Source: Buttiauxella warmboldiae
GTDB lineage: Bacteria > Pseudomonadota > Gammaproteobacteria > Enterobacterales > Enterobacteriaceae
Reading direction: 5' to 3'
NCBI RefSeq assembly: GCF_003818135.1
Contig: NZ_RPOH01000047.1
Coordinates: forward strand, 1-64,000
Length of the DNA: 64,000 nucleotides
A model generated the notes under the pieces. It saw nothing but the letters and a program-made list of their open reading frames with translations. It was not told where the DNA came from and did not search any database. The position numbers and the translations under genes were made by a program. The number at the start of each line of letters is the position of its first letter. The stretch's first letter is position 1. This document shows positions 1-64,000 of the stretch, one piece after another.

Positions 1-48
1 TCTTTGTCAGCAATCTCAGGAGCCCTCGCGGACTCCCCGGATTTGAAA

Positions 49-1287
49 TTAGTAAAGCAAACGAGCGCGGATGGTACCCGGAATCGCTTTCATAGATTTG
101 AGTGCTGCCTCAGCCACATCTTCCGCTGCATCGACATCAATCACCACATAACCCATTTGCGGGGTGGTTTGCAGATACTGCGCGGCGATGTTAATCCCCT
201 GCTCCGCAAAAATCTGGTTCAGCGCGGTCAAAATACCCGGGCGGTTTTCGTGGATGTGCAGCAGACGACTGGTGCTACCCCCGTGTAACGGCAGAGAAAC
301 CTCAGGGAAGTTCACCGCAGAGAGCGTAGAGCCGTTATCGGAGTATTTCGCCAGCTTACCCGCCACCTCCAGGCCGATGTTTTCCTGCGCTTCCTGAGTT
401 GAACCGCCGATGTGCGGCGTCAGGATCACATTGTCAAACTCACACAGCGGCGAAGTGAACGGGTCGCTGTTGGTTGCAGGCTCGGTTGGGAAGACATCGA
501 TAGCCGCGCCCGCCAGGTGCTTGCGGGCCAGCGAGTCGCACAGAGCAGGAATATCAACAACGGTACCGCGTGCACAGTTAATCAGTAACGCGCCGGGCTT
601 CATTAATGCCAGCTCATTTGCGCCAATCATATTCTTAGTGGAGGCGTTTTCAGGCACGTGCAGACTCACCACATCGCTCATATTGAGCAGGTCAGAGAGA
701 TGCTGAACCTGAGTAGCGTTACCCAGCGTCAGTTTGTTCTCAATATCATAGAAGTAAACGTGCATCCCCAGCGCTTCAGCCAGAATACCCAGCTGCGTGC
801 CGATATGGCCGTAACCAATGATGCCGAGTTTCTTGCCGCGCGCTTCATAAGAACCGACTGCCAGCTTGTTCCATACCCCGCGATGCGCTTTGGCGTTGGC
901 TTCAGGTACGCCACGCAGCAGCAGCAGCAGCTGGCCGATCACCAGTTCAGCCACCGAGCGGGTGTTGGAGAACGGAGCGTTAAATACCGGCACGCCGCGT
1001 TTAGCCGCAGCCTCCAGGTCAACCTGGTTTGTCCCGATACAGAAGCAGCCCACCGCCACCAGCTTTTCCGCCGCCGACAGAATATCTTCAGTTAGGTTAG
1101 TACGGGAACGCAGACCGATGAAATGCGCATCACGGATCGACTCTTTCAGGGCTTCGCTGTCCAGCGCACCTTTGTGGTATTCGATGTTGGTATAGCCTGC
1201 CGCGCGTAGATTATCCACGGCTTTCTGGTGTACGCCTTCCACCAGCAGGAATTTAATTTTGTCTTTATCCAGTGATACTTTTGCCAT
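49..1287 (-). CDS. serA: D-3-phosphoglycerate dehydrogenase
   Basis: Catalyses the NAD-dependent oxidation of 3-phosphoglycerate that commits carbon to serine synthesis in the cytosol. The 412-residue product is nearly collinear with E. coli SerA (410 aa). It has a Rossmann motif GYGHIGTQ near residue 158, the active-site arginine in ARGTVVD near 240, the catalytic histidine in PHIGGS near 292, and a C-terminal ACT domain from about 340 with HENRPG, the serine feedback site. A two-residue insertion sits in the hinge before the ACT domain (GGSTSRL). It is the last gene of the rpiA-serA direction, and a CRP-like site lies about 200 bp upstream. Confidence 0.97.
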   Translation of the reverse strand: MAKVSLDKDKIKFLLVEGVHQKAVDNLRAAGYTNIEYHKGALDSEALKESIRDAHFIGLRSRTNLTEDILSAAEKLVAVGCFCIGTNQVDLEAAAKRGVPVFNAPFSNTRSVAELVIGQLLLLLRGVPEANAKAHRGVWNKLAVGSYEARGKKLGIIGYGHIGTQLGILAEALGMHVYFYDIENKLTLGNATQVQHLSDLLNMSDVVSLHVPENASTKNMIGANELALMKPGALLINCARGTVVDIPALCDSLARKHLAGAAIDVFPTEPATNSDPFTSPLCEFDNVILTPHIGGSTQEAQENIGLEVAGKLAKYSDNGSTLSAVNFPEVSLPLHGGSTSRLLHIHENRPGILTALNQIFAEQGINIAAQYLQTTPQMGYVVIDVDAAEDVAEAALKSMKAIPGTIRARLLY

Positions 1288-1483
1288 TTCCCGACCCTAT
1301 TTTCAGAACTGATGTTGTGCTGTGTGATAAGAGACCCTGTAGCCAAAATATCAAAAATTACGGGCGGGGCAATATAAACGATTGCGCAGCCAGCGGGCCA
1401 GAACCGGACTAAGCCGCGATAGACAGCACAAAATGCTGAGCCAGAGAGAGAACCAGGAATGAAAAGCAGGCAGAGTTTAAGAA

Positions 1484-1499
1484 TGTGACATATGTCACC
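1484..1499. promoter_or_regulatory. CRP-like site upstream of serA
   Basis: TGTGACATATGTCACC has both TGTGA and TCAC arms with the correct six-base spacer, a near-perfect match to the CRP consensus. CRP acting at the distal serA promoter is described in E. coli. Binding here is inferred. Confidence 0.65.
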
Positions 1500-1543
1500 A
1501 AATTTGCCGTTAGATTATTTTGTCATTTTTTATGCATTATTTT

Positions 1544-1562
1544 GGGGCGCTTGATACGCCCC
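1544..1562 (-). terminator. hairpin after rpiA
   Basis: GGGGCG and CGCCCC arms around a 7-nt loop, directly downstream of the rpiA stop. The following RNA would be A-rich rather than a U-tract, so intrinsic termination is doubtful. It could instead protect the rpiA 3' end. Confidence 0.35.
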
Positions 1563-1569
1563 GGTAAGA

Positions 1570-2229
1570 TCATTTCACTATGGTTTTCACGCCGTCTGCG
1601 GTACCAATCAACGCGACATCCGCGCCGCGGTTAGCAAACAACCCCACAGTGACCACGCCCGGCAAACCGTTGATGGCATTTTCCAGCGCGACAGGATCGA
1701 TGATGCTCAGACCATACACATCCAGAATAATGTTGCCGTTATCGGTCACCACGCCCTGGCGATATTCCGGGCGGCCGCCCAGTTTTACCAGTTCACGCGC
1801 CACGCAGCTGCGCGCCATCGGAATCACTTCCACCGGCAGCGGGAAATTGCCCAGGATAGCCACCTGCTTGGATGCATCGGCAATACAGATGAACTTTTCC
1901 GCGACGGATGCGATGATTTTTTCACGGGTCAGGGCCGCGCCGCCGCCTTTGATCATCTGCATCTGGCCGTTGATCTCATCCGCACCGTCAACATAGATCC
2001 CCAGGGAATCAACTTCGTTAAGATCGTAAACCGTGATACCAAGGCTTTTCAGTTTGGCGGTAGAAGCATCGGAGCTGGAAACAGCGCCATCAATCTGATG
2101 CTTAATGGTCCCGAGAGCATCAATAAAGTGCGCGGCGGTGGAGCCGGTACCCACACCAACGATGGTGCCCGGTTGCACATACTGTAATGCTGCCCAGCCG
2201 ACTGCTTTTTTCAGTTCATCCTGCGTCAT
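1570..2229 (-). CDS. rpiA: Ribose-5-phosphate isomerase A
   Basis: Interconverts ribose 5-phosphate and ribulose 5-phosphate in the non-oxidative pentose phosphate pathway. The product is 219 residues, the family length. It shows the phosphate-binding GTGSTA loop near 26, the DGADE motif near 81-85 and the KGGGAAL loop near 94 that holds the active-site lysine. I chose the start giving [11 protein letters not shown], as in E. coli, rather than an in-frame start 45 bases upstream. It is divergent from argP and upstream of serA. Confidence 0.97.
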
Positions 2230-2396
2230 GGTTTTTTGCCTGTGCTGTGAAAACTGACGCGCATTATAGAGCAAGCGGCAAATAAATGTCCTGCGGTTGC
2301 CGTAATACTCGGGCGAACTTTGCGGTTTTAGTCTGGATCGACGGAAAATTTATGTCATAGTGCTGAGATAACAAAGACAGGAGTTAGCAAACGACA

Positions 2397-3296
2397 ATGA
2401 AACGCCCGGACTACAGAACGCTACAGGCGCTGGATGCGGTGATCCGTGAACGAGGATTTGAACGCGCGGCGCAGAAGCTCTGCATTACTCAATCCGCAGT
2501 TTCACAGCGTATCAAGCAGCTGGAAAATATGTTCGGCCAACCATTGTTAGTGCGCACTGTGCCTCCACGTCCAACCGAGCAGGGGCAAAAATTACTGGCG
2601 CTTTTGCGTCAGGTGGAGCTGCTGGAAGAAGAGTGGCTGGGTGATGAACAAACGGGTTCTACGCCGTTGCTGCTGTCGCTTGCGGTCAACGCCGACAGCC
2701 TGGCCACCTGGCTGTTACCGGCGCTGGCCCCGGTTCTCGCCGACTCCCCTATTCGCCTGAATCTGCAAGTGGAAGATGAAACCCGCACCCAGGAACGCCT
2801 GCGTCGTGGCGAAGTGGTCGGCGCGGTATCAATACAGCCGCAGCCGCTGCCAAGCTGCCTGGTCGACAGACTCGGCGCGCTGGATTATCTGTTTGTCGGT
2901 TCGAAAGATTTTGCCGCGCGCTATTTCCCGAATGGCGTCACGCGTTCAGCGCTGCTTAAAGCGCCAGCTGTGGCGTTTGACCATCTGGACGATATGCACC
3001 AGGCGTTTTTACAACAGAACTTCGATTTGTCACCGGGCAGCGTGCCGTGCCACATCGTTAACTCGTCCGAAGCCTTCGTACAACTAGCGCGCCAGGGCAC
3101 CACCTGCTGCATGATCCCACATCTGCAAATCGAAAGAGAGCTGAACAGCGGCGAGCTAATCGATCTGACGCCGGGCCTGATGCAGCGCCGTATGCTGTAC
3201 TGGCACCGCTTTGCACCGGAAAGCCGGATGATGCGCAACGTGACCGATGCGCTTCTCGAGTACGGGCATAAGGTTTTACGCCAGGACGCAGAATAG
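2397..3296 (+). CDS. argP: LysR-type regulator ArgP
   Basis: Transcription factor that senses lysine and arginine, best known for activating the arginine exporter gene argO. The 299-residue protein has the LysR winged helix-turn-helix at residues 3-60 ([16 protein letters not shown]) and a periplasmic-binding-like effector domain from about 90. E. coli ArgP is 297 aa. In E. coli the scpA-argK-scpBC genes follow; here the next gene is yggE, with argO beyond it, so regulator and target are only about 0.9 kb apart. It ends next to a convergent yggE and a palindromic repeat. Confidence 0.95.
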
Positions 3297-3303
3297 TATT
3301 TAT

Positions 3304-3333
3304 CCCCTCTCCCTTTCAGAAAGAGGGTGAGGG
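3304..3333. repeat. CCCTCTCCC-type intergenic palindrome, copy 1
   Basis: An imperfect inverted repeat (CCCTCTCCCT arm, AGGGTGAGGG arm) between convergent argP and yggE. The same sequence family recurs at 19677-19700, 40521-40566 and 47429-47455. The placement suggests an RNA 3'-end hairpin. Confidence 0.7.
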
Positions 3334-3339
3334 TAAAAT

Positions 3340-4071
3340 TTACTTCGCGGCTTCGCCCTGAGCGCGTTCCAGCTCGAACACCACATCAACCTGGTCGGCA
3401 AACTGAATCGTTTGCTGATCGTAGGTATCCTGCGCCGATACTGGCGCTGCCGCATCCGCTTTCATCATCCGCACCATTGGCGCTGGCTGGTAGTTAGAGA
3501 CGTGGTAGCGCACGCTGTAAACTGGCCCCAGCTTGCTGCTAAAGCCCTCGGCTAACAGCTTTGCCTGGCGAGCCGCATCGTCGATGGCCGCTTTACGCGC
3601 TTTGTCTTTGTATTGTTCCGGGTTGGCGACGCCAAGAGCAACGGAGCGAATTTCGTTAAGCCCCGCTTTCAGCGCCCCATCAAGCAGCTCGTTCATTTTG
3701 TCGAGCTTGCGCAGCGTGACATCAACCTGGCGCACGGCACGGTAGCCTTTCAGCTGCGTTTTGCCATCTTTCAGGTATTCATATTCTGGCTGAGTCCGCA
3801 GGTTGGCGGCGTTAATGTCTTTCTTTTCAACACCACTTTGCTGCAAGAATGTCAGGTACTGCGCCACGCGTTCGTCAGCCTGTTTCTTCGCTGATGCCGC
3901 ATCTTTGGCAGAGACATTCACTTCGATAGCGAGCGTGGCAATATCAGGAACTGCGTCCACGCTGGCGGTGCCGGATGTCACGACATGTGGGCCATTGGGC
4001 AATTCATCGGCCAATGCCGGAGTCGCAACTAATCCTACTAAAGCAGCCAGTACCAGGTTTTTAAACTGCAC
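3340..4071 (-). CDS. yggE: SIMPL-domain (DUF541) periplasmic protein YggE
   Basis: Exported protein of the SIMPL family. E. coli YggE is linked to reduced oxidative stress, but its mechanism is unknown. The 243-residue product has an N-terminal signal peptide (charged start, hydrophobic stretch, ATPALA cleavage region near 20) and the SIMPL core from about 27 to 230 (GTASVDAVPDIA). The start codon is GTG, preceded by a GGAGA ribosome site and matching the E. coli N-terminus. It is convergent with argP. Confidence 0.92.
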   Translation of the reverse strand: MQFKNLVLAALVGLVATPALADELPNGPHVVTSGTASVDAVPDIATLAIEVNVSAKDAASAKKQADERVAQYLTFLQQSGVEKKDINAANLRTQPEYEYLKDGKTQLKGYRAVRQVDVTLRKLDKMNELLDGALKAGLNEIRSVALGVANPEQYKDKARKAAIDDAARQAKLLAEGFSSKLGPVYSVRYHVSNYQPAPMVRMMKADAAAPVSAQDTYDQQTIQFADQVDVVFELERAQGEAAK

Positions 4072-4179
4072 TATAATTTCTCCATGCTATATTTCACTAA
4101 CATTACGCCCGAAAACTGCACGGGCTTCTGGCAGCAAGCTTAGCCTGAAATGCATGTTTGTCTATCGGATTAGGGCGAA

Positions 4180-4815
4180 TTACCCCATCAGCGAGGTAAG
4201 ATGGCGAACACCGTCAGCCGCAAGCTGCAGGGCAATAAACCACATCACCAGGCCGACGACGCCATTAATAATACGCTGGGCTTTGGCGGTACGCAGACGA
4301 GGCGCAAGCCATGCCGCCATCAATGCCAGGCCATAAAACCACAGGATTGACGCACTGGCGGTGCCAAGCGCAAACCAGCGCTTCGGTTCATCAGCCAGCT
4401 GCCCGCCAAGACTGCCTAAAACGACAAAGGTATCCAGATAGACATGCGGGTTAAGCCAGGTCACCGCCAGCACGGTGGCGATAATTTTCCAGCGCCCTTG
4501 CTTCATCACTTCAGCGGAGGCCAACTCAACGCTACTGCTCATCGCGGTGCGTAGTGCGCCCCAACCGTACCACAGCAAAAAGGCCACGCCGCCCCAGGTC
4601 ACAATCGCCAACAACCAGGGCGACTGCATCAGAAGCGCGCTGCCGCCAAAAATGCCTCCGCAGATCAGTATCAAATCGCTAATCGCGCAAAGAGAAGCAA
4701 TCATCAGATGGTACTGGCGGCGAATGCCCTGGTTCATCACAAAAGCATTTTGCGGACCGAGTGGCAGGATTAACGCCGCACCCAATGTAAACCCTTGAAA
4801 GAAATAAGATAACAT
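4180..4815 (-). CDS. argO: Arginine exporter ArgO
   Basis: LysE-family inner-membrane carrier that exports arginine (and the toxic analogue canavanine). The product is 211 residues, the same as E. coli, with about six hydrophobic segments and the N-terminal [14 protein letters not shown] motif typical of the family. Expression in E. coli needs ArgP and is set by arginine versus lysine; argP lies about 0.9 kb away. A perfect 11-bp inverted repeat lies about 80 bp upstream of the start codon. Confidence 0.95.
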
Positions 4816-4894
4816 GATGATTCACTCTTCAGTATTTAGCGACTGAGGAAGAGTTTAATGGGGAAGAATCATTAGAGGAAATGGATAATTTTAA

Positions 4895-4921
4895 TGGTTT
4901 ATTAGCCAAACTAATAAACCA
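4895..4921. repeat. Perfect inverted repeat upstream of argO
   Basis: TGGTTTATTAG and its exact complement flank a 5-nt spacer. It lies between the argO start and the hairpin after mscS. It could be an operator half-site pair or part of the 3' end of mscS mRNA; the sequence alone does not decide. Confidence 0.6.
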
Positions 4922-4922
4922 C

Positions 4923-4942
4923 GGGCCAGCCGAAGCTGGCCC
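4923..4942 (-). terminator. mscS terminator hairpin
   Basis: An 8-bp perfect stem (GGGCCAGC/GCTGGCCC) with a tetraloop, just after the mscS stop on the minus strand, followed by GTGGTTTATT. The T-tract is weak. Confidence 0.6.
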
Positions 4943-4949
4943 CGGACAA

Positions 4950-5810
4950 TCATTCTTGTGCAGGTTCTTTCACACGTTTGAAGTTCACATCCATCTGCGG
5001 ATACGGGAAGCTAATGCCCTGGGCGTCAAACTCTTTTTTAATACGTTCCAGCACATCCCAGTAAACATTCATCAGGTCGCCGCTGTTGCTCCAGGCGCGC
5101 ACCACAAAGTTGATGGATGAAGGCCCAAGCTCATTCAGCCGCACGGTGATATCACGATCTTTGAGCACGCGCTCATCGCTGGTGATGATGTCGGTCAGGA
5201 TTTGCTTCACCTGGTCGATGTCGGAGTCATATGCCACGCCAATAATAAACTCGTTGCGGCGTACCGGTTCGCGGGAAAAGTTGATGATATTGCCGGCGAT
5301 AATTTTACCGTTTGGCACCACGACGATTTTGCCATCCAGCGTGCGCAAGGTGGTGGAGAATATCTGCACGTTAAGCACAGAGCCTGCGATCCCACCGAGA
5401 TCGACATATTCACCCGCACGGAACGGGCGGAAGGTGACAAGCAACACACCAGCAGCCAGGTTTGAAAGCGACCCCTGAAGCGCCAGACCAATGGCTAAAC
5501 CTGCGGCACCCAGCACAGCGATAACGGAGGCGGTTTGTACACCAACGCGCCCTAATGCTGCAATTAAGGTGAAGGCGATAATGCCATAACGCACCAGGGC
5601 GGAAAGGAAATCGGCCACGGTGGCATCAATATTACGCGCCAGCATCACGCGGTTGATGCCGTTAGCGACCACGCGAGCGACGATCATCCCGACGATAATA
5701 ATCGCAATCGCCGCCACAATGTTGACCGCATAGCTCAGCAGCAATGCCTGATTGCGCACCAGCCAGCCTCCGGCATTGTTAATACTGTCTACTACGTTGA
5801 GATCTTCCAT
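4950..5810 (-). CDS. mscS: Small-conductance mechanosensitive channel
   Basis: Homoheptameric inner-membrane channel that opens under membrane tension and releases solutes on osmotic downshock. The product is 286 residues, as in E. coli. It has an N-terminal periplasmic stretch, three membrane segments (about 28-60, 65-90, 96-125), and a glycine/alanine-rich pore helix ([17 protein letters not shown]). The cytosolic beta and alpha/beta cage fills the C-terminal half. It lies between fbaA and argO and ends at its own hairpin. Confidence 0.97.
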
Positions 5811-5939
5811 TCACGGTTCCTTGTCATTACACAAATTCTGCGCCGCAAAGGCACAACAGAGATTTTAAAGGGTAAACAAAACAGGCGAATATGCCAAGTT
5901 AGTCACAATATTGCTTAAAAAATCGCTGAAAATAGGCCC

Positions 5940-5963
5940 AAAAAAACCCGCGCGAGGCGGGTT
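5940..5963 (-). terminator. fbaA intrinsic terminator
   Basis: A perfect 7-bp stem AACCCGC/GCGGGTT followed on the minus strand by a run of seven T. It starts 26 bp after the fbaA stop and closes the epd-pgk-fbaA operon. Confidence 0.85.
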
Positions 5964-5988
5964 AGATTTAAGCATTTACTGCTGCAAA

Positions 5989-7065
5989 TTACAGAACGTC
6001 GATTGCGTTCAGCTCTTTGAAAGCCTGCTCCAGACGGGTAATCATAGAGGTCTGTGCAGCACGCAGCCATACGCGTGGATCGTAGTATTTCTTGTTCGGC
6101 TGGTCTTCGCCTTTCGGGTTGCCCAACTGGCCCTGCAGATAAGCTTCGTTCGCTTTGTAGTAGTTCAGGATGCCTTCCCAGGTTGCCCACTGGGTATCGG
6201 TATCGATGTTCATTTTCACTACGCCGTAGCTTACGGAGTCTTTGATTTCCTGAGCAGAAGAGCCGGAACCGCCGTGGAAGACGAAGTTCAGGCTGTTGTG
6301 CGGCAGGTTATGTTTCTTAGAAACATAGTCCTGAGAATCGCGCAGGATAGTTGGAGTCAGAACCACGTTGCCGGGTTTGTAAACGCCGTGTACGTTACCG
6401 AAAGAGGCCGCGATAGTGAAACGTGGGCTGATAGCATTCAGTTTTTCGTAAGCGTAATCAACGTCTTCTGGTTGAGTGTACAGAGCAGATGCGTCCATAT
6501 GGCTGTTATCTACGCCATCTTCTTCGCCGCCGGTGCAACCCAGTTCAATTTCCAGAGTCATGCCGATTTTGGACATACGCTCCAGGTATTTAGCACAGAT
6601 TTCGATGTTCTCTTCCAGCGACTCTTCAGACAGGTCAATCATATGAGAAGAGAACAGTGGTTTGCCCGTTGCTGCGAAGTGTTTTTCGCCCGCGTCCAAC
6701 AGACCGTCTAACCATGGCAGCAATTTCTTCGCGCAGTGGTCAGTGTGCAGAATAACTGGAACACCATAGTGTTCAGCCATCAGATGCACATGGTGCGCAC
6801 CAGAAATGCCGCCCAGGATTGCAGCCTGTTGGCCTTCAGCTTTCAGGCCTTTACCTGCCATGAATGCCGCGCCACCGTTAGAGAACTGCACGATAACGGG
6901 TGCTTTTACTTTGGCAGCAGTTTCGATAACGGCATTGATGGAGTCAGTACCTACGCAGTTCACTGCTGGCAGTGCGAAGTTGTTTTCTTTTGCTACCTGG
7001 AAAACTTTCTGTACGTCATCACCGGTGATAACACCTGGTTTTACGAAATCAAAAATCTTAGACAT
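5989..7065 (-). CDS. fbaA: Class II fructose-bisphosphate aldolase
   Basis: Zinc-dependent aldolase of glycolysis and gluconeogenesis, cleaving fructose 1,6-bisphosphate to dihydroxyacetone phosphate and glyceraldehyde 3-phosphate. The product is 358 residues (E. coli 359). It has the HTDHC metal-binding motif near 107-112, GGEEDG near 180, and the glycine-rich phosphate loop VFHGGSGSS near 265. The start chosen gives MSKIFDFVKPG, as in E. coli. It is last in epd-pgk-fbaA, separated from pgk by an internal hairpin. Confidence 0.98.
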   Translation of the reverse strand: MSKIFDFVKPGVITGDDVQKVFQVAKENNFALPAVNCVGTDSINAVIETAAKVKAPVIVQFSNGGAAFMAGKGLKAEGQQAAILGGISGAHHVHLMAEHYGVPVILHTDHCAKKLLPWLDGLLDAGEKHFAATGKPLFSSHMIDLSEESLEENIEICAKYLERMSKIGMTLEIELGCTGGEEDGVDNSHMDASALYTQPEDVDYAYEKLNAISPRFTIAASFGNVHGVYKPGNVVLTPTILRDSQDYVSKKHNLPHNSLNFVFHGGSGSSAQEIKDSVSYGVVKMNIDTDTQWATWEGILNYYKANEAYLQGQLGNPKGEDQPNKKYYDPRVWLRAAQTSMITRLEQAFKELNAIDVL

Positions 7066-7131
7066 GGTTGTTTGTCCTGTATCGTCGGCCGTTAGAAAAA
7101 ACGTTTGAGCCACCTAAGAGTGAGCAGTGGC

Positions 7132-7161
7132 AAAAAATAAACGGGCAGGAAACCCTGCCCG
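7132..7161 (-). terminator. Hairpin with T-tract between pgk and fbaA
   Basis: A perfect 8-bp stem (CGGGCAGG/CCTGCCCG) followed on the minus strand by TTTATTTTTT, seven bases after the pgk stop. It looks like an intrinsic terminator, probably partial, that sets pgk versus fbaA transcript levels. Confidence 0.75.
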
Positions 7162-7167
7162 CCATCA

Positions 7168-8331
7168 TCACTTCTTAGCGCGCTCTTCGAGCATCGCTAC
7201 TGCTGGCAGAACTTTGCCTTCCACGAATTCGAGGAATGCGCCGCCACCCGTGGAGATATAGGAGATCTTGTCAGCAATACCGAACAGGTCGATGGCTGCC
7301 AGAGTGTCGCCGCCGCCTGCGATAGAGAATGCTTCGCTGTCTGCGATTGCATTAGCAACGATTTCAGTCCCTTTACGGAAGTTCGGGAATTCGAACACGC
7401 CAACCGGGCCGTTCCACAGAATGGTTTTTGCATTCTTCAGGATTTCAGCCAGCTGCTCGGCTGATGCATCACCGATATCCAGAATCTGTTCGTCAGCTTT
7501 CACGTCGTTGACCGATTTCAGCGTTGCGGCAGCAGACTCAGAGAACTCAGTCGCTACGCGCACATCAGCAGGAACCGGGATATCACAGATAGTCAGCAGG
7601 CGTTTAGCTTCATCAACCAGGTCTGCTTCATACAGGGATTTACCCACGTTGTGGCCCTGGGCTGCAACGAAGGTGTTGGCGATGCCGCCGCCAACAATCA
7701 GCTGGTCAGCAATTTTGGACAGGGAATCCAGAACGGTCAGTTTGGTAGACACTTTAGAACCGCCAACGATAGCTACCATTGGACGAGCAGGTTCTTTCAG
7801 GGCTTTACCCAGCGCGCTCAGCTCTTCAGCCAGCAGCGGGCCTGCACAAGCGATATCGGCAAATTTGCCCACGCCGTGAGTAGAAGCCTGCGCACGGTGA
7901 GCGGTACCGAATGCGTCCATAACAAATACGTCGCACAGCGCTGCGTATTTTTTAGACAGGGTTTCGTCGTCTTTCTTTTCGCCTTTGTTAAAGCGAACGT
8001 TTTCCAGAACCACCAGTTCACCGGCAGCCACTTCAACGCCGTCGAGGTAATCTTTAGCCAGGCGTACTGGAGAAGACAATTTGTCTTTCAGGTAGTTAAC
8101 AACCGGCAGCAGAGAGAATTCTTCGTTGTACTCGCCTTCAGTCGGACGACCCAGGTGAGAAGTTACCATCACTTTAGCGCCTTGCTTCAGGGCCAGTTCG
8201 ATAGTAGGCAAAGAGGCACGGATACGCGCGTCAGATGTCACTTTCCCTTCTTTAACCGGTACGTTCAAATCTGCACGGATAAGAACTCGCTTTCCAGCCA
8301 GATCTAAATCGGTCATCTTAATTACAGACAT
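7168..8331 (-). CDS. pgk: Phosphoglycerate kinase
   Basis: Transfers phosphate from 1,3-bisphosphoglycerate to ADP in glycolysis. The product is 387 residues, identical in length to E. coli Pgk. It has the N-terminal RADLNVP substrate-binding motif near 19, [11 protein letters not shown] near 57, GGSKVSTK near 190 and the C-terminal nucleotide loop with SIAGGGDT near 340. It is the middle gene of epd-pgk-fbaA. Confidence 0.98.
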
Positions 8332-8380
8332 GGTGAATCCTCTCGTTGATTCTTAAAGTTTTGCGGACGCTTTATGCGCC

Positions 8381-9400
8381 TTACCTGAAACCACTTGCGG
8401 CCATGACTAACGTCGTGTCGAGCATTCGGTTAGCAAAGCCCCATTCGTTATCACACCAGACTAAAGTTTTAATCAGATGTTGCCCACTGACCCGGGTTTG
8501 CGTGCCGTCAACAATGGCACTGTGCGGATCGTGGTTAAAATCAGTCGAGACCAACGGTAATTCCGTATAGTCAACTATACCATGAAATGAATCCCGTGCT
8601 GCCTTTTGCAGCAACTCATTGACTTCACTGGCATTAACTGCATTTTTCACCGTCACGCTTAAATCAATTGCCGTGACGTTGATGGTCGGTACACGTACCG
8701 CAATCGCTTCAAAACAATCGTCAAACTGCGGGAAAATACGGGTGATACCGGCCGCAAGACGCGTATCGACAGGAATAATAGACTGGCTGGCGGCACGGGT
8801 GCGGCGCAAGTCCGGATGATAGGCGTCAATAACCTGTTGATCGTGCATGGCCGAGTGAATGGTAGTCACCGTGCCCCACTCAATGCCGAAAGCGTCATCC
8901 AGCAATTTGATAATGGGAATAATGCAGTTTGTGGTGCAGGAAGCATTGGAAACAATACGATGTTCAGCGACCACGCTTTCATGATTCACACCGTAAACCA
9001 CGGTGGCATCAAGGTCGTTACCGCCAGGATGGGAGAAGAGAACTTTTTTGGTGCCGGCGGCCAGATGCGCTTCACCGTCTGCACGGGAGCCAAACACACC
9101 GGTACAGTCGAGCACCACATCCACGCCCAGCTCACGCCACGGTAAATTTGCGATTTCCGGCTCATGCAGGATACGGATGGCGTCATCGCCTACCCATAAC
9201 TGGCTGCGTTCCTGACGCACATCCCAGGCGAAGCGGCCGTGGCTGGTGTCGTACTTCAACAGATGCGCCATACCCGCAGCGTCAGCCAGTTCATTGATTA
9301 CTACGACGGTAATTTCCGCACGGCGACCGGATTCGTACAAAGCACGTACCACGTTGCGCCCAATGCGACCGAAGCCATTAATTGCTATGCGTACGGTCAT
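8381..9400 (-). CDS. epd: Erythrose-4-phosphate dehydrogenase
   Basis: GAPDH-family enzyme that oxidises D-erythrose 4-phosphate to 4-phosphoerythronate, feeding the DXP-dependent pyridoxal phosphate pathway (with PdxA, also in this window). The product is 339 residues, as in E. coli. It has the NAD-binding GFGRIGRN near 8, the catalytic cysteine in SNASCTTNC near 155, and the C-terminal [12 protein letters not shown]. The ATG chosen matches the family N-terminus; the frame runs open 186 bases further upstream without homology. It is the first gene of epd-pgk-fbaA, with a Cra-like palindrome upstream. Confidence 0.97.
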
Positions 9401-9520
9401 ATCTCTCCTGCCAGAATGCCTGAGACTAAGTGGCTGACAGAGTAATCCAGCAATCGTCTGAGGGGAATCCTCGCGCTCTCGAAACGGCAATTGTTTGCTT
9501 AATTGTCGAACATTGATTCG

Positions 9521-9536
9521 ACTGAAACGCTTCAGC
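9521..9536. promoter_or_regulatory. Cra (FruR) operator-like palindrome upstream of epd
   Basis: ACTGAAACGCTTCAGC contains CTGAA-N4-TTCAG symmetry, matching the Cra consensus centred on TGAAnCGnTTCA. Cra control of epd-pgk-fbaA is known in E. coli. The site lies about 120 bp upstream of the epd start. Confidence 0.7.
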
Positions 9537-9685
9537 CATGTTAAGCGATACGGGGAATAAATGGAACGCCACCCGGGGAGAGGCAACCGATCTTCTGACG
9601 CAGGTCACATTTTTGATGGAATAAGCGCAACGAATTTAGCGCGATGGACGAATAGTAGACAGTAAACGACTGTAGAAATACCGAT

Positions 9686-9714
9686 AAAAAAATGGGCCGC
9701 CTGAGCGACCCATT
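9686..9714 (-). terminator. tktA intrinsic terminator
   Basis: A 10-bp stem AATGGGCCGC/GCGACCCATT with a tetraloop (one G-T pair), followed on the minus strand by seven T. It begins 18 bp after the tktA stop. Confidence 0.85.
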
Positions 9715-9731
9715 CGTTGTGCGAACATTGA

Positions 9732-11723
9732 TTACAGAACGGCTTTAGCCTGCTTCACAACATTCTCAACGGTGAAGCCAAACTCTTCAAACAGCTGCTC
9801 AGCAGGAGCCGACTCGCCGAAGGTGGTCATCCCCACTACCGCGCCGTTCAGGCCGGTGTATTTGTACCAGTAGTCAGCGATGCTGGCTTCGATAGCCACA
9901 CGCGCCGCCACGGCTTTCGGCAATACCGCTTCACGGTAAGCCGCATCCTGCTTGTCGAAGGCATCGGTGGACGGCATGGAAACCACGCGCGCTTTGATGC
10001 CTTCTGCCGTCAGTTGATCCCAGGCTGCCACTGCCAGTTCAACTTCAGAACCGGTGGCGATCAGGATCAGCTCAGGCTGGCCTTCACAATCCTTCAGAAT
10101 GTATGCCCCACGGGCAACATCTGCCAGTTGCTGTTCGGTACGATCCTGCTGTGCCAGGTTCTGACGGGAGAAGATCAGCGCCGTCGGGCCGTCGTGACGT
10201 TCTACCGCGTATTTCCACGCCACCGCAGACTCAACCTGGTCACACGGGCGCCAGGTGCTCATGTTTGGCGTCACACGCAGGGCGGCAAGCTGCTCCACAG
10301 GCTGGTGAGTTGGGCCATCTTCGCCCAGACCGATAGAGTCGTGGGTGTAAACCATCACCTGGCGTTGCTTCATCAGCGCCGCCATACGCACCGCGTTGCG
10401 GGCATATTCCACAAACATCAGGAAGGTGGAGGTGTACGGCAGGAAACCACCGTGCAGCGCGATACCGTTGGCAATCGCCGTCATCCCGAATTCACGCACG
10501 CCGTAATGGATATAGTTACCGGCCAGATCTTCGTTAATCGCCTTAGAGCCGGACCAGATAGTCAGGTTAGACGGTGCCAGGTCCGCAGAGCCGCCGAGGA
10601 ATTCTGGCAGCAGGTGGCCGAAGGCTTCGATGGTGTTCTGGGAGGCTTTACGGCTGGCGATTTTCGCCGGGTTCGCCTGCAGGTTTTTGATGAACTCCTG
10701 CGCTTTGGCAGCGAAATCAGCTGGCATATCGCCTTTCATACGACGGGTAAATTCTGCCGCTTCCTGCGGGAAGGCGCGAGCGTAGGCAGCGAACTTCTCG
10801 TTCCATGCCGCTTCTTTCGCCTGGCCTGCTTCTTTCGCATCCCACTGAGCGTAGATTTCAGTCGGGATTTCAAACGGCGCGTGTTTCCAGCCCAGAGCTT
10901 CACGGGTCAGCGCGATTTCCGCGTCACCCAGAGGTGCGCCGTGGGAATCGTGCGTACCGGCTTTGTTCGGCGAACCGAAACCGATGATGGTTTTGCACAT
11001 CAGCAGTGAAGGTTTGTCGGTAACGGCTTTAGCTTCTTCAACCGCGCGTTTGATGGCGTCAGCATCGTGACCGTCAACGCCGCGCACCACGTGCCAGCCG
11101 TAGGCTTCAAAGCGTTTTGCCGTATCGTCGGTGAACCAGCCTTCAACGTGGCCGTCGATGGAGATACCGTTGTCATCATAGAAGGCAACCAGTTTACCCA
11201 GACCCAGCGTCCCCGCCAGCGAGCAAACTTCGTGGGAAATGCCTTCCATCATGCAGCCATCACCCAGGAATGTGTAGGTGAAGTGGTCGACGATGTCATG
11301 ACCAGGACGATTGAACTGCGCCGCCAGGGTACGTTCTGCGATTGCCATACCGACTGCGTTGGCAACCCCCTGACCCAGTGGGCCAGTGGTGGTTTCAACA
11401 CCGGCGGTGTAGCCCACTTCCGGGTGGCCCGGCGTTCTGGAATGCAGCTGACGGAAGTTTTTCAGCTCTTCGATTGGCAGGTCATAACCTGTGAGGTGCA
11501 ACAGGCTGTAAATCAGCATTGAACCGTGACCGTTAGACAGCACGAAACGGTCACGGTCAGCCCATGCCGGGTTGTTCGGGTTATGGTTCAGGAAATCGCG
11601 CCACAGGACTTCGGCAATGTCGGCCATACCCATAGGGGCGCCCGGGTGACCGGATTTGGCTTTTTGTACTGCGTCCATGCTGAGTGCACGAATAGCATTG
11701 GCAAGCTCTTTACGAGAGGACAT
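9732..11723 (-). CDS. tktA: Transketolase 1
   Basis: Thiamine-diphosphate enzyme transferring two-carbon units in the non-oxidative pentose phosphate pathway. The product is 663 residues, as in E. coli TktA. Near the N-terminus it has [12 protein letters not shown] (catalytic His near 26), the GDGCMMEG...N thiamine-binding motif near 154, and the [10 protein letters not shown] segment with the conserved glutamate near 411. It neighbours epd and other sugar-phosphate genes. It could be confused with tktB, but the neighbours identify tktA. Confidence 0.97.
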
Positions 11724-11987
11724 TTTGACTCCAGATCGGATGGTTGAAGGTCAGGCCTTGACTACTATGCGTAATGGGCTACGCCCAAAAAAATTGCCAT
11801 CAATGTACCGCAAGCCGTGTGCCATGTACATGGAGCATCCTTTTGTCCGCTTAAGAAATCTCTGGTTCCTGATCGCATTTAGCGCTTGAGGCTGCGCACG
11901 CTTCGTTATCTTCTTTATACTGAAGCACATTCCCAGCCCTCTAAGGCTGGAACCCCAGAGCCGTTGTCATCAATAAAGGATATTGGC

Positions 11988-12746
11988 ATGAAGATACGCC
12001 CAATTTTACTGAGCCTGAGCGTTGCTACCCTACTGAGCGGCTGCCAGAACATGGACTCCGGCGGCCTGCTGGCTTCCGGCGCGGAAGCCTTTCAGGCGTA
12101 CACATTAAGCGATGCGCAAGTTAAAGCGCTGAGTGATAAATCCTGCGCTGAACTCGACGGCAAAGCGAGCATCGCGCCCGCCAGCAGCGAGTATGCAAAA
12201 CGGCTGAGCAAAATATCCTCCGCCCTGGGCGATAACATCAACGGCATGCCGGTGAACTACAAAGTTTACGTCACCAAAGACGTCAACGCTTTTGCCATGG
12301 CTAACGGCTGTATCCGCGTATATAGCGGCCTGATGGATATGATGAACGATAACGAAGTCGAAGCGGTGATCGGCCATGAAATGGGCCACGTCGCACTCGG
12401 CCATGTGAAGAAAGGGATGCAGGTCGCTCTGGGAGCTAACGCAGCTCGAGTTGCAGCGGCCTCTGCGGGCGGTGTGATTGGCAGTTTGTCGCAGTCACAA
12501 CTCGGCGATTTGGGCGAGAAACTGGTGAATGCGCAGTTCTCCCAGCGCCAGGAATCTGAAGCCGATGATTACTCGTATGATTTGTTGAGAAAACGCGGGA
12601 TTAACCCAATCGGCCTGGCGACCAGTTTTGAGAAGTTAGCAAAAGCAGAAGAAGGCCGCCAAAGCTCAATGCTAGACGACCATCCGGCTTCGGCTGAACG
12701 CGCGCAGCATATTCGAGACCGTATGGCTGCGGATGGCCTGAAGTAA
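11988..12746 (+). CDS. loiP: M48-family metallopeptidase lipoprotein LoiP
   Basis: Outer-membrane lipoprotein zinc protease (formerly YggG), induced at low osmolarity in E. coli. The product is 252 residues, as in E. coli. It has a lipoprotein signal with LSGC lipobox (Cys near 18), the HEMGHVALGH zinc site near 132, and the downstream glutamate in ESEADDYSYD. The start was chosen at MKIRPILLS because it gives the intact lipoprotein signal; the frame runs 102 bases further upstream. It is transcribed away from tktA and towards speB. Confidence 0.94.
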   Translation: MKIRPILLSLSVATLLSGCQNMDSGGLLASGAEAFQAYTLSDAQVKALSDKSCAELDGKASIAPASSEYAKRLSKISSALGDNINGMPVNYKVYVTKDVNAFAMANGCIRVYSGLMDMMNDNEVEAVIGHEMGHVALGHVKKGMQVALGANAARVAAASAGGVIGSLSQSQLGDLGEKLVNAQFSQRQESEADDYSYDLLRKRGINPIGLATSFEKLAKAEEGRQSSMLDDHPASAERAQHIRDRMAADGLK

Positions 12747-12755
12747 GATAAAAAA

Positions 12756-12787
12756 ATGGTGGATGTCGCGTAAACCACATCCACCAT
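12756..12787 (-). terminator. speB terminator / REP-like hairpin
   Basis: A perfect 11-bp inverted repeat (ATGGTGGATGT/ACATCCACCAT) between convergent loiP and speB. On the minus strand it is followed by seven T, so it terminates speB. The ATGGTGGAT arms resemble enteric REP units, and a second REP-like piece (GCGCAAGCGCCATCCGCC) lies at about 12814-12831. Confidence 0.7.
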
Positions 12788-12839
12788 TAATTCGACTTTC
12801 CGCGGTCAGATTAGCGCAAGCGCCATCCGCCACAAACGA

Positions 12840-13760
12840 TTACTCGCCTTTCTTAGCTGCCTGGATATACAGCATTTCCAGCGCCAGCGTGGCACCCGCC
12901 AACGCGGTAATTTCAGACTGGTCGTAGGCCGGAGCGACCTCCACCACGTCCATGCCAACGATGTTCAAATCTTTCAGGCCACGCACCAGTTTCAACGCAC
13001 GGTCAGTGGTCAGGCCGCCGATCACTGGCGTACCGGTACCTGGCGCGAAAGCCGGGTCGATACAGTCGATATCAAAGGTCAGATAAACCGGCATATCACC
13101 CACAATCTGCTTCACCTGCGCCAGCACGTCATCAACGGTGCGGTCATTTACCTGACCCGCATCTAACACGGTAAAACCGTTATCTTTATCGAACTCGGTA
13201 CGAATACCAATCTGCACAGAATGGTTCGGATCGATCAAACCCTCTTTTGGCGCGGTGTAGAACATGGTGCCGTGATCGAACTCGCAGCCGTTGGCGTAGG
13301 TATCGGTGTGAGCATCGAAATGCACCAGCGCCATTTTGCCGAAGTGCTTAGCATGCGCGCGCAGCAGCGGCAGAGTGACGAAATGGTCGCCACCGAAAGA
13401 GAGCATACGCTTGCCGGAAGCCAGCAGCTTTTCCGCATGAGCCTGTAGGCGCTCGCTCATATCACGCGCATCACCGAAGGCGTAAACCAGGTCGCCGCAA
13501 TCCACGACATTCAGACGATCGCGCACATCGAAGTTCCACGGGAAGCGATTTCCTTCCCATGCCAGGTTAGTAGAGACCTGACGGATTGCCGCTGGGCCAT
13601 GACGTCCGCCGGCACGACCCGATGTTGCCGCATCAAACGGCACGCCGGTGATAACCCAATCGGCATCGCTGTCATATGGCATGAAATTCAGCGGAAAACG
13701 CAGAAAGCCGAAGGCATTAGATACCAGGGAGTTGTCGTATTGATGGCCTAAGGTACTCAT
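12840..13760 (-). CDS. speB: Agmatinase (agmatine ureohydrolase)
   Basis: Manganese enzyme hydrolysing agmatine to putrescine and urea, the second step of the arginine decarboxylase route to polyamines. The product is 306 residues, as in E. coli. Metal ligands of the ureohydrolase family are visible in GGDHFVT near 124, HFDAHTDTY near 149 and [16 protein letters not shown] near 228. It lies downstream of speA on the same strand but behind a strong terminator, so it probably also has its own promoter. Confidence 0.97.
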
Positions 13761-13792
13761 GGTTTGACCTCGTGATGATAATTGTTATTAGC

Positions 13793-13838
13793 AAAAAAAA
13801 GTCCCCACCGCGTCGTTAAACCCGACGAGGAAGGGACT
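13793..13838 (-). terminator. speA terminator
   Basis: An extended hairpin (AGTCCC...CGTCG / CGACG...GGGACT) ending in eight T on the minus strand, between speA and speB. Confidence 0.85.
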
Positions 13839-13925
13839 GGATTCATTCAGGCTGCTTGTTGACGCGAATTATCGCCCAACGCGGCATTATTTGTACACTA
13901 ATCACTCTAAATAAAGACGAGTAAT

Positions 13926-15902
13926 TTACTCGTCTTCTAAATAAGTATAGCCATACAAACCCGCCTCGAACTCTTCGAGGAACTGCTGCTGTAAGCCTGC
14001 ATCCAGATCGGTCTGTTTGACCTGATCGCGGAAGTGCGTCAGCAAGGTGTTTGGATCGAGCTGCACGTATTGCAGCATATCCGCAACGGTATCGCCTTCA
14101 TCAGACAGCTCAACCTCTACGCTGCCGTCAGGGAACACGAACACATCAACCGCTTCGGTATCACCAAACAGGTTGTGCATATTGCCGAGGATCTCCTGAT
14201 ACGCGCCAACCATAAAGAAGCCGAGCAGCGGTGGGTTTTCCGCATCGTATTCCGGCATCGGCATCGTGGTGGCAATGCCGTCACCGTCGATGTAGTGATC
14301 GATGGCACCATCGGAATCGCAGGTGATATCCAGCAGCACCGCACGGCGTTCCGGGATCTGGTTCAGCCCTTCCAGCGGCAGCACCGGGAACAGCTGGTCG
14401 ATGCCCCATGCATCCGGCATCGACTGGAACAGCGAGAAGTTGACGTAAATCTTATCCGCCATCCGCTCCTGCAGTTCATCGATGATCGGACGGTGCGCAC
14501 GGTTGCTGGGATCCAGCAGGCGCTGAATTTCATGGCACATGCTCAGATAGAGCTGTTCCGCCCAGGCACGCTCCTGCAGAGAGTAACTCCCTGACGCGTA
14601 GCCAGTATGGATGTCGTGCAGGTCAATCTGGCTGTCGTGCAGCCATTCGCGCAGCGAGCGGCGGTTGTTCGGCTGGTGCATTTCGCCCCAGGTTTCCCAC
14701 ATGCTTTGCAGCGCGCGCGGCGCGTTTTCGGCCGGAGACGTTGGCGTGGTGTATTCGTTGCGCTCAACACCGATGATGTTGGACACCAGCACGGTGTGGT
14801 GCGCGGTTACCGCACGCCCGGACTCGGTAATCACCGTTGGGTGCGGCAGGCCATGCTCTTCACAAGCATCACCGATAGCCCAGATAATATTATTCGCGTA
14901 TTCGTTCAGACCATAGTTGACCGAACAATCAGACTGCGAGCGCGTGCCTTCATAGTCCACGCCCAGACCGCCGCCGACATCGAAGCATTCGATGTTAACG
15001 CCCATCTTGTGCAGTTCAACGTAGAAACGCGCAGACTCACGCACGCCGGTGGCGATATCACGAATGTTCGCCATTTGTGAACCGAGGTGGAAGTGCAGCA
15101 GCTGCAGGCTGTCGATACGACCGGCTTCACGCAACATATCAACCAGTTGCAGAACCTGCGTCGCCGCCAGGCCAAATTTGGATTTCTCGCCGCCTGAGGA
15201 CTGCCATTTGCCGGAGCCTTGTGACGCCAGACGCGCACGCACGCCAAGACGCGGCACCACGTTCAGGCGCTCGGCCTCCTCCAGCACGATGCGAATTTCC
15301 GACATCTTCTCGATGACCAGATAGACCTTGTGGCCCATTTTCTCGCCGATCAGCGCCAGACGGATGTACTCACGGTCTTTATAGCCGTTACAGACAATCA
15401 CCGAACGCGTCATGCCAGCGTGCGCCAGCACAGCCATCAATTCCGCTTTAGAACCTGCTTCCAGGCCCAGCGGCTCGCCGGAATGAATCAGTGATTCAAT
15501 CACGCGACGGTGCTGGTTCACCTTAATCGGGTAAACGAGGAAATAGTTGCCGTTATAGCCGTAAGATTCGCGCGCACGTTTAAAGGCGGCGTTAATCGAA
15601 CGCAGGCGATGCTGCAAAATCTGCGGGAAGCAGAACAGCGCAGGCAGACGCTGCCCCTGTGCTTCACGGGCTTTTACCAGTTCGGCGAGATCGACACGCG
15701 CTTCCGGAACATCGGGGTCCGGACAAACGGTAATGTGGCCCAATTCGTTGACGTCGTAATAGTTATTGCCCCACCAGGCAATATTGTAAGTACGCAGCAT
15801 TTTGCTGGCTTCCTGGGAGCTCATGGCAACCTCCTGCATGGAGCGGTGTACGTCCTGCTCGCCCACTGACGAACCCGAAGCGGAAGAGATTTTGTCAGAC
15901 AT
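13926..15902 (-). CDS. speA: Biosynthetic arginine decarboxylase
   Basis: PLP-dependent decarboxylation of arginine to agmatine, first step of the SpeA-SpeB putrescine route. The product is 658 residues, as in E. coli. It has the PLP lysine in YPIKVNQHR near 127, the glycine-rich PLP phosphate site in [13 protein letters not shown] near 310, and the conserved C-terminal GYTYLEDE. The ATG chosen gives [10 protein letters not shown]; the upstream frame extension is not conserved. The upstream yqgB stop overlaps this start by 8 bases. Confidence 0.97.
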
Positions 15903-16041
15903 GGCGAACCTCAAATTTAAACGAATATGCAAAACAGTTGACTACTATCGCAGGGGTATCCCGCAATAACAACCCATTAACAGCGCGTAGCGGCAGCATA
16001 AGACGCTGACAGACAAACTGTGCGACCGGCTTCTTTTTCAT
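15895..16041 (-). CDS. yqgB: Small protein YqgB
   Basis: A 48-residue protein beginning MKKKPVAQ and containing AIVVNCF, both shared with E. coli YqgB (about 43 aa) as I remember it. In E. coli it sits in the same place upstream of speA. It is a small basic protein with a short hydrophobic stretch and no firm function, though it has been linked to acid stress. The last 8 bases overlap the speA start, suggesting translational coupling. The C-terminus ([11 protein letters not shown]) is longer than in E. coli. Confidence 0.75.
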
Positions 16042-16726
16042 ATTATTGTAAAACACGTAACCGAGCTTCGTTAAAGGAGTCGGCGAAACCACGAGAATAC
16101 TCTTATCAGCGACAAGAGAGCCTGAGTGCTGAATTTCGCGGATTTAAAAACCGGCCCGGGAATCCATTGATGCACAAGGACAGAGATAACATCGGCAGGA
16201 GACTGGCAAAGAGATGCTGGATGCAAGGGACACAGAGACGACCTGGACGGACGCGAAGTTGTGCGAAAGACAGCGGTTCATTAATGAAGTCACCTCCACG
16301 CATACCAGAAGCATGCGACAAGCTAAAGCTTAAAAATTTGCTCAACCCGGCTGGAAGTGGGCAACACAAAAATGTGTGCTTGTTGAATGAGCCGCGCGCG
16401 CCGCTTTATACCGATAACTGACGAAAAATGCAAAGCAAAATTCCCGCGCCTACCACAGATATCAAGAAATTTCGCTATTGCCGTATCTACAAAATTCATC
16501 ATTGACGATTTTATGCTGAAACTTGCAGCCGTAAAAATCACTGGTAATCTGTTTATTGAATCACCTAGAATAGCCGTCCAGATGTTAATCCATCTATACA
16601 GATACACTGTTAGACTGCCTGTAATGAGATCTGTGGCAAAAAAGCTGCAAATCAGTCTATTGCACCAATATAAGCGGCATAGGGCGGCAGCCTGCACTAA
16701 CCTGATTCTCTTAGGGTACATAAAAT
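16042..16726. other. 685-bp gap between yqgB and metK
   Basis: This region must hold the divergent promoters of yqgB-speA (minus) and metK (plus). The metK side has MetJ-like octamers at 16580-16619. The frames present (16106-16369 and 16323-16721 on the minus strand) lack ribosome sites and are rejected as genes. The 15.9-16.4 kb part is probably the long speA leader. Confidence 0.5.
16580..16619. promoter_or_regulatory. Tandem MetJ-box-like octamers upstream of metK
   Basis: Five adjacent octamers (AGATGTTA, ATCCATCT, ATACAGAT, ACACTGTT, AGACTGCC) each match 4-5 of 8 bases of AGACGTCT. MetJ binds tandem boxes cooperatively, and metK is a known regulon member. Individual matches are weak, so the exact register is uncertain. 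Confidence 0.45.
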
Positions 16727-17881
16727 ATGGCTAGACACCTTTTTACATCCGAGTCTGTTTCTGAAGGACATCCTGATAAAATCGCTGACCAGATCTCCGA
16801 TGCGGTACTGGATGCGATTCTTGAACAAGATCCGAAAGCACGCGTAGCTTGCGAGACTTACGTTAAAACCGGCATGGTGATGGTGGGGGGTGAAATCACT
16901 ACCAGCGCCTGGGTGGATATCGAAGAGATCACTCGTAATACCGTGCGTGAAATCGGCTACGTGCATTCTGATATGGGCTTTGATGCCAATTCATGTGCGG
17001 TGCTGAGCGCTATCGGCAAGCAGTCTCCGGATATCAATCAGGGCGTTGACCGTACCGACCCGCTCGAGCAAGGCGCTGGCGACCAGGGCCTGATGTTTGG
17101 TTATGCGACCAACGAAACCGACGTGTTGATGCCAGCCCCAATCACCTACGCACACCGTCTGGTTCAACGCCAGGCTGAAGTGCGTAAGAATGGCTCCCTG
17201 CCGTGGCTGCGCCCGGATGCAAAAAGCCAAATCACCTTCCAGTACGACGACGGTAAAATCGTCGGTATTGATGCCGTGGTTCTGTCTACCCAGCACTCCG
17301 AAGATGTTCAGCTGAAAACGCTGCAGGAAGCGGTGATGGAAGAGATCATCAAGCCAGTTCTGCCAGCAGAATGGTTGAATGCATCCACTAAATACCACAT
17401 CAACCCAACTGGTCGTTTTGTTATCGGTGGCCCAATGGGCGACTGCGGCCTGACCGGGCGTAAAATTATCGTTGATACCTACGGCGGCATGGCTCGTCAC
17501 GGTGGCGGTGCGTTCTCCGGTAAAGATCCGTCGAAAGTGGACCGTTCTGCGGCGTACGCGGCGCGTTATGTGGCGAAAAACATCGTTGCTGCGGGCCTGG
17601 CTGACCGCTGTGAAATCCAGGTTTCTTACGCCATCGGCGTGGCTGAGCCAACGTCTATCATGGTTGAAACCTTCGGCACTGAGAAAATCTCTACCGAGCA
17701 GCTGACTCTGCTGGTGCGCGAGTTCTTCGATCTGCGTCCATACGGCCTGATTCAGATGCTGGACCTGCTGCACCCAATCTACAAAGAAACCGCAGCATAC
17801 GGTCACTTTGGTCGTGAACATTTCCCGTGGGAAAAAACCGACAAAGCAGCATTGCTGCGTGATGCTGCTGGCCTGAAATAA
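16727..17881 (+). CDS. metK: S-adenosylmethionine synthase
   Basis: Makes S-adenosylmethionine from methionine and ATP in the cytosol. The product is 384 residues, as in E. coli. It has the N-terminal [17 protein letters not shown] (ATP/methionine-binding His near 15), [12 protein letters not shown] near 115, the phosphate loop [16 protein letters not shown] near 260, and [19 protein letters not shown] near the C-terminus. It is monocistronic, ending in its own terminator. Confidence 0.98.
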
Positions 17882-17907
17882 TCCCCACCAGCCCATCATC
17901 ACACTTT

Positions 17908-17932
17908 AAAGGCCAGCGCTTCGCTGGCCTTT
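17908..17932 (+). terminator. metK terminator
   Basis: AAAGGCCAGCG/CGCTGGCCTTT stem with a 3-nt loop, followed by TTTCGCTTTATT, 26 bp after the metK stop. Confidence 0.85.
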
Positions 17933-18158
17933 CGCTTTATTCCCCCCTCCTCCTGAAGTTATTCTCTCAGCCAATAGCTGGTCAGTGAGAGCGGTTACAC
18001 ATCAGTTACCCACGTATTAATTAAGACTGTTCTGCATGACAATAATTTGTTGCTGCGCTAGTTACAAAAATTTTCAGACTAGTCTCGGGTGTAAATTTTT
18101 CACTTTATTTTCTATAGTTAACCAGCTGTTTTTAATCAAATAATAGCAAATACACTTC

Positions 18159-18164
18159 TTGACA
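18159..18164 (+). promoter_or_regulatory. galP: galP promoter -35 element
   Basis: A perfect TTGACA hexamer four bases before the GalR operator. The matching -10 would fall at the end of the operator, so repressor binding would block the promoter. The -10 itself is not a clean match. Confidence 0.45.
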
Positions 18165-18167
18165 TTA

Positions 18168-18183
18168 GTGTAACCGATTACAC
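18168..18183. promoter_or_regulatory. GalR/GalS operator of galP
   Basis: GTGTAACCGATTACAC fully matches the GalR/GalS consensus GTGKAANCGNTTNCAC. It lies about 90 bp upstream of the galP start. Confidence 0.85.
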
Positions 18184-18271
18184 TAGCGTGAGTTGAATCA
18201 CATAATTTAACCCGAAATTAACCTACCCTTAATTGCGAGATATCCCCCAAATTATTCAACTGGAGAGCAAG

Positions 18272-19666
18272 ATGCCTGAAATAAAAAAACAAGGGCGCTC
18301 GAACAAAAGCATGACTTTTTTTGTCTGTTTCCTCGCCGCCCTGGCCGGTTTGCTTTTTGGCCTTGATATCGGCGTGATTGCCGGTGCCCTGCCGTTTATC
18401 GCAAAAGATTTCCAGATAACCGCGCATCAGCAGGAATGGGTTGTCAGTTCGATGATGTTCGGTGCCGCAGTCGGTGCGGTTGGCAGCGGTTGGCTCTCCT
18501 TCCGCATCGGGCGCAAATACAGCCTGATGATTGGTGCCGTACTGTTCGTGGTGGGTTCGCTGTGTTCGGCCTTCGCACCTGACGCTGAAATTCTGATTAT
18601 CTCCCGCGTGCTGCTGGGCCTGGCTGTAGGGGTAGCCTCTTATACCGCGCCGCTTTATCTGTCGGAAATCGCGCCAGAAAAAATCCGCGGCAGCATGATT
18701 TCGATGTACCAGTTGATGATCACCATCGGTATTCTCGGCGCCTACCTTTCCGATACCGCCTTCAGCTACAGCGGTTCATGGCGCTGGATGCTGGGCGTCA
18801 TCACTATTCCAGCCCTGATTTTACTGGTGGGCGTTTTCTTCCTGCCGGACAGCCCGCGCTGGTTCGCGGCCAAACGCCGTTTCCACGATGCCGAGCGTGT
18901 GCTGTTGCGCCTGCGTGATACCAGTGCCGAAGCCAAACGCGAGCTCGAAGAGATCCGTGAAAGCCTGAAGGTAAAACAAAGCGGCTGGTCGCTGTTTAAA
19001 GACAACAGCAATTTCCGCCGCGCGGTGTTCCTCGGCATTCTGCTTCAGGTGATGCAGCAGTTCACCGGCATGAACGTCATCATGTACTACGCGCCCAAAA
19101 TCTTTGAAATCGCCGGATTCACCAACACCACACAGCAAATGTGGGGCACGGTGATCGTTGGTCTTATTAACGTCCTGGCAACCTTTATTGCCATCGGCCT
19201 GGTTGACCGCTGGGGCCGTAAACCGACGCTGGTTCTGGGCTTCACGGTGATGGCGGTGGGTATGGGTATTCTTGGTACCATGCTGCATATTGGTATCCAT
19301 TCGCAGGGGGCGCAATACTTTGCTATTGCGATGCTGCTGATGTTTATCGTCGGTTTCGCCATGAGTGCCGGCCCGCTGATTTGGGTGCTGTGTTCTGAAA
19401 TCCAGCCGCTTAAAGGCCGTGACTTCGGTATCACCTGCTCCACCGCGACCAACTGGATTGCTAACATGATTGTCGGCGCCACTTTCCTGACCATGCTGAA
19501 CACGCTGGGCAATGCGAACACCTTCTGGATCTACGCGGCGCTGAACCTGTTCTTCATCGTACTGACCCTGTGGCTGATTCCGGAAACCAAACACGTTTCT
19601 CTGGAACATATCGAGCGTAACCTGATGAAAGGCCGTCGCTTACGTGAGATTGGTGCTAGCAACTAA
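18272..19666 (+). CDS. galP: Galactose:H+ symporter
   Basis: Major-facilitator proton symporter importing galactose (and glucose). The product is 464 residues, as in E. coli, with twelve predicted membrane helices. Sugar-porter signatures include GRKYSL after helix 2, the PDSPRW motif before the central loop, QQFTGMN in helix 7 and PETKH at the C-terminus. The ATG chosen gives [12 protein letters not shown], with GGAGAGC just upstream; the E. coli protein starts [13 protein letters not shown] perfect GalR operator precedes it. Confidence 0.97.
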
Positions 19667-19676
19667 GCAATACTCG

Positions 19677-19700
19677 CCCTTCTCCCTGACCGGAGAGGGG
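19677..19700 (+). repeat. CCCTCTCCC-type palindrome, copy 2
   Basis: CCTTCTCCCTGACCGGAGAGG, an imperfect palindrome 10 bp after the galP stop. It may act as a galP 3'-end hairpin. Confidence 0.55.
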
Positions 19701-19738
19701 CTTGCACCCAGCCCCTGCGCGCACTATTCTTGCCGGTT

Positions 19739-20254
19739 ATGAAATCCCCAAGACTCCCAATCGCTATCCAACAGGCCGTTATGCGCTGCCTGCGGGAAAA
19801 GCTCCAGCAGGCAAACCTGCATTTAGGCCGTCACTATCCGGAACCAAAACTGGTTTATCAGCAGCGTGGTACGGCTGCAGGAACCGCGTGGATGGAGAGC
19901 TACGAAATCCGCCTGAATCCCGTCTTGCTGATGGAAAACCAGCAGACATTCATCGATGAAGTTGTCCCGCATGAACTGGCGCATTTATTGGTCTGGAAGC
20001 ACTTTGGCCGCGTGGCGCCACACGGCAAAGAGTGGAAATGGATGATGGAAACCGTGCTTGGCGTTGCCGCCCGCCGCACCCATCAGTTTGCGGTACAGTC
20101 CATCCGCAAGAATACCTTCCCCTATCGCTGCCGCTGCCAGCTGCATCAGCTCACCATCCGACGCCATAACCGTGTCGTGCGCGGCGCAGCGCAATACCGC
20201 TGCGTTCACTGCGGCGAGCAGTTAAAACCAGAAGTTACAACTGACTGTAATTAA
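19739..20254 (+). CDS. sprT: SprT-family zinc metalloprotein
   Basis: SprT-like domain protein, related to the Spartan protease fold; its cellular role in enterics is not defined. The product is 171 residues (E. coli 165). It has the HELAHLL zinc motif near 78 and C-terminal zinc-ribbon pairs (CRCQLH and CVHCGE). The first ATG giving [12 protein letters not shown] is preferred over the in-frame TTG nine bases upstream. It lies between galP and endA. Confidence 0.92.
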
Positions 20255-20346
20255 AAATATTAAGCTTAAATTTTCCTGATGCTGCTGATTGAAACTGGAT
20301 AAATCATCAGGTACCGTGCGGGCACGTTTTAGTAAGGATTCTGGAA

Positions 20347-21054
20347 ATGTCTCGCAAAATTTCTTTGGCTGTTGCTGTTGTTGCAGCCTGCTGTTCTTTT
20401 TCCGCTTTTAGCGCCGGTATCAATAATTTTTCTCAGGCCAAAGCCGCAGGCGTTAAGGTCAATGCCGACGCACCCGGCGATTTCTATTGCGGATGCAAAA
20501 TTAGCTGGGAAGGAAAGAAAGGTATTCCCGATCTTGAGTCCTGCGGTTACAAAGTCCGTAAAAATGAAAACCGCGCCACGCGCATCGAGTGGGAGCACGT
20601 CGTCCCGGCCTGGCAATTCGGCCACCAGCGCCAGTGCTGGCAAGATGGCGGGCGTAAAAACTGCGCCAAAGATCCGCAATATCGCAAAATGGAAAGCGAT
20701 ATGCATAACCTGCAACCCGCGGTAGGCGAAGTGAATGCCGACCGTAACAACTTTATGTATAGCCAGTGGAACGGCGGTGAAGGCCAGTATGGGCAGTGTG
20801 CGATGAAAGTCGATTTCAAAGATAAAGTCGCCGAGCCGCCAGCCCGCGCCCGTGGGGCCATCGCCCGCACCTACTTTTATATGCGCGACCAGTATCAGCT
20901 CAATCTTTCACGCCAGCAAACCCAGCTATTTGAGGCCTGGAATAAGCAATATCCGGTAACGGCCTGGGAGTGTGAACGCGACGAACGTATCGCGAAAGTT
21001 CAGGGCAATCATAACCCTTATGTGCTGCGGGCTTGCCAGGCGCAAAACAGCTAA
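20347..21054 (+). CDS. endA: Endonuclease I
   Basis: Periplasmic, double-strand DNA endonuclease. The product is 235 residues, as in E. coli. It has a 22-residue signal peptide (hydrophobic AVAVVAAC stretch, SAFSAG cleavage region), disulfide-forming cysteines ([22 protein letters not shown]), and the beta-beta-alpha-metal nuclease segment [12 protein letters not shown]...[12 protein letters not shown]. An AAGGATTC ribosome-site region precedes the ATG. Confidence 0.96.
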
Positions 21055-21107
21055 CCTACACTAGCGGGAATTGTTACCACCGTTCCCGCTTCTGGATATT
21101 AAATACC

Positions 21108-21839
21108 ATGCGTATACCCCGCATTCATCACCCCGAACTTCTCACCGTCGGCCAGGACGTAGCGCTTTGCGAAGATGCAGCAAACCACGTTGGTCGCGTC
21201 CTGCGCATGAGTGCCGGTCACGCGCTGCAATTATTCGACGGCAGCAATCAGGTTTTTGCCGCTGAAATCATCCAGGCAGATAAAAAAAGTGTACGGGTGA
21301 AAGTGCTGAGTGCCAGCCTTGACGATCGCGAATCCCCCCTGCATCTGCATCTGGGCCAGGTGATGTCACGCGGCGAGAAAATGGAATTCACCATTCAGAA
21401 AGCGGTAGAGCTCGGTGTGAATGTGATTACGCCTTTGTTTTCTGAGCGCTGTGGCGTAAAACTGGATGCCGAGCGCCTGAATAAAAAGCTCGGGCAGTGG
21501 CAGAAAATTGCCATTGCTGCCTGTGAACAGTGTGGCCGAAATAGCGTGCCAGAAGTTCGCCCGGCGATGGATCTTGAAAAGTGGTGTACGGAGCAAGATG
21601 GCAGCCTGAAGCTGAATCTTCATCCACGTGCCAGCGCCAGCATCAATACGCTGCCGCAACCTGTTGAGCGTGTGCGCCTGCTGATCGGCCCGGAAGGGGG
21701 ATTAACGGCGGATGAAATTGCCATGACCGCACGTCATCAGTTTACTGATATTCTGTTGGGACCTCGCGTTCTGCGTACTGAGACTACCGCGCTCACCGCC
21801 ATTACCGCACTGCAGGTGCGTTTTGGCGACCTGGGCTAA
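21108..21839 (+). CDS. rsmE: 16S rRNA m3U1498 methyltransferase
   Basis: SAM-dependent methylation of U1498 in 16S rRNA of the small subunit. The product is 243 residues, as in E. coli. It has an N-terminal PUA-like domain and a C-terminal SPOUT trefoil-knot domain with [13 protein letters not shown] near 195 and [15 protein letters not shown] near 220. The ATG giving [10 protein letters not shown] is used. It is followed after 15 bp by gshB. Confidence 0.96.
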
Positions 21840-21854
21840 AAACGGAGAAAAACC

Positions 21855-22802
21855 ATGATCAAGCTCGGCATCGTGATGGATCCCATCGCACATATTAATA
21901 TCAAAAAAGACTCAAGCTTTGCCATGCTGCTGGAGGCCCAGCGCCGTGGCTACGAGCTGCATTACATGGAAATGGCCGATCTCTATTTGATCAACGGTGA
22001 AGCCCATGCGCGCACCCGCCTGCTCACCGTCGAGCAGAACTACGATAAATGGTATCAATTTGGCAGCGAGCAGGACATTCAGCTGGCCGATCTCGACGTG
22101 GTGTTGATGCGTAAAGATCCGCCGTTTGATACCGAATTTATCTACGCGACCTACATTCTTGAGCGCGCCGAAGAAAAAGGGACGCTCATAGTTAACAAGC
22201 CGCAGAGCCTGCGCGACTGTAACGAAAAGCTGTTCACCGCCTGGTTTGCAGACTTAACCCCGGAAACGCTGGTGACGCGCAACAAAGCGCAGCTTAAAGC
22301 CTTCTGGCAGCAGCACGGCGACATCATCCTCAAGCCGTTAGACGGCATGGGGGGTGCTTCTATTTTCCGCGTCAAAGAAGGCGATCCTAATATCGGCGTG
22401 ATTGCTGAAACGCTGACCGAGCTGGGCAACCGCTACTGCATGGCGCAGAACTACATCCCTGCGATTGTCGACGGTGACAAACGCGTTTTAGTCGTTGATG
22501 GCGAACCCGTGCCGTATTGCCTGGCGCGTATTCCACAGGGTGGCGAAACGCGCGGTAATCTGGCCGCCGGTGGTCGCGGCGAACCGCGTCCATTAACTGA
22601 AAGCGACTGGGAAATTGCCCGCCGTGTGGGTCCAACGCTAAAAGCTAAAGGGCTGATTTTTGTCGGCCTGGATATTATCGGCGATCGCCTGACCGAAATT
22701 AACGTCACCAGCCCAACCTGCATTCGTGAAATCGAAGCCGAATTCCCGGTATCTATCACGGGTATGCTGTTTGACGCTATCGAAAAACGTCTGGCTAAAT
22801 AA
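21855..22802 (+). CDS. gshB: Glutathione synthetase
   Basis: ATP-grasp ligase joining gamma-glutamylcysteine and glycine to form glutathione, the pool that also gates KefC in this window. The product is 315 residues (E. coli 315-316). Visible motifs are KPLDGMGGASIFR near 159, the GGETRGNLAAGGRG loop near 225 and the metal-binding EINVTSPT near 281. It probably forms an operon with rsmE. Confidence 0.97.
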   Translation: MIKLGIVMDPIAHINIKKDSSFAMLLEAQRRGYELHYMEMADLYLINGEAHARTRLLTVEQNYDKWYQFGSEQDIQLADLDVVLMRKDPPFDTEFIYATYILERAEEKGTLIVNKPQSLRDCNEKLFTAWFADLTPETLVTRNKAQLKAFWQQHGDIILKPLDGMGGASIFRVKEGDPNIGVIAETLTELGNRYCMAQNYIPAIVDGDKRVLVVDGEPVPYCLARIPQGGETRGNLAAGGRGEPRPLTESDWEIARRVGPTLKAKGLIFVGLDIIGDRLTEINVTSPTCIREIEAEFPVSITGMLFDAIEKRLAK

Positions 22803-22897
22803 TCCTCAGAGCGGGCCTGGCCCGCTCAATAGTGGTAAACTGACCACTCTTTGCGCGCGCTATGCCGCCTTTTTAACCGGAACCCGAACTTCTGACA

Positions 22898-23461
22898 ATG
22901 AATTTACAGCATCACTTTCTGATTGCCATGCCGGCGCTCCAGGACCCTCTGTTTAAGCGCGCTGTCGTCTATATTTGCGAACATAACGACGAAGGCGCGA
23001 TGGGGATAATCATTAATAAACCCCTGGAAAATCTGCAGGTTGACGGTGTTCTGGAAAAGCTAAAAATCAAGCCGGAACCGCGTGACGCCGCCATTCGCCT
23101 GGATAAACCCGTTTTTATTGGCGGCCCGCTGGCGGAGGATCGGGGTTTTATTCTCCATTCCCCACCGAACCGTTTTGCCTCCAGCATCCGCATTTCTGAC
23201 CAAACCGTTATCACCACCTCCCGGGACGTGCTGGAAACGCTCGGCACCGCGCAACAACCAGAGGATGTGATTGTTGCTCTCGGCTACTCCTCGTGGGAAA
23301 AAGGCCAGCTGGAACAAGAGATTCTGGACAATGCCTGGCTAACCGCTCCGGCAGACGCTGCGGTTCTTTTCCATACCCCGATTTCCGAACGCTGGCGCGA
23401 AGCGGCAAAATTAATCGGCATCGATATCTACAATATGCCAAGTGAAGCGGGACACGCCTGA
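22898..23461 (+). CDS. yqgE: UPF0301 (DUF179) protein YqgE
   Basis: Conserved cytosolic protein of unknown function, 187 residues as in E. coli. The family features [11 protein letters not shown] near 35 and the [13 protein letters not shown] loop near 75 are clear. Its stop overlaps the ruvX start by one base, a coupling conserved in enterics. Confidence 0.94.
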
Positions 23462-23880
23462 TGAGCAGTGGAACACTATTAGCCTTTGATTTCGGCACCA
23501 AAAGTATTGGGGTAGCCATCGGCCAGCGCATTACCGGTACCGCGCGCCCGCTCACCGCCCTGAAAGCACAGGACGGCACGCCGGACTGGAAGGTTATTGA
23601 AAAAATCCTTAAAGAGTGGCAACCCGATGAAGTGATTGTTGGCCTGCCGCTGAATATGGATGGCACCGAGCAACCCCTTACCGTACGCGCGCGTAAATTT
23701 GCCAACCGTCTGCATGGCCGTTTTGGCGTTAAAGTCTCTTTGCAGGATGAGCGCCTTAGCACCGTTGAAGCGCGTGCCGGCTTATTCGAACACGGCGGCT
23801 TCCGGGCGCTGAACAAAGGCAGCATTGACTCAGCTTCCGCCGTTATCATCCTTGAAAGCTGGTTTGACTATCATCCCTAG
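23461..23880 (+). CDS. ruvX: Pre-16S rRNA nuclease YqgF/RuvX
   Basis: RNase H-fold nuclease that processes the 5' end of 16S rRNA; older names suggest a Holliday resolvase. The product is 139 residues (E. coli 138). Catalytic acidic residues sit in [13 protein letters not shown] near 8 and in the C-terminal [11 protein letters not shown]. The ERLSTVEA motif is present. It overlaps yqgE by one base and converges on a possible small reading frame downstream of yggR. Confidence 0.96.
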
Positions 23881-24035
23881 TCTTTTTTGCTATCAGGCGT
23901 ATCGGCATCCTCTTTGAGAAGCTCACGCCTGGCCGCAACGGCCAGAAAATGGCTGCGATCTCTGTAACCCGATTCTGGCTGTTTTACTCGATTATCAATT
24001 GCTGGCGCTTTTTGCAGCAAAAATATCAACAACAC
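23877..24035 (-). CDS. Possible small ORF in frame with and downstream of yggR
   Basis: After the yggR TAG the same frame stays open for 56 codons up to a second TAG overlapping the ruvX end. A GTG start gives 52 residues: a short hydrophobic N-terminus ([11 protein letters not shown]) and a polar, charged C-terminal half ending DSKKD. The ribosome site is poor (AGGCGGTG context). It could be a small protein, a readthrough extension of YggR, or chance. I do not recognise a family. Confidence 0.25.
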
Positions 24036-24047
24036 CGCCTGATATCT

Positions 24048-25037
24048 CTATTTTTCACCGAGTTTCCCCTCACGGACCAATACCGCCTCACTCTGCGTAA
24101 AACTCTGCATCCCGTGCTGCTGGCCGGTTTGTATCAGCCCCGGCAGCTGATGGGTTTTTCCTTCACGGATAAGATTCGCCACGGCAGGCGTGTTCACCAA
24201 TAGTTCATACAGCGCCACTCTTGCGCCGTGACCATCCGGCAGAAGCTTCTGCGCCAGCACGGCTTTCAGGCTTCCGGCAAGCTGGCTGCGCACCCTATTT
24301 TTTTCTTCCGCAGCAAAGACGTCCAGCAGCCGTTCTACGGCAGGTGCTGCACCTCGGGTATGGAGCGTTGCCAACACCAGATGCCCGGTTTCGGCGGCAG
24401 TCAGCGCAAGGCGGATGGTTTCGCTATCCCGTAACTCCCCCAGCAAGATCACGTCGGGATCTTCACGTAATGCAGCACGTAAACCAGCGGCAAAAGATCC
24501 ACAATGCTCCCCCACCTCACGCTGTTGGATTAAGCAGCGCTGGGGGCGGTGAACAAATTCAACGGGATCTTCAAGGGTAAGAATATGCCCGTCGAACTGC
24601 TGGTTAAGAAAGTCCACCATCGCCGCAAGCGTGGTGGATTTTCCACTGCCGGTGGCTCCGGTCACCAGAATTAGCCCGTCGGGAGATTGTAATAATTCGG
24701 GAATTATCGCCGGGACGTTTAGCGCCCCGAGCTGCGGGCTGTCGGAAGCTAACAATCGCAGCGCCAGCGAGTAACCGTTTAGCTGACGGAAGGCGTTAGC
24801 GCGCAGCCGCGTCCCCGCTTTCAGCGTCACGGCAAAATCTAACTGCCCGCAGGCTTCAAGCTGCTCTCGCTGCCCCCGGGTAAGCCAGGCATCCAGCAAC
24901 GCTTCGGGGCGTGGAGCACTTTCAGCCAGCGGCTCAAGCCGCCCTTGTCTGCGCCAGCGCGCAGGAAGCTGCGCGCACAGGTGTAGATCGGAAGCGTTAT
25001 GCTTTACACTAAGGGCCACAATTTCTTCGATATCCAT
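24048..25037 (-). CDS. yggR: PilT-like secretion ATPase YggR
   Basis: Cytosolic ATPase of the type II/IV secretion GspE-PilT superfamily. E. coli YggR has no proven role and no pilus genes surround it. The product is 329 residues. It has Walker A GATGSGKST near 134, the Asp box LTLEDPVEF, Walker B ILLGELRD near 205, and a conserved His in LATLHTRG. The start giving MDIEEIVALSVKHN matches E. coli and lies only 15 bp from divergent yggS. Confidence 0.93.
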   Translation of the reverse strand: MDIEEIVALSVKHNASDLHLCAQLPARWRRQGRLEPLAESAPRPEALLDAWLTRGQREQLEACGQLDFAVTLKAGTRLRANAFRQLNGYSLALRLLASDSPQLGALNVPAIIPELLQSPDGLILVTGATGSGKSTTLAAMVDFLNQQFDGHILTLEDPVEFVHRPQRCLIQQREVGEHCGSFAAGLRAALREDPDVILLGELRDSETIRLALTAAETGHLVLATLHTRGAAPAVERLLDVFAAEEKNRVRSQLAGSLKAVLAQKLLPDGHGARVALYELLVNTPAVANLIREGKTHQLPGLIQTGQQHGMQSFTQSEAVLVREGKLGEK

Positions 25038-25052
25038 ATCACTTTCCAACCT

Positions 25053-25757
25053 ATGAACGAGATAGCGCACAATCTGGCACAGGTTCAGAATAAAATCCTG
25101 GCGGCAGCGGAACGCTGCGGCCGCGCCCCAGAAGAAGTGACCTTGCTTGCAGTCAGCAAAACGAAGCCTGCAGGCGCCATCGCAGAAGCGGTGGCGGCCG
25201 GGCAGCGGGTTTTTGGTGAAAACTACGTGCAGGAAGGCGTGGACAAGATCCGTTACTTTGCCCAAATCGGTGAAGTTCCGCTGGAATGGCACTTTATCGG
25301 CCCGCTACAGTCGAATAAAAGCCGTCTGGTTGCGGAGCATTTTGACTGGTGCCACACCGTGGACAGGCTGCGTATTGCCACGCGCCTGAGCGAACAGCGC
25401 CCGGCTGATATGGCGCCGCTTAACGTGCTGATGCAAATTAATATCAGTGATGAACAAAGCAAATCCGGCATTGCGCTGAGTGAACTTGATGCGCTTGCCG
25501 CTGAGGTTGCCGCACTGCCGGGTTTGCGGTTACGAGGTTTAATGGCGATCCCTGCCCCTGAACCTGATTACGAGCGCCAGTTAGCGGTTTGCCAGAAAAT
25601 GGCTGACGCTTTCGCCGCGCTCAAAAACCGTTATCCAACGGTTGATACGTTGTCCCTGGGCATGACCGATGACATGGACGCCGCGATTGCCGCAGGCAGC
25701 ACCATGGTGCGCATTGGAACCGCTATTTTCGGCGCGCGGGATTATTCCGCTCGTTAA
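25053..25757 (+). CDS. yggS: PLP homeostasis protein YggS
   Basis: PLP-binding TIM-barrel protein of the COG0325 family that buffers pyridoxal phosphate. The product is 234 residues, as in E. coli. The PLP lysine is in LLAVSKTKP near 36, with FGENYVQE near 56 and the phosphate loop LSLGMTDDMDAAIAAGSTMVRIGTA-type segment near 200. It starts a run yggS-yggT-yggU-rdgB-hemW with gaps of 26 bp or less, or overlaps. Confidence 0.96.
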   Translation: MNEIAHNLAQVQNKILAAAERCGRAPEEVTLLAVSKTKPAGAIAEAVAAGQRVFGENYVQEGVDKIRYFAQIGEVPLEWHFIGPLQSNKSRLVAEHFDWCHTVDRLRIATRLSEQRPADMAPLNVLMQINISDEQSKSGIALSELDALAAEVAALPGLRLRGLMAIPAPEPDYERQLAVCQKMADAFAALKNRYPTVDTLSLGMTDDMDAAIAAGSTMVRIGTAIFGARDYSAR

Positions 25758-25783
25758 TCACAAAATAATAATTGAGGAACGCC

Positions 25784-26338
25784 ATGCTGACGTTGACTTT
25801 CCTGGTCAAAACGCTGATTGAACTGTACGTAATGGTGCTGCTAATTCGCATCTGGATGCAGTGGTCACGCTGTGATTTTTACAATCCTTTTGCGCAGTTT
25901 ATCGTCAAGATTACCCAGCCGGTTCTCGGGCCGCTACGCCGGGTGATTCCGTCGATTGGGCCAATTGATACCTCTTCACTGCTGCTGGCCTTTATTCTCA
26001 CCACGCTGAAGTATCCGATTCTGCTGCTGATTCAGGTGGGGGCGCTGTCGCTTGATCCGATGAACCTGCTGGTTGGCCTGCTATCGCTGCTGAAATCCGC
26101 CGGTACGCTGGTGTTCTGGGTGATTATTATTCGCTCGCTGATGAGCTGGATTAGCCAGGGCCGCAGCCCGGTCGAATACCTGCTGATGCAGCTCACTGAA
26201 CCCATGATGGCACCGATTCGCCGTGTGATTCCGGCCATGGGCGGCATTGATTTCTCCGCGATGGTGGTGATTTTGATCCTCTATGCGCTTAATTATCTCG
26301 GTATGGATCTGTTCCCGGGGCTTTGGTATTTGCTGTGA
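25784..26338 (+). CDS. yggT: YGGT-family inner-membrane protein
   Basis: Integral membrane protein of unknown detailed role; in E. coli it has been linked to osmotic/potassium tolerance. The product is 184 residues (E. coli 188) and is built of two YGGT repeats. Each has a hydrophobic helix followed by a (D/E)(F/Y)-containing loop and RRVIP..G.ID (near 58 and 155). A TGAGGA ribosome site precedes the chosen ATG. Confidence 0.92.
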
Positions 26339-26625
26339 GTGCCGTGAGTCAAACCGCAGAAGGGCTGGTTTTACGGCTGTATATTCAGCCTAAAGCCAGC
26401 CGCGATAGCATCATTGGGCTACATGGCGACGAGCTAAAAGTCGCCATCACCGCCCCACCGATAGACGGCAAAGCCAACGCCCATCTGGTAAAGTATCTGG
26501 CCAAACAGTTTAAAGTTGCCAAAAGCCTGGTTGTGGTTGAGAAAGGCGAACTGGGCCGCCATAAGCAAGTAAAGATTATCGAACCGCAACACATCCCGAC
26601 GCAAATCGCGGCATTGCTCGAATAA
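26335..26625 (+). CDS. yggU: DUF167 protein YggU
   Basis: Small conserved protein, 96 residues from the chosen GTG, which overlaps the yggT stop by four bases (GTGA). It has the family core [22 protein letters not shown]-type segment and [11 protein letters not shown] near 45. The function is unknown. E. coli YggU is 100 aa; an in-frame TTG 12 bases upstream is the alternative start. Confidence 0.88.
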
Positions 26626-26645
26626 TTTCACAGGATTTTCTCACT

Positions 26646-27239
26646 ATGCAAAAAGTTGTCCTCGCGACCGGTAACGCCGGTAAAGTGCGTGAACTCGCTG
26701 ATTTACTGGGTGATTTCGGTCTCGATGTTATAGCGCAAACTGAATTAGGCGTAGAGTCTGCCGAAGAAACCGGGCTGACGTTTATTGAGAACGCCATTCT
26801 GAAAGCTCGCCACGCGGCGCAAACTACCGGCCTGCCAGCGATTGCCGATGATTCTGGTCTGGCGGTTGACGTGCTGGGGGGCGCGCCGGGGATTTACTCA
26901 GCGCGTTACGCCGGTGAGGATGCCTCCGATCGGCAGAACCTGGAAAAGTTACTGGCTGCACTAAAAGATGTGCCGGACGAGCAGCGCAAAGCACGTTTCC
27001 ACTGCGTGCTGGTGTATATACGCCACGCCGAAGACCCAACGCCGCTGGTGTGCCACGGTAGCTGGGAAGGCCAGATTACTCGCGAATCTGTGGGTAGCGG
27101 TGGTTTTGGCTACGACCCAATCTTCTTTGTTCCGAGTGCAGGCAAAACCGCCGCTGAACTGACTCGTGACGAAAAACGCGCGATCTCCCACCGCGGGCAA
27201 GCGCTAAAACTGTTACTGGAAGCAATGAAAAATGGCTAA
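26646..27239 (+). CDS. rdgB: dITP/XTP pyrophosphatase
   Basis: Removes deaminated purine nucleotides (dITP, XTP) before incorporation, a house-cleaning enzyme of the HAM1 family. The product is 197 residues, as in E. coli. It has the N-terminal [12 protein letters not shown], the metal-binding [15 protein letters not shown] near 69 and the C-terminal SHRGQALK. It overlaps hemW by eight bases. Confidence 0.96.
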
Positions 27240-28368
27240 TTTGCCGCCGCTGAGTCTCTATATTCACATCCCGTGGTGCGTGCAGAAGTGCCCCTACTGT
27301 GACTTTAACTCCCACGCATTAAAGGGCGACGTCCCCCACGACGAGTATGTCGCCCACCTGTTGCGCGATCTGGATAACGACGCGCCAATGGCTCAAGGAC
27401 GTGAAATAAAGACCATCTTTATCGGTGGCGGTACGCCAAGCCTGCTTTCAGGCGAGGCGATGCAAAATCTGCTCGACGGGGTGCGTGCGCGCCTGCCGTT
27501 GGCAGCGGATGCAGAAATTACCATGGAAGCCAACCCGGGTACGGTAGAAGCAGACCGTTTCGTCAGTTATCAGCGCGCTGGCGTGAACCGTATTTCTATT
27601 GGCGTGCAGAGTTTCAGCGAGCCGAAACTCAAGCGTCTGGGGCGTATTCATGATGCCGGTGAAGCGCAACGCGCGGCACGCCTGGCAAGCGGCCTTGGCC
27701 TGCGCAGCTTCAACCTGGATTTGATGCACGGCCTGCCGGATCAGTCACTGGAAGAGGCGCTGGACGATTTGCGCCAGGCGATTGAACTTAACCCGCCGCA
27801 TCTCTCGTGGTACCAGCTGACGATTGAACCCAACACGTTGTTTGGCTCGCGCCCGCCCACATTGCCGGATGATGATGCGCTGTGGGATATTTTCGAGCAG
27901 GGCGATAAGCTGCTGAACGCGGCGGGTTATCAGCAATATGAAACCTCGGCCTACGCCAGACCAGGCTATCAGTGCCAGCACAACCTGAACTACTGGCGCT
28001 TTGGCGATTACCTGGGGATTGGCTGTGGTGCACACGGTAAAATTACATTCCCAGATGGCCGTATTTTACGTACCGCGAAAACGCGCCATCCACGCGGTTA
28101 TATGGCCGGTAAATATCTCGACCACCAGCACGATGTGGAGCAAGCCGATAAGCCGTTCGAGTTCTTTATGAACCGCTTCCGCCTGCTGGAAGCCGCGCCG
28201 CGCCATGAATTTAAGCGCTATACCGGGCTTGATGAGTCGGCGATCCGTGTACAGCTCGACGAAGCGATAGCTAAAGGTTATGTACTCGAAACCGAGGAGT
28301 GCTGGCAGATTACCGGGCATGGCAAGCTGTTTTTGAATTCGCTGCTGGAGCTGTTCTTAGCGGAGTAG
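27232..28368 (+). CDS. hemW: Radical-SAM heme chaperone HemW
   Basis: Radical-SAM family protein that binds and transfers heme (formerly annotated as oxygen-independent coproporphyrinogen oxidase). The product is 378 residues, as in E. coli. It has the iron-sulfur motif CVQKCPYC near 16 and the SAM-binding GGGTPS near 69. It is the last gene of the yggS operon and the last gene of the 66-minute-type block; in K-12 yggM and ansB follow, but here setA does. Confidence 0.96.
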
Positions 28369-28376
28369 CCTGATGT

Positions 28377-28400
28377 TGTATGGCGGCAACCCGCCATACA
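28377..28400. terminator. Perfect inverted repeat between hemW and setA
   Basis: TGTATGGCGG and its exact complement flank a CAAC loop, between two convergent genes. There is no T-tract either way, but it can form a strong RNA hairpin for both transcripts. It marks the boundary of the two conserved blocks. Confidence 0.6.
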
Positions 28401-28409
28401 GCACCCACC

Positions 28410-29588
28410 TTAAATATTCTGTACGCGGCTCGTCAACACCAACGCCACGACGGCCAAACCGGCCATTAACCAATACACCGAATAGTGCCCAAAACTCTCC
28501 GCCAGCGCCCCTTGTAAAACCCCGGCCAGAATTACCCCGGTTGAAATACTATTAGTGAACAGCGTGGTCGCAGACCCCGGCCTGCCGGGCATTAAATCCT
28601 GGAACCACAGCATGCCGATCCCCGCAACAATCCCGATAAATACCGCATTAAATAGCTGAAGCAGCAGAAGAGCCGTACGGCTATGAAACAGAATCAGCCC
28701 GAGGTAAAACAGCACCCCAGCCGCAACGGCAACCACCATCATGCGGCGCTTGCCGAAGCGTTTCACATAGTAACCCGCGAGGATCATCGCCGGAATTTCC
28801 AGCCCCGCAGCGGTCCCCATCAGCAGCCCGGCCAGCGATTCAGGCAGCCCTAAATCACTGCTGACCCACAGCGGCATGTCGATGATATACATGGTGTTGC
28901 AGGTCCACATCAGCATCGAGGCGATAAACAGCATACGCACGTTTTTATCTTTCCAGCCGCTGACCTGGGTGAGCGCCACATCCGCAGGCTGCTCAATTCT
29001 GGCGACTGACGGGAGCGCAAAAAAGATAATCGCCAGCGAGATAACAAAAATCCCCGCAGCAATAAGAAACATGGTGGTGAAGCCATAGTTTAGCGCCAGC
29101 ATAAACGATAGCGGCGGGCCAATAACCCAGGCAAGAGAGAGCTGCGCGCGCATTATCGAGCTGAACATCACCACTTCCCGTGCCGAGTTATCGGCATATT
29201 CACGGGCAAGGGCAAATATTTGCGGCATCGCGGTATTGGCAATAGACGCGAACATGACGCCAATGGTGATTAACGTCAGGTAATGGCGGTTAAAAGCAAA
29301 AAGCACACAGTTTGCTACTGCCATCACGCAACAAACCATAATCAGTTTGCGACGATCGCCCTGATTATCTGAACGCTTCGCCAGCGCCAGACTGACGAGG
29401 ATCCCGGCTATCGCATTGACGGTATAAAACAGGCCGACCCAGAATGGACGTACCTCGACTTCGCGACTTAAAAACAGGCTAAGCGTGGGGGCCTGAAGCG
29501 CCCCGGCAATCCCCATCATAAAAGCCACTACCATAAAGGCCGCATACACCGGATTGAGGCGTCGTCCTTTTGTCAAAAACCACAGCAT
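28410..29588 (-). CDS. setA: Sugar efflux transporter SetA
   Basis: Major-facilitator exporter of the SET family that can expel glucose/lactose analogues. In E. coli it is part of the SgrS stress response. The product is 392 residues, as in E. coli, with about twelve hydrophobic helices and conserved blocks (PTLSLFLSREV near 31, LAREYADNSAREVVMF near 123, MPGRPGSATTLFTNS near 335). The ATG chosen gives MLWFLTKGRRLNPVY. It is downstream of sgrS on the same strand, separated by a shortened ERIC. Confidence 0.92.
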   Translation of the reverse strand: MLWFLTKGRRLNPVYAAFMVVAFMMGIAGALQAPTLSLFLSREVEVRPFWVGLFYTVNAIAGILVSLALAKRSDNQGDRRKLIMVCCVMAVANCVLFAFNRHYLTLITIGVMFASIANTAMPQIFALAREYADNSAREVVMFSSIMRAQLSLAWVIGPPLSFMLALNYGFTTMFLIAAGIFVISLAIIFFALPSVARIEQPADVALTQVSGWKDKNVRMLFIASMLMWTCNTMYIIDMPLWVSSDLGLPESLAGLLMGTAAGLEIPAMILAGYYVKRFGKRRMMVVAVAAGVLFYLGLILFHSRTALLLLQLFNAVFIGIVAGIGMLWFQDLMPGRPGSATTLFTNSISTGVILAGVLQGALAESFGHYSVYWLMAGLAVVALVLTSRVQNI

Positions 29589-29637
29589 GCAGAAATTCCT
29601 TTTGTCCGGGCGCTCATTGAGTGTGCAAAACGTCAAC

Positions 29638-29718
29638 TATACCCTAAATAATTCAGGTTGCAGGTAGAGGGTAAGTGAGTGCAGCCAACCCCCTGCCGCT
29701 TGAAGTATGACGGGTATA
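29638..29718. repeat. Internally deleted ERIC element
   Basis: An 81-bp element bounded by TATACCC and GGGTATA inverted ends. It keeps the outer ERIC arms (AAATAATTCAGGTTGCAGG; CTTGAAGTATGACGGGTATA) and a core remnant GTAAGTGAGTGCAGCCAAC. A full ERIC is about 127 bp, so the centre is lost. Its end abuts the sgrS terminator T-tract. Confidence 0.85.
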
Positions 29719-29968
29719 AAAAAGCCAGCAGGAACAATCTGCTGGCCTGGTGATATCACCAATTCTCAGTTACACATCTCGGTAAGTCAGCGCTTCCCGG
29801 CCGCGGGAACGGTAATCTCCCACTGCATTAAGTCCTCGAGCATCTTCAGACGTTGCGATGCCGTCAGGCGAGCCAGCCATCCAGCAGAAACACATTGTGT
29901 TGCGGCAAAATACTGTTGATAAAACTTAACCATCGGCGACCGTTTCATCTGCACCTCCTCACTTTCAA
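29718..29968 (-). ncRNA. sgrS: SgrS small RNA
   Basis: Hfq-dependent glucose-phosphate stress RNA that represses ptsG and other sugar-transport mRNAs. The 3' end shows the E. coli SgrS layout: seed-like GTGTAACTGAGAATTGGTG (29757-29775), then a GCCAGCAG/CTGCTGGC hairpin with six T (29718-29746). It encodes SgrT in its 5' part and is divergent from sgrR. The 5' end is estimated from a TTAACT-N17-ATAATC promoter-like pair. It is about 250 nt, versus 227 in E. coli. Confidence 0.88.
29787..29948 (-). CDS. sgrT: SgrT, small inhibitor of glucose transporter PtsG
   Basis: Short protein encoded within SgrS that inhibits the PtsG transporter. The 53-residue product contains FYQQYFAAT, WLARL, SQRLKMLEDLMQW, aligning with the 43-residue E. 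coli SgrT (FYQHYFTAT, QRLTMLEGLMQW). I use the ATG with AGGAGG five bases upstream, giving MKRSPMV; an internal ATG 15 bases later is the alternative. It is longer than E. coli SgrT at both ends. The seed region lies downstream of its stop, as in E. coli. Confidence 0.85.
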   Translation of the reverse strand: MKRSPMVKFYQQYFAATQCVSAGWLARLTASQRLKMLEDLMQWEITVPAAGKR

Positions 29969-30036
29969 CGTTGATGATTATTGGCGTAATATGAGGAAAG
30001 TTAAATTGATGAGTTTCTGCCGGGAGTTCCTCTTTT

Positions 30037-31695
30037 ATGGTGTCCAGTCGACTGCAACAACAATTCATCCGCCTGTGGCAGCACTTTGAAGGTAAAGCAC
30101 AGGAGACGACGCTGAATGATTTAGCCGACCTGCTGAATTGCTCGCGCCGCCATATGCGAACCTTACTGAGCGCGATGCAGGAAAAGGGCTGGCTGAGCTG
30201 GAGAGCGGAAGTGGGGCGCGGAAAGCGTTCACAGCTGGAGTTCCTCTACACCGGCCTGGCGCTTCAGCAGCAGCGGGCCGAGGATCTTCTGGAGCAGGAT
30301 CGTATCGATCGGCTGGTACAGATCGTTGGCGATAAAGCCGCGGTGCGCCAGATGCTGATCTCCCATCTTGGGCGCAGCTTCCGCCAGGGGCGGCATATTC
30401 TGCGGGTACTTTACTATCGTCCGCTGCTAAACCTGTTACCCGGCTCGGCCTTACGCCGTTCAGAAACCCATATTGTGCGGCAAATTTTCAGCGGGCTAAT
30501 CCGCATAAATGAGGAAAATGGGGAACTGGAAGCGGATATTGCCCACCACTGGCAGCAAATTTCCCCATTACACTGGCGTTTTTATCTGCGCCCCGGCATT
30601 CATTTCCACCATGGCCGCGAGCTGGATATGCTCGATGTGATGGCTTCCCTGCAACGCATTAATTGCCTGCCGCTGTATTCGCATATCACGCAAATTACCT
30701 CGCCCACGGCGTGGACGCTGGATATCACCCTTTCACAGCCGGACTGCTGGCTACCGTGGCTGCTGGGCAGCGTCAACGCGATGATCCTGCCGCGTGAATG
30801 GCAAACGCTGCCTGACTTTGCCCGGCAGCCGGTCGGCTCCGGCCCCTATTCGGTGGTGCGCAACAATGCCAATCAGCTCAAGATCCAGGCCTATGATGAT
30901 TATTTCGGCTACCGCGCATTAATAGACGAAGTGAACTTCTGGGTATTGCCCGATATTGGCGAAGACGTCAGCTGCGCGGTGCAATTATCGGGCATGCCCG
31001 ACAGTGAAAAAGCCGTCGAAAGCCGTCTGGAAGAAGGCTGCTACTACATCCTGTTTGACAGACGATCCCCGTCCGGCAGCCAGGCGTCAGTGCGCCGCTG
31101 GCTCAGTCATGTGCTGGCACCGATTCATCTGCTTTATAGCGCAGGCGAGCAGAACCAGCAGTACTGGTTCCCGGCATATGGCTTGCTGCCGCGCTGGCAC
31201 CACACCCGGCCTCAGCCCGCGCTCGAAAAGCCTGCCGGGCTTGAGTCCGTAACGCTGACGTTTTATCGCGACCACGTCGAACACCGGACGATCGGTAAAG
31301 TGATGGAAGAGCTGCTGGCACGCGTTGGCGTTAAGCTTGTGATCCAGGAGGTGAGCTATGAAGAGTGGTATCAGGGCGATGCCGAAAGCGATATCTGGCT
31401 TAACAGCGCCAACTTTACTCTGCCGCTGGAATTTTCACTCTTTTCGCATCTTTATGAAGTACCGCTGATTCAAAAATGCATTGCGATTGACTGGGAAACC
31501 GATACCCGAAAATGGCATAACGGCGAGCTTGCGCTGCCTGAGTGGTGCCAGCAGCGCGTTGAAAGCAATGATATTTTACCGTTAATCCACCACTGGCTAC
31601 GCATCGAGGGGCAGCGCAGCATGCGCGGCGTGCGCATGAATACGCTGGGCTGGTTTGACTTTAAATCAGCGTGGTTTGCGCCGCCGGAACCATAG
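30037..31695 (+). CDS. sgrR: SgrR, activator of sgrS
   Basis: Transcriptional regulator of the sugar-phosphate stress response that activates sgrS. The 552-residue protein has an N-terminal winged-helix domain (about 1-110, with [16 protein letters not shown]) fused to a periplasmic-binding-like SBP_bac_5 domain that senses a small molecule. E. coli SgrR is 551 aa. It is divergent from sgrS, as in E. coli, with only about 70 bp between their starts. Confidence 0.95.
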
Positions 31696-31735
31696 CGCTT
31701 CCGAATCATTAAGGAAGCCAGTAGAATCGCAACTG

Positions 31736-31818
31736 CTCAACGGGGTGCTAAGACGAAAGTCTGGCTGAGATAATACCCGTCGAACCTGATCCGGATAACG
31801 CCGGCGAAGGGATTTGAG
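31736..31818 (+). promoter_or_regulatory. TPP riboswitch (THI element) of thiBPQ
   Basis: Contains the conserved TPP-riboswitch segments GGGGTGC, GGCTGAGA, ACCCGT, GAACCTGATCCGGATAA, GCCGGCGAAGGGA. P1 is closed by CTCAA (31736-31740) and TTGAG (31814-31818). It is the aptamer controlling the thiamine transporter operon. Confidence 0.96.
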
Positions 31819-31826
31819 GACCAACA

Positions 31827-31867
31827 CTCAAAATCCTTTGCCACCCCTAATGCCAAGAGGTGCAAAG
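31827..31867 (+). promoter_or_regulatory. thiB expression platform with RBS-sequestering hairpin
   Basis: CTTTGCCACC (31836-31845) can pair with GGTGCAAAG (31859-31867), trapping the AAGAGG ribosome site and reaching the GTG start. CTCAAAATCC (31827-31836) can also pair with GGATTTGAG from the P1 3' strand. This suggests translational control; it has not been folded computationally. Confidence 0.65.
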
Positions 31868-32850
31868 TGTTGAAAAAATTTCTGCCGTTACTGGCGCTCA
31901 TCGCCGCCCCTGTTTTTGCCAAACCCCTGCTGACCGTTTACACCTACGACTCCTTTGCCGCCGACTGGGGCCCGGGCCCGGCGGTGAAAAAAGCCTTCGA
32001 AGCGGGCTGTGATTGCGAGCTGAAATTCGTCGCCCTCGAAGATGGCGTTTCGCTGCTTAACCGTCTGCGTATGGAAGGTAAAAACAGTAAAGCCGACGTG
32101 GTGCTGGGGCTGGATAACAACCTGCTGGAAGCGGCCGCGCAGACGAAACTGTTCGCGCCATCCAATGTCGACGCCAGCGCGTTGAAAATCCCTGGCGGCT
32201 GGAACAACGACACCTTCGTGCCGTTCGATTACGGCTATTTCGCCTTCGTGTACGATAAAAACAAACTGAAAAACCCGCCGCAAAGCCTGCAAGATCTGGT
32301 AGAAAGCGACCAGCAATGGAAAGTGATTTATCAGGACCCGCGCACCAGCACGCCCGGTTTAGGCCTGCTGTTATGGATGAACAAAGTCTACGGCGACAAA
32401 ACGCCTGAAGCCTGGGCAAAACTGGCGAAGAAAACCGTTACCGTCACCAAAGGCTGGTCTGAGGCTTACGGCCTGTTCCTGAAAGGGGAAGGCGATTTAG
32501 TGATGAGCTACACCACCTCCCCTGCCTATCACATCATCGAAGAGAAAAAAGAGAACTACGCGGCGGCCAGTTTCAGCGAAGGCCATTATTTACAGGTGGA
32601 AGTGGCGGGTCGTTTAGCCTCCAGCAAACAGCCAGAGCTGGCTGGGAAATTTATGAAGTTCATCACTTCTCCAGGCTTCCAGAACGCCATCCCAACTGGC
32701 AACTGGATGTATCCGGTGGCTGACGTCAAACTGCCAGAAGGCTTTAACGGGCTGGTGAAACCGCAAACCACGCTTGAGTACAGCGCTCATGAAGTGGCAA
32801 GCCAACGCGCCGGCTGGATTAGCGAATGGCAACGCGCCGTCAGCCGCTGA
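31867..32850 (+). CDS. thiB: Thiamine-binding periplasmic protein
   Basis: Substrate-binding protein of the thiamine/TMP/TPP ABC importer ThiBPQ. The product is 327 residues, as in E. coli. It has a short signal peptide (KKFLPLLALIAAPVFA) and conserved blocks TYDSFAADWGPGP and YQDPRTSTPGLGLL near 158. The start is GTG, seven bases after AGAGG. The 3' end overlaps thiP by 25 bases. Confidence 0.96.
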   Translation: MLKKFLPLLALIAAPVFAKPLLTVYTYDSFAADWGPGPAVKKAFEAGCDCELKFVALEDGVSLLNRLRMEGKNSKADVVLGLDNNLLEAAAQTKLFAPSNVDASALKIPGGWNNDTFVPFDYGYFAFVYDKNKLKNPPQSLQDLVESDQQWKVIYQDPRTSTPGLGLLLWMNKVYGDKTPEAWAKLAKKTVTVTKGWSEAYGLFLKGEGDLVMSYTTSPAYHIIEEKKENYAAASFSEGHYLQVEVAGRLASSKQPELAGKFMKFITSPGFQNAIPTGNWMYPVADVKLPEGFNGLVKPQTTLEYSAHEVASQRAGWISEWQRAVSR

Positions 32851-34439
32851 TCCCCGGCTGGCTGATCCCAGGGCTATTTGCCGCCGCGCTGGTGGTGGCT
32901 GTCGCCCTGGCGGCTTTTCTGGCGCTGTGGTTTAACGCGCCGCAGACCGATATCCGCGCCCTGTTGCAGGACAGCTATTTATGGCACGTGCTGCGCTTCT
33001 CTGTCTGGCAGGCATTGCTTTCAGCGCTCCTTTCGGTATTCCCGGCTATTTTTCTGGCGCGCGCGCTTTATCGCCGCCGCTTTCCCGGCAGGCTTGCGCT
33101 ATTACGTCTGTGTGCCATGACGCTGGTGCTGCCGGTGCTGGTGGCGGTATTCGGTATTCTGACGGTTTACGGACGTGAAGGCTGGCTCGCCTCCCTTTGC
33201 GCAAGGCTTGGAATAGAGTGGGTTTTCTCGCCGTATGGTTTACAAGGCATTTTATTAGCCCACGTCTTCTTTAATCTGCCAATGGCGACCCGCCTGCTGC
33301 TGCAGGCGCTGGAAAATATCCCCAGCGAGCAGCGCCAGATCGCCGCGCAACTCGGCATGCAGGGCTGGAATTTCTTCCGTTTTGTCGAATGGCCGTGGCT
33401 GCGCCGCCAGATCCTGCCTGCCGCGGCGCTGATTTTTATGCTCTGTTTCGCAAGCTTTGCCACCGTGCTGTCACTGGGCGGCGGGCCGCAGGCAACCACC
33501 ATTGAGCTGGCAATTTTCCAGGCGCTCAGCTACGACTACGATCCCGCGCGGGCGGCACTGCTCGCATTAGTCCAAATGATTTGCTGCCTGGGGCTGGTAT
33601 TGATGAGCCAGCGCCTCAGCAAAGCGATTCCGGTGGGCATCAGCCAGATGCAGGGCTGGCGTGACCCGCAGGATAAGCTGCGGCGTAAACTGTGCGACGG
33701 GCTGTTAATTACGCTGGCACTAATGCTGCTGCTGCCGCCGCTTTTGGCGGTAATTATTGATGGCATCAATAGCGGTTTTAGCCGCGTGCTGTCACAGCCG
33801 ATTCTCTGGCAGGCTTTATTTACCTCGTTAAGAATTGCAGTCGGCGCGGGATTGATAAGCGTAGTCATCACGGTGATGCTGCTGTGGAGTTCGCGGGAAC
33901 TGCGCCTGCGCAACCGCGCATTTGCCGGGCAGGCAGCACTGGAACTGAGCGGCATGCTGATTCTGGCAATGCCGGGGATCGTACTGGCAACCGGCTTTTT
34001 CCTGCTGCTCAACAACACCGTGGGGTTACCCCAATCGGCCGATGGCATCGTCATGTTTACCAATGCGCTGATGGCGGTTCCCTATGCGCTTAAGGTGCTG
34101 GAAAACCCGATGCTGGATGTGGCTGAACGCTATAACAAATTGTGCCAGTCGCTAAACATCAGCGGGTTAAATCGCCTGCGTTATATTGAGCTGCGGGCGC
34201 TAAAACGCCCGCTGGCGCAGGCGCTGGCGTTCGCCTGCGTGCTGTCGATTGGGGATTTTGGCGTCGTGGCGCTGTTTGGCAATGAAGATTTCCGCACGCT
34301 GCCGTTTTATCTCTATCAGCAAATGGGTTCATATCGCAGCCAGGATGGCGCCGTTACCGCCCTGATACTGCTGATGCTGTGCTTTGCTTTATTCACTTTG
34401 ATTGAAAAACTTCCGGGACGCCATGCTAACGCTGACTGA
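32826..34439 (+). CDS. thiP: Thiamine ABC transporter permease
   Basis: Inner-membrane permease of ThiBPQ. It is a fused two-module protein of 537 residues (E. coli 536) with about twelve helices and two EAA-type loops ([23 protein letters not shown] near 174 and the C-terminal [18 protein letters not shown] region near 440). It overlaps thiB at its start and thiQ at its end, indicating coupled translation. Confidence 0.96.
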
Positions 34440-35127
34440 TGTAACCTGGCTTTATCACCACTTGCCGATGCGTTTTTCTCTGACGCTAAACGCCGGGGAA
34501 CGCGTTGCGGTGCTGGGGCCAAGCGGCGCCGGGAAAAGTACGCTGCTCAGCCTGATTGCCGGTTTTCTGACCCCTGCCAGCGGGCAGATCGGCCTTAGCG
34601 GTGACGACCATACTCGCACGCCTCCCGCACAGCGCCCGGTTTCGATGCTGTTTCAGGAAAACAACCTTTTCACGCATTTGACGGTACGCCAGAACATTGG
34701 GCTGGGGTTAAATCCCGGGCTCAAGCTCACTGCTACGCAACAAGATCGTCTGGCGACCATTGCCAGCCAGATGGCGATCGGCGATTTGCTCGAGCGGCTT
34801 CCCTCGCAGCTTTCCGGCGGCCAGCGCCAGCGCGTCGCCCTCGCTCGTTGTCTGGTGCGCGAACAGCCGATTTTGCTGCTCGATGAGCCGTTTTCAGCAC
34901 TCGACCCGGCCCTGCGCCAGGAAATGCTCACGCTGCTGGATAACCTGTGCCGCCAGCAGCAGCTGACGCTGCTGATGGTTTCACACAGTATTGAAGATGC
35001 GGCACGGATTGCCGAAAGAAGCCTGGTGGTGGTCGATGGCCGCATCGCCTGGGATGGCGACACGGCAACCTTATTGAGCGGGGAAGCCAGCGCGTCCGCG
35101 CTGTTGGGAATTAATGGTGCCCGGTGA
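34423..35127 (+). CDS. thiQ: Thiamine ABC transporter ATP-binding protein
   Basis: ATPase of ThiBPQ, 234 residues. It has Walker [10 protein letters not shown] near 32, Q-loop FQENNLF near 80, signature LSGGQRQR near 128 and Walker [14 protein letters not shown] near 148. The ATG within the thiP end is chosen to match the E. coli start. Its stop overlaps the convergent yabI end by 17 bases. Confidence 0.96.
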
Positions 35128-35884
35128 GCACTTTCCACAGAATTTCACGGTAAATCGGCATTAGCGGATGCATTTGGATCGCCACAAAGCCGCCTGTCGC
35201 CAGCACCGCCATTGCGGGTGCTAACCAGCGCAAACGGGCGCGTGGCAGGTACTGCGTCAAACGATCGGAACTGGCCTTATCGCTACGCCACCAGCGCCAG
35301 CACAGCCAGGCCGCAAGCCAGATGCCGAGCGCCACCGCCAGCAGCAACCATTTAAAGCTGCCGCTTTGCATATCCGCCGGGATATCAATCGCCGCGCCCG
35401 CCAGTATCCCCGGTAAGAAATAGATCGGCGGCCAGAAGAGACAACCAATAATATTCGGGATGATAAATTTCGCCACCGGAAGGTCCAGCATGCCTGCGAC
35501 CATCGGCACCAGCGGGCGCGTCGGGCCAACAAAGCGACCAACAAGAATAGTAAACATGCTGTGCTGATGCAGGGCGTGCTCGGTTTTATCCAGCAGCGCT
35601 TTATTCTTTTTTATAAACGACCAGCGGTGCAGCGGCCCCTTGAAACGGCCCCCAAGCCAGAACGAAATCCAGTCGCCCAGCAGGCAGCCCACCGTTCCCG
35701 CAGCCCAGGCGTGATAAAAACCCACCTGGCCGCCGCCAATCAGCGCGCCAAGCCCCGCCATCATTACCGTACCGGGAAGGATCAGCCCCACCAGCGCCAG
35801 CGATTCGAGAAACGCCACCAGCATCACCGCAAAAAGCGAATACGCCACTGACTGAGTAATAAAGTGTTCCAGCAAAGCTTCCAT
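35111..35884 (-). CDS. yabI: DedA-family membrane protein YabI
   Basis: Inner-membrane protein of the DedA/VTT family, whose members are tied to lipid scramblase activity and membrane homeostasis; YabI itself is redundant in E. coli. The product is 257 residues. It has [16 protein letters not shown] near 25, the [12 protein letters not shown] segment and the signature [16 protein letters not shown] near 115. The start giving [12 protein letters not shown] is used, 132 bases inside the longest frame. Confidence 0.93.
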
Positions 35885-35958
35885 AAAGCATCCGTCGAGA
35901 AACGAGTGGGCGATTCTCCTGAGTGATGAGAGTAACGTCAAGCCATCAATTGTATGAA

Positions 35959-36085
35959 TATCCCCTTCATACTTCACGCTGTAGATGCGTTGACTGCACC
36001 CGCTCGCCCCAGTCACATAGTTTGCTATGCTCCTGAGGACTTACGGCCTGGTCGCCTTTCTACAACGCGAATTATTTTGGGGATA
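35959..36085. repeat. ERIC element, full length
   Basis: A 127-bp element between yabI and araC with TATCCCC/GGGGATA ends. Its core matches the ERIC consensus used for typing (CGCTCgCCCCAGTCAC; GCTCCTGaGGa-TTAC) with several changes. It is the usual ERIC length. The flanking gap otherwise shows nothing. Confidence 0.9.
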
Positions 36086-36100
36086 GATAAATAGTAGTAC

Positions 36101-36946
36101 TTACTCACATCCCGCGCGGAACTCGCTCGGGCTGGCCCCGGTACATTTCTTAAACACGCGCGAAAAATAGAGCTGATCTTCAAAACCGACGTTGCGCCCG
36201 ACGCTGGCGATCGGCATACGCGTGGTGCTGAGCAACAGTTTTGCCTGAAGGATGCGCTGGTCTTCGCGCCAGCTTAATACGCTGACGCCAAGCTGCTGGC
36301 GGAACAGATGCGACAGGCGCGAGGGCGACAGGCAGACGTGCTGGGCAACGCTTGCGATCTCAAAATGGTGATCGGCCAGATGGTCGCTAATGTACTGGCA
36401 CGCATCGCGTACGCGGTTATCAAGCGGGGGGTTAAGCGAGGCACTTAACACTTCCATGCGCCGTAGCAGGAGCTGTTCTAGCAGATTGATCGCCAGCAGC
36501 TCTGCGTAACGCCCTTCCGCCTGCCCGGCCTCAATAATCTGCCCAAACAGCTGAGAAAAGTTTTGCTGGTGCGCGTCGTCCGGGCGAAAAAAACCGGTGT
36601 GGGCAAAAATCGGCTCCCAGTTCAGCCACTCCTGCCAGTACGCCCGGGGGCGGAAGTAGACCCACTGGTGATACCACTCTTTGCTCTCGGGCGCCCGGCC
36701 ATAGTGGTGCACCTCTCCCGGAGGGAACAGCAAAATATCGCCGGGGCGGCAGAGGTAATTTTTCCCCTGGTTATTGATAACGCCTTCACCGCGCACGGTT
36801 AAATTCAGAATGTAGCCTTTCATCCCAAGCGGGCGGTCAATGAAAAAATCCAGCGGCCCTCCCGCTTCTATCGGCGTTAAACCGGCCACCAGGTGGGCGT
36901 TAAAGGAGTACCCCGGCAACAGGGGATCGTTTTGCATTTCAGCCAT
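36101..36946 (-). CDS. araC: Arabinose operon regulator AraC
   Basis: Dimeric regulator that represses araBAD by looping without arabinose and activates it with arabinose. The product is 281 residues, versus 292 in E. coli, ending at FRAGCE. It has an N-terminal arm and cupin domain ([15 protein letters not shown] start) and two C-terminal helix-turn-helix motifs ([43 protein letters not shown]). It is divergent from araB. Confidence 0.96.
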
Positions 36947-36975
36947 CATCAAACTCGCTATTCAATTGGCATAAC

Positions 36976-36997
36976 GGAAACAATTTGTCCATATCCC
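36976..36997. promoter_or_regulatory. araO2 operator
   Basis: GAAACAATTTGTCCATATCC resembles E. coli araO2 (GAAACCAATTGTCCATATTG), including the TCCATA core. It lies in the araC leader. Confidence 0.7.
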
Positions 36998-37124
36998 TGA
37001 CCCGGTTCATCCGCCCCCGGGTGCCGAAACATTCCGCGGCTCTGATGGCATCATAACGCCGTAATTTAACTGGACAGATGCTTTTCATGCGCCAGAAATC
37101 ACGTTTTGTGAAGATAGCCAAAGT

Positions 37125-37152
37125 GTTTATAAAAGTAGCAGAAATATCCACA
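37125..37152. promoter_or_regulatory. araO1 operator
   Basis: TTTATAAAAGTAGCAGAAATATCCACA-type sequence aligned with E. coli araO1 (TCTATAATCACGGCAGAAAAGTCCACA), with the AGCAGAAA and TCCACA half-site cores kept. Confidence 0.65.
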
Positions 37153-37155
37153 TCG

Positions 37156-37178
37156 ATTATTTGCGGGGCGTCACATTT
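37156..37178. promoter_or_regulatory. CRP site of araBAD
   Basis: ATTATTTGCGGGGCGTCACATT differs from the E. coli ara CRP site (ATTATTTGCACGGCGTCACA) at only two positions over the core. Confidence 0.8.
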
Positions 37179-37187
37179 CTCAGCGGC

Positions 37188-37227
37188 ACAGCTTATTTAT
37201 CCATAACTACAGCGGATCCGCCCTGAC
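37188..37227. promoter_or_regulatory. araI1-araI2 half-sites
   Basis: I1 at 37188-37206 (CAGCTTATTTATCCATAA; E. coli TAGCATTTTTATCCATAA) and I2 at 37210-37227 (CAGCGGATCCGCCCTGAC; E. coli TAGCGGATCCTACCTGAC). They are adjacent, as required for arabinose-dependent activation. Confidence 0.8.
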
Positions 37228-37288
37228 GGTTTTGCAGCATAAAAACTAATGTCATTCCCATAGCTAACAGGTCAGGGAGTTTTAAAAA

Positions 37289-38995
37289 ATGTCGATTGCG
37301 CTGGGCCTCGATTTTGGCAGTGATTCCGTTCGCGCTTTAGCCGTAGATTGTGACAACGGCACCGAACTTGCCACCAGCGTGGAGTGGTATCCGCGCTGGC
37401 AGGAAGGGCAATACTGTGACGCCCCAAACAACCAGTTTCGCCACCATCCTCGCGACTACATTGAATCCATGGAGCGGGCGGTCAAAACCGTGCTGGCGCA
37501 ACTTTCTGCTGAACAACGCGCCCGGGTTTGCGGCATTGGCGTCGACAGCACCGGCTCCACTCCCGCCCCAATTGATGCCCAGGGCAATGTGCTGGCACTG
37601 AGGCCGGAATTTGCCGACAACCCAAACGCCATGTTTGTGCTGTGGAAAGATCATACTGCGGTTGAAGAGGCCGAAGCGATTACCCGCCTGTGCCATATGC
37701 CTGGGAAAAATGATTATTCCCGCTACATTGGCGGCATTTATTCCAGCGAGTGGTTCTGGGCAAAAATCCTGCACGTCACCCGTGCCGACCCGAAGGTGGC
37801 GCAGGCGGCGGTATCCTGGATTGAGCTATGCGACTGGGTTCCGGCGCTGCTCTCCGGCACGACGCGCCCACAGGATATCCGCCGCGGGCGCTGTAGCGCC
37901 GGGCATAAATCTCTGTGGCATGAAAGCTGGGGCGGCCTGCCGCCAGCCAGCTTCTTTGATGAATTAGATCCCATCATTAACCAGAACCTGGCTTACCCGC
38001 TGTTCAGCGCAACCTGGACGGCGGATATTCCGGTGGGCAACCTTTCTGCCGAATGGGCTGAGCGCCTGGGCTTGCCGCAAAGCGTGGTGATTTCCGGCGG
38101 GGCGTTTGACTGCCATATGGGTGCCGTTGGCGCAGGAGCGCAGCCTAATACGCTGGTAAAAGTTATTGGCACCTCGACCTGCGACATTTTAATTGCCGAC
38201 AAACCCACAGTCGGCGAACGCGCCGTGAAAGGGATTTGCGGGCAAGTGGATGGCAGCGTAGTGCCTGATTTTATTGGCCTTGAAGCCGGGCAATCCGCCT
38301 TTGGTGATATCTACGCCTGGTTTGGGCGCGTGCTGGGCTGGCCGCTGGAACAGCTGGCGGCGCAGCACCCGGAACTACGCGAGCAAATCAACGCCAGCAA
38401 GAAACAGCTGCTGCCTGCGTTAACGGAAGCCTGGGCGAAAAACCCTTCCCTTGAGCATCTGCCGGTAGTGCTCGACTGGTTTAACGGCCGCCGCACCCCG
38501 AATGCCAACCAGCGCCTGAAAGGCGTGATTACCGACCTGAACCTGGCAACCGATGCGCCCGCGCTGTTCGGTGGGCTGATTGCCGCCACGGCCTTCGGCG
38601 CGCGCGCGATTATGGAATGCTTTACCGAACAGGGGATACCGGTCACTAACGTGATGGCCCTCGGCGGTATTGCACGCAAATCACCGGTCATCATGCAGGT
38701 GTGCTGCGATGTGCTCAATCGTCCTTTGCAGATTGTTGCCTCTGACCAGTGCTGTGCATTAGGCGCGGCAATTTTTGCCGCCGTTGCCGCAGGCAAACAT
38801 GCTGATATCTCCCGGGCACAACAGGCGATGGCGAGCCAAATCGAAAGCACCTTGCAGCCAATCCCGCAGCGCGCCGAACGCTTTGAACAACTTTATCGCC
38901 GCTATCAGCAGTGGGCGGTTAGCGCGGAACAACATTATCACCCTTCAGCCCCTGCCGCGACCTCTCGCGCAGCCCAGGCCACAGTGACCCATTAA
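37289..38995 (+). CDS. araB: Ribulokinase
   Basis: ATP-dependent phosphorylation of L-ribulose in arabinose catabolism. The product is 568 residues (E. coli 566). It is an FGGY-family kinase with [15 protein letters not shown] near 5, [15 protein letters not shown] near 91 and the C-terminal [15 protein letters not shown] near 450. It is first in araBAD; AGGACA precedes araA 10 bp after its stop. Confidence 0.97.
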
Positions 38996-39005
38996 GGACA
39001 AAGCG

Positions 39006-40508
39006 ATGAATATTTTTGAACAATATGAAGTGTGGTTTGTCATCGGCAGCCAGCATCTGTACGGCGCAGAAACGCTGCGCCAGGTGAATCAACATGCCGA
39101 GCAGGTGGTGAACGCACTCAATAAAGAAGCCAAACTGCCGTGCAAACTGGTGCTGAAACCGCTGGGCACCACGCCTGACGAAATTACCGCTATCTGCCGT
39201 GATGCCAGCTACAGCGATAAATGCGCCGGGATGGTGGTGTGGTTACATACCTTCTCACCGGCCAAAATGTGGATCAACGGCCTGAGCATCCTGACCAAAC
39301 CGCTGTTGCAGTTCCACACCCAGTTCAATGCGCAGATCCCGTGGGGCAGTATTGATATGGACTTTATGAACCTGAACCAGACCGCCCACGGCGGCCGCGA
39401 GTTCGGTTTCATCGGCGCTCGTATGCGCCAGCAGCACACCGTCGTGACCGGCCACTGGCAGGATCCGCAAGCGCATCAGCGCATTGGTTCCTGGATGCGC
39501 CAGGCGGTTTCAAAACAAGATACCCGTCAACTGAAAGTCGTTCGTTTCGGCGACAACATGCGTGAAGTGGCCGTGACTGACGGCGATAAAGTCGCAGCGC
39601 AGATGAAGTTTGGTTTTGCGGTCAATACTTACGCCGTGGGCGACCTGGTTGAGGTGGTCAACGCCGTCAGCGAGGGTGACATTAACGCGCTGGTGGATGA
39701 ATACGAAAGCAGCTACCGCCTGAGCGCCGCCGCGCAAATCAACGGGGATAAACGCCAGAACGTCATCGATGCCGCGCGCATTGAATTGGGAATGAAACAG
39801 TTCCTTGAACGAGGTGGATTTCACGCATTCACCACCACCTTTGAAGATCTGCACGGCCTGAAACAGCTTCCGGGCCTCGCCGTGCAGCGCCTGATGCAGC
39901 AAGGCTACGGCTTTGCGGGCGAAGGCGACTGGAAAACTGCCGCTTTGCTTCGCATCATGAAGGTGATGTCAACCGGTCTGCAAGGCGGCACCTCATTTAT
40001 GGAGGACTACACCTATCACTTCGAAAACGGCAACGATATGGTGTTGGGTTCCCATATGCTGGAAGTTTGCCCGTCTATATCAACGCCTGAAAAACCGATC
40101 CTTGATGTGCAGCAACTGGGGATCGGCGGTAAAGACGATCCTGCACGTTTGATCTTCTCGACAAAAACCGGCCCTGCGCTTAATGCGAGTCTTATCGATC
40201 TCGGCGATCGCTTCCGTCTGCTGGTGAACTGCGTCGATACCGTCGAAGCGCCGCATCAGCTGCCGAAACTGCCTGTCGCCAATGCGCTGTGGAAAGCGCA
40301 GCCGGATCTGCCTACCGCATCCGAAGCGTGGATCCTGGCAGGTGGTGCGCACCACACCGTGTTCAGCCAGTCTCTGACGCTTGACGATATGCGCCTGTTC
40401 AGCGAACTGCACGGTATCGAACTGGCGGTTATTGATAACGACACCCGCCTGCCTGCGTTTAAAGACTCTCTGCGCTGGAACGAGGTTTATTACAGCTACA
40501 AACGCTGA
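39006..40508 (+). CDS. araA: L-arabinose isomerase
   Basis: Converts L-arabinose to L-ribulose in the cytosol; Mn-dependent. The product is 500 residues, as in E. coli. Conserved Glu/His metal ligands occur in the [26 protein letters not shown]-type region near 328-355, and the C-terminal GGAHHTVFS motif is near 446. It is the second gene of araBAD and is separated from araD by a palindromic repeat. Confidence 0.97.
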
Positions 40509-40520
40509 GGCATTTCGCTC

Positions 40521-40566
40521 CTCATCCCGGTCCCCCTCTCCCTGGAGAGAGGGCCAGGGCGAGGGA
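40521..40566 (+). repeat. CCCTCTCCC-type palindrome, copy 3, between araA and araD
   Basis: A 46-bp imperfect inverted repeat (CCTCATCCCGG...CCTCTCC / GAGAGGGCCAGGGCGAGG), the longest copy of this family in the window. Inside the operon it could stabilise the araBA transcript or lower araD expression. Confidence 0.7.
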
Positions 40567-40583
40567 AAATCCCGGAGAACGAT

Positions 40584-41279
40584 ATGTTAGAACAACTCAA
40601 ACGTCAGGTGCTGGAAGCAAACCTTGCATTACCCAAACATCATCTGGTCACCCTGACCTGGGGTAACGTCAGCGCGGTAGATCGCAAGCGCGGCGTGCTG
40701 ATCATCAAACCGTCGGGCGTCGATTACAGCGTCATGACCGCGGAAGATATGGTGGTTGTGAGCCTGGAAACGGGCGAAGTGGTGGAAGGTGATAAAAAGC
40801 CTTCTTCTGATACCCCAACACACCGCCTGCTGTACCTGCAATTTCCGCACATTGGCGGGATTGTCCACACCCATTCACGCCATGCGACAATCTGGGCACA
40901 GGCTGGTCAGTCAATACCTGCAACCGGGACGACTCATGCGGATTACTTCTACGGCACTATTCCCTGCACCCGCAAAATGACCGATGAAGAGATCAATGGC
41001 GATTACGAATGGCAAACCGGTGAAGTGATTGTAAAAACCTTTGCTGAACGTGGAATCGACGCCGCGCAAATGCCCGGCGTATTGGTCCATTCTCACGGCC
41101 CGTTTGCGTGGGGCAAAGATGCAGTCGATGCGGTACACAACGCCATCGTGCTGGAAGAAGTGGCCTATATGGGCATATTCTGCCGCCAGCTCGCGCCGGA
41201 GTTAGCGGATATGCAGCAAACGCTGCTGGATAAACACTATCTGCGTAAGCATGGCGCAAAAGCTTATTACGGGCAGTAA
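40584..41279 (+). CDS. araD: L-ribulose-5-phosphate 4-epimerase
   Basis: Zinc class II aldolase-fold epimerase that makes D-xylulose 5-phosphate, delivering arabinose carbon to TktA. The product is 231 residues, as in E. coli. It has [11 protein letters not shown] near 25, the zinc histidines in VHTHSRHA near 95 and [10 protein letters not shown] near 169. It is the last araBAD gene, followed by a terminator. Confidence 0.97.
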
Positions 41280-41280
41280 G

Positions 41281-41300
41281 CACTGTATATAAAAGCAGTA
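41281..41300. promoter_or_regulatory. LexA box of polB
   Basis: CACTGTATATAAAAGCAGTA has the exact CTG-N10-CAG LexA core with an AT-rich spacer. polB (dinA) is a classic SOS gene. It overlaps the expected -35 region of the promoter whose -10 is at 41319-41324. Confidence 0.9.
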
Positions 41301-41310
41301 AAGCCGTATG

Positions 41311-41338
41311 AAGTGGTCTATAATCAGGCCACTTTTTT
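41311..41338 (+). terminator. araBAD terminator with polB -10 in its loop
   Basis: An 8-bp stem AAGTGGTC/GGCCACTT (one G-T pair) with loop TATAATCA, followed by six T (two of them in the stem). The loop contains a perfect TATAAT (41319-41324), positioned as the polB -10. Confidence 0.8.
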
Positions 41339-41356
41339 CTGTTATGAGAATGCAGC

Positions 41357-43717
41357 GTGTCGCAAGCTCGTCAGGGGTTTCTCTTAACGCGTCACTGGCG
41401 AGATACCCCGCTCGGTACTGAAATTGAATTCTGGCTGGCCACGGATGATGGCCCGGTGAAGGTACGCCTGCCGCCCCAGGAGTCAATCGCCTTTATTCCA
41501 CAATCGCAGCAGGCCGAAGCGGCACGTCTGCTCGCAAACGAAAACCAGTACCGGCTCACGCCGCTGCCCCTCAAAGATTTCCACCGCCAGCCCGTTTGCG
41601 GCCTGTATTGCCGCCAGCATCGCCAGTTAATGCGCCTGGAAAAAATGCTGCGCGACGGCGGAATTAAAGTTTATGAAGCCGATATTCGCCCGCCCGAACG
41701 TTTTCTGATGGAACGCTTTATCACCGCCCCTGTCTGGTTTCGCGGTGAGCAGCAAAATATGCTGGTGGCTGAAACCAGGCTGAAGCCCTCCCCCGACTAT
41801 CGCCCGCCGCTGAAATGGGTGTCGCTGGATATTGAAACCAACCGTCACGGCGAGCTGTATTGCATCGGCCTTGAAGGGTGTGGGCAGCGCATTGTGTATA
41901 TGCTGGGCCCGGAAAATGGGGATGCCAGCGGGCTGGATTTTACGCTGGAATATGTCGTCAGCCGCCCGCTGCTGCTCGAAAAACTCAACGACTGGTTCGC
42001 GCATCACGATCCTGATGTGCTGATTGGCTGGAACGTGGTGCAGTTCGATTTACGCGTGCTGCAAAAAATGGCCGAACGTTATCAGGTCCCACTACGTCTT
42101 GGGCGTGAAAATAGCGTGCTTGAGTGGCGCGAGCATGGATTCAAAAAAGGGGTGTTCTTCGCGCAGGCAGCCGGACGGGTGATTATCGATGGTATCGAAG
42201 CATTGCGCTCTGCCTTCTGGAATTTCTCCTCTTTTTCCCTCGAGTCGGTTTCTCAGGAATTACTTGGCGAAGGTAAATCTATCGATAATCCCTGGCAGCG
42301 CATGGACGAAATTGACCGCCGCTTTGCCGAAGATAAGCCCGCACTGGCGAAATATAATCTCAAAGACTGCGAGCTGGTCACGCGCATTTTCCACAAAACC
42401 GAGCTGATGCCATTCCTGCTGGAGCGCGCCACGGTCAACGGTTTGCCGCTTGACCGCCACGGCGGTTCGGTGGCGGCATTTGGGCATCTTTATATTCCAC
42501 GCATGCATCGCGCCGGCTACGTGGCGCCAAATCTCGGCGAAGTGCCGCCGCAGGCAAGCCCCGGCGGCTATGTGATGGATTCGCGTCCGGGTCTTTATGA
42601 TTCCGTGTTAGTGCTGGATTACAAAAGCCTTTATCCGTCAATTATCCGCACCTTTCTTATCGACCCGGTAGGCCTGGTGGAAGGGATGGCGCAGCCTGAG
42701 CCGCAGCACGCGGTGGAGGGTTTTCTGGGCGCTTATTTTTCCAGAACTCAACATTGCCTGCCGGAGATCGTCGGGCAGATCTGGTCAGGCCGCGATGAGG
42801 CAAAACGTCACGGCAATCAGCCGCTGTCACAGGCGTTGAAGATCATCATGAATGCCTTTTATGGCGTGCTGGGCACCAGCGCCTGCCGTTTCTTCGATCC
42901 TCGACTCGCTTCGTCGATCACCATGCGCGGGCATCAGATCATGCTGCAAACCAAAGCGTTGATCGAATCTCAGGGCTATGACGTGATTTACGGCGATACG
43001 GATTCCACCTTCGTCTGGCTCAAAAAAGCCCATTCAGAGGAGGATGCCGCGCGCATCGGCAAGCAATTGATGAACTATGTGAATGCGTGGTGGAAAACAC
43101 ATTTGCAGGAGACTCAGCAACTCGACAGCAAGCTTGAGCTGGAATTTGAATCGCATTTTTGCCGCTTCCTGATGCCAACCATTCGCGGCGCCGTGGAAGG
43201 TTCCAAAAAGCGCTATGCGGGAATGATTCAGCAACAGGATAAGCAGCGCATGGTGTTTAAAGGGCTGGAAACCGTACGCACCGACTGGACGCCGCTGGCT
43301 CAGGAGTTTCAGAAAACGCTTTATTTACGGGTTTTCCGTCATGAGCCGTATCAGGATTACATCCGCGAAACCATCGCCAGTTTGATGGCGGGTGAGCTGG
43401 ACGAGCAGCTGATTTATCGCAAACGGCTGCGCCGCCCGCTCGGTGAATACCAGAAAAACGTACCGCCGCACGTGCGTGCTGCGCGTCTGGCCGATGAACA
43501 TAATCAACGGCTTGGGCGGGCGCCCCAGTACCAGAATCGCGGCACCATCAGGTATGTGATCACCACCAACGGTCCGGAACCGGTGGACTATCAGGAATCA
43601 CCTCTGGACTACGATCACTACCTGACGCGCCAGCTCCAGCCGGTGGCCGAAGGAATTTTACCCTTCCTTGAGGATGACTTTGCTACACTGATGACAGGGC
43701 AATTAGGGCTATTTTGA
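41357..43717 (+). CDS. polB: DNA polymerase II
   Basis: SOS-induced B-family DNA polymerase with proofreading, used in replication restart and lesion bypass. The product is 786 residues (E. coli 783). It has the exonuclease motif [10 protein letters not shown] near 155, polymerase motif [12 protein letters not shown] near 420, and motif C YGDTDSTF near 545; the C-terminal QLGLF is the clamp-binding end. The start is GTG, matching the E. coli N-terminus ([12 protein letters not shown]). Confidence 0.97.
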
Positions 43718-43859
43718 CGGTGACGAATCCATTGGCTTCCAGTACCATAGCGCCCTCTTAAATCATCCTTAACTCTACTTTGAACTACCGCCCCCTTTGC
43801 GCGCGGTGGTTTTACTATTGCCTGCAAATCTTAGTAACTGATAATAGAGCCGAAATCTT

Positions 43860-46766
43860 ATGCCTTTTACACTTGGTCAACGTTGGATCAGCGACACCGA
43901 AAGCGAACTGGGACTGGGAACCGTGGTCGCTTTAGACCCACGCATGGTAACCCTGCTCTACCCTGCCACCGGTGAAAATCGTCTGTACTCCCGAAGTGAC
44001 TCGCCTATCACACGCGTGATGTTTAATCCGGGTGATACCGTCACCAGCCATGAAGGCTGGCAACTCAAAGTTGATGAAGTTAAAGAAGAAAACGGTTTGC
44101 TTGCCTACATTGGCACCCGTCTGGATACCGAAGAAGCCGGCGTCATGCTGCGCGAAGTGTTCCTCGACAGCAAGCTGGTGTTCAGCAAGCCGCAGGACCG
44201 GCTTTTCGCCGGGCAAATCGACCGCATGGACCGTTTCGCCCTGCGCTACCGTTCCCGCGTTTACCAGAGCGAACAGTATCGCCAACCGTGGAGCGGCCTG
44301 CGCGGTATGCGCACCAGCCTGATCCCGCACCAGCTGAATATCGCCCACGATGTGGGCCGTCGCCATGCGCCGCGCGTCTTACTGGCGGACGAAGTAGGCC
44401 TGGGGAAAACCATTGAAGCCGGGATGATTTTGCACCAGCAGCTGCTGGCCGGCAGCGCTGAACGCGTGCTGATTGTGGTGCCGGAAACCCTGCAACACCA
44501 ATGGCTGGTTGAAATGCTGCGCCGCTTTAACCTGCGCTTCTCCCTGTTTGACGACGAGCGTTATGCCGAAGCCCAGCACGACAGCGATAACCCATTCGAA
44601 ACGGAACAGCTGGTTATCTGCTCGCTGGATTTTGTGCGCCGCAGCAAGCAGCGCCTTGAGCACCTGTGTGAAGCCGAATGGGATTTGCTGGTGGTCGATG
44701 AAGCGCACCATCTGGTGTGGAGTGAAAATGCGCCAAGCCGTGAATATCAGGCTATTGAACAGCTGGCCGAATATGTTCCGGGCATCCTGCTGCTAACCGC
44801 GACGCCTGAACAACTGGGCATGGAAAGCCACTTCGCACGCCTACGGTTACTCGACCCGAGCCGCTTCCACGATTTCGAGCAGTTTGTTGCAGAGCAGCAG
44901 CACTACCGCCCGGTTGCCGATGCCGTTGCTTTACTGCTGGCGGGCAATCATCTGACCAACGATCAGCTTAATATGCTGAGTGAGTTAATTGGCGAGCAGG
45001 ATATCGAACCGCTGCTGCAAACGGCGAACGGTAACCGTGAAGGCAGCGATGCGGCGCGTCAGGAACTGATTTCCATGCTGATGGACCGCCACGGCACCAG
45101 CCGCGTGCTGTTCCGTAACACCCGTAATGGCGTGAAAGGGTTCCCGAAACGCGAGCTGCACACCATCCGTTTACCGCTGCCAATGCAGTATCAAACCGCG
45201 ATTAAAGTCTCCGGCATTATGGCCGCGCGTAAATCTGTTGAAGAGCGCGCCCGCGACATGCTGTATCCGGAACAGATTTACCAGGAATTTGAAGGGGACA
45301 GCGGCACCTGGTGGAACTTCGACCCGCGTGTTGAATGGCTAATGGGCTACCTCACCAGCCATCGCTCACAGAAGGTGCTGGTGATCTGTGCCAAAGCCGC
45401 GACCGCCCTGCAGCTTGAGCAAGTGCTGCGCGAGCGCGAAGGTATTCGTGCAGCGGTGTTCCATGAAGGGATGTCGATTATCGAGCGTGACCGTGCTGCG
45501 GCCTGGTTTGCCGAAGAAGACACCGGTGCGCAGGTACTGCTGTGCTCCGAGATTGGCTCCGAAGGGCGTAACTTCCAGTTCGCAAGCCAGCTGGTGATGT
45601 TCGACCTGCCGTTTAACCCGGACCTGCTGGAGCAGCGTATTGGCCGTCTGGACCGTATCGGCCAGGCGCATGATATTCAGATCCACGTTCCTTATCTGGA
45701 AAAGACCGCGCAATCGGTGCTGGTGAAGTGGTTCCACGAAGGTCTGGACGCCTTCGAGCACACTTGCCCTACCGGCCGTACGATTTATGACAGCGTGTAT
45801 CCGCAGCTGGTTGAGTATCTGGCCGCGCCGGAAAATACCGACGGTTTCGAAACGCTTATCAAGCAGTGCCGTGAACAGCACGACATGTTGAAATTGCAGC
45901 TTGAGCAGGGGCGTGACCGCCTGCTGGAAATTCACTCCAACGGCGGTGAGAAATCACAAGCGCTGGCAGCGTCCATTTCCGCGCAGGATAACGATACCAA
46001 CCTGGTGAGCTTTGCACTGAACCTGTTCGATATCGTCGGCATTAATCAGGATGACCGGGGCGACAACATGGTGGTGCTGACGCCTGGCGACCATATGCTG
46101 GTGCCAGACTTCCCGGGCCTGCCGGAAGACGGCTGCACCATTACCTTCGAGCGTGATGTGGCGCTGTCGCGTGAAGATGCGCAGTTTGTCACCTGGGAAC
46201 ATCCGATTATCCGTAACGGCCTGGATTTGATTCTTTCAAGCGACATCGGTAGCTGTGCGCTGTCTTTGTTGAAAAACAAAGCGCTGCCGGTGGGCACCTT
46301 GCTGCTGGAGCTAGTGTATGTGGTTGAGGCGAAAGCGCCTAAGCAGCTGCAGCTTAACCGCTTCCTGCCTCCGACACCGGTGCGCATGCTGGTGGACAAA
46401 AACGGCACTAACCTTGCCGCGCAGGTGGAGTTTGAAAGCTTTAACCGCCAGCTCAGCACGGTGAATCGCCATACCGGCAGCAAGCTGGTGAATGCGGTGC
46501 AGCAAGATGTTCACGCTATTTTGCAGCTGGCAGAAGAGAAAGTGGAAGCCGCAGCGCAGGTGCTGATTAAAGCGGCGCGCGAAGAAGCGGATGAGAAGCT
46601 AAGCTCTGAGCTTTCCCGTCTGGAAGCGTTAAAAGCGGTGAATCCGAACATTCGTGACGATGAACTCGAGGCCATCGAGAGCAACCGTCAACAAGTGCTG
46701 GAAAGCCTTGCGCAGGCAAACTGGCGGCTGGATGCGCTGCGTCTGATCGTGGTGACGCACCAGTAA
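43860..46766 (+). CDS. rapA: RNA polymerase recycling ATPase RapA
   Basis: SWI2/SNF2 ATPase (HepA) that binds RNA polymerase and helps recycle it after transcription. The product is 968 residues, as in E. coli. It has an N-terminal Tudor-like region, Walker [13 protein letters not shown] near 176, DEAHH near 280, and helicase motif [13 protein letters not shown] near 600. It overlaps rluA by one base (TAATG). Confidence 0.97.
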
Positions 46767-47425
46767 TGATAATGGAACCCTATAACCCGCCAACCGATCC
46801 CTGGCTGGTCATTCTGTATCAGGATGAGCACATGATGGTCGTCAACAAACCTTCGGGCCTGTTGTCGGTGCCCGGGCGGCTTGATGAGCATAAAGACAGC
46901 GTGATGACCCGTATTCAGCGTGATTTTCCACAGGCAGAATCGGTGCATCGTCTGGATATGGCCACCAGCGGCGTGATTGCCGTGGCGCTGACCAAAGCGG
47001 CAGAGCGCGAGCTGAAACGCCAGTTCCGTGAACGTGAGCCGCAAAAGCAGTATGTGGCGCGGGTTTGGGGCCATCCAGAGGCGGAAGAAGGTTTGGTGGA
47101 TTTGCCGCTGATTTGCGACTGGCCGAACCGGCCAAAGCAGAAAGTGTGTTATCAAACCGGCAAAGCGGCGCAGACAGAATATCAGGTGCTGGAGTATGCG
47201 CCAGATAACTCCGCGCGCGTGCTGTTAAAACCTATTACCGGACGTTCCCACCAGCTGCGCGTGCATATGCTGGCGCTGGGCCACCCGATTCTGGGCGATC
47301 GCTTTTACGCCTCGCCTGAAGCATTAGCGATGGCGCCGCGTTTGCAGCTTCATGCGCAAATGCTGACCATTACTCATCCCGAGTACGGAACGCCGATGAC
47401 GTTTCGCGCTCCGGCTGATTTCTGA
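46766..47425 (+). CDS. rluA: Dual-specificity pseudouridine synthase RluA
   Basis: Makes pseudouridine 746 in 23S rRNA and 32 in several tRNAs. The product is 219 residues (E. coli 219). It has the catalytic aspartate in HRLDMATSG near 64 and RVWGHPEAEEGLVDLP near 94. It starts within the rapA stop; the ATG six bases later is an alternative start. It converges on djlA across a palindromic repeat. Confidence 0.96.
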   Translation: MIMEPYNPPTDPWLVILYQDEHMMVVNKPSGLLSVPGRLDEHKDSVMTRIQRDFPQAESVHRLDMATSGVIAVALTKAAERELKRQFREREPQKQYVARVWGHPEAEEGLVDLPLICDWPNRPKQKVCYQTGKAAQTEYQVLEYAPDNSARVLLKPITGRSHQLRVHMLALGHPILGDRFYASPEALAMAPRLQLHAQMLTITHPEYGTPMTFRAPADF

Positions 47426-47428
47426 CCA

Positions 47429-47455
47429 TCCCCTCTCCCCAAAAGGGCGAGGGGA
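47429..47455. repeat. CCCTCTCCC-type palindrome, copy 4
   Basis: TCCCCTCTCCCC and GGGCGAGGGGA arms around AAAA, between convergent rluA and djlA; it is placed like copy 1. Confidence 0.65.
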
Positions 47456-47484
47456 TTAATCCCACGAATGGATAAGGGTTTACT

Positions 47485-48294
47485 CTACTTGAACCCTTTC
47501 GCCGTTTTAATCAGGTCGTAGGCTTTCTGAATTTCCTGCGCCTTCTGCTTCGCCATTTCCATCATTTCTGGCGGCAGACCTTTGGCGACCAGCTTGTCCG
47601 GGTGATGCTCGCTCATTAATTTACGGTAGGCGCGTTTAATCGCGGTGGCGTCATCGCTGCTTTTCACGCCCAGCACGTTGCAGGCATCTTCAAGCGTTGG
47701 CCCACGCTGCTGCTGAAAGCCCCCGCCCTGCGAGCGGCTGTATCCGCCGCCAAACTGCTGGCCGCCTTCCATCATGCGTAAGAACTGATCGAACTGGACG
47801 CGTGAAATGCCAAGCTCTTCGGCAATCACATACAGCACGGCTCGTTCGTTAGGATGCAGGGAGCCGTCTGCGAACGCCGCCTGGATTTGAATTTCAAGAA
47901 ACATCCGAATCAGGTCAAAACGGCCAAAGCAGACGCTGCGTAACTGACGCATTTTCTCACGTAGCGGGTAGCCGTTCTCCTTACCCACCCGAAACGCATG
48001 CTGCGCCGCGCTGCGCGCGTCACCGTGTAATTGCATCCGATCCATTAATAGCGAGGCTATCTGGATATCGGCTTCCGTGACGCGCCCTTTTGACTTGGTC
48101 AGATGCCCCATCACTTCAAAGGTGGTGCTAAAAAATAGCGACTGACGCTGCTGTTGGTTAGAAAACCAGGACTGACGACGGCTGCGCACCTTATCAATGG
48201 CATGGCCAATCAGTAACCCTAAAACCAGACCCCAGAAGCCACCGCCCATAATAAGTGCTATTGCGACACCGAGTACTTTTCCCCAATACTGCAT
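47485..48294 (-). CDS. djlA: Membrane-anchored DnaJ-like co-chaperone
   Basis: Type III inner-membrane J-domain protein that stimulates DnaK and influences Rcs signalling. The product is 269 residues (E. coli 271). It has one N-terminal membrane segment (about 5-30, glycine-rich), a TerB-like central domain (about 50-180), a Gly/Gln-rich linker, and a C-terminal J domain with the HPDK motif near 234. It is divergent from lptD. Confidence 0.95.
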
Positions 48295-48477
48295 ATACTC
48301 CCCAAATCGTCATGCCGTCGGCTAGAATTTGCTTTATCATACCCGTCATTGATCGCGGTGCCTAACGAGAGACTGCTAAACCGGCAGGATTAATACTAGC
48401 GCTGCCGTGATGAGTAAGTTAGTCTCTGACCGTTTGCCGACGCTAAGCCATTGATGATGGAACAACGAATAACTCGT

Positions 48478-50856
48478 ATGAAAAAACGTATTCCCACCTT
48501 GCTGGCCACCTTGATTGGCGCAGCGTTATATAGCCAACAAGGCATGGCTGCCGATCTTGCGTCGCAGTGTATGCTTGGTGTGCCGAGTTACAATCGCCCT
48601 TTGATTGAGGGGGATACCAACAACCTGCCCGTCACTATAAATGCCGATAGCGCAAAAGGAAATTATCCTGATGACGCGGTGTTTAGCGGCAACGTTGATA
48701 TTCAGCAAGGCAACAGTCGCCTGCGGTCTGACGAAGTGATCCTGCATCAGAAACAGGTTGAGGGCCAACCCGACCCGGTTCGCACCGTCGACGCGGTGGG
48801 CAACGTGCATTACGACGATAATCAGGTGATTCTGAAGGGGCCGAAAGCCTGGTCAAACCTGAATACCAAAGATACCAACGTCTGGAAGGGCGACTACCAG
48901 ATGGTAGACCGCCAGGGTCGCGGAACGGCCGACCTGATGAAACAGCGGGCGAATAATCGCTATACCATTCTGGAAAATGGCACCTTTACTTCCTGCCTGC
49001 CGGGTTCTAATACCTGGAGCGTGGTGGGGAGCGAAGTGATTCAGGATCGCGAAGAAGAAGTGGCTGAAATCTGGAACGCCCGTTTTAAAATCGGCCCGGT
49101 TCCGGTCTTCTATAGCCCTTACCTGCAGCTGCCGATTGGCGATAAACGCCGCTCCGGTTTCCTGATCCCCAATGCGAAGTACAGTACGACAAACTATTTC
49201 GAATTCACGCTTCCGTATTACTGGAATATTGCACCAAACTTTGATGCCACCATCACACCGCACTATATGCATAAGCGCGGTGGTGTTCAGTGGCAGAACG
49301 AATTCCGCTATCTGACCAAAGCGGGGGCGGGGATTATTGAATTCGATTATTTGTTGTCAGATAAACAGTACAAAGAAGATCAACTGGCTAAACCACCGCA
49401 GAATCAAGACAAGGACGATCGCCGCTGGCTATTTTACTGGAATCATAGCGGCGTGATGGATCAGGTGTGGCGTTTTAATATCGACTACACCAAAATCAGC
49501 GATCCAACCTACTTCAACGATTTTGATTCAAAATACGGTTCCAGTACCGATGGCTATGCCACGCAGAAATTTAGCGTCGGCTATGCTGTCAAAAATTTTG
49601 ACGCCACGCTGTCTACCAAGCAGTTCCAGATTTTTGAATCGCAACAAAATAATGGTAAAAATTCATATAGCGCGCAACCGCAGCTGGACGTCAATTTTTA
49701 TCACAATGATGTTGGACCATTTGATACTCGCATTTATGGCCAGGCGGTTAAGTTTACTAACTTTAATAACAATATGCCGGAAGCGACCCGCCTGCACCTT
49801 GAACCGGTGATTAGCCTGCCCCTGTCAAACGGTTGGGCAAGTCTGAATACCGAAACCGAACTGCTGGCGACGCATTATCAGCAGGATAATCTCGAAAAAT
49901 ACGAAAAAAACGTCAATGCTAAAAGTAAATTAGAATCATCGGTTAACCGTACGTTGCCGCAATTTAAAATGGACGGCAAGCTGATTTTTGACCGCGATAT
50001 GGACTCTGCCGCAGGCTGGGCTCAGACCCTGGAACCGCGCGTGCAGTATCTGTACGTGCCCTATCGTGACCAGAGCAATATTAATAACTACGACTCATCG
50101 CTGCTACAGTCTGATTACAGCGGCCTGTTCCGCGACAGGACTTACGGTGGTCTTGACCGTATCGCATCGGCCAATCAGATGACTACCGGCGTCACTTCAC
50201 GCATTTATGATGCTGCAGCGGTTGAACGTTTTAACGTTTCAGTAGGTCAAATCTACTACTTCACCCGGTCCCGCACCGGTGATGAAGCTATTAATAGTGA
50301 AAAAGGTGACGAAACGGGTTCGCTAGTCTGGGCTGGCGATACCTACTGGCGTATGACGGACCGCTGGGGTTTACGCGGTGGGCTTCAGTACGACACGCGC
50401 CTGGATAACGTTGCTACCGGCAATGGCGTTATTGAATATCGCAAAGACAACGATCGTCTGGTGCAGTTGAACTACCGTTATGCCAGCCCTGAGTATATTG
50501 GTGCAACTGTTTCTAAGATCAACATTAGTGCGCCACAGTACAAAAACGGCATTTCACAGGTTGGGATGACGGCCAGCTGGCCTGTTGTTGACCGCTGGTC
50601 GGTTGTCGGCGCGTATTATTACGACACCAATGCACAACAGGCCGCTGACTCCATGCTGGCCGTGCAGTACAACTCCTGCTGTTATGCGATTCGTGTAGGC
50701 TACGAGCGTAAAATTAACGGCTGGGAAAAAAACCAAAGCAAATACGACAACGTAATTGGCTTTAACATCGAGTTACGCGGCCTGAGCTCCAACTACGGCC
50801 TGGGCACACAGCAGATGTTGCGCTCCAACATTCTGCCGTATCAGAGCTCGATGTAA
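48478..50856 (+). CDS. lptD: LPS assembly outer-membrane protein LptD
   Basis: Beta-barrel that inserts lipopolysaccharide into the outer leaflet of the outer membrane (with LptE). The product is 792 residues (E. coli 784). It has a 24-residue signal peptide, an N-terminal OstA jellyroll domain, then a long barrel. The disulfide cysteines are all present: one at 31 (ASQC), one in TSCLPG near 173, and the adjacent pair in NSCCYA. The ATG giving [10 protein letters not shown] is used. surA, its folding factor, follows after 53 bp. Confidence 0.97.
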
Positions 50857-50909
50857 TTCACTTTGACTAGAATTAGCAGTCCGCTTTGCGGCTAAGAAAT
50901 GGAAAAAGT

Positions 50910-52202
50910 ATGAAGAATTGGAGAACGCTGCTTCTCGGTTTCGTCCTGGCGGCAAATACAACCTTCGCGGCCCCGCAAGTGGTCGACAAAGTTGCAGCCG
51001 TAGTGAACAACGGTGTGGTACTGGAAAGTGATGTTAGCGGCATGATGCAGTCGGTGAAGACGGGCGCCCAGCAAGCCGGGCAGCAGCTTCCTGACGATGC
51101 CACTTTGCGTCATCAAATTCTGGAACGTCTGATTATGGATCAGATTATCCTGCAGATGGGGCAGAAGATGGGCGTCAAGGTGAGCGATGAGCAGCTGGAT
51201 AAAGCCATTGCTGACATTGCGGCGCAGAACAAGATGAGTATGGACCAGATGCGTAGCCGTCTGGCCTATGACGGGGTGAACTACAACACTTACCGTGCTC
51301 AGATCCGCAAAGAGATGACCATTTCGGAAGTGCGTAATAACGAAGTGCGTCGCCGCGTCTCGATCCTGCCGCAAGAAGTTGATGCGCTGGCACAGCAGGT
51401 GGGCAACCAAAACGACAGCAGCACCGAGCTGAATTTAAGCCACATCCTGATCCCACTGCCAGAAAACCCGTCTTCTGCTCAGGTCGATGATGCGGAAAAA
51501 CAGGCGCGTGATATCGCAGCACAAGCCCAAAGCGGTGCGGATTTCGGCAAACTGGCAATCACCTACTCTGCTGACCAGCAGGCGCTGAAAGGCGGCCAAA
51601 TGGGTTGGGGCCGTATCCAGGAGTTACCGTCTATTTTCGCCCAGGCGTTAAGCAGCGCGAAAAAGGGTGACATCATCGGCCCGATTCGTTCAGGCGTGGG
51701 CTTCCACATCCTGAAAGTGAACGATTTGCGCGGGCAGAGCCAGAGCATTTCTGTGACTGAAGTGCATGCCCGCCATATCTTGCTGAAATCATCCCCCATT
51801 ATGAGTGACGATCAGGCGCGCGCTAAACTGAACCAGATCGCGGCGGATATTAAGAGCGGCAAAACCACCTTCGCTGCGGCAGCCAAATCTTTCTCTGAAG
51901 ATCCCGGCTCGGCTAACCAGGGCGGTGATTTAGGTTGGGCATCGACAGAGATCTACGATCCGGCTTTCCGTGATGCGCTTTCCAGAATGCACAAAGGCGA
52001 AATGAGTGCGCCAGTTCACTCCTCATTTGGCTGGCACCTGATTGAACTGATGAATACCCGCAACGTTGATAAGACCGATGCGGCACAGAAAGATCGTGCG
52101 TATCGTATGCTGTTCAACCGTAAGTTCTCTGAAGAAGCGCAGACCTGGATGCAGGAACAACGCGCCTCCGCTTACGTAAAAGTTATTGGTAGCAATGGCT
52201 AA
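50910..52202 (+). CDS. surA: Periplasmic chaperone/peptidyl-prolyl isomerase SurA
   Basis: Escorts outer-membrane proteins, including LptD, across the periplasm. The product is 430 residues (E. coli 428). It has a 20-residue signal peptide (ending NTTFAA), a chaperone N-domain, and two parvulin domains (near 175-275 and 285-385: [24 protein letters not shown]) with a C-terminal helix. It overlaps pdxA by eight bases. Confidence 0.97.
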
Positions 52203-53184
52203 TATCCATCGCGTGGTCATCACTCCCGGCGAACCCGCCGGGATTGGCCCCGACCTGGTCATCGCGCTGGCAAGCCGCGACTGGCCCGTTGAACTGGTTG
52301 TCGCCGCTTCGCCTGAACTGCTGCTGGAACGAGCAGCCCTGCTCGGCCTTCCTCTGAGGATTAAATCTTACCAGCCCGGCACGCCGGCAAGCCCGCAAGC
52401 TGCTGGCACGCTCACCGTTCTTCCTGTCGAATTACGCGCTCCAGTCGTCCCGGGACAGCTGGATGTGAGAAACAGTGCCTATGTGGTCGAGATGCTGGCC
52501 CGTGCCTGTGATGGCTGTATTAACGGCGAGTTTGCCGCACTGATCACCGGCCCGGTACATAAAGGCATTATTAACGATGCCGGTATTCCCTTTAGCGGCC
52601 ATACCGAATTTTTTGAAGAGCGTTCACACAGCGAAAAAGTGGTGATGATGCTGGCAACCGAAGAGTTGCGCGTCGCGCTGGTGACCACGCATCTGCCGCT
52701 CAAAGCCATTAGTGATGCGATAACGCCAGATTTATTACGCCAGATAATCATCATCCTGTATCATGACCTGCAAACCAGGTTTGGTATCGCGCAGCCGCAC
52801 GTGCTGGTTTGTGGCCTCAACCCCCATGCCGGGGAAGGCGGCCACATGGGGACGGAAGAAATTGATACCATCATTCCCGTGCTCAATGAAATGCGCGCTC
52901 TGGGAATGAAGCTTTCTGGCCCGCTACCGGCAGATACGCTGTTTCAGCCGAAGTATCTCGATTGTGCCGACGCAGTACTGGCGATGTACCACGATCAGGG
53001 CCTCCCGGTACTCAAATACCAGGGATTTGGCCGCGCGGTAAATATCACGCTGGGCTTACCTTTTATCCGCACTTCGGTTGACCACGGCACCGCGCTAGAA
53101 CTGGCGGGTCTTGGGAAAGCCGATGTCGGCAGTTTTACTACGGCGCTTAATCTCGCCATCAAGATGATTGTTAATACTCAATGA
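52195..53184 (+). CDS. pdxA: 4-hydroxythreonine-4-phosphate dehydrogenase
   Basis: NAD-dependent enzyme of the DXP-dependent PLP pathway, downstream of Epd in this same window. The product is 329 residues, as in E. coli, from the ATG in the surA tail. Metal-binding histidines are in [10 protein letters not shown] near 166, LNPHAGEGG near 211 and AMYHDQGLP near 266. It overlaps rsmA by four bases (ATGA). Confidence 0.96.
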
Positions 53185-54008
53185 ATACTCGTGTCCACCA
53201 GGGCCATTTAGCCCGTAAACGTTTTGGACAAAACTTCCTTAATGACCAGTTCGTTATCGACAGTATTGTCTCTGCTATTAATCCACTAAAAGGCCAGGCG
53301 ATGGTTGAAATCGGCCCCGGCCTCGGCGCATTAACCGAGCCTGTGGGTGAACGCCTGGATGAGATGACCGTTATCGAGCTGGACCGCGATCTTGCAGCCC
53401 GTCTGCAAACGCATCCGTTCCTGGCGCCTAAGCTGACGATTTATCAGCAGGATGCCATGACCATGGATTTTGGCGAGCTGTCGCAAAAAATCGGCCAGCC
53501 GTTGCGCGTATTCGGCAACCTGCCGTATAACATCTCCACGCCATTGATGTTCCATCTCTTTAGCTATACTGATGCCATTGCAGACATGCATTTTATGCTG
53601 CAAAAAGAGGTGGTAAACCGTTTAGTTGCGGGTCCCAACTGTAAAGCGTACGGTCGTTTATCCGTCATGGCGCAATATTATTGCAATGTGATTCCAGTAC
53701 TTGAAGTGCCGCCAACGGCCTTCACGCCGGCACCGAAAGTTGATTCTGCCGTTGTGCGCCTGGTTCCACATGCGACAATACCCAACCCGGTGAAAGAGCT
53801 GCGCGTGTTAAGCCGCATCACCACTGAAGCCTTTAATAAGCGTCGCAAAACGATTCGTAACAGCCTGGGCCACCTGTTCAGCCCGGAAGTGATGGCTGAA
53901 TTGGGTATTGATGCAACCCTGCGTGCTGAAAACATCTCGGTTGCACAGTACTGTCAACTGGCAAACTATTTGGCTGAGCATCCACAGCAGCAGCCGAAGG
54001 AGAGTTAA
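53181..54008 (+). CDS. rsmA: 16S rRNA dimethyladenosine transferase
   Basis: KsgA; dimethylates A1518 and A1519 of 16S rRNA late in small-subunit assembly. The product is 275 residues (E. coli 273). It has [11 protein letters not shown] near 12, the SAM-binding [10 protein letters not shown] near 43 and the NLPYNIS catalytic motif near 113. It is followed by apaG after two bases. Confidence 0.97.
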
Positions 54009-54010
54009 CG

Positions 54011-54388
54011 ATGTTAAATTCGCCCCGCGTATGCATTCAGGTACAAAGCGTTTATATCGAATCGCAGTCCTCACCTGAGAACCAACGCTTCGTCTTTGCT
54101 TATACCGTCACCATCCGCAACCTGGGGCGAACACCGGTACAATTGCTTGGCCGCTACTGGCTTATCACCAACGGCAACGGCCATGAAACTGAAGTTCAGG
54201 GCGAGGGCGTAATTGGCGTCCAGCCGCATATTGAACCGGGCAACGAATACAGCTATACCAGCGGTGCGGTACTCGAAACACCGCTTGGCACCATGCAAGG
54301 CCATTATGAAATGGTCGACTCCCAGGGCGAAGCTTTCCGCGTCGCTATTCCCGTATTCCGTCTGGCTATTCCAGCCTTCATTCACTGA
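54011..54388 (+). CDS. apaG: ApaG protein
   Basis: Conserved 125-residue protein (E. coli 125) of the DUF525 family with an immunoglobulin-like/FN3 fold. Its biochemical role in enterics is unclear. The [18 protein letters not shown] region and the C-terminal beta strands are family features. It sits between rsmA and apaH, as in E. coli. Confidence 0.94.
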
Positions 54389-54392
54389 TACG

Positions 54393-55244
54393 ATGTCTAC
54401 CTACCTGATTGGCGACGTTCACGGCTGTTACGATGAACTACTCGCCCTGCTGCAACAGGTTGAATTTACGCCTGGCAAAGATGTTTTATGGCTTACGGGC
54501 GATCTTGTCGCGCGTGGCCCCGGCTCGCTTGAAGTGCTGCGTTACGTGCGAGAGCTCGGTGAGAGCGCGCGTATCGTCCTCGGTAACCACGATCTCCACC
54601 TTCTTGCCGTTTATGCCGGTATCAGCCGCAATAAGCCTAAAGATCGCGTCTCTCCGCTGCTCGAAGCGCCCGATGCCGACGAGCTGCTTAACTGGCTACG
54701 CCGCCAGCCTCTGCTGCAGGTTGATGAAGAGAAAAAGCTGGTGATGGCTCACGCGGGGATTACGCCACAGTGGGATCTGAATACTGCCATAGCCTGCGCA
54801 CGTGATGTCGAAGCGGTGCTGTCGAGCGACAGTTACCCGTTATTCCTTGATGCGATGTATGGCGATATGCCAAACAACTGGTCGCCGGAGCTCTCGGGGC
54901 TTGCCCGGCTGCGGTTCATTACTAACTCGCTGACCCGCATGCGTTATTGCTTCCCGAATGGGCAGCTGGATATGTACTGCAAAGACACGCCGGAAAGCGC
55001 GCCTGCACCGCTGAAACCGTGGTTTGCCATCCCGGGCCCGGTAACCGCTGAGTATTCCGTCATCTTCGGACACTGGGCATCACTGGAGGGCAAAGGTACG
55101 CCAGAAGGGATTTACGGGCTGGATACCGGTTGCTGCTGGGGTGGAGAGCTAACCTGCCTGCGCTGGGAAGATAAAACTTATTTCACTCAGCCATCCAATC
55201 GCAGGCCCGATGTCGGCGGTGGTGAGACGGCTATCGCTTCATAA
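54393..55244 (+). CDS. apaH: Diadenosine tetraphosphatase (symmetrical)
   Basis: Hydrolyses Ap4A to two ADP and removes Np4 caps from RNA. The product is 283 residues (E. coli 280). It has phosphoesterase motifs GDVHGCYDE near 7, [10 protein letters not shown] near 35 and GNHDLHLL near 63. The ATG chosen lies four bases after the apaG stop; the frame stays open 180 bases upstream inside apaG. It is the last gene of the surA operon. Confidence 0.95.
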
Positions 55245-55255
55245 GCAATAAACAA

Positions 55256-55286
55256 AAAGAAGGAAAAACCCCGTTTTTCCTTCTTT
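55256..55286. terminator. Bidirectional apaH/folA terminator
   Basis: A perfect 14-bp inverted repeat (AAAGAAGGAAAAAC/GTTTTTCCTTCTTT) with a 3-nt loop between convergent apaH and folA. A- and T-rich arms give U-rich ends in both directions. Confidence 0.85.
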
Positions 55287-55314
55287 GTCAGCAACCAGAC
55301 TTTTCCTGCGCGTC

Positions 55315-55794
55315 TTAACGACGTTCCAGCACTTCGAAACAGTAGCCATGAGAGTTATTCTCGTCGGCATCATGGAATTCGCTGAACGTTGACTGCCACT
55401 CGTCCGGGTTGTAATCCGGGAAGTGCGTGTCCCCTTCAACTTCAGCATCGATGTGCGTCAGATACAGGCGCTGTGCTTTCGGCAGGAACTGTTCGTAAAC
55501 ACGCCCGCCGCCAATCACCATAATCTCTTGCGCATCACCACAGGCCTTAATCGCCTCTTCCACCGACGAAACCCACTCCACGCGCTCATCGGAGCCAGGT
55601 TTGCTACTGATGACGATATTCTTGCGGCCCGGCAGCGGGCGACCGATAGATTCCCAGGTCAGGCGCCCCATCACGACAGGTTTATTCAACGTATTACGTT
55701 TAAACCATGCCAGATCGGCAGGCAAATCCCAGGGCATGGCGTTTTCCATACCAATAACACGATCTACCGCTAATGCAGCAATCAGACTGATCAT
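55315..55794 (-). CDS. folA: Dihydrofolate reductase
   Basis: NADPH-dependent reduction of dihydrofolate; the trimethoprim target. The product is 159 residues, as in E. coli. It has [23 protein letters not shown], with the catalytic acid at Asp27 (DLAWF), [16 protein letters not shown] near 42, and [11 protein letters not shown] near 93. Position 45 is Leu where K-12 has His, a change I recall from other enterics. Residues altered in common trimethoprim-resistant mutants look wild-type (P21, A26, L28, W30). Confidence 0.97.
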
Positions 55795-56063
55795 TCTAGT
55801 AATCCAGGGGTGGTGAAAAAATTGCCGCCACTATACGGAAAGCGCATTCTTTCGTCGACTGTCCGCGGGCATGTCTGAGAGAATTTTTTTGTTCTGCTAC
55901 TGTAAACGCGTAACGTATTGCTTCCTGATTGAGCAGGAACAACGGGTTAGCATAAAAGCGCCAGAAGCGTCGTAAAAAATTCTTCACTGTCGTCCCTTAC
56001 GTTATAGGAATATCTGATAGCTGCGGTATAGTTCACGTTTCTTTATCTGTTGTGGATTAAACC

Positions 56064-56678
56064 ATGTTAGAAACCACGCTTTTTGTCGCCACCATTGCCA
56101 CGTTAGGGATGCTTTCTCCCGGGCCTGATTTCTTTCTGGTGATTAAAAATGCTGCCCGCTACCCGCGCGTTGCCGCAATGATGACTTCGCTCGGCGTGAT
56201 CGGCGGCGTCGCCACTCATATGACCTATTGCGTGGCTGGGCTTGCGGTGGTGATCACCACGACGCCATGGCTGTTCGACCTGCTGAAATATGCCGGCGCG
56301 GCTTATCTGATCTGGGTGGGCCTGCAGGCGTTGCTGGCTCGCGGCGGCAGCAAAATGGACGTCAGCAATATTGAACGCCAGCAAACCACGCTGAAAAAAG
56401 CCTTCTTACAGGGTTATTTGTGCAACCTGCTCAATCCCAAAGCAACGCTGTTTTTCCTTTCCGTCTTCACCCAGGTATTGAGCGTGAACTCCGGCACCAT
56501 GGAAAAACTCTGGTATGCGGGCGTTATCCTGATGCTGTCAGTGGTCTGGTGGCCGCTATTAGTGGTGCTGATTCAGAGCGAACCGGTGCGCCGCGGCCTT
56601 GCCAAAGCCCAGAAGATTATCGATAAGCTGCTGGGCGGCATGCTGATAGCGCTTGGGATCAAAGTCGCATTGAGCTAA
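56064..56678 (+). CDS. LysE/RhtB-family amino-acid exporter
   Basis: Putative inner-membrane exporter of amino acids or derivatives. It is 204 residues with about six hydrophobic segments and the family signature SPGPDFFLVIKNA near 17. NPKATLFFLSVF near 127 is the usual second conserved block. It resembles RhtB/RhtC-type homoserine/threonine exporters, but the substrate cannot be told. In K-12 no such gene lies between kefC and folA. It converges on kefC. Confidence 0.8.
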   Translation: MLETTLFVATIATLGMLSPGPDFFLVIKNAARYPRVAAMMTSLGVIGGVATHMTYCVAGLAVVITTTPWLFDLLKYAGAAYLIWVGLQALLARGGSKMDVSNIERQQTTLKKAFLQGYLCNLLNPKATLFFLSVFTQVLSVNSGTMEKLWYAGVILMLSVVWWPLLVVLIQSEPVRRGLAKAQKIIDKLLGGMLIALGIKVALS

Positions 56679-56711
56679 AAAAAAGTGGATGGCGCAACTG
56701 CGCTTATCCAC
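56677..56711 (-). terminator. kefC terminator / REP-like hairpin
   Basis: GTGGAT..CGCA / TGCG..ATCCAC inverted repeat (56685-56711) followed on the minus strand by eight T that overlap the exporter stop. It resembles enteric REP units and the hairpin after speB. Confidence 0.7.
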
Positions 56712-56725
56712 CTACCGCGATTTTG

Positions 56726-58582
56726 TTATTGCGGTTTGACCGGCGGTTCATCCGCCAACTTTCCCGAATGCAGCCCCTCTTCCGTTCCCTGCCAGCCATG
56801 GCGCTGAATCACGTTCAGATGCGAACGGTCTTCGTTAATCACTTCAGTCAGCATCGCACTGGTACGTTTAAGCACGTCGGCCCGGGCTGACCAGTCTGGA
56901 GCCGGAACCATCTCTTCAACCATTTGCCTGTTAAAGCGGCGGAAATGATCGGCGCGCTCCCGGGCTTCGTAGCTTCCCACCCCCAGCCCCTCAAGCGCCT
57001 GGCGCCCCACTTTCAATGCCCCTTCAAATGTCTCGCGTTCAGGCTGCTCCACCCCTAGCTGACGCAGGCGAATAAAGTGGTCAAGATCGCGCGCACGGGC
57101 AATCACTTTCAGATGCGGGAAGTGCTCCCGCACCCGTTCGGCTAGCTGCATATTGGCGTCGGGGTCGTCGATGGCGTTGATCAGCACTTCCGCTTTCGCA
57201 GCACCCGCAGATTCCAGTAAATCCACGCGCGTCGCGTCACCATAAAACACTTTGGTACCAAACTTACGCAGCGTCTCAATGTGGTCAGGATCGTGGTCAA
57301 GAACCACCATTTTCACCCCGCTGGTCAGCAACAAACGTCCGGCGATTTGCCCGAAGCGCCCGAAGCCTGCAACGATCACGCGCGGCTGCTCTTCGTCGAT
57401 TTCGTCGGCTTCACGCGCCTGCTCTTTGCCAGATTTTTCCAGGCGATTGAGCAACACCAGCAGCAGCGGCGTTGCTGCCATAGAGAGCGCCACCGCAAGC
57501 GTCAGCGATTTTGCCCAGCTGTCGTCCAGCACCTGCGCCATGCGCGCGGTGCCAAAAATCACAAAGGCGAATTCACTACCCTGCCCGAGCAGAACGGCAA
57601 ACCAGCGCCGCTGTTTGCGCGGCACGCTTAGCGGTTTTGCCACAATCCATAGCGTGATGATTTTAATCGCCAGGAAGCCAAATAGCAGCGCAACAATTCG
57701 CAGAGGGTTTTCCCACAGCGTGCCGAAGTCTATCGACATCCCCACGCCGATGAAAAACAGCCCCAGCAGCAGCCCTTTGAAAGGTTCGATATCGCTTTCC
57801 AGCGCGTGGCGATATTCAGAACTCGCCAGTAAAACCCCCGCCAGAAACGCGCCCATCGCCATCGAAAGCCCGGCTTCCTCAAGCAATAAACCGAAGCCAA
57901 ACACCATAAACAACGCCATGGCGCTGAACACTTCACGTAAGCCGGAACGTGCCACAAACCGCAGCACCGGGCGTGTGACATAGCGCCCAAGCAGTACCAC
58001 CACCGCCAAAGCGCCAACCACTTTCAGTGCCGAAATGGAAAATGCGCCCAGGGTGGTAGCCGCGCTACTTGTGGCAAGCAGGGGAATCATCGCCACTAAT
58101 GGGATCGCCGCGATATCCTGGAATAACAACACGGCAAATGCCCCGCGCCCCATTTGCGAGAGCGTCAGGTTACGTTCGTTCATCGCCTGCATAGCAATCG
58201 CGGTGGATGATAGCGCCAGCGTCAGGCCAATTAACGCGGCCACCTGCCAGCGTAAACCTAAGAACATGCAGAACAACCCGAGCAGCAAGCCACACGCCAC
58301 CATTTGTAATGCACCGCCGCCAAACACCGATGCGCGCAGCGTCCACAAGCGTCGCGGATCGAGTTCGAGGCCGATGACAAACAGCATCAGCACCACGCCA
58401 ATTTCCGCAAAATGCAAAATAGTCTCGGCATCTGTGACCAGCCGTAACCCCCAGGGGCCGATAATACAACCGGCTATCAGATAACCCAGCACTGAACCGA
58501 GCCCAAGCCGCACCGCAATCGGCACGATTATCGCGGCAGCCCCAAGGTAAATCAGCACCTGCAACATGCTGTGGCTATCCAT
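56726..58582 (-). CDS. kefC: Glutathione-gated K+/H+ antiporter KefC
   Basis: Potassium efflux system gated by glutathione (closed) and its electrophile adducts (open); it acidifies the cytosol to protect against electrophiles. The product is 618 residues (E. coli 620). It has an N-terminal CPA2 antiporter domain with about twelve helices and a C-terminal RCK/TrkA-N domain with the [13 protein letters not shown] nucleotide motif near 402. The MDSHSMLQ start matches E. coli and overlaps kefF by eight bases. Confidence 0.96.
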
Positions 58583-59105
58583 GGTTCGCCTCCTGCCAGT
58601 CGAGCAAGCGTTGTTTGTACATTTCAGCTTGTACCTCGAGGGTATTTTCATCGCAGACAAACGTGAAATGGATGGTGAAGTGCGGTAGCCAGTTCATACC
58701 GCAGTAAAGTGCTGTCGCTTGTAACGGCTGCCCGAGCACATCAAAACCGGGATGGTCACCGAGATCAAAGTGACCCTCGCCACCGCCGGTGGTCACCGCC
58801 CACATTACCTGCTTGCCACGCAGCGCCGTTCCACCCTGGCCGTACGCCCAGCCGTGAGCCAGCACTTTATCGATCCATAGCTTCATCAGCGGCGGCATGC
58901 TGTACCACTGCATCGGATGCTGCCAGATAACCAGCTCAGCGCGGCTTAAAGCCTGCTGTTCGGCGGCAATATCAATATTGAAATCCGGGTATAGCTCATA
59001 CAGCGAGCGCACTTCCACATCGGGCAAAAGTGACGCCTGTTGGAGCATTTTTTTGTTGGCATGAGAGTGCTGCGGGTAAGGATGTGCATAAATAATCAAA
59101 ATCAT
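58575..59105 (-). CDS. kefF: KefF, quinone-oxidoreductase-like KefC partner
   Basis: FMN flavoprotein that binds and activates KefC and has quinone oxidoreductase activity. The product is 176 residues, as in E. coli. It has [17 protein letters not shown] at the N-terminus, [18 protein letters not shown] near 67 and TTGGGEGHF near 110. It is first in the kefF-kefC operon, downstream of the carB terminator. A CRP-like site lies 66 bp upstream. In K-12 caiF and cai/fix genes separate carB and kefF. Confidence 0.95.
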
Positions 59106-59170
59106 GGCGTTGCTTGTCCCGGCGCTGGAATCATCACAGTGTAGACGGTTAATGAAAATCAGCCTACATC

Positions 59171-59186
59171 CGTGATTTTTATCACA
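59171..59186. promoter_or_regulatory. CRP-like site between carB and kefF
   Basis: TGTGATAAAAATCACG on the minus strand fits TGTGA-N6-TCAC. It touches the T-tract of the carB terminator. Confidence 0.5.
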
Positions 59187-59213
59187 AAAAAAAGGCCCAC
59201 CGAAGTAAGCCTT
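59186..59213 (-). terminator. carAB terminator
   Basis: A 9-bp stem (AAGGCTTAC/GTGGGCCTT, two G-T pairs) with a TTCG loop, followed by eight T, just after the carB stop. Confidence 0.85.
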
Positions 59214-59234
59214 AGCAGACTGAACAAGCCAATT

Positions 59235-62200
59235 TTATTTGGCGATCTGCGCGTGCATTTCCTGAACAGAAATCACTTTTTCCGTGGCATCAGCATTTAA
59301 TGCCATCGCGGTTGCGAAACCGCCGTTCAACGTGGTGTCGTAATGCACTTTATATTGCAGCGCGCTGCGGCGGATAAGTTTGGAATCCTCAATCGCCTGA
59401 CGGCCCGCCGTGGTGTTGATGATGTAGGTGTATTCGCCATTCTTGATACGGTCCTGAATGTGCGGACGGCCTTCATGCACCTTGTTCACCAGGCGTGGGT
59501 TAATACCGGCTTCGCCTAACACCACCGCAGTACCGTGAGTCGCATCCAGCTCGAAGCCCTGCTTCAGCAATTTAGCCGCCAGGTCTACCACGCGTTTTTT
59601 GTCGCCTTCGCGCACGGAAAGCAGCGCGCGGCCCGGCTTACGCATGGTGGATTGGCTGCCCAGCATCGCTTTAGAGAACGCTTCTGCAAAGGTGCGGCCC
59701 ACGCCCATCACTTCACCGGTAGAACGCATTTCTGGCCCTAACAGTGGGTCAACGCCCGGGAACTTGTTGAACGGCAGAACCACTTCTTTCACCGAGTAAT
59801 ACGGTGGAATGATCTCTTTGGTCATACCTTGCTGAACCAGCGTCTGGCCAACCATCACACGCGCCGCCACTTTCGCCAGCGCCATTCCGGTTGCTTTGGA
59901 GACAAACGGTACGGTACGCGCCGCACGCGGGTTCACTTCAATCAGGTAGACTTCGTTATCTTTCACCGCAAACTGCACGTTCATCAGGCCGCGAACCTGC
60001 AGCTCGAAGGCCAGTTTCTGCACCTGTTGGCGCATCACATCCTGGATTTCCTGGCTCAGCGTGTACGCGGGCAGAGAACATGCGGAGTCACCGGAGTGAA
60101 CGCCAGCCTGTTCGATGTGCTCCATGATCCCGCCAATCAGCACGGTTTCACCGTCGCAAATGGCGTCAACATCCACTTCTACCGCATCGTCAAGGAAGCG
60201 GTCGAGCAGCACTGGAGCGTCGTTAGAAACGCTGACCGCGGTCTGGAAGTAACGACGCAGGTCGATTTCGTCATACACGATTTCCATCGCGCGGCCACCC
60301 AGAACGTAGGATGGGCGAACCACCAGCGGGTAGCCAATCTGCGCCGCTTTCTCTACCGCCATTTCGATGGTGGTAACGGTGGCGTTGGCAGGCTGCTTCA
60401 GCTTCAGGCGGTCAACCGCGTGCTGGAAGCGCTCACGGTCTTCTGCACGGTCAATGGCATCCGGGCTGGTGCCGATAATCGGCACGCCTGCGGCTTCCAG
60501 TTCACGCGCCAGCTTCAGCGGAGTCTGGCCGCCGTACTGCACGATAACGCCTTTTGGCTTCTCAACGCGCACGATTTCCAGCACGTCTTCCAGCGTTACC
60601 GGCTCGAAGTACAGGCGGTCGGAAGTGTCATAGTCGGTAGACACAGTTTCCGGGTTACAGTTAACCATGATGGTTTCGTAACCGTCCTCACGCAGTGCCA
60701 GAGAAGCATGCACGCAGCAGTAGTCGAATTCGATACCCTGGCCGATACGGTTCGGGCCACCGCCCAGCACCATGATTTTGTCACGGTCGTTGTTCGGGTT
60801 CGCTTCACACTCGTCTTCATAAGTGGAGTACATATACGCGGTGTCGGTGGAGAACTCCGCCGCACAGGTATCAACACGCTTATAAACCGGGTGCAGCTTA
60901 TACTGTTCGCGCAGTTTGCGAATTTCTGACTCACGCACGCCAGCCAGTTTCGCCAGGCGCGCATCGGCAAAGCCTTTACGCTTGAGCATCCGCAGGAAGT
61001 CATAGTCCAGCCCGGTGATACCGACTTCTTCGACTTTCTCTTCCAGGCGCACCAGCTCTTCGATTTGTACCAGGAACCAGCGGTCGATGTTGGTCAGGTT
61101 GAACACGCCATCAACAGACAGGCCTGCGCGGAAGGCGTCAGCCACGTACCAGATACGCTCAGCGCCTGCGTCTTTCAGCTCACGGCGAATTTTGGTCAGG
61201 GCTTCCGGGTCATCCAGGCTCACTTTCGGGTCAAAACCGGTCGCGCCCACTTCCAGGCCGCGCAAAGCTTTTTGCAGGGATTCCTGCTGCGTGCGGCCAA
61301 TCGCCATCACTTCACCGACAGATTTCATCTGCGTCGTCAGACGGTCATTAGCACCGACGAATTTTTCGAAGTTAAAGCGAGGGATTTTAGTCACAACGTA
61401 GTCGATGGACGGTTCGAACGAGGCCGGAGTTTTGCCGCCGGTGATATCGTTCATCAGCTCATCAAGGGTGTAACCCACGGCCAGTTTCGCCGCCACTTTG
61501 GCAATCGGGAAGCCGGTTGCTTTAGACGCCAGAGCAGAAGAACGCGACACACGCGGGTTCATCTCGATAACAATCAGGCGGCCAGTTTTCGGGTTAACCG
61601 AGAACTGCACGTTTGAGCCGCCGGTTTCGACGCCGATTTCACGCAGCACCGCCATCGAGGCGTTACGCATGATTTGGTATTCTTTGTCGGTCAGCGTTTG
61701 GGCTGGCGCTACGGTGATGGAGTCACCGGTGTGGATGCCCATCGGGTCAAGGTTTTCGATAGAGCAGACGATGATGCAGTTGTCGTTTTTATCACGCACC
61801 ACTTCCATCTCGTACTCTTTCCAGCCAATCAGCGATTCGTCAATCAGCAGCTCTTTGGTTGGCGAAAGATCCAGACCGCGCTCGCAGATTTCTTCGAATT
61901 CTTCACGGTTGTAAGCAATACCGCCGCCGGTGCCACCCATGGTAAATGATGGGCGGATAATGCACGGATAGCCCACGTCAGCGGCAACCGCCAGCGCTTC
62001 TTCCATATTGTGAGCGATGCCGGAGCGCGCAGTATCAAGGCCGATTTTTTTCATCGCCACGTCGAAACGGCGGCGGTCTTCAGCTTTATCAATCGCGTCA
62101 GCGGTGGCACCAATCATGGTGACGCCAAACTCGGCCAGCACGCCCTGGCGTTCCAGCTCCAGCGCACAGTTCAGCGCGGTCTGGCCGCCCATGGTTGGCA

Positions 62201-62459
62201 GCACCGCGTCCGGGCGCTCTTTTTCGATGATTTTGCGCACCACTTCCCAGTGAATCGGTTCGATGTAAGTCGCATCGGCCATTTCCGGGTCGGTCATAAT
62301 CGTTGCCGGGTTGGAGTTCACCAGAATGACGCGGTAACCCTCTTCACGCAGCGCTTTACACGCCTGCGCGCCGGAATAGTCGAACTCACACGCCTGGCCG
62401 ATAACAATTGGGCCTGCGCCGAGGATCAGGATGCTTTTTATATCTGTACGTTTTGGCAT
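59235..62459 (-). CDS. carB: Carbamoyl-phosphate synthase large subunit
   Basis: Makes carbamoyl phosphate for arginine and pyrimidines from ammonia supplied by CarA, bicarbonate and two ATP. The product is 1074 residues (E. coli 1073). It has two ATP-grasp halves ([22 protein letters not shown] near 10; [21 protein letters not shown] near 555), an oligomerisation domain between them, and a C-terminal MGS-like allosteric domain from about 935. It follows carA after 16 bp. Confidence 0.98.
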
Positions 62460-62475
62460 TTTATTTAGCTCCTGA

Positions 62476-63624
62476 TTATTTAGCAGACTGACGATATTGC
62501 TCGATTAACTCGATAAAATGGTCAAACAGCGGCGCCGCATCGTGCGGGCCCGGGCTGGCTTCCGGGTGTCCCTGGAAGCTGAAAGCCGCTTTATCGGTAC
62601 GATGGATGCCTTGCAGCGTGCCATCGAACAGTGACTTGTGCGTCACGCGCAGGTTTGCCGGAAGTGTCTCTTCATCAACAGCAAACCCGTGGTTCTGCGC
62701 GGTAATCATCACGCAATCGCGGTCCAAATCTTTAACCGGGTGGTTGCCGCCGTGGTGGCCGAACTTCATCTTCACGGTTTTCGCGCCACTCGCCAGAGCC
62801 AGCAGCTGGTGGCCCAGGCAGATACCGAATACCGGCACGTCGGTTTCGAGGAAGGATTTGATGGCGCTGATGGCGTAGTCACACGGCGCCGGGTCACCGG
62901 GGCCGTTCGAGAGGAAGATGCCGTCCGGATTCATCTTCAGCACTTCTTCTGCTGGCGTTTGTGCCGGAACTACCGTCAGGCGGCAGCCGCGGTCAACCAG
63001 CATACGCAGAATATTACGCTTCACGCCGTAATCGTAGGCCACGACATGGAACGGTAAATCTTCTTCTTTGGCCGCTTCTGGCAGTTCGCCTTCAAGCGTC
63101 CAGCTCCCCTGCTGCCAGCTATACGCTTCCCGGGTGGTCACCTCTTTCGCGAGGTCCATACCGTTAAGCCCCGGGAATGCCTTCGCTTTTCCCAGCGCCA
63201 GGGTAACGTCGAGGTTGTCACCGGCAATAATGCAGCCGTTCTGTGCCCCTTTTTCGCGCAGAATACGGGTCAGCTTACGGGTATCGATATCGGCAATCGC
63301 CACAATGTTATGGCGTTTAAGGTAGGAAGAGAGGTCTTCGGTATTGCGGTAATTGCTGGCAATCAGCGGCAGGTCACGAATGACGAGGCCTTGCGCATGT
63401 ACCTGGGAGGATTCTTCGTCAGCAGCATTGGTGCCGACATTGCCGATATGGGGATAAGTAAGAGTGACGATCTGGCGGGAGTAGGAAGGATCAGTGAGGA
63501 TTTCTTGATAACCGGTCAAAGAGGTGTTGAAAACGACTTCCCCAATGGCCGAACCCGATGCCCCAATGGCCCGACCGTGGAATTGGGTTCCGTCTTCCAG
63601 AACCAATATTGCTGACTTAATCAA
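62476..63624 (-). CDS. carA: Carbamoyl-phosphate synthase small subunit
   Basis: Glutaminase subunit feeding ammonia to CarB. The product is 382 residues, as in E. coli. It has the class I amidotransferase cysteine in [12 protein letters not shown] near 269 and the His/Glu pair in [11 protein letters not shown] near 353. The start is TTG, giving [10 protein letters not shown], with GGAGGG four bases upstream; the E. coli gene also starts with a rare codon. The frame extends 27 bases further upstream without homology. Confidence 0.95.
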
Positions 63625-64000
63625 AACGCCCTCCAGGGAATAAACAGTCAATTTATTTGCATATTAATTCAAAACCATTTCCTGAATCAATGCAAAACAG
63701 CCTGTCATTTGGATTTTTGACAAACGGCGGCATTCTAGTGAGAGGCCGGGCAAAAGTCTACCATAAGCGCAACTTTTTATGGGTTTTTTAGCTAGCTGAT
63801 GCAAAAAACTATAATTGAGCGCTGAAATCAACAGCTAACCTAAGATGCGTAATCGGTTGCGGGGCGTAATGAATGGTAACGCAAGGGTCGGAGGTATAAA
63901 AAGTGGACCAGATGGTCAAATTTAGCCTGAATAGCAGTACAGGCATGGAGATAAGTGAAATTTATAAGCAATTAAACGTCAAAAACAACACAAGACGATG
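63625..64000. promoter_or_regulatory. carAB control region (partial)
   Basis: 376 bp upstream of carA with no coding frame. It has two ARG boxes next to the gene. A TAGAAT hexamer on the minus strand near 63734 could be the upstream pyrimidine-controlled promoter. In E. coli dapB lies further upstream; it is not seen before the window edge. Confidence 0.6.
63635..63673. promoter_or_regulatory. Pair of ARG boxes (ArgR operator)
   Basis: On the minus strand, TTTGAATTAATATGCAAA (63656-63673) and ATTGACTGTTTATTCCCT (63635-63652). They align with the two E. coli carAB ARG boxes; the gene-proximal one is degenerate. Confidence 0.75.

Follow-up and report, generated by a model that had tools for sequence, protein, structure and literature searches.

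How did two groups of genes that lie far apart on the Escherichia coli K-12 chromosome come to be neighbours in Buttiauxella warmboldiae? The DNA studied here (the window) covers positions 1 to 64,000 of a 65,612-nt contig (G000:C47:1-64000) in a draft genome of 4.30 Mb and 135 contigs. Several papers give, in the text available, a good account of symmetric inversions and of their bias (PMC2483231, PMC5850607, PMC9584773, PMC12863080), and the cause of their frequency, recombination bias or selection, was open when the first of these was written, as far as that text goes (PMC2483231). We conclude that the junction in the window marks one end of an inversion between the replichores, ~1.57 Mb long and with oriC at its centre, turned once on the Buttiauxella stem, a reading to which we give a probability of about 0.93.

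The hemW/setA junction

A single tblastn run placed 43 K-12 proteins on the window. In the left part, the order and strand from tktA- to rdgB+ and hemW+ are those of the K-12 66-min region, up to position 28365. The right part reads setA- sgrR+ thiBPQ+ yabI- araC- araBAD+ polB+ rapA+ rluA+ djlA-, followed by lptD-surA-pdxA-rsmA-apaGH+ folA- kefCF- carB- carA-, and is the K-12 block at 0.03-0.08 Mb read backwards (Table 1). Left of tktA seven proteins were named by NCBIfam, including phosphoglycerate dehydrogenase, ArgP, ArgO, MscS, class II fructose-bisphosphate aldolase and erythrose-4-phosphate dehydrogenase; phosphoglycerate kinase scored under the cut-off of its model. These seven also belong to the K-12 66-min side. 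The initial annotation had described a join of two K-12-distant blocks at this point, and the alignments bear it out.

Table 1. Features of the window around the junction
Feature	Position	Strand	Description
Left block	9735..28368		tktA to hemW in K-12 66-min order
hemW	27232..28368	+	NCBIfam TIGR00539, 470 bits; 87% to K-12 HemW; closes the 66-min block, with the left-arm breakpoint at its 3' end
Junction gap	28369..28409		41 bp, stop to stop, separating hemW from setA, whose 3' ends converge
Hairpin	28374..28403		arms 13 nt, loop 4 nt; only terminator-like
setA (sugar efflux transporter)	28410..29636	-	NCBIfam TIGR00899, 542 bits; 79% to K-12 SetA; opens the reversed 0.03-0.08 Mb block, with the right-arm breakpoint at its 3' end
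Right block	28410..63624		K-12 setA to carA, backwards

The hairpin in the gap is stable (fold -23.1 kcal/mol, z -3.75), and is classed as only terminator-like because no T-run follows it on either strand. GC skew has the same sign on either side of the junction (-0.0166 and -0.0171), which is expected if fork direction is unchanged; GC3 skew to the right of the junction is almost nil. Upstream of setA, positions 29640-29725 hold what we take to be the ends of an ERIC element with its core missing.

Since the genome is a draft in 135 contigs, the two blocks might have been brought together as an assembly chimera of distant contigs, a possibility raised in the initial annotation. Against this, hemW and setA are direct neighbours in eight named Buttiauxella assemblies, with differing gap sequences, and the reciprocal junction described below is present in all eight. 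An artefact of assembly can therefore be set aside as next to impossible.

The reciprocal junction

An origin-symmetric inversion predicts a second junction, and this was found. K-12 LeuD matches the B. warmboldiae genome at G000:C3:89731-90330, and contig C3 reads murE ... leuABCD+, then a gap of 54 bp, then yggN- yggL- trmB- mutY+ yggX+ mltC+. The leuD/yggN gap contains a strong hairpin; a T-run follows on the + strand and another, five bases further, on the - strand. The two genes are likewise neighbours in 8/8 named Buttiauxella genomes, with gaps of 41-239 bp, and both junctions are present in all nine genomes examined for both (B. warmboldiae and the eight named). The ends of hemW, setA, leuD and yggN are thus joined crosswise, as an inversion requires.

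The initial annotation had the leuD side of this prediction right, but had expected yggM and ansB beside leuD, where yggN lies instead, and had taken their absence as grounds for refutation. They are indeed absent, yet the un-inverted sister clade also lacks them between hemW and yggN (6/6 genomes), so that they were the wrong marker and the logic is intact. K-12 YggM gave no match in the B. warmboldiae genome, in a search that had no positive control (YggM matches a control locus elsewhere), and neither YggM nor AnsB matched the Buttiauxella junction loci or the sister-clade hemW-yggN loci tested, both matching the control locus. Both genes were dropped as markers of the reciprocal junction, and leuD and its neighbour were used instead. 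A close ansB occurs in two of 17 genomes, Cedecea davisae (in the old place) and Buttiauxella sp. B2 (elsewhere), the other 15 having a match of only ~30%. The copy of Buttiauxella sp. B2 (G253:C8:5005-6048) is 91% identical to K-12 and lies away from the junction; other Buttiauxella checked differ.

The ancestral order would have been rdgB and hemW facing yggN on one arm, then oriC, then setA facing leuD on the other. A single flip of the yggN-oriC-setA segment on the Buttiauxella stem would give hemW facing setA and leuD facing yggN. In the reading we prefer, both arms would have broken when the forks had travelled equally far, ~0.8 Mb from oriC, and the breaks would have been mis-joined; selection would keep those cuts that spare operons. 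Survival would be favoured by ends in 3'-3' gaps and by arms that stay balanced. No operon or promoter is cut, because the four end genes were and stay in convergent pairs. On the maps, genes after the inversion keep about the same distance from oriC and the same direction relative to the fork.

Symmetry about oriC

Distances were measured in one genome, Buttiauxella agrestis DSM 4586 (G246), on its 5.14-Mb contig C1, the record being titled UNVERIFIED_ORG and circularity being assumed. The junctions lie at 231,855 and 1,805,878, and oriC near 1,009,434 (mnmG-oriC-asnA at 1,007,318-1,011,721), so the inverted segment includes the origin. The junctions are 777.6 and 796.4 kb from oriC, a difference of 18.9 kb, in keeping with the origin symmetry claimed in the initial annotation; the two endpoints in K-12 are 827 and 795 kb away. 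With dif at 3,539,481, the arms of this one contig are 2.53 and 2.61 Mb. A dif-like site with two mismatches is found on the second contig of the same genome (G246:C2:91482-91509).

The relative orientation of oriC and dif was considered as a constraint, after the canonical OriDif idea in the available text of PMC2483231, and was set aside; it is the same in 24/40 genomes and opposite in 16/40. The Cedecea-group genome G065 and B. agrestis DSM 4586 have the same orientation, C. davisae and K-12 the opposite one.

Two nested inversions

A single inversion from K-12 order, as initially supposed, is not sufficient. In B. agrestis DSM 4586 the oriC region has the K-12 + orientation in the frame in which hemW is +, and the genes flanking rrnD, C, A, B, E, H and G are likewise oriented as in K-12. 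One inversion of a K-12-like order should turn oriC, and an inner origin-spanning inversion is therefore needed too. The inner inversion is also seen in G065: its hemW, setA and leuD are in K-12 orientation, and its oriC, rrnD and rrnC/A/B/E are turned. When the two genomes are compared, order is mirrored, with flanking genes unchanged, for the five rrn loci that lie within the segment; the two rrn loci beyond it are unturned, and blocks within 232-559 kb and 1591-1700 kb of B. agrestis align in mirrored order. Parts of these zones do not align (~377-411, 419-490 and 1616-1674 kb of B. agrestis), and the mirrored collinearity is that of sampled zones, which make up the smaller part of the 1.57 Mb. 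Gene names in these zones change abruptly, on the left between thrA-slt-prfC and ftsH-rpoN-arcB-yhdP and on the right between tamB and garD-rpoD-dnaG. On the K-12 map these jumps join ~4.6 to 3.3 Mb and ~4.4 to 3.3 Mb, respectively. Two nested inversions relative to K-12, the inner predating the outer, describe these maps best.

The same maps bear on a simpler idea, that only the setA-carA block was transposed to hemW, with no inversion across oriC. Set against K-12 alone, two blocks seem swapped and turned around a middle that seems untouched, and the K-12 orientation of oriC and rrnD/C/A/B/E relative to hemW in B. agrestis fits this. However, transposition needs two matched moves where one inversion from a G065-like order suffices, the reciprocal leuD/yggN junction exists, and the sampled segment is mirrored and collinear with that of G065, whose oriC is turned. 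We consider transposition very improbable and retain the inversion.

Among 23 genomes with hemW, setA and oriC in the matches listed and on one contig, oriC is turned relative to hemW in nine, which means that inversions spanning the origin are common in Enterobacteriaceae. In two of these (G076 and G235) the turning is their own hemW-gap inversion, described below. Compared with K-12, both B. agrestis DSM 4586 (L160-L162) and G065 (L171-L173) have exchanged the blocks that separate rrnC, rrnA and rrnB, giving yieP/mobB, murI/hdfR and hemG/murB. An eighth 16S gene in B. agrestis DSM 4586 (L164, G246:C1:1654349-1655888) is without the tested K-12 rrn flanking genes; G065 has seven.

Distribution and dating

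Contigs of GTDB species were scanned with the SetA of the window, and the best 80 of 247 loci were used. In this set setA is followed by hemW in eight loci (L039-L045, L055), all titled Buttiauxella and from cultured strains, and directly by leuD in 68; the rest have a cra-like gene and then leuD (L096), a cra-like match only (L058) or nothing in view (L056, L105). The hemW/setA gap occurs in nine distinct Buttiauxella versions of 39-155 bp. Six genomes represent the sister clade: Dryocola, Cedecea colo, Cedecea sulfonylureivorans, Enterobacter sp. R1, the metagenome-assembled genome (MAG) L047 and G065. All six keep the old order, hemW then yggN and setA then leuD, with hemW-yggN gaps of 81-1157 bp in five and of ~9 kb in C. 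sulfonylureivorans.

In a tree of setA-sgrR-thiB-thiP-thiQ the nine inverted genomes are monophyletic (support 1.0), next to the un-inverted sister clade (support 0.992), in which G065 groups with C. sulfonylureivorans. B. warmboldiae branches first within Buttiauxella, the remaining Buttiauxella having a support of 0.82. The un-inverted order is the outgroup state (sister clade 6/6; setA-leuD in 68 of the best 80 of 247 loci) and the inverted order is derived. The comparison with neighbouring genera proposed for dating the event thus places it on the Buttiauxella stem, and a single inversion there, the best placement, fits all genomes compared.

Two records call for comment. MAG L047 is titled 'uncultured Buttiauxella' and has the old order, falling with Dryocola and Cedecea; it is probably mislabelled. 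L039 and L055 are both titled B. agrestis ATCC 33320, one of them as UNVERIFIED_ORG, and the main pieces that align in a 17-kb locus show ~83-90% identity, too far apart, to judge by sequence identity, for one strain.

Repeats at the junctions

Homologous recombination between inverted ERIC or REP copies in both gaps could also have produced the inversion. ERIC is found in six of nine leuD/yggN gaps, compared with 1/54 convergent gaps in the B. agrestis stretches and 1/45 in G065, and in Buttiauxella sp. A111 it is present in both gaps, in the same orientation when these are read from hemW to setA and from leuD to yggN, as the repeat model predicts. REP-like palindromes are found in 6/9 hemW/setA gaps and in 3/14 hemW-yggN gaps of relatives. 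Each repeat is scarce at the other junction (ERIC in 1/9 hemW/setA gaps, REP-like words in 1/9 leuD/yggN gaps), and REP-like words occur at close to the level of convergent gaps in general (12/54 in the B. agrestis stretches, 15/45 in G065), which counts against REP as the cause. ERIC is above background at leuD/yggN, though the copies look like few insertions. It is disfavoured as well, being inconsistent across species and old-order gaps: it is absent from 68 distinct setA-leuD and 14 distinct hemW-yggN gaps in the old order, the first-branching B. warmboldiae has neither ERIC nor REP at its junctions, nor has Buttiauxella sp. B2, and Buttiauxella sp. A111 is nested in the tree. Other genera using the hemW gap have no single repeat common to their junctions. 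Across the Buttiauxella gaps (n=9 per junction) no repeat that carried out the exchange was identified, and we regard repeat-mediated recombination as unlikely.

Reuse of the hemW-yggN gap in other genera

The gene after hemW was surveyed, from the matches listed, in 58 genomes (40 + 18), mostly one per genus. An old neighbour (yggM, ansB or yggN) follows in 40, and a gene of the right arm in nine from five genera (G043, G186, G062, G140, G235, G076, G197, G122, G225), four of which (G140, G235, G076, G122) were assigned once more K-12 proteins had joined the query set. Five genomes gave no call, one at a contig end (G158) and four with 4 kb seen (G097, G068, G114, G048). In the remaining four, from four genera (G215, G099, G216, G002; L248, L255, L283, L319), hemW is followed by ftsP-plsC-parC, which lies 64 kb further in K-12. 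These were not read as origin-spanning inversions, because in G215, G099 and G216, the three located, the contig of hemW also carries yggN, at a distance of ~92-98 kb.

The yggN side was located in 9/9 of the right-arm genomes. Genus g62 (G186, G062) has hemW/secA and mutT/yggN, and mutT, its start taken from an alignment with K-12 MutT, begins 12-13 bp from where yggN ends. G043, a single genome, has hemW/acnB and yacL/yggN. Pseudescherichia (G076, G197) and g140 (G140, G235) both have hemW/djlA and rluA/yggN, with yggM and other sequence, 4.7 kb in all, before yggN in G140. Both Siccibacter genomes (G122, G225) have hemW/mog, with ~1.5 kb between, and satP/yggN. The loci concerned are L258, L260, L280, L257, L261, L279, L268 and L290-L300. 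Beyond Buttiauxella there are therefore four further right ends, acnB-yacL, secA-mutT, djlA-rluA and mog-satP, each with both reciprocal junctions seen. Together with setA-leuD of Buttiauxella, five distinct right ends share a single left gap, and the lineages concerned stand apart in the tree. Pseudescherichia and g140 share one clade with Kosakonia, and on this phylogeny the djlA-rluA inversion may be one event. Two right ends, secA-mutT and acnB-yacL, are tandem pairs in K-12, so the rule of convergent gaps is not strict. A further inversion in g140 has a thiQ/yggC junction. A paralogue as the explanation for setA near hemW was ruled out in six genomes (G235, G186, G140, G043, G227, G134), where leuD, sgrR and thi genes flank it.

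In K-12 coordinates, the five right ends are offset by -102, -53, -33, -1 and +23 kb from the point that mirrors hemW. Were five points placed uniformly along the right arm, the P of all being that close would be about 5e-6, a figure that restates the symmetric bias. A fairer sample, chosen by setA, took genera with setA on the contig of hemW in the relative orientation of the window; among the matches listed these were six (Buttiauxella, g134, g125, g140, g62, g43). The left end of the setA move is the hemW-yggN gap in three of the six; g140 used yggC, and ansB still comes after hemW in g134 and g125 (in the latter ~3.3 kb on). Under a crude model for these setA-ascertained genera, reuse of the left gap has a P of 0.06 if 12 gaps are taken as equivalent and of 0.016 if 24 are. 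Reuse above chance is suggested but not decisively so, the statistics being limited by ascertainment.

The hemW-yggN gap thus appears to be a favoured endpoint, because four other inversions with different right ends share it. It is possible, though we rate the chance at somewhat under even, that the gap has long been an inversion hub of Enterobacteriaceae, ~0.83 Mb out on the left arm, and that at least five times, independently, it was joined to whatever stood opposite on the right arm. In that case a property of the site (fork stalling, breakage or contact between arms), not repeat homology, would set one end, and fork synchrony the other. The gap could instead be reused only as one of few harmless cut sites, permissive rather than fragile, and for this the odds seem to us level. 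In favour of this, the gap is convergent and tolerates insertions (yggN lies >3.4 kb into the stretch in 12/29 old-order genomes, against ~2.8 kb in K-12), and the P values for reuse are not overwhelming. K-12, however, has 12 convergent pairs within 3.074-3.170 Mb alone, and equal permissiveness would spread endpoints among them.

A fixed end with partners scattered round its mirror point helps to separate recombination bias from selection. Breakage at the fixed end is open to study in E. coli K-12, and how far its partners scatter (-102 to +23 kb) is a reading of the offset from arm to arm. The hemW/setA junction also provides a clean marker for Buttiauxella.

Comparison with known systems

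Inversions and translocations mediated by rrn, as in Salmonella, turn or move large blocks near oriC. The Buttiauxella inversion is unlike these events: neither junction holds an rrn, judging from the gaps of 39-239 bp and the rrn map of B. agrestis DSM 4586, and the exchange of rrnC/A/B blocks in the same lineage is a separate event. Among the open-access papers listed, neither this inversion nor a breakpoint in the hemW-yggN gap is described in any title or abstract start, and none was found that has 'yggN' and 'hemW' together.

With the origin-symmetric inversions described in the available text of PMC2483231, PMC5850607, PMC9584773 and PMC12863080, the Buttiauxella inversion shares near-equal distances from oriC, balanced arms and fork polarity that is kept. 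It differs from them, as far as those texts go, in being genus-wide as sampled and in having its junctions in convergent gaps of 39-239 bp with no rRNA gene. Another likeness is to Yersinia, in which some inversion endpoints are used repeatedly; that work, in the text available, stays within a single genus, its endpoints lie near ribosomal operons, and a figure legend marks IS counts (PMC2483231). Unlike these endpoints, the hemW-yggN gap is an ordinary intergenic gap, reused across genera with different partners. The type of inversion is already known, and it is the fixed endpoint with its wandering mirror partners that is the interesting part.
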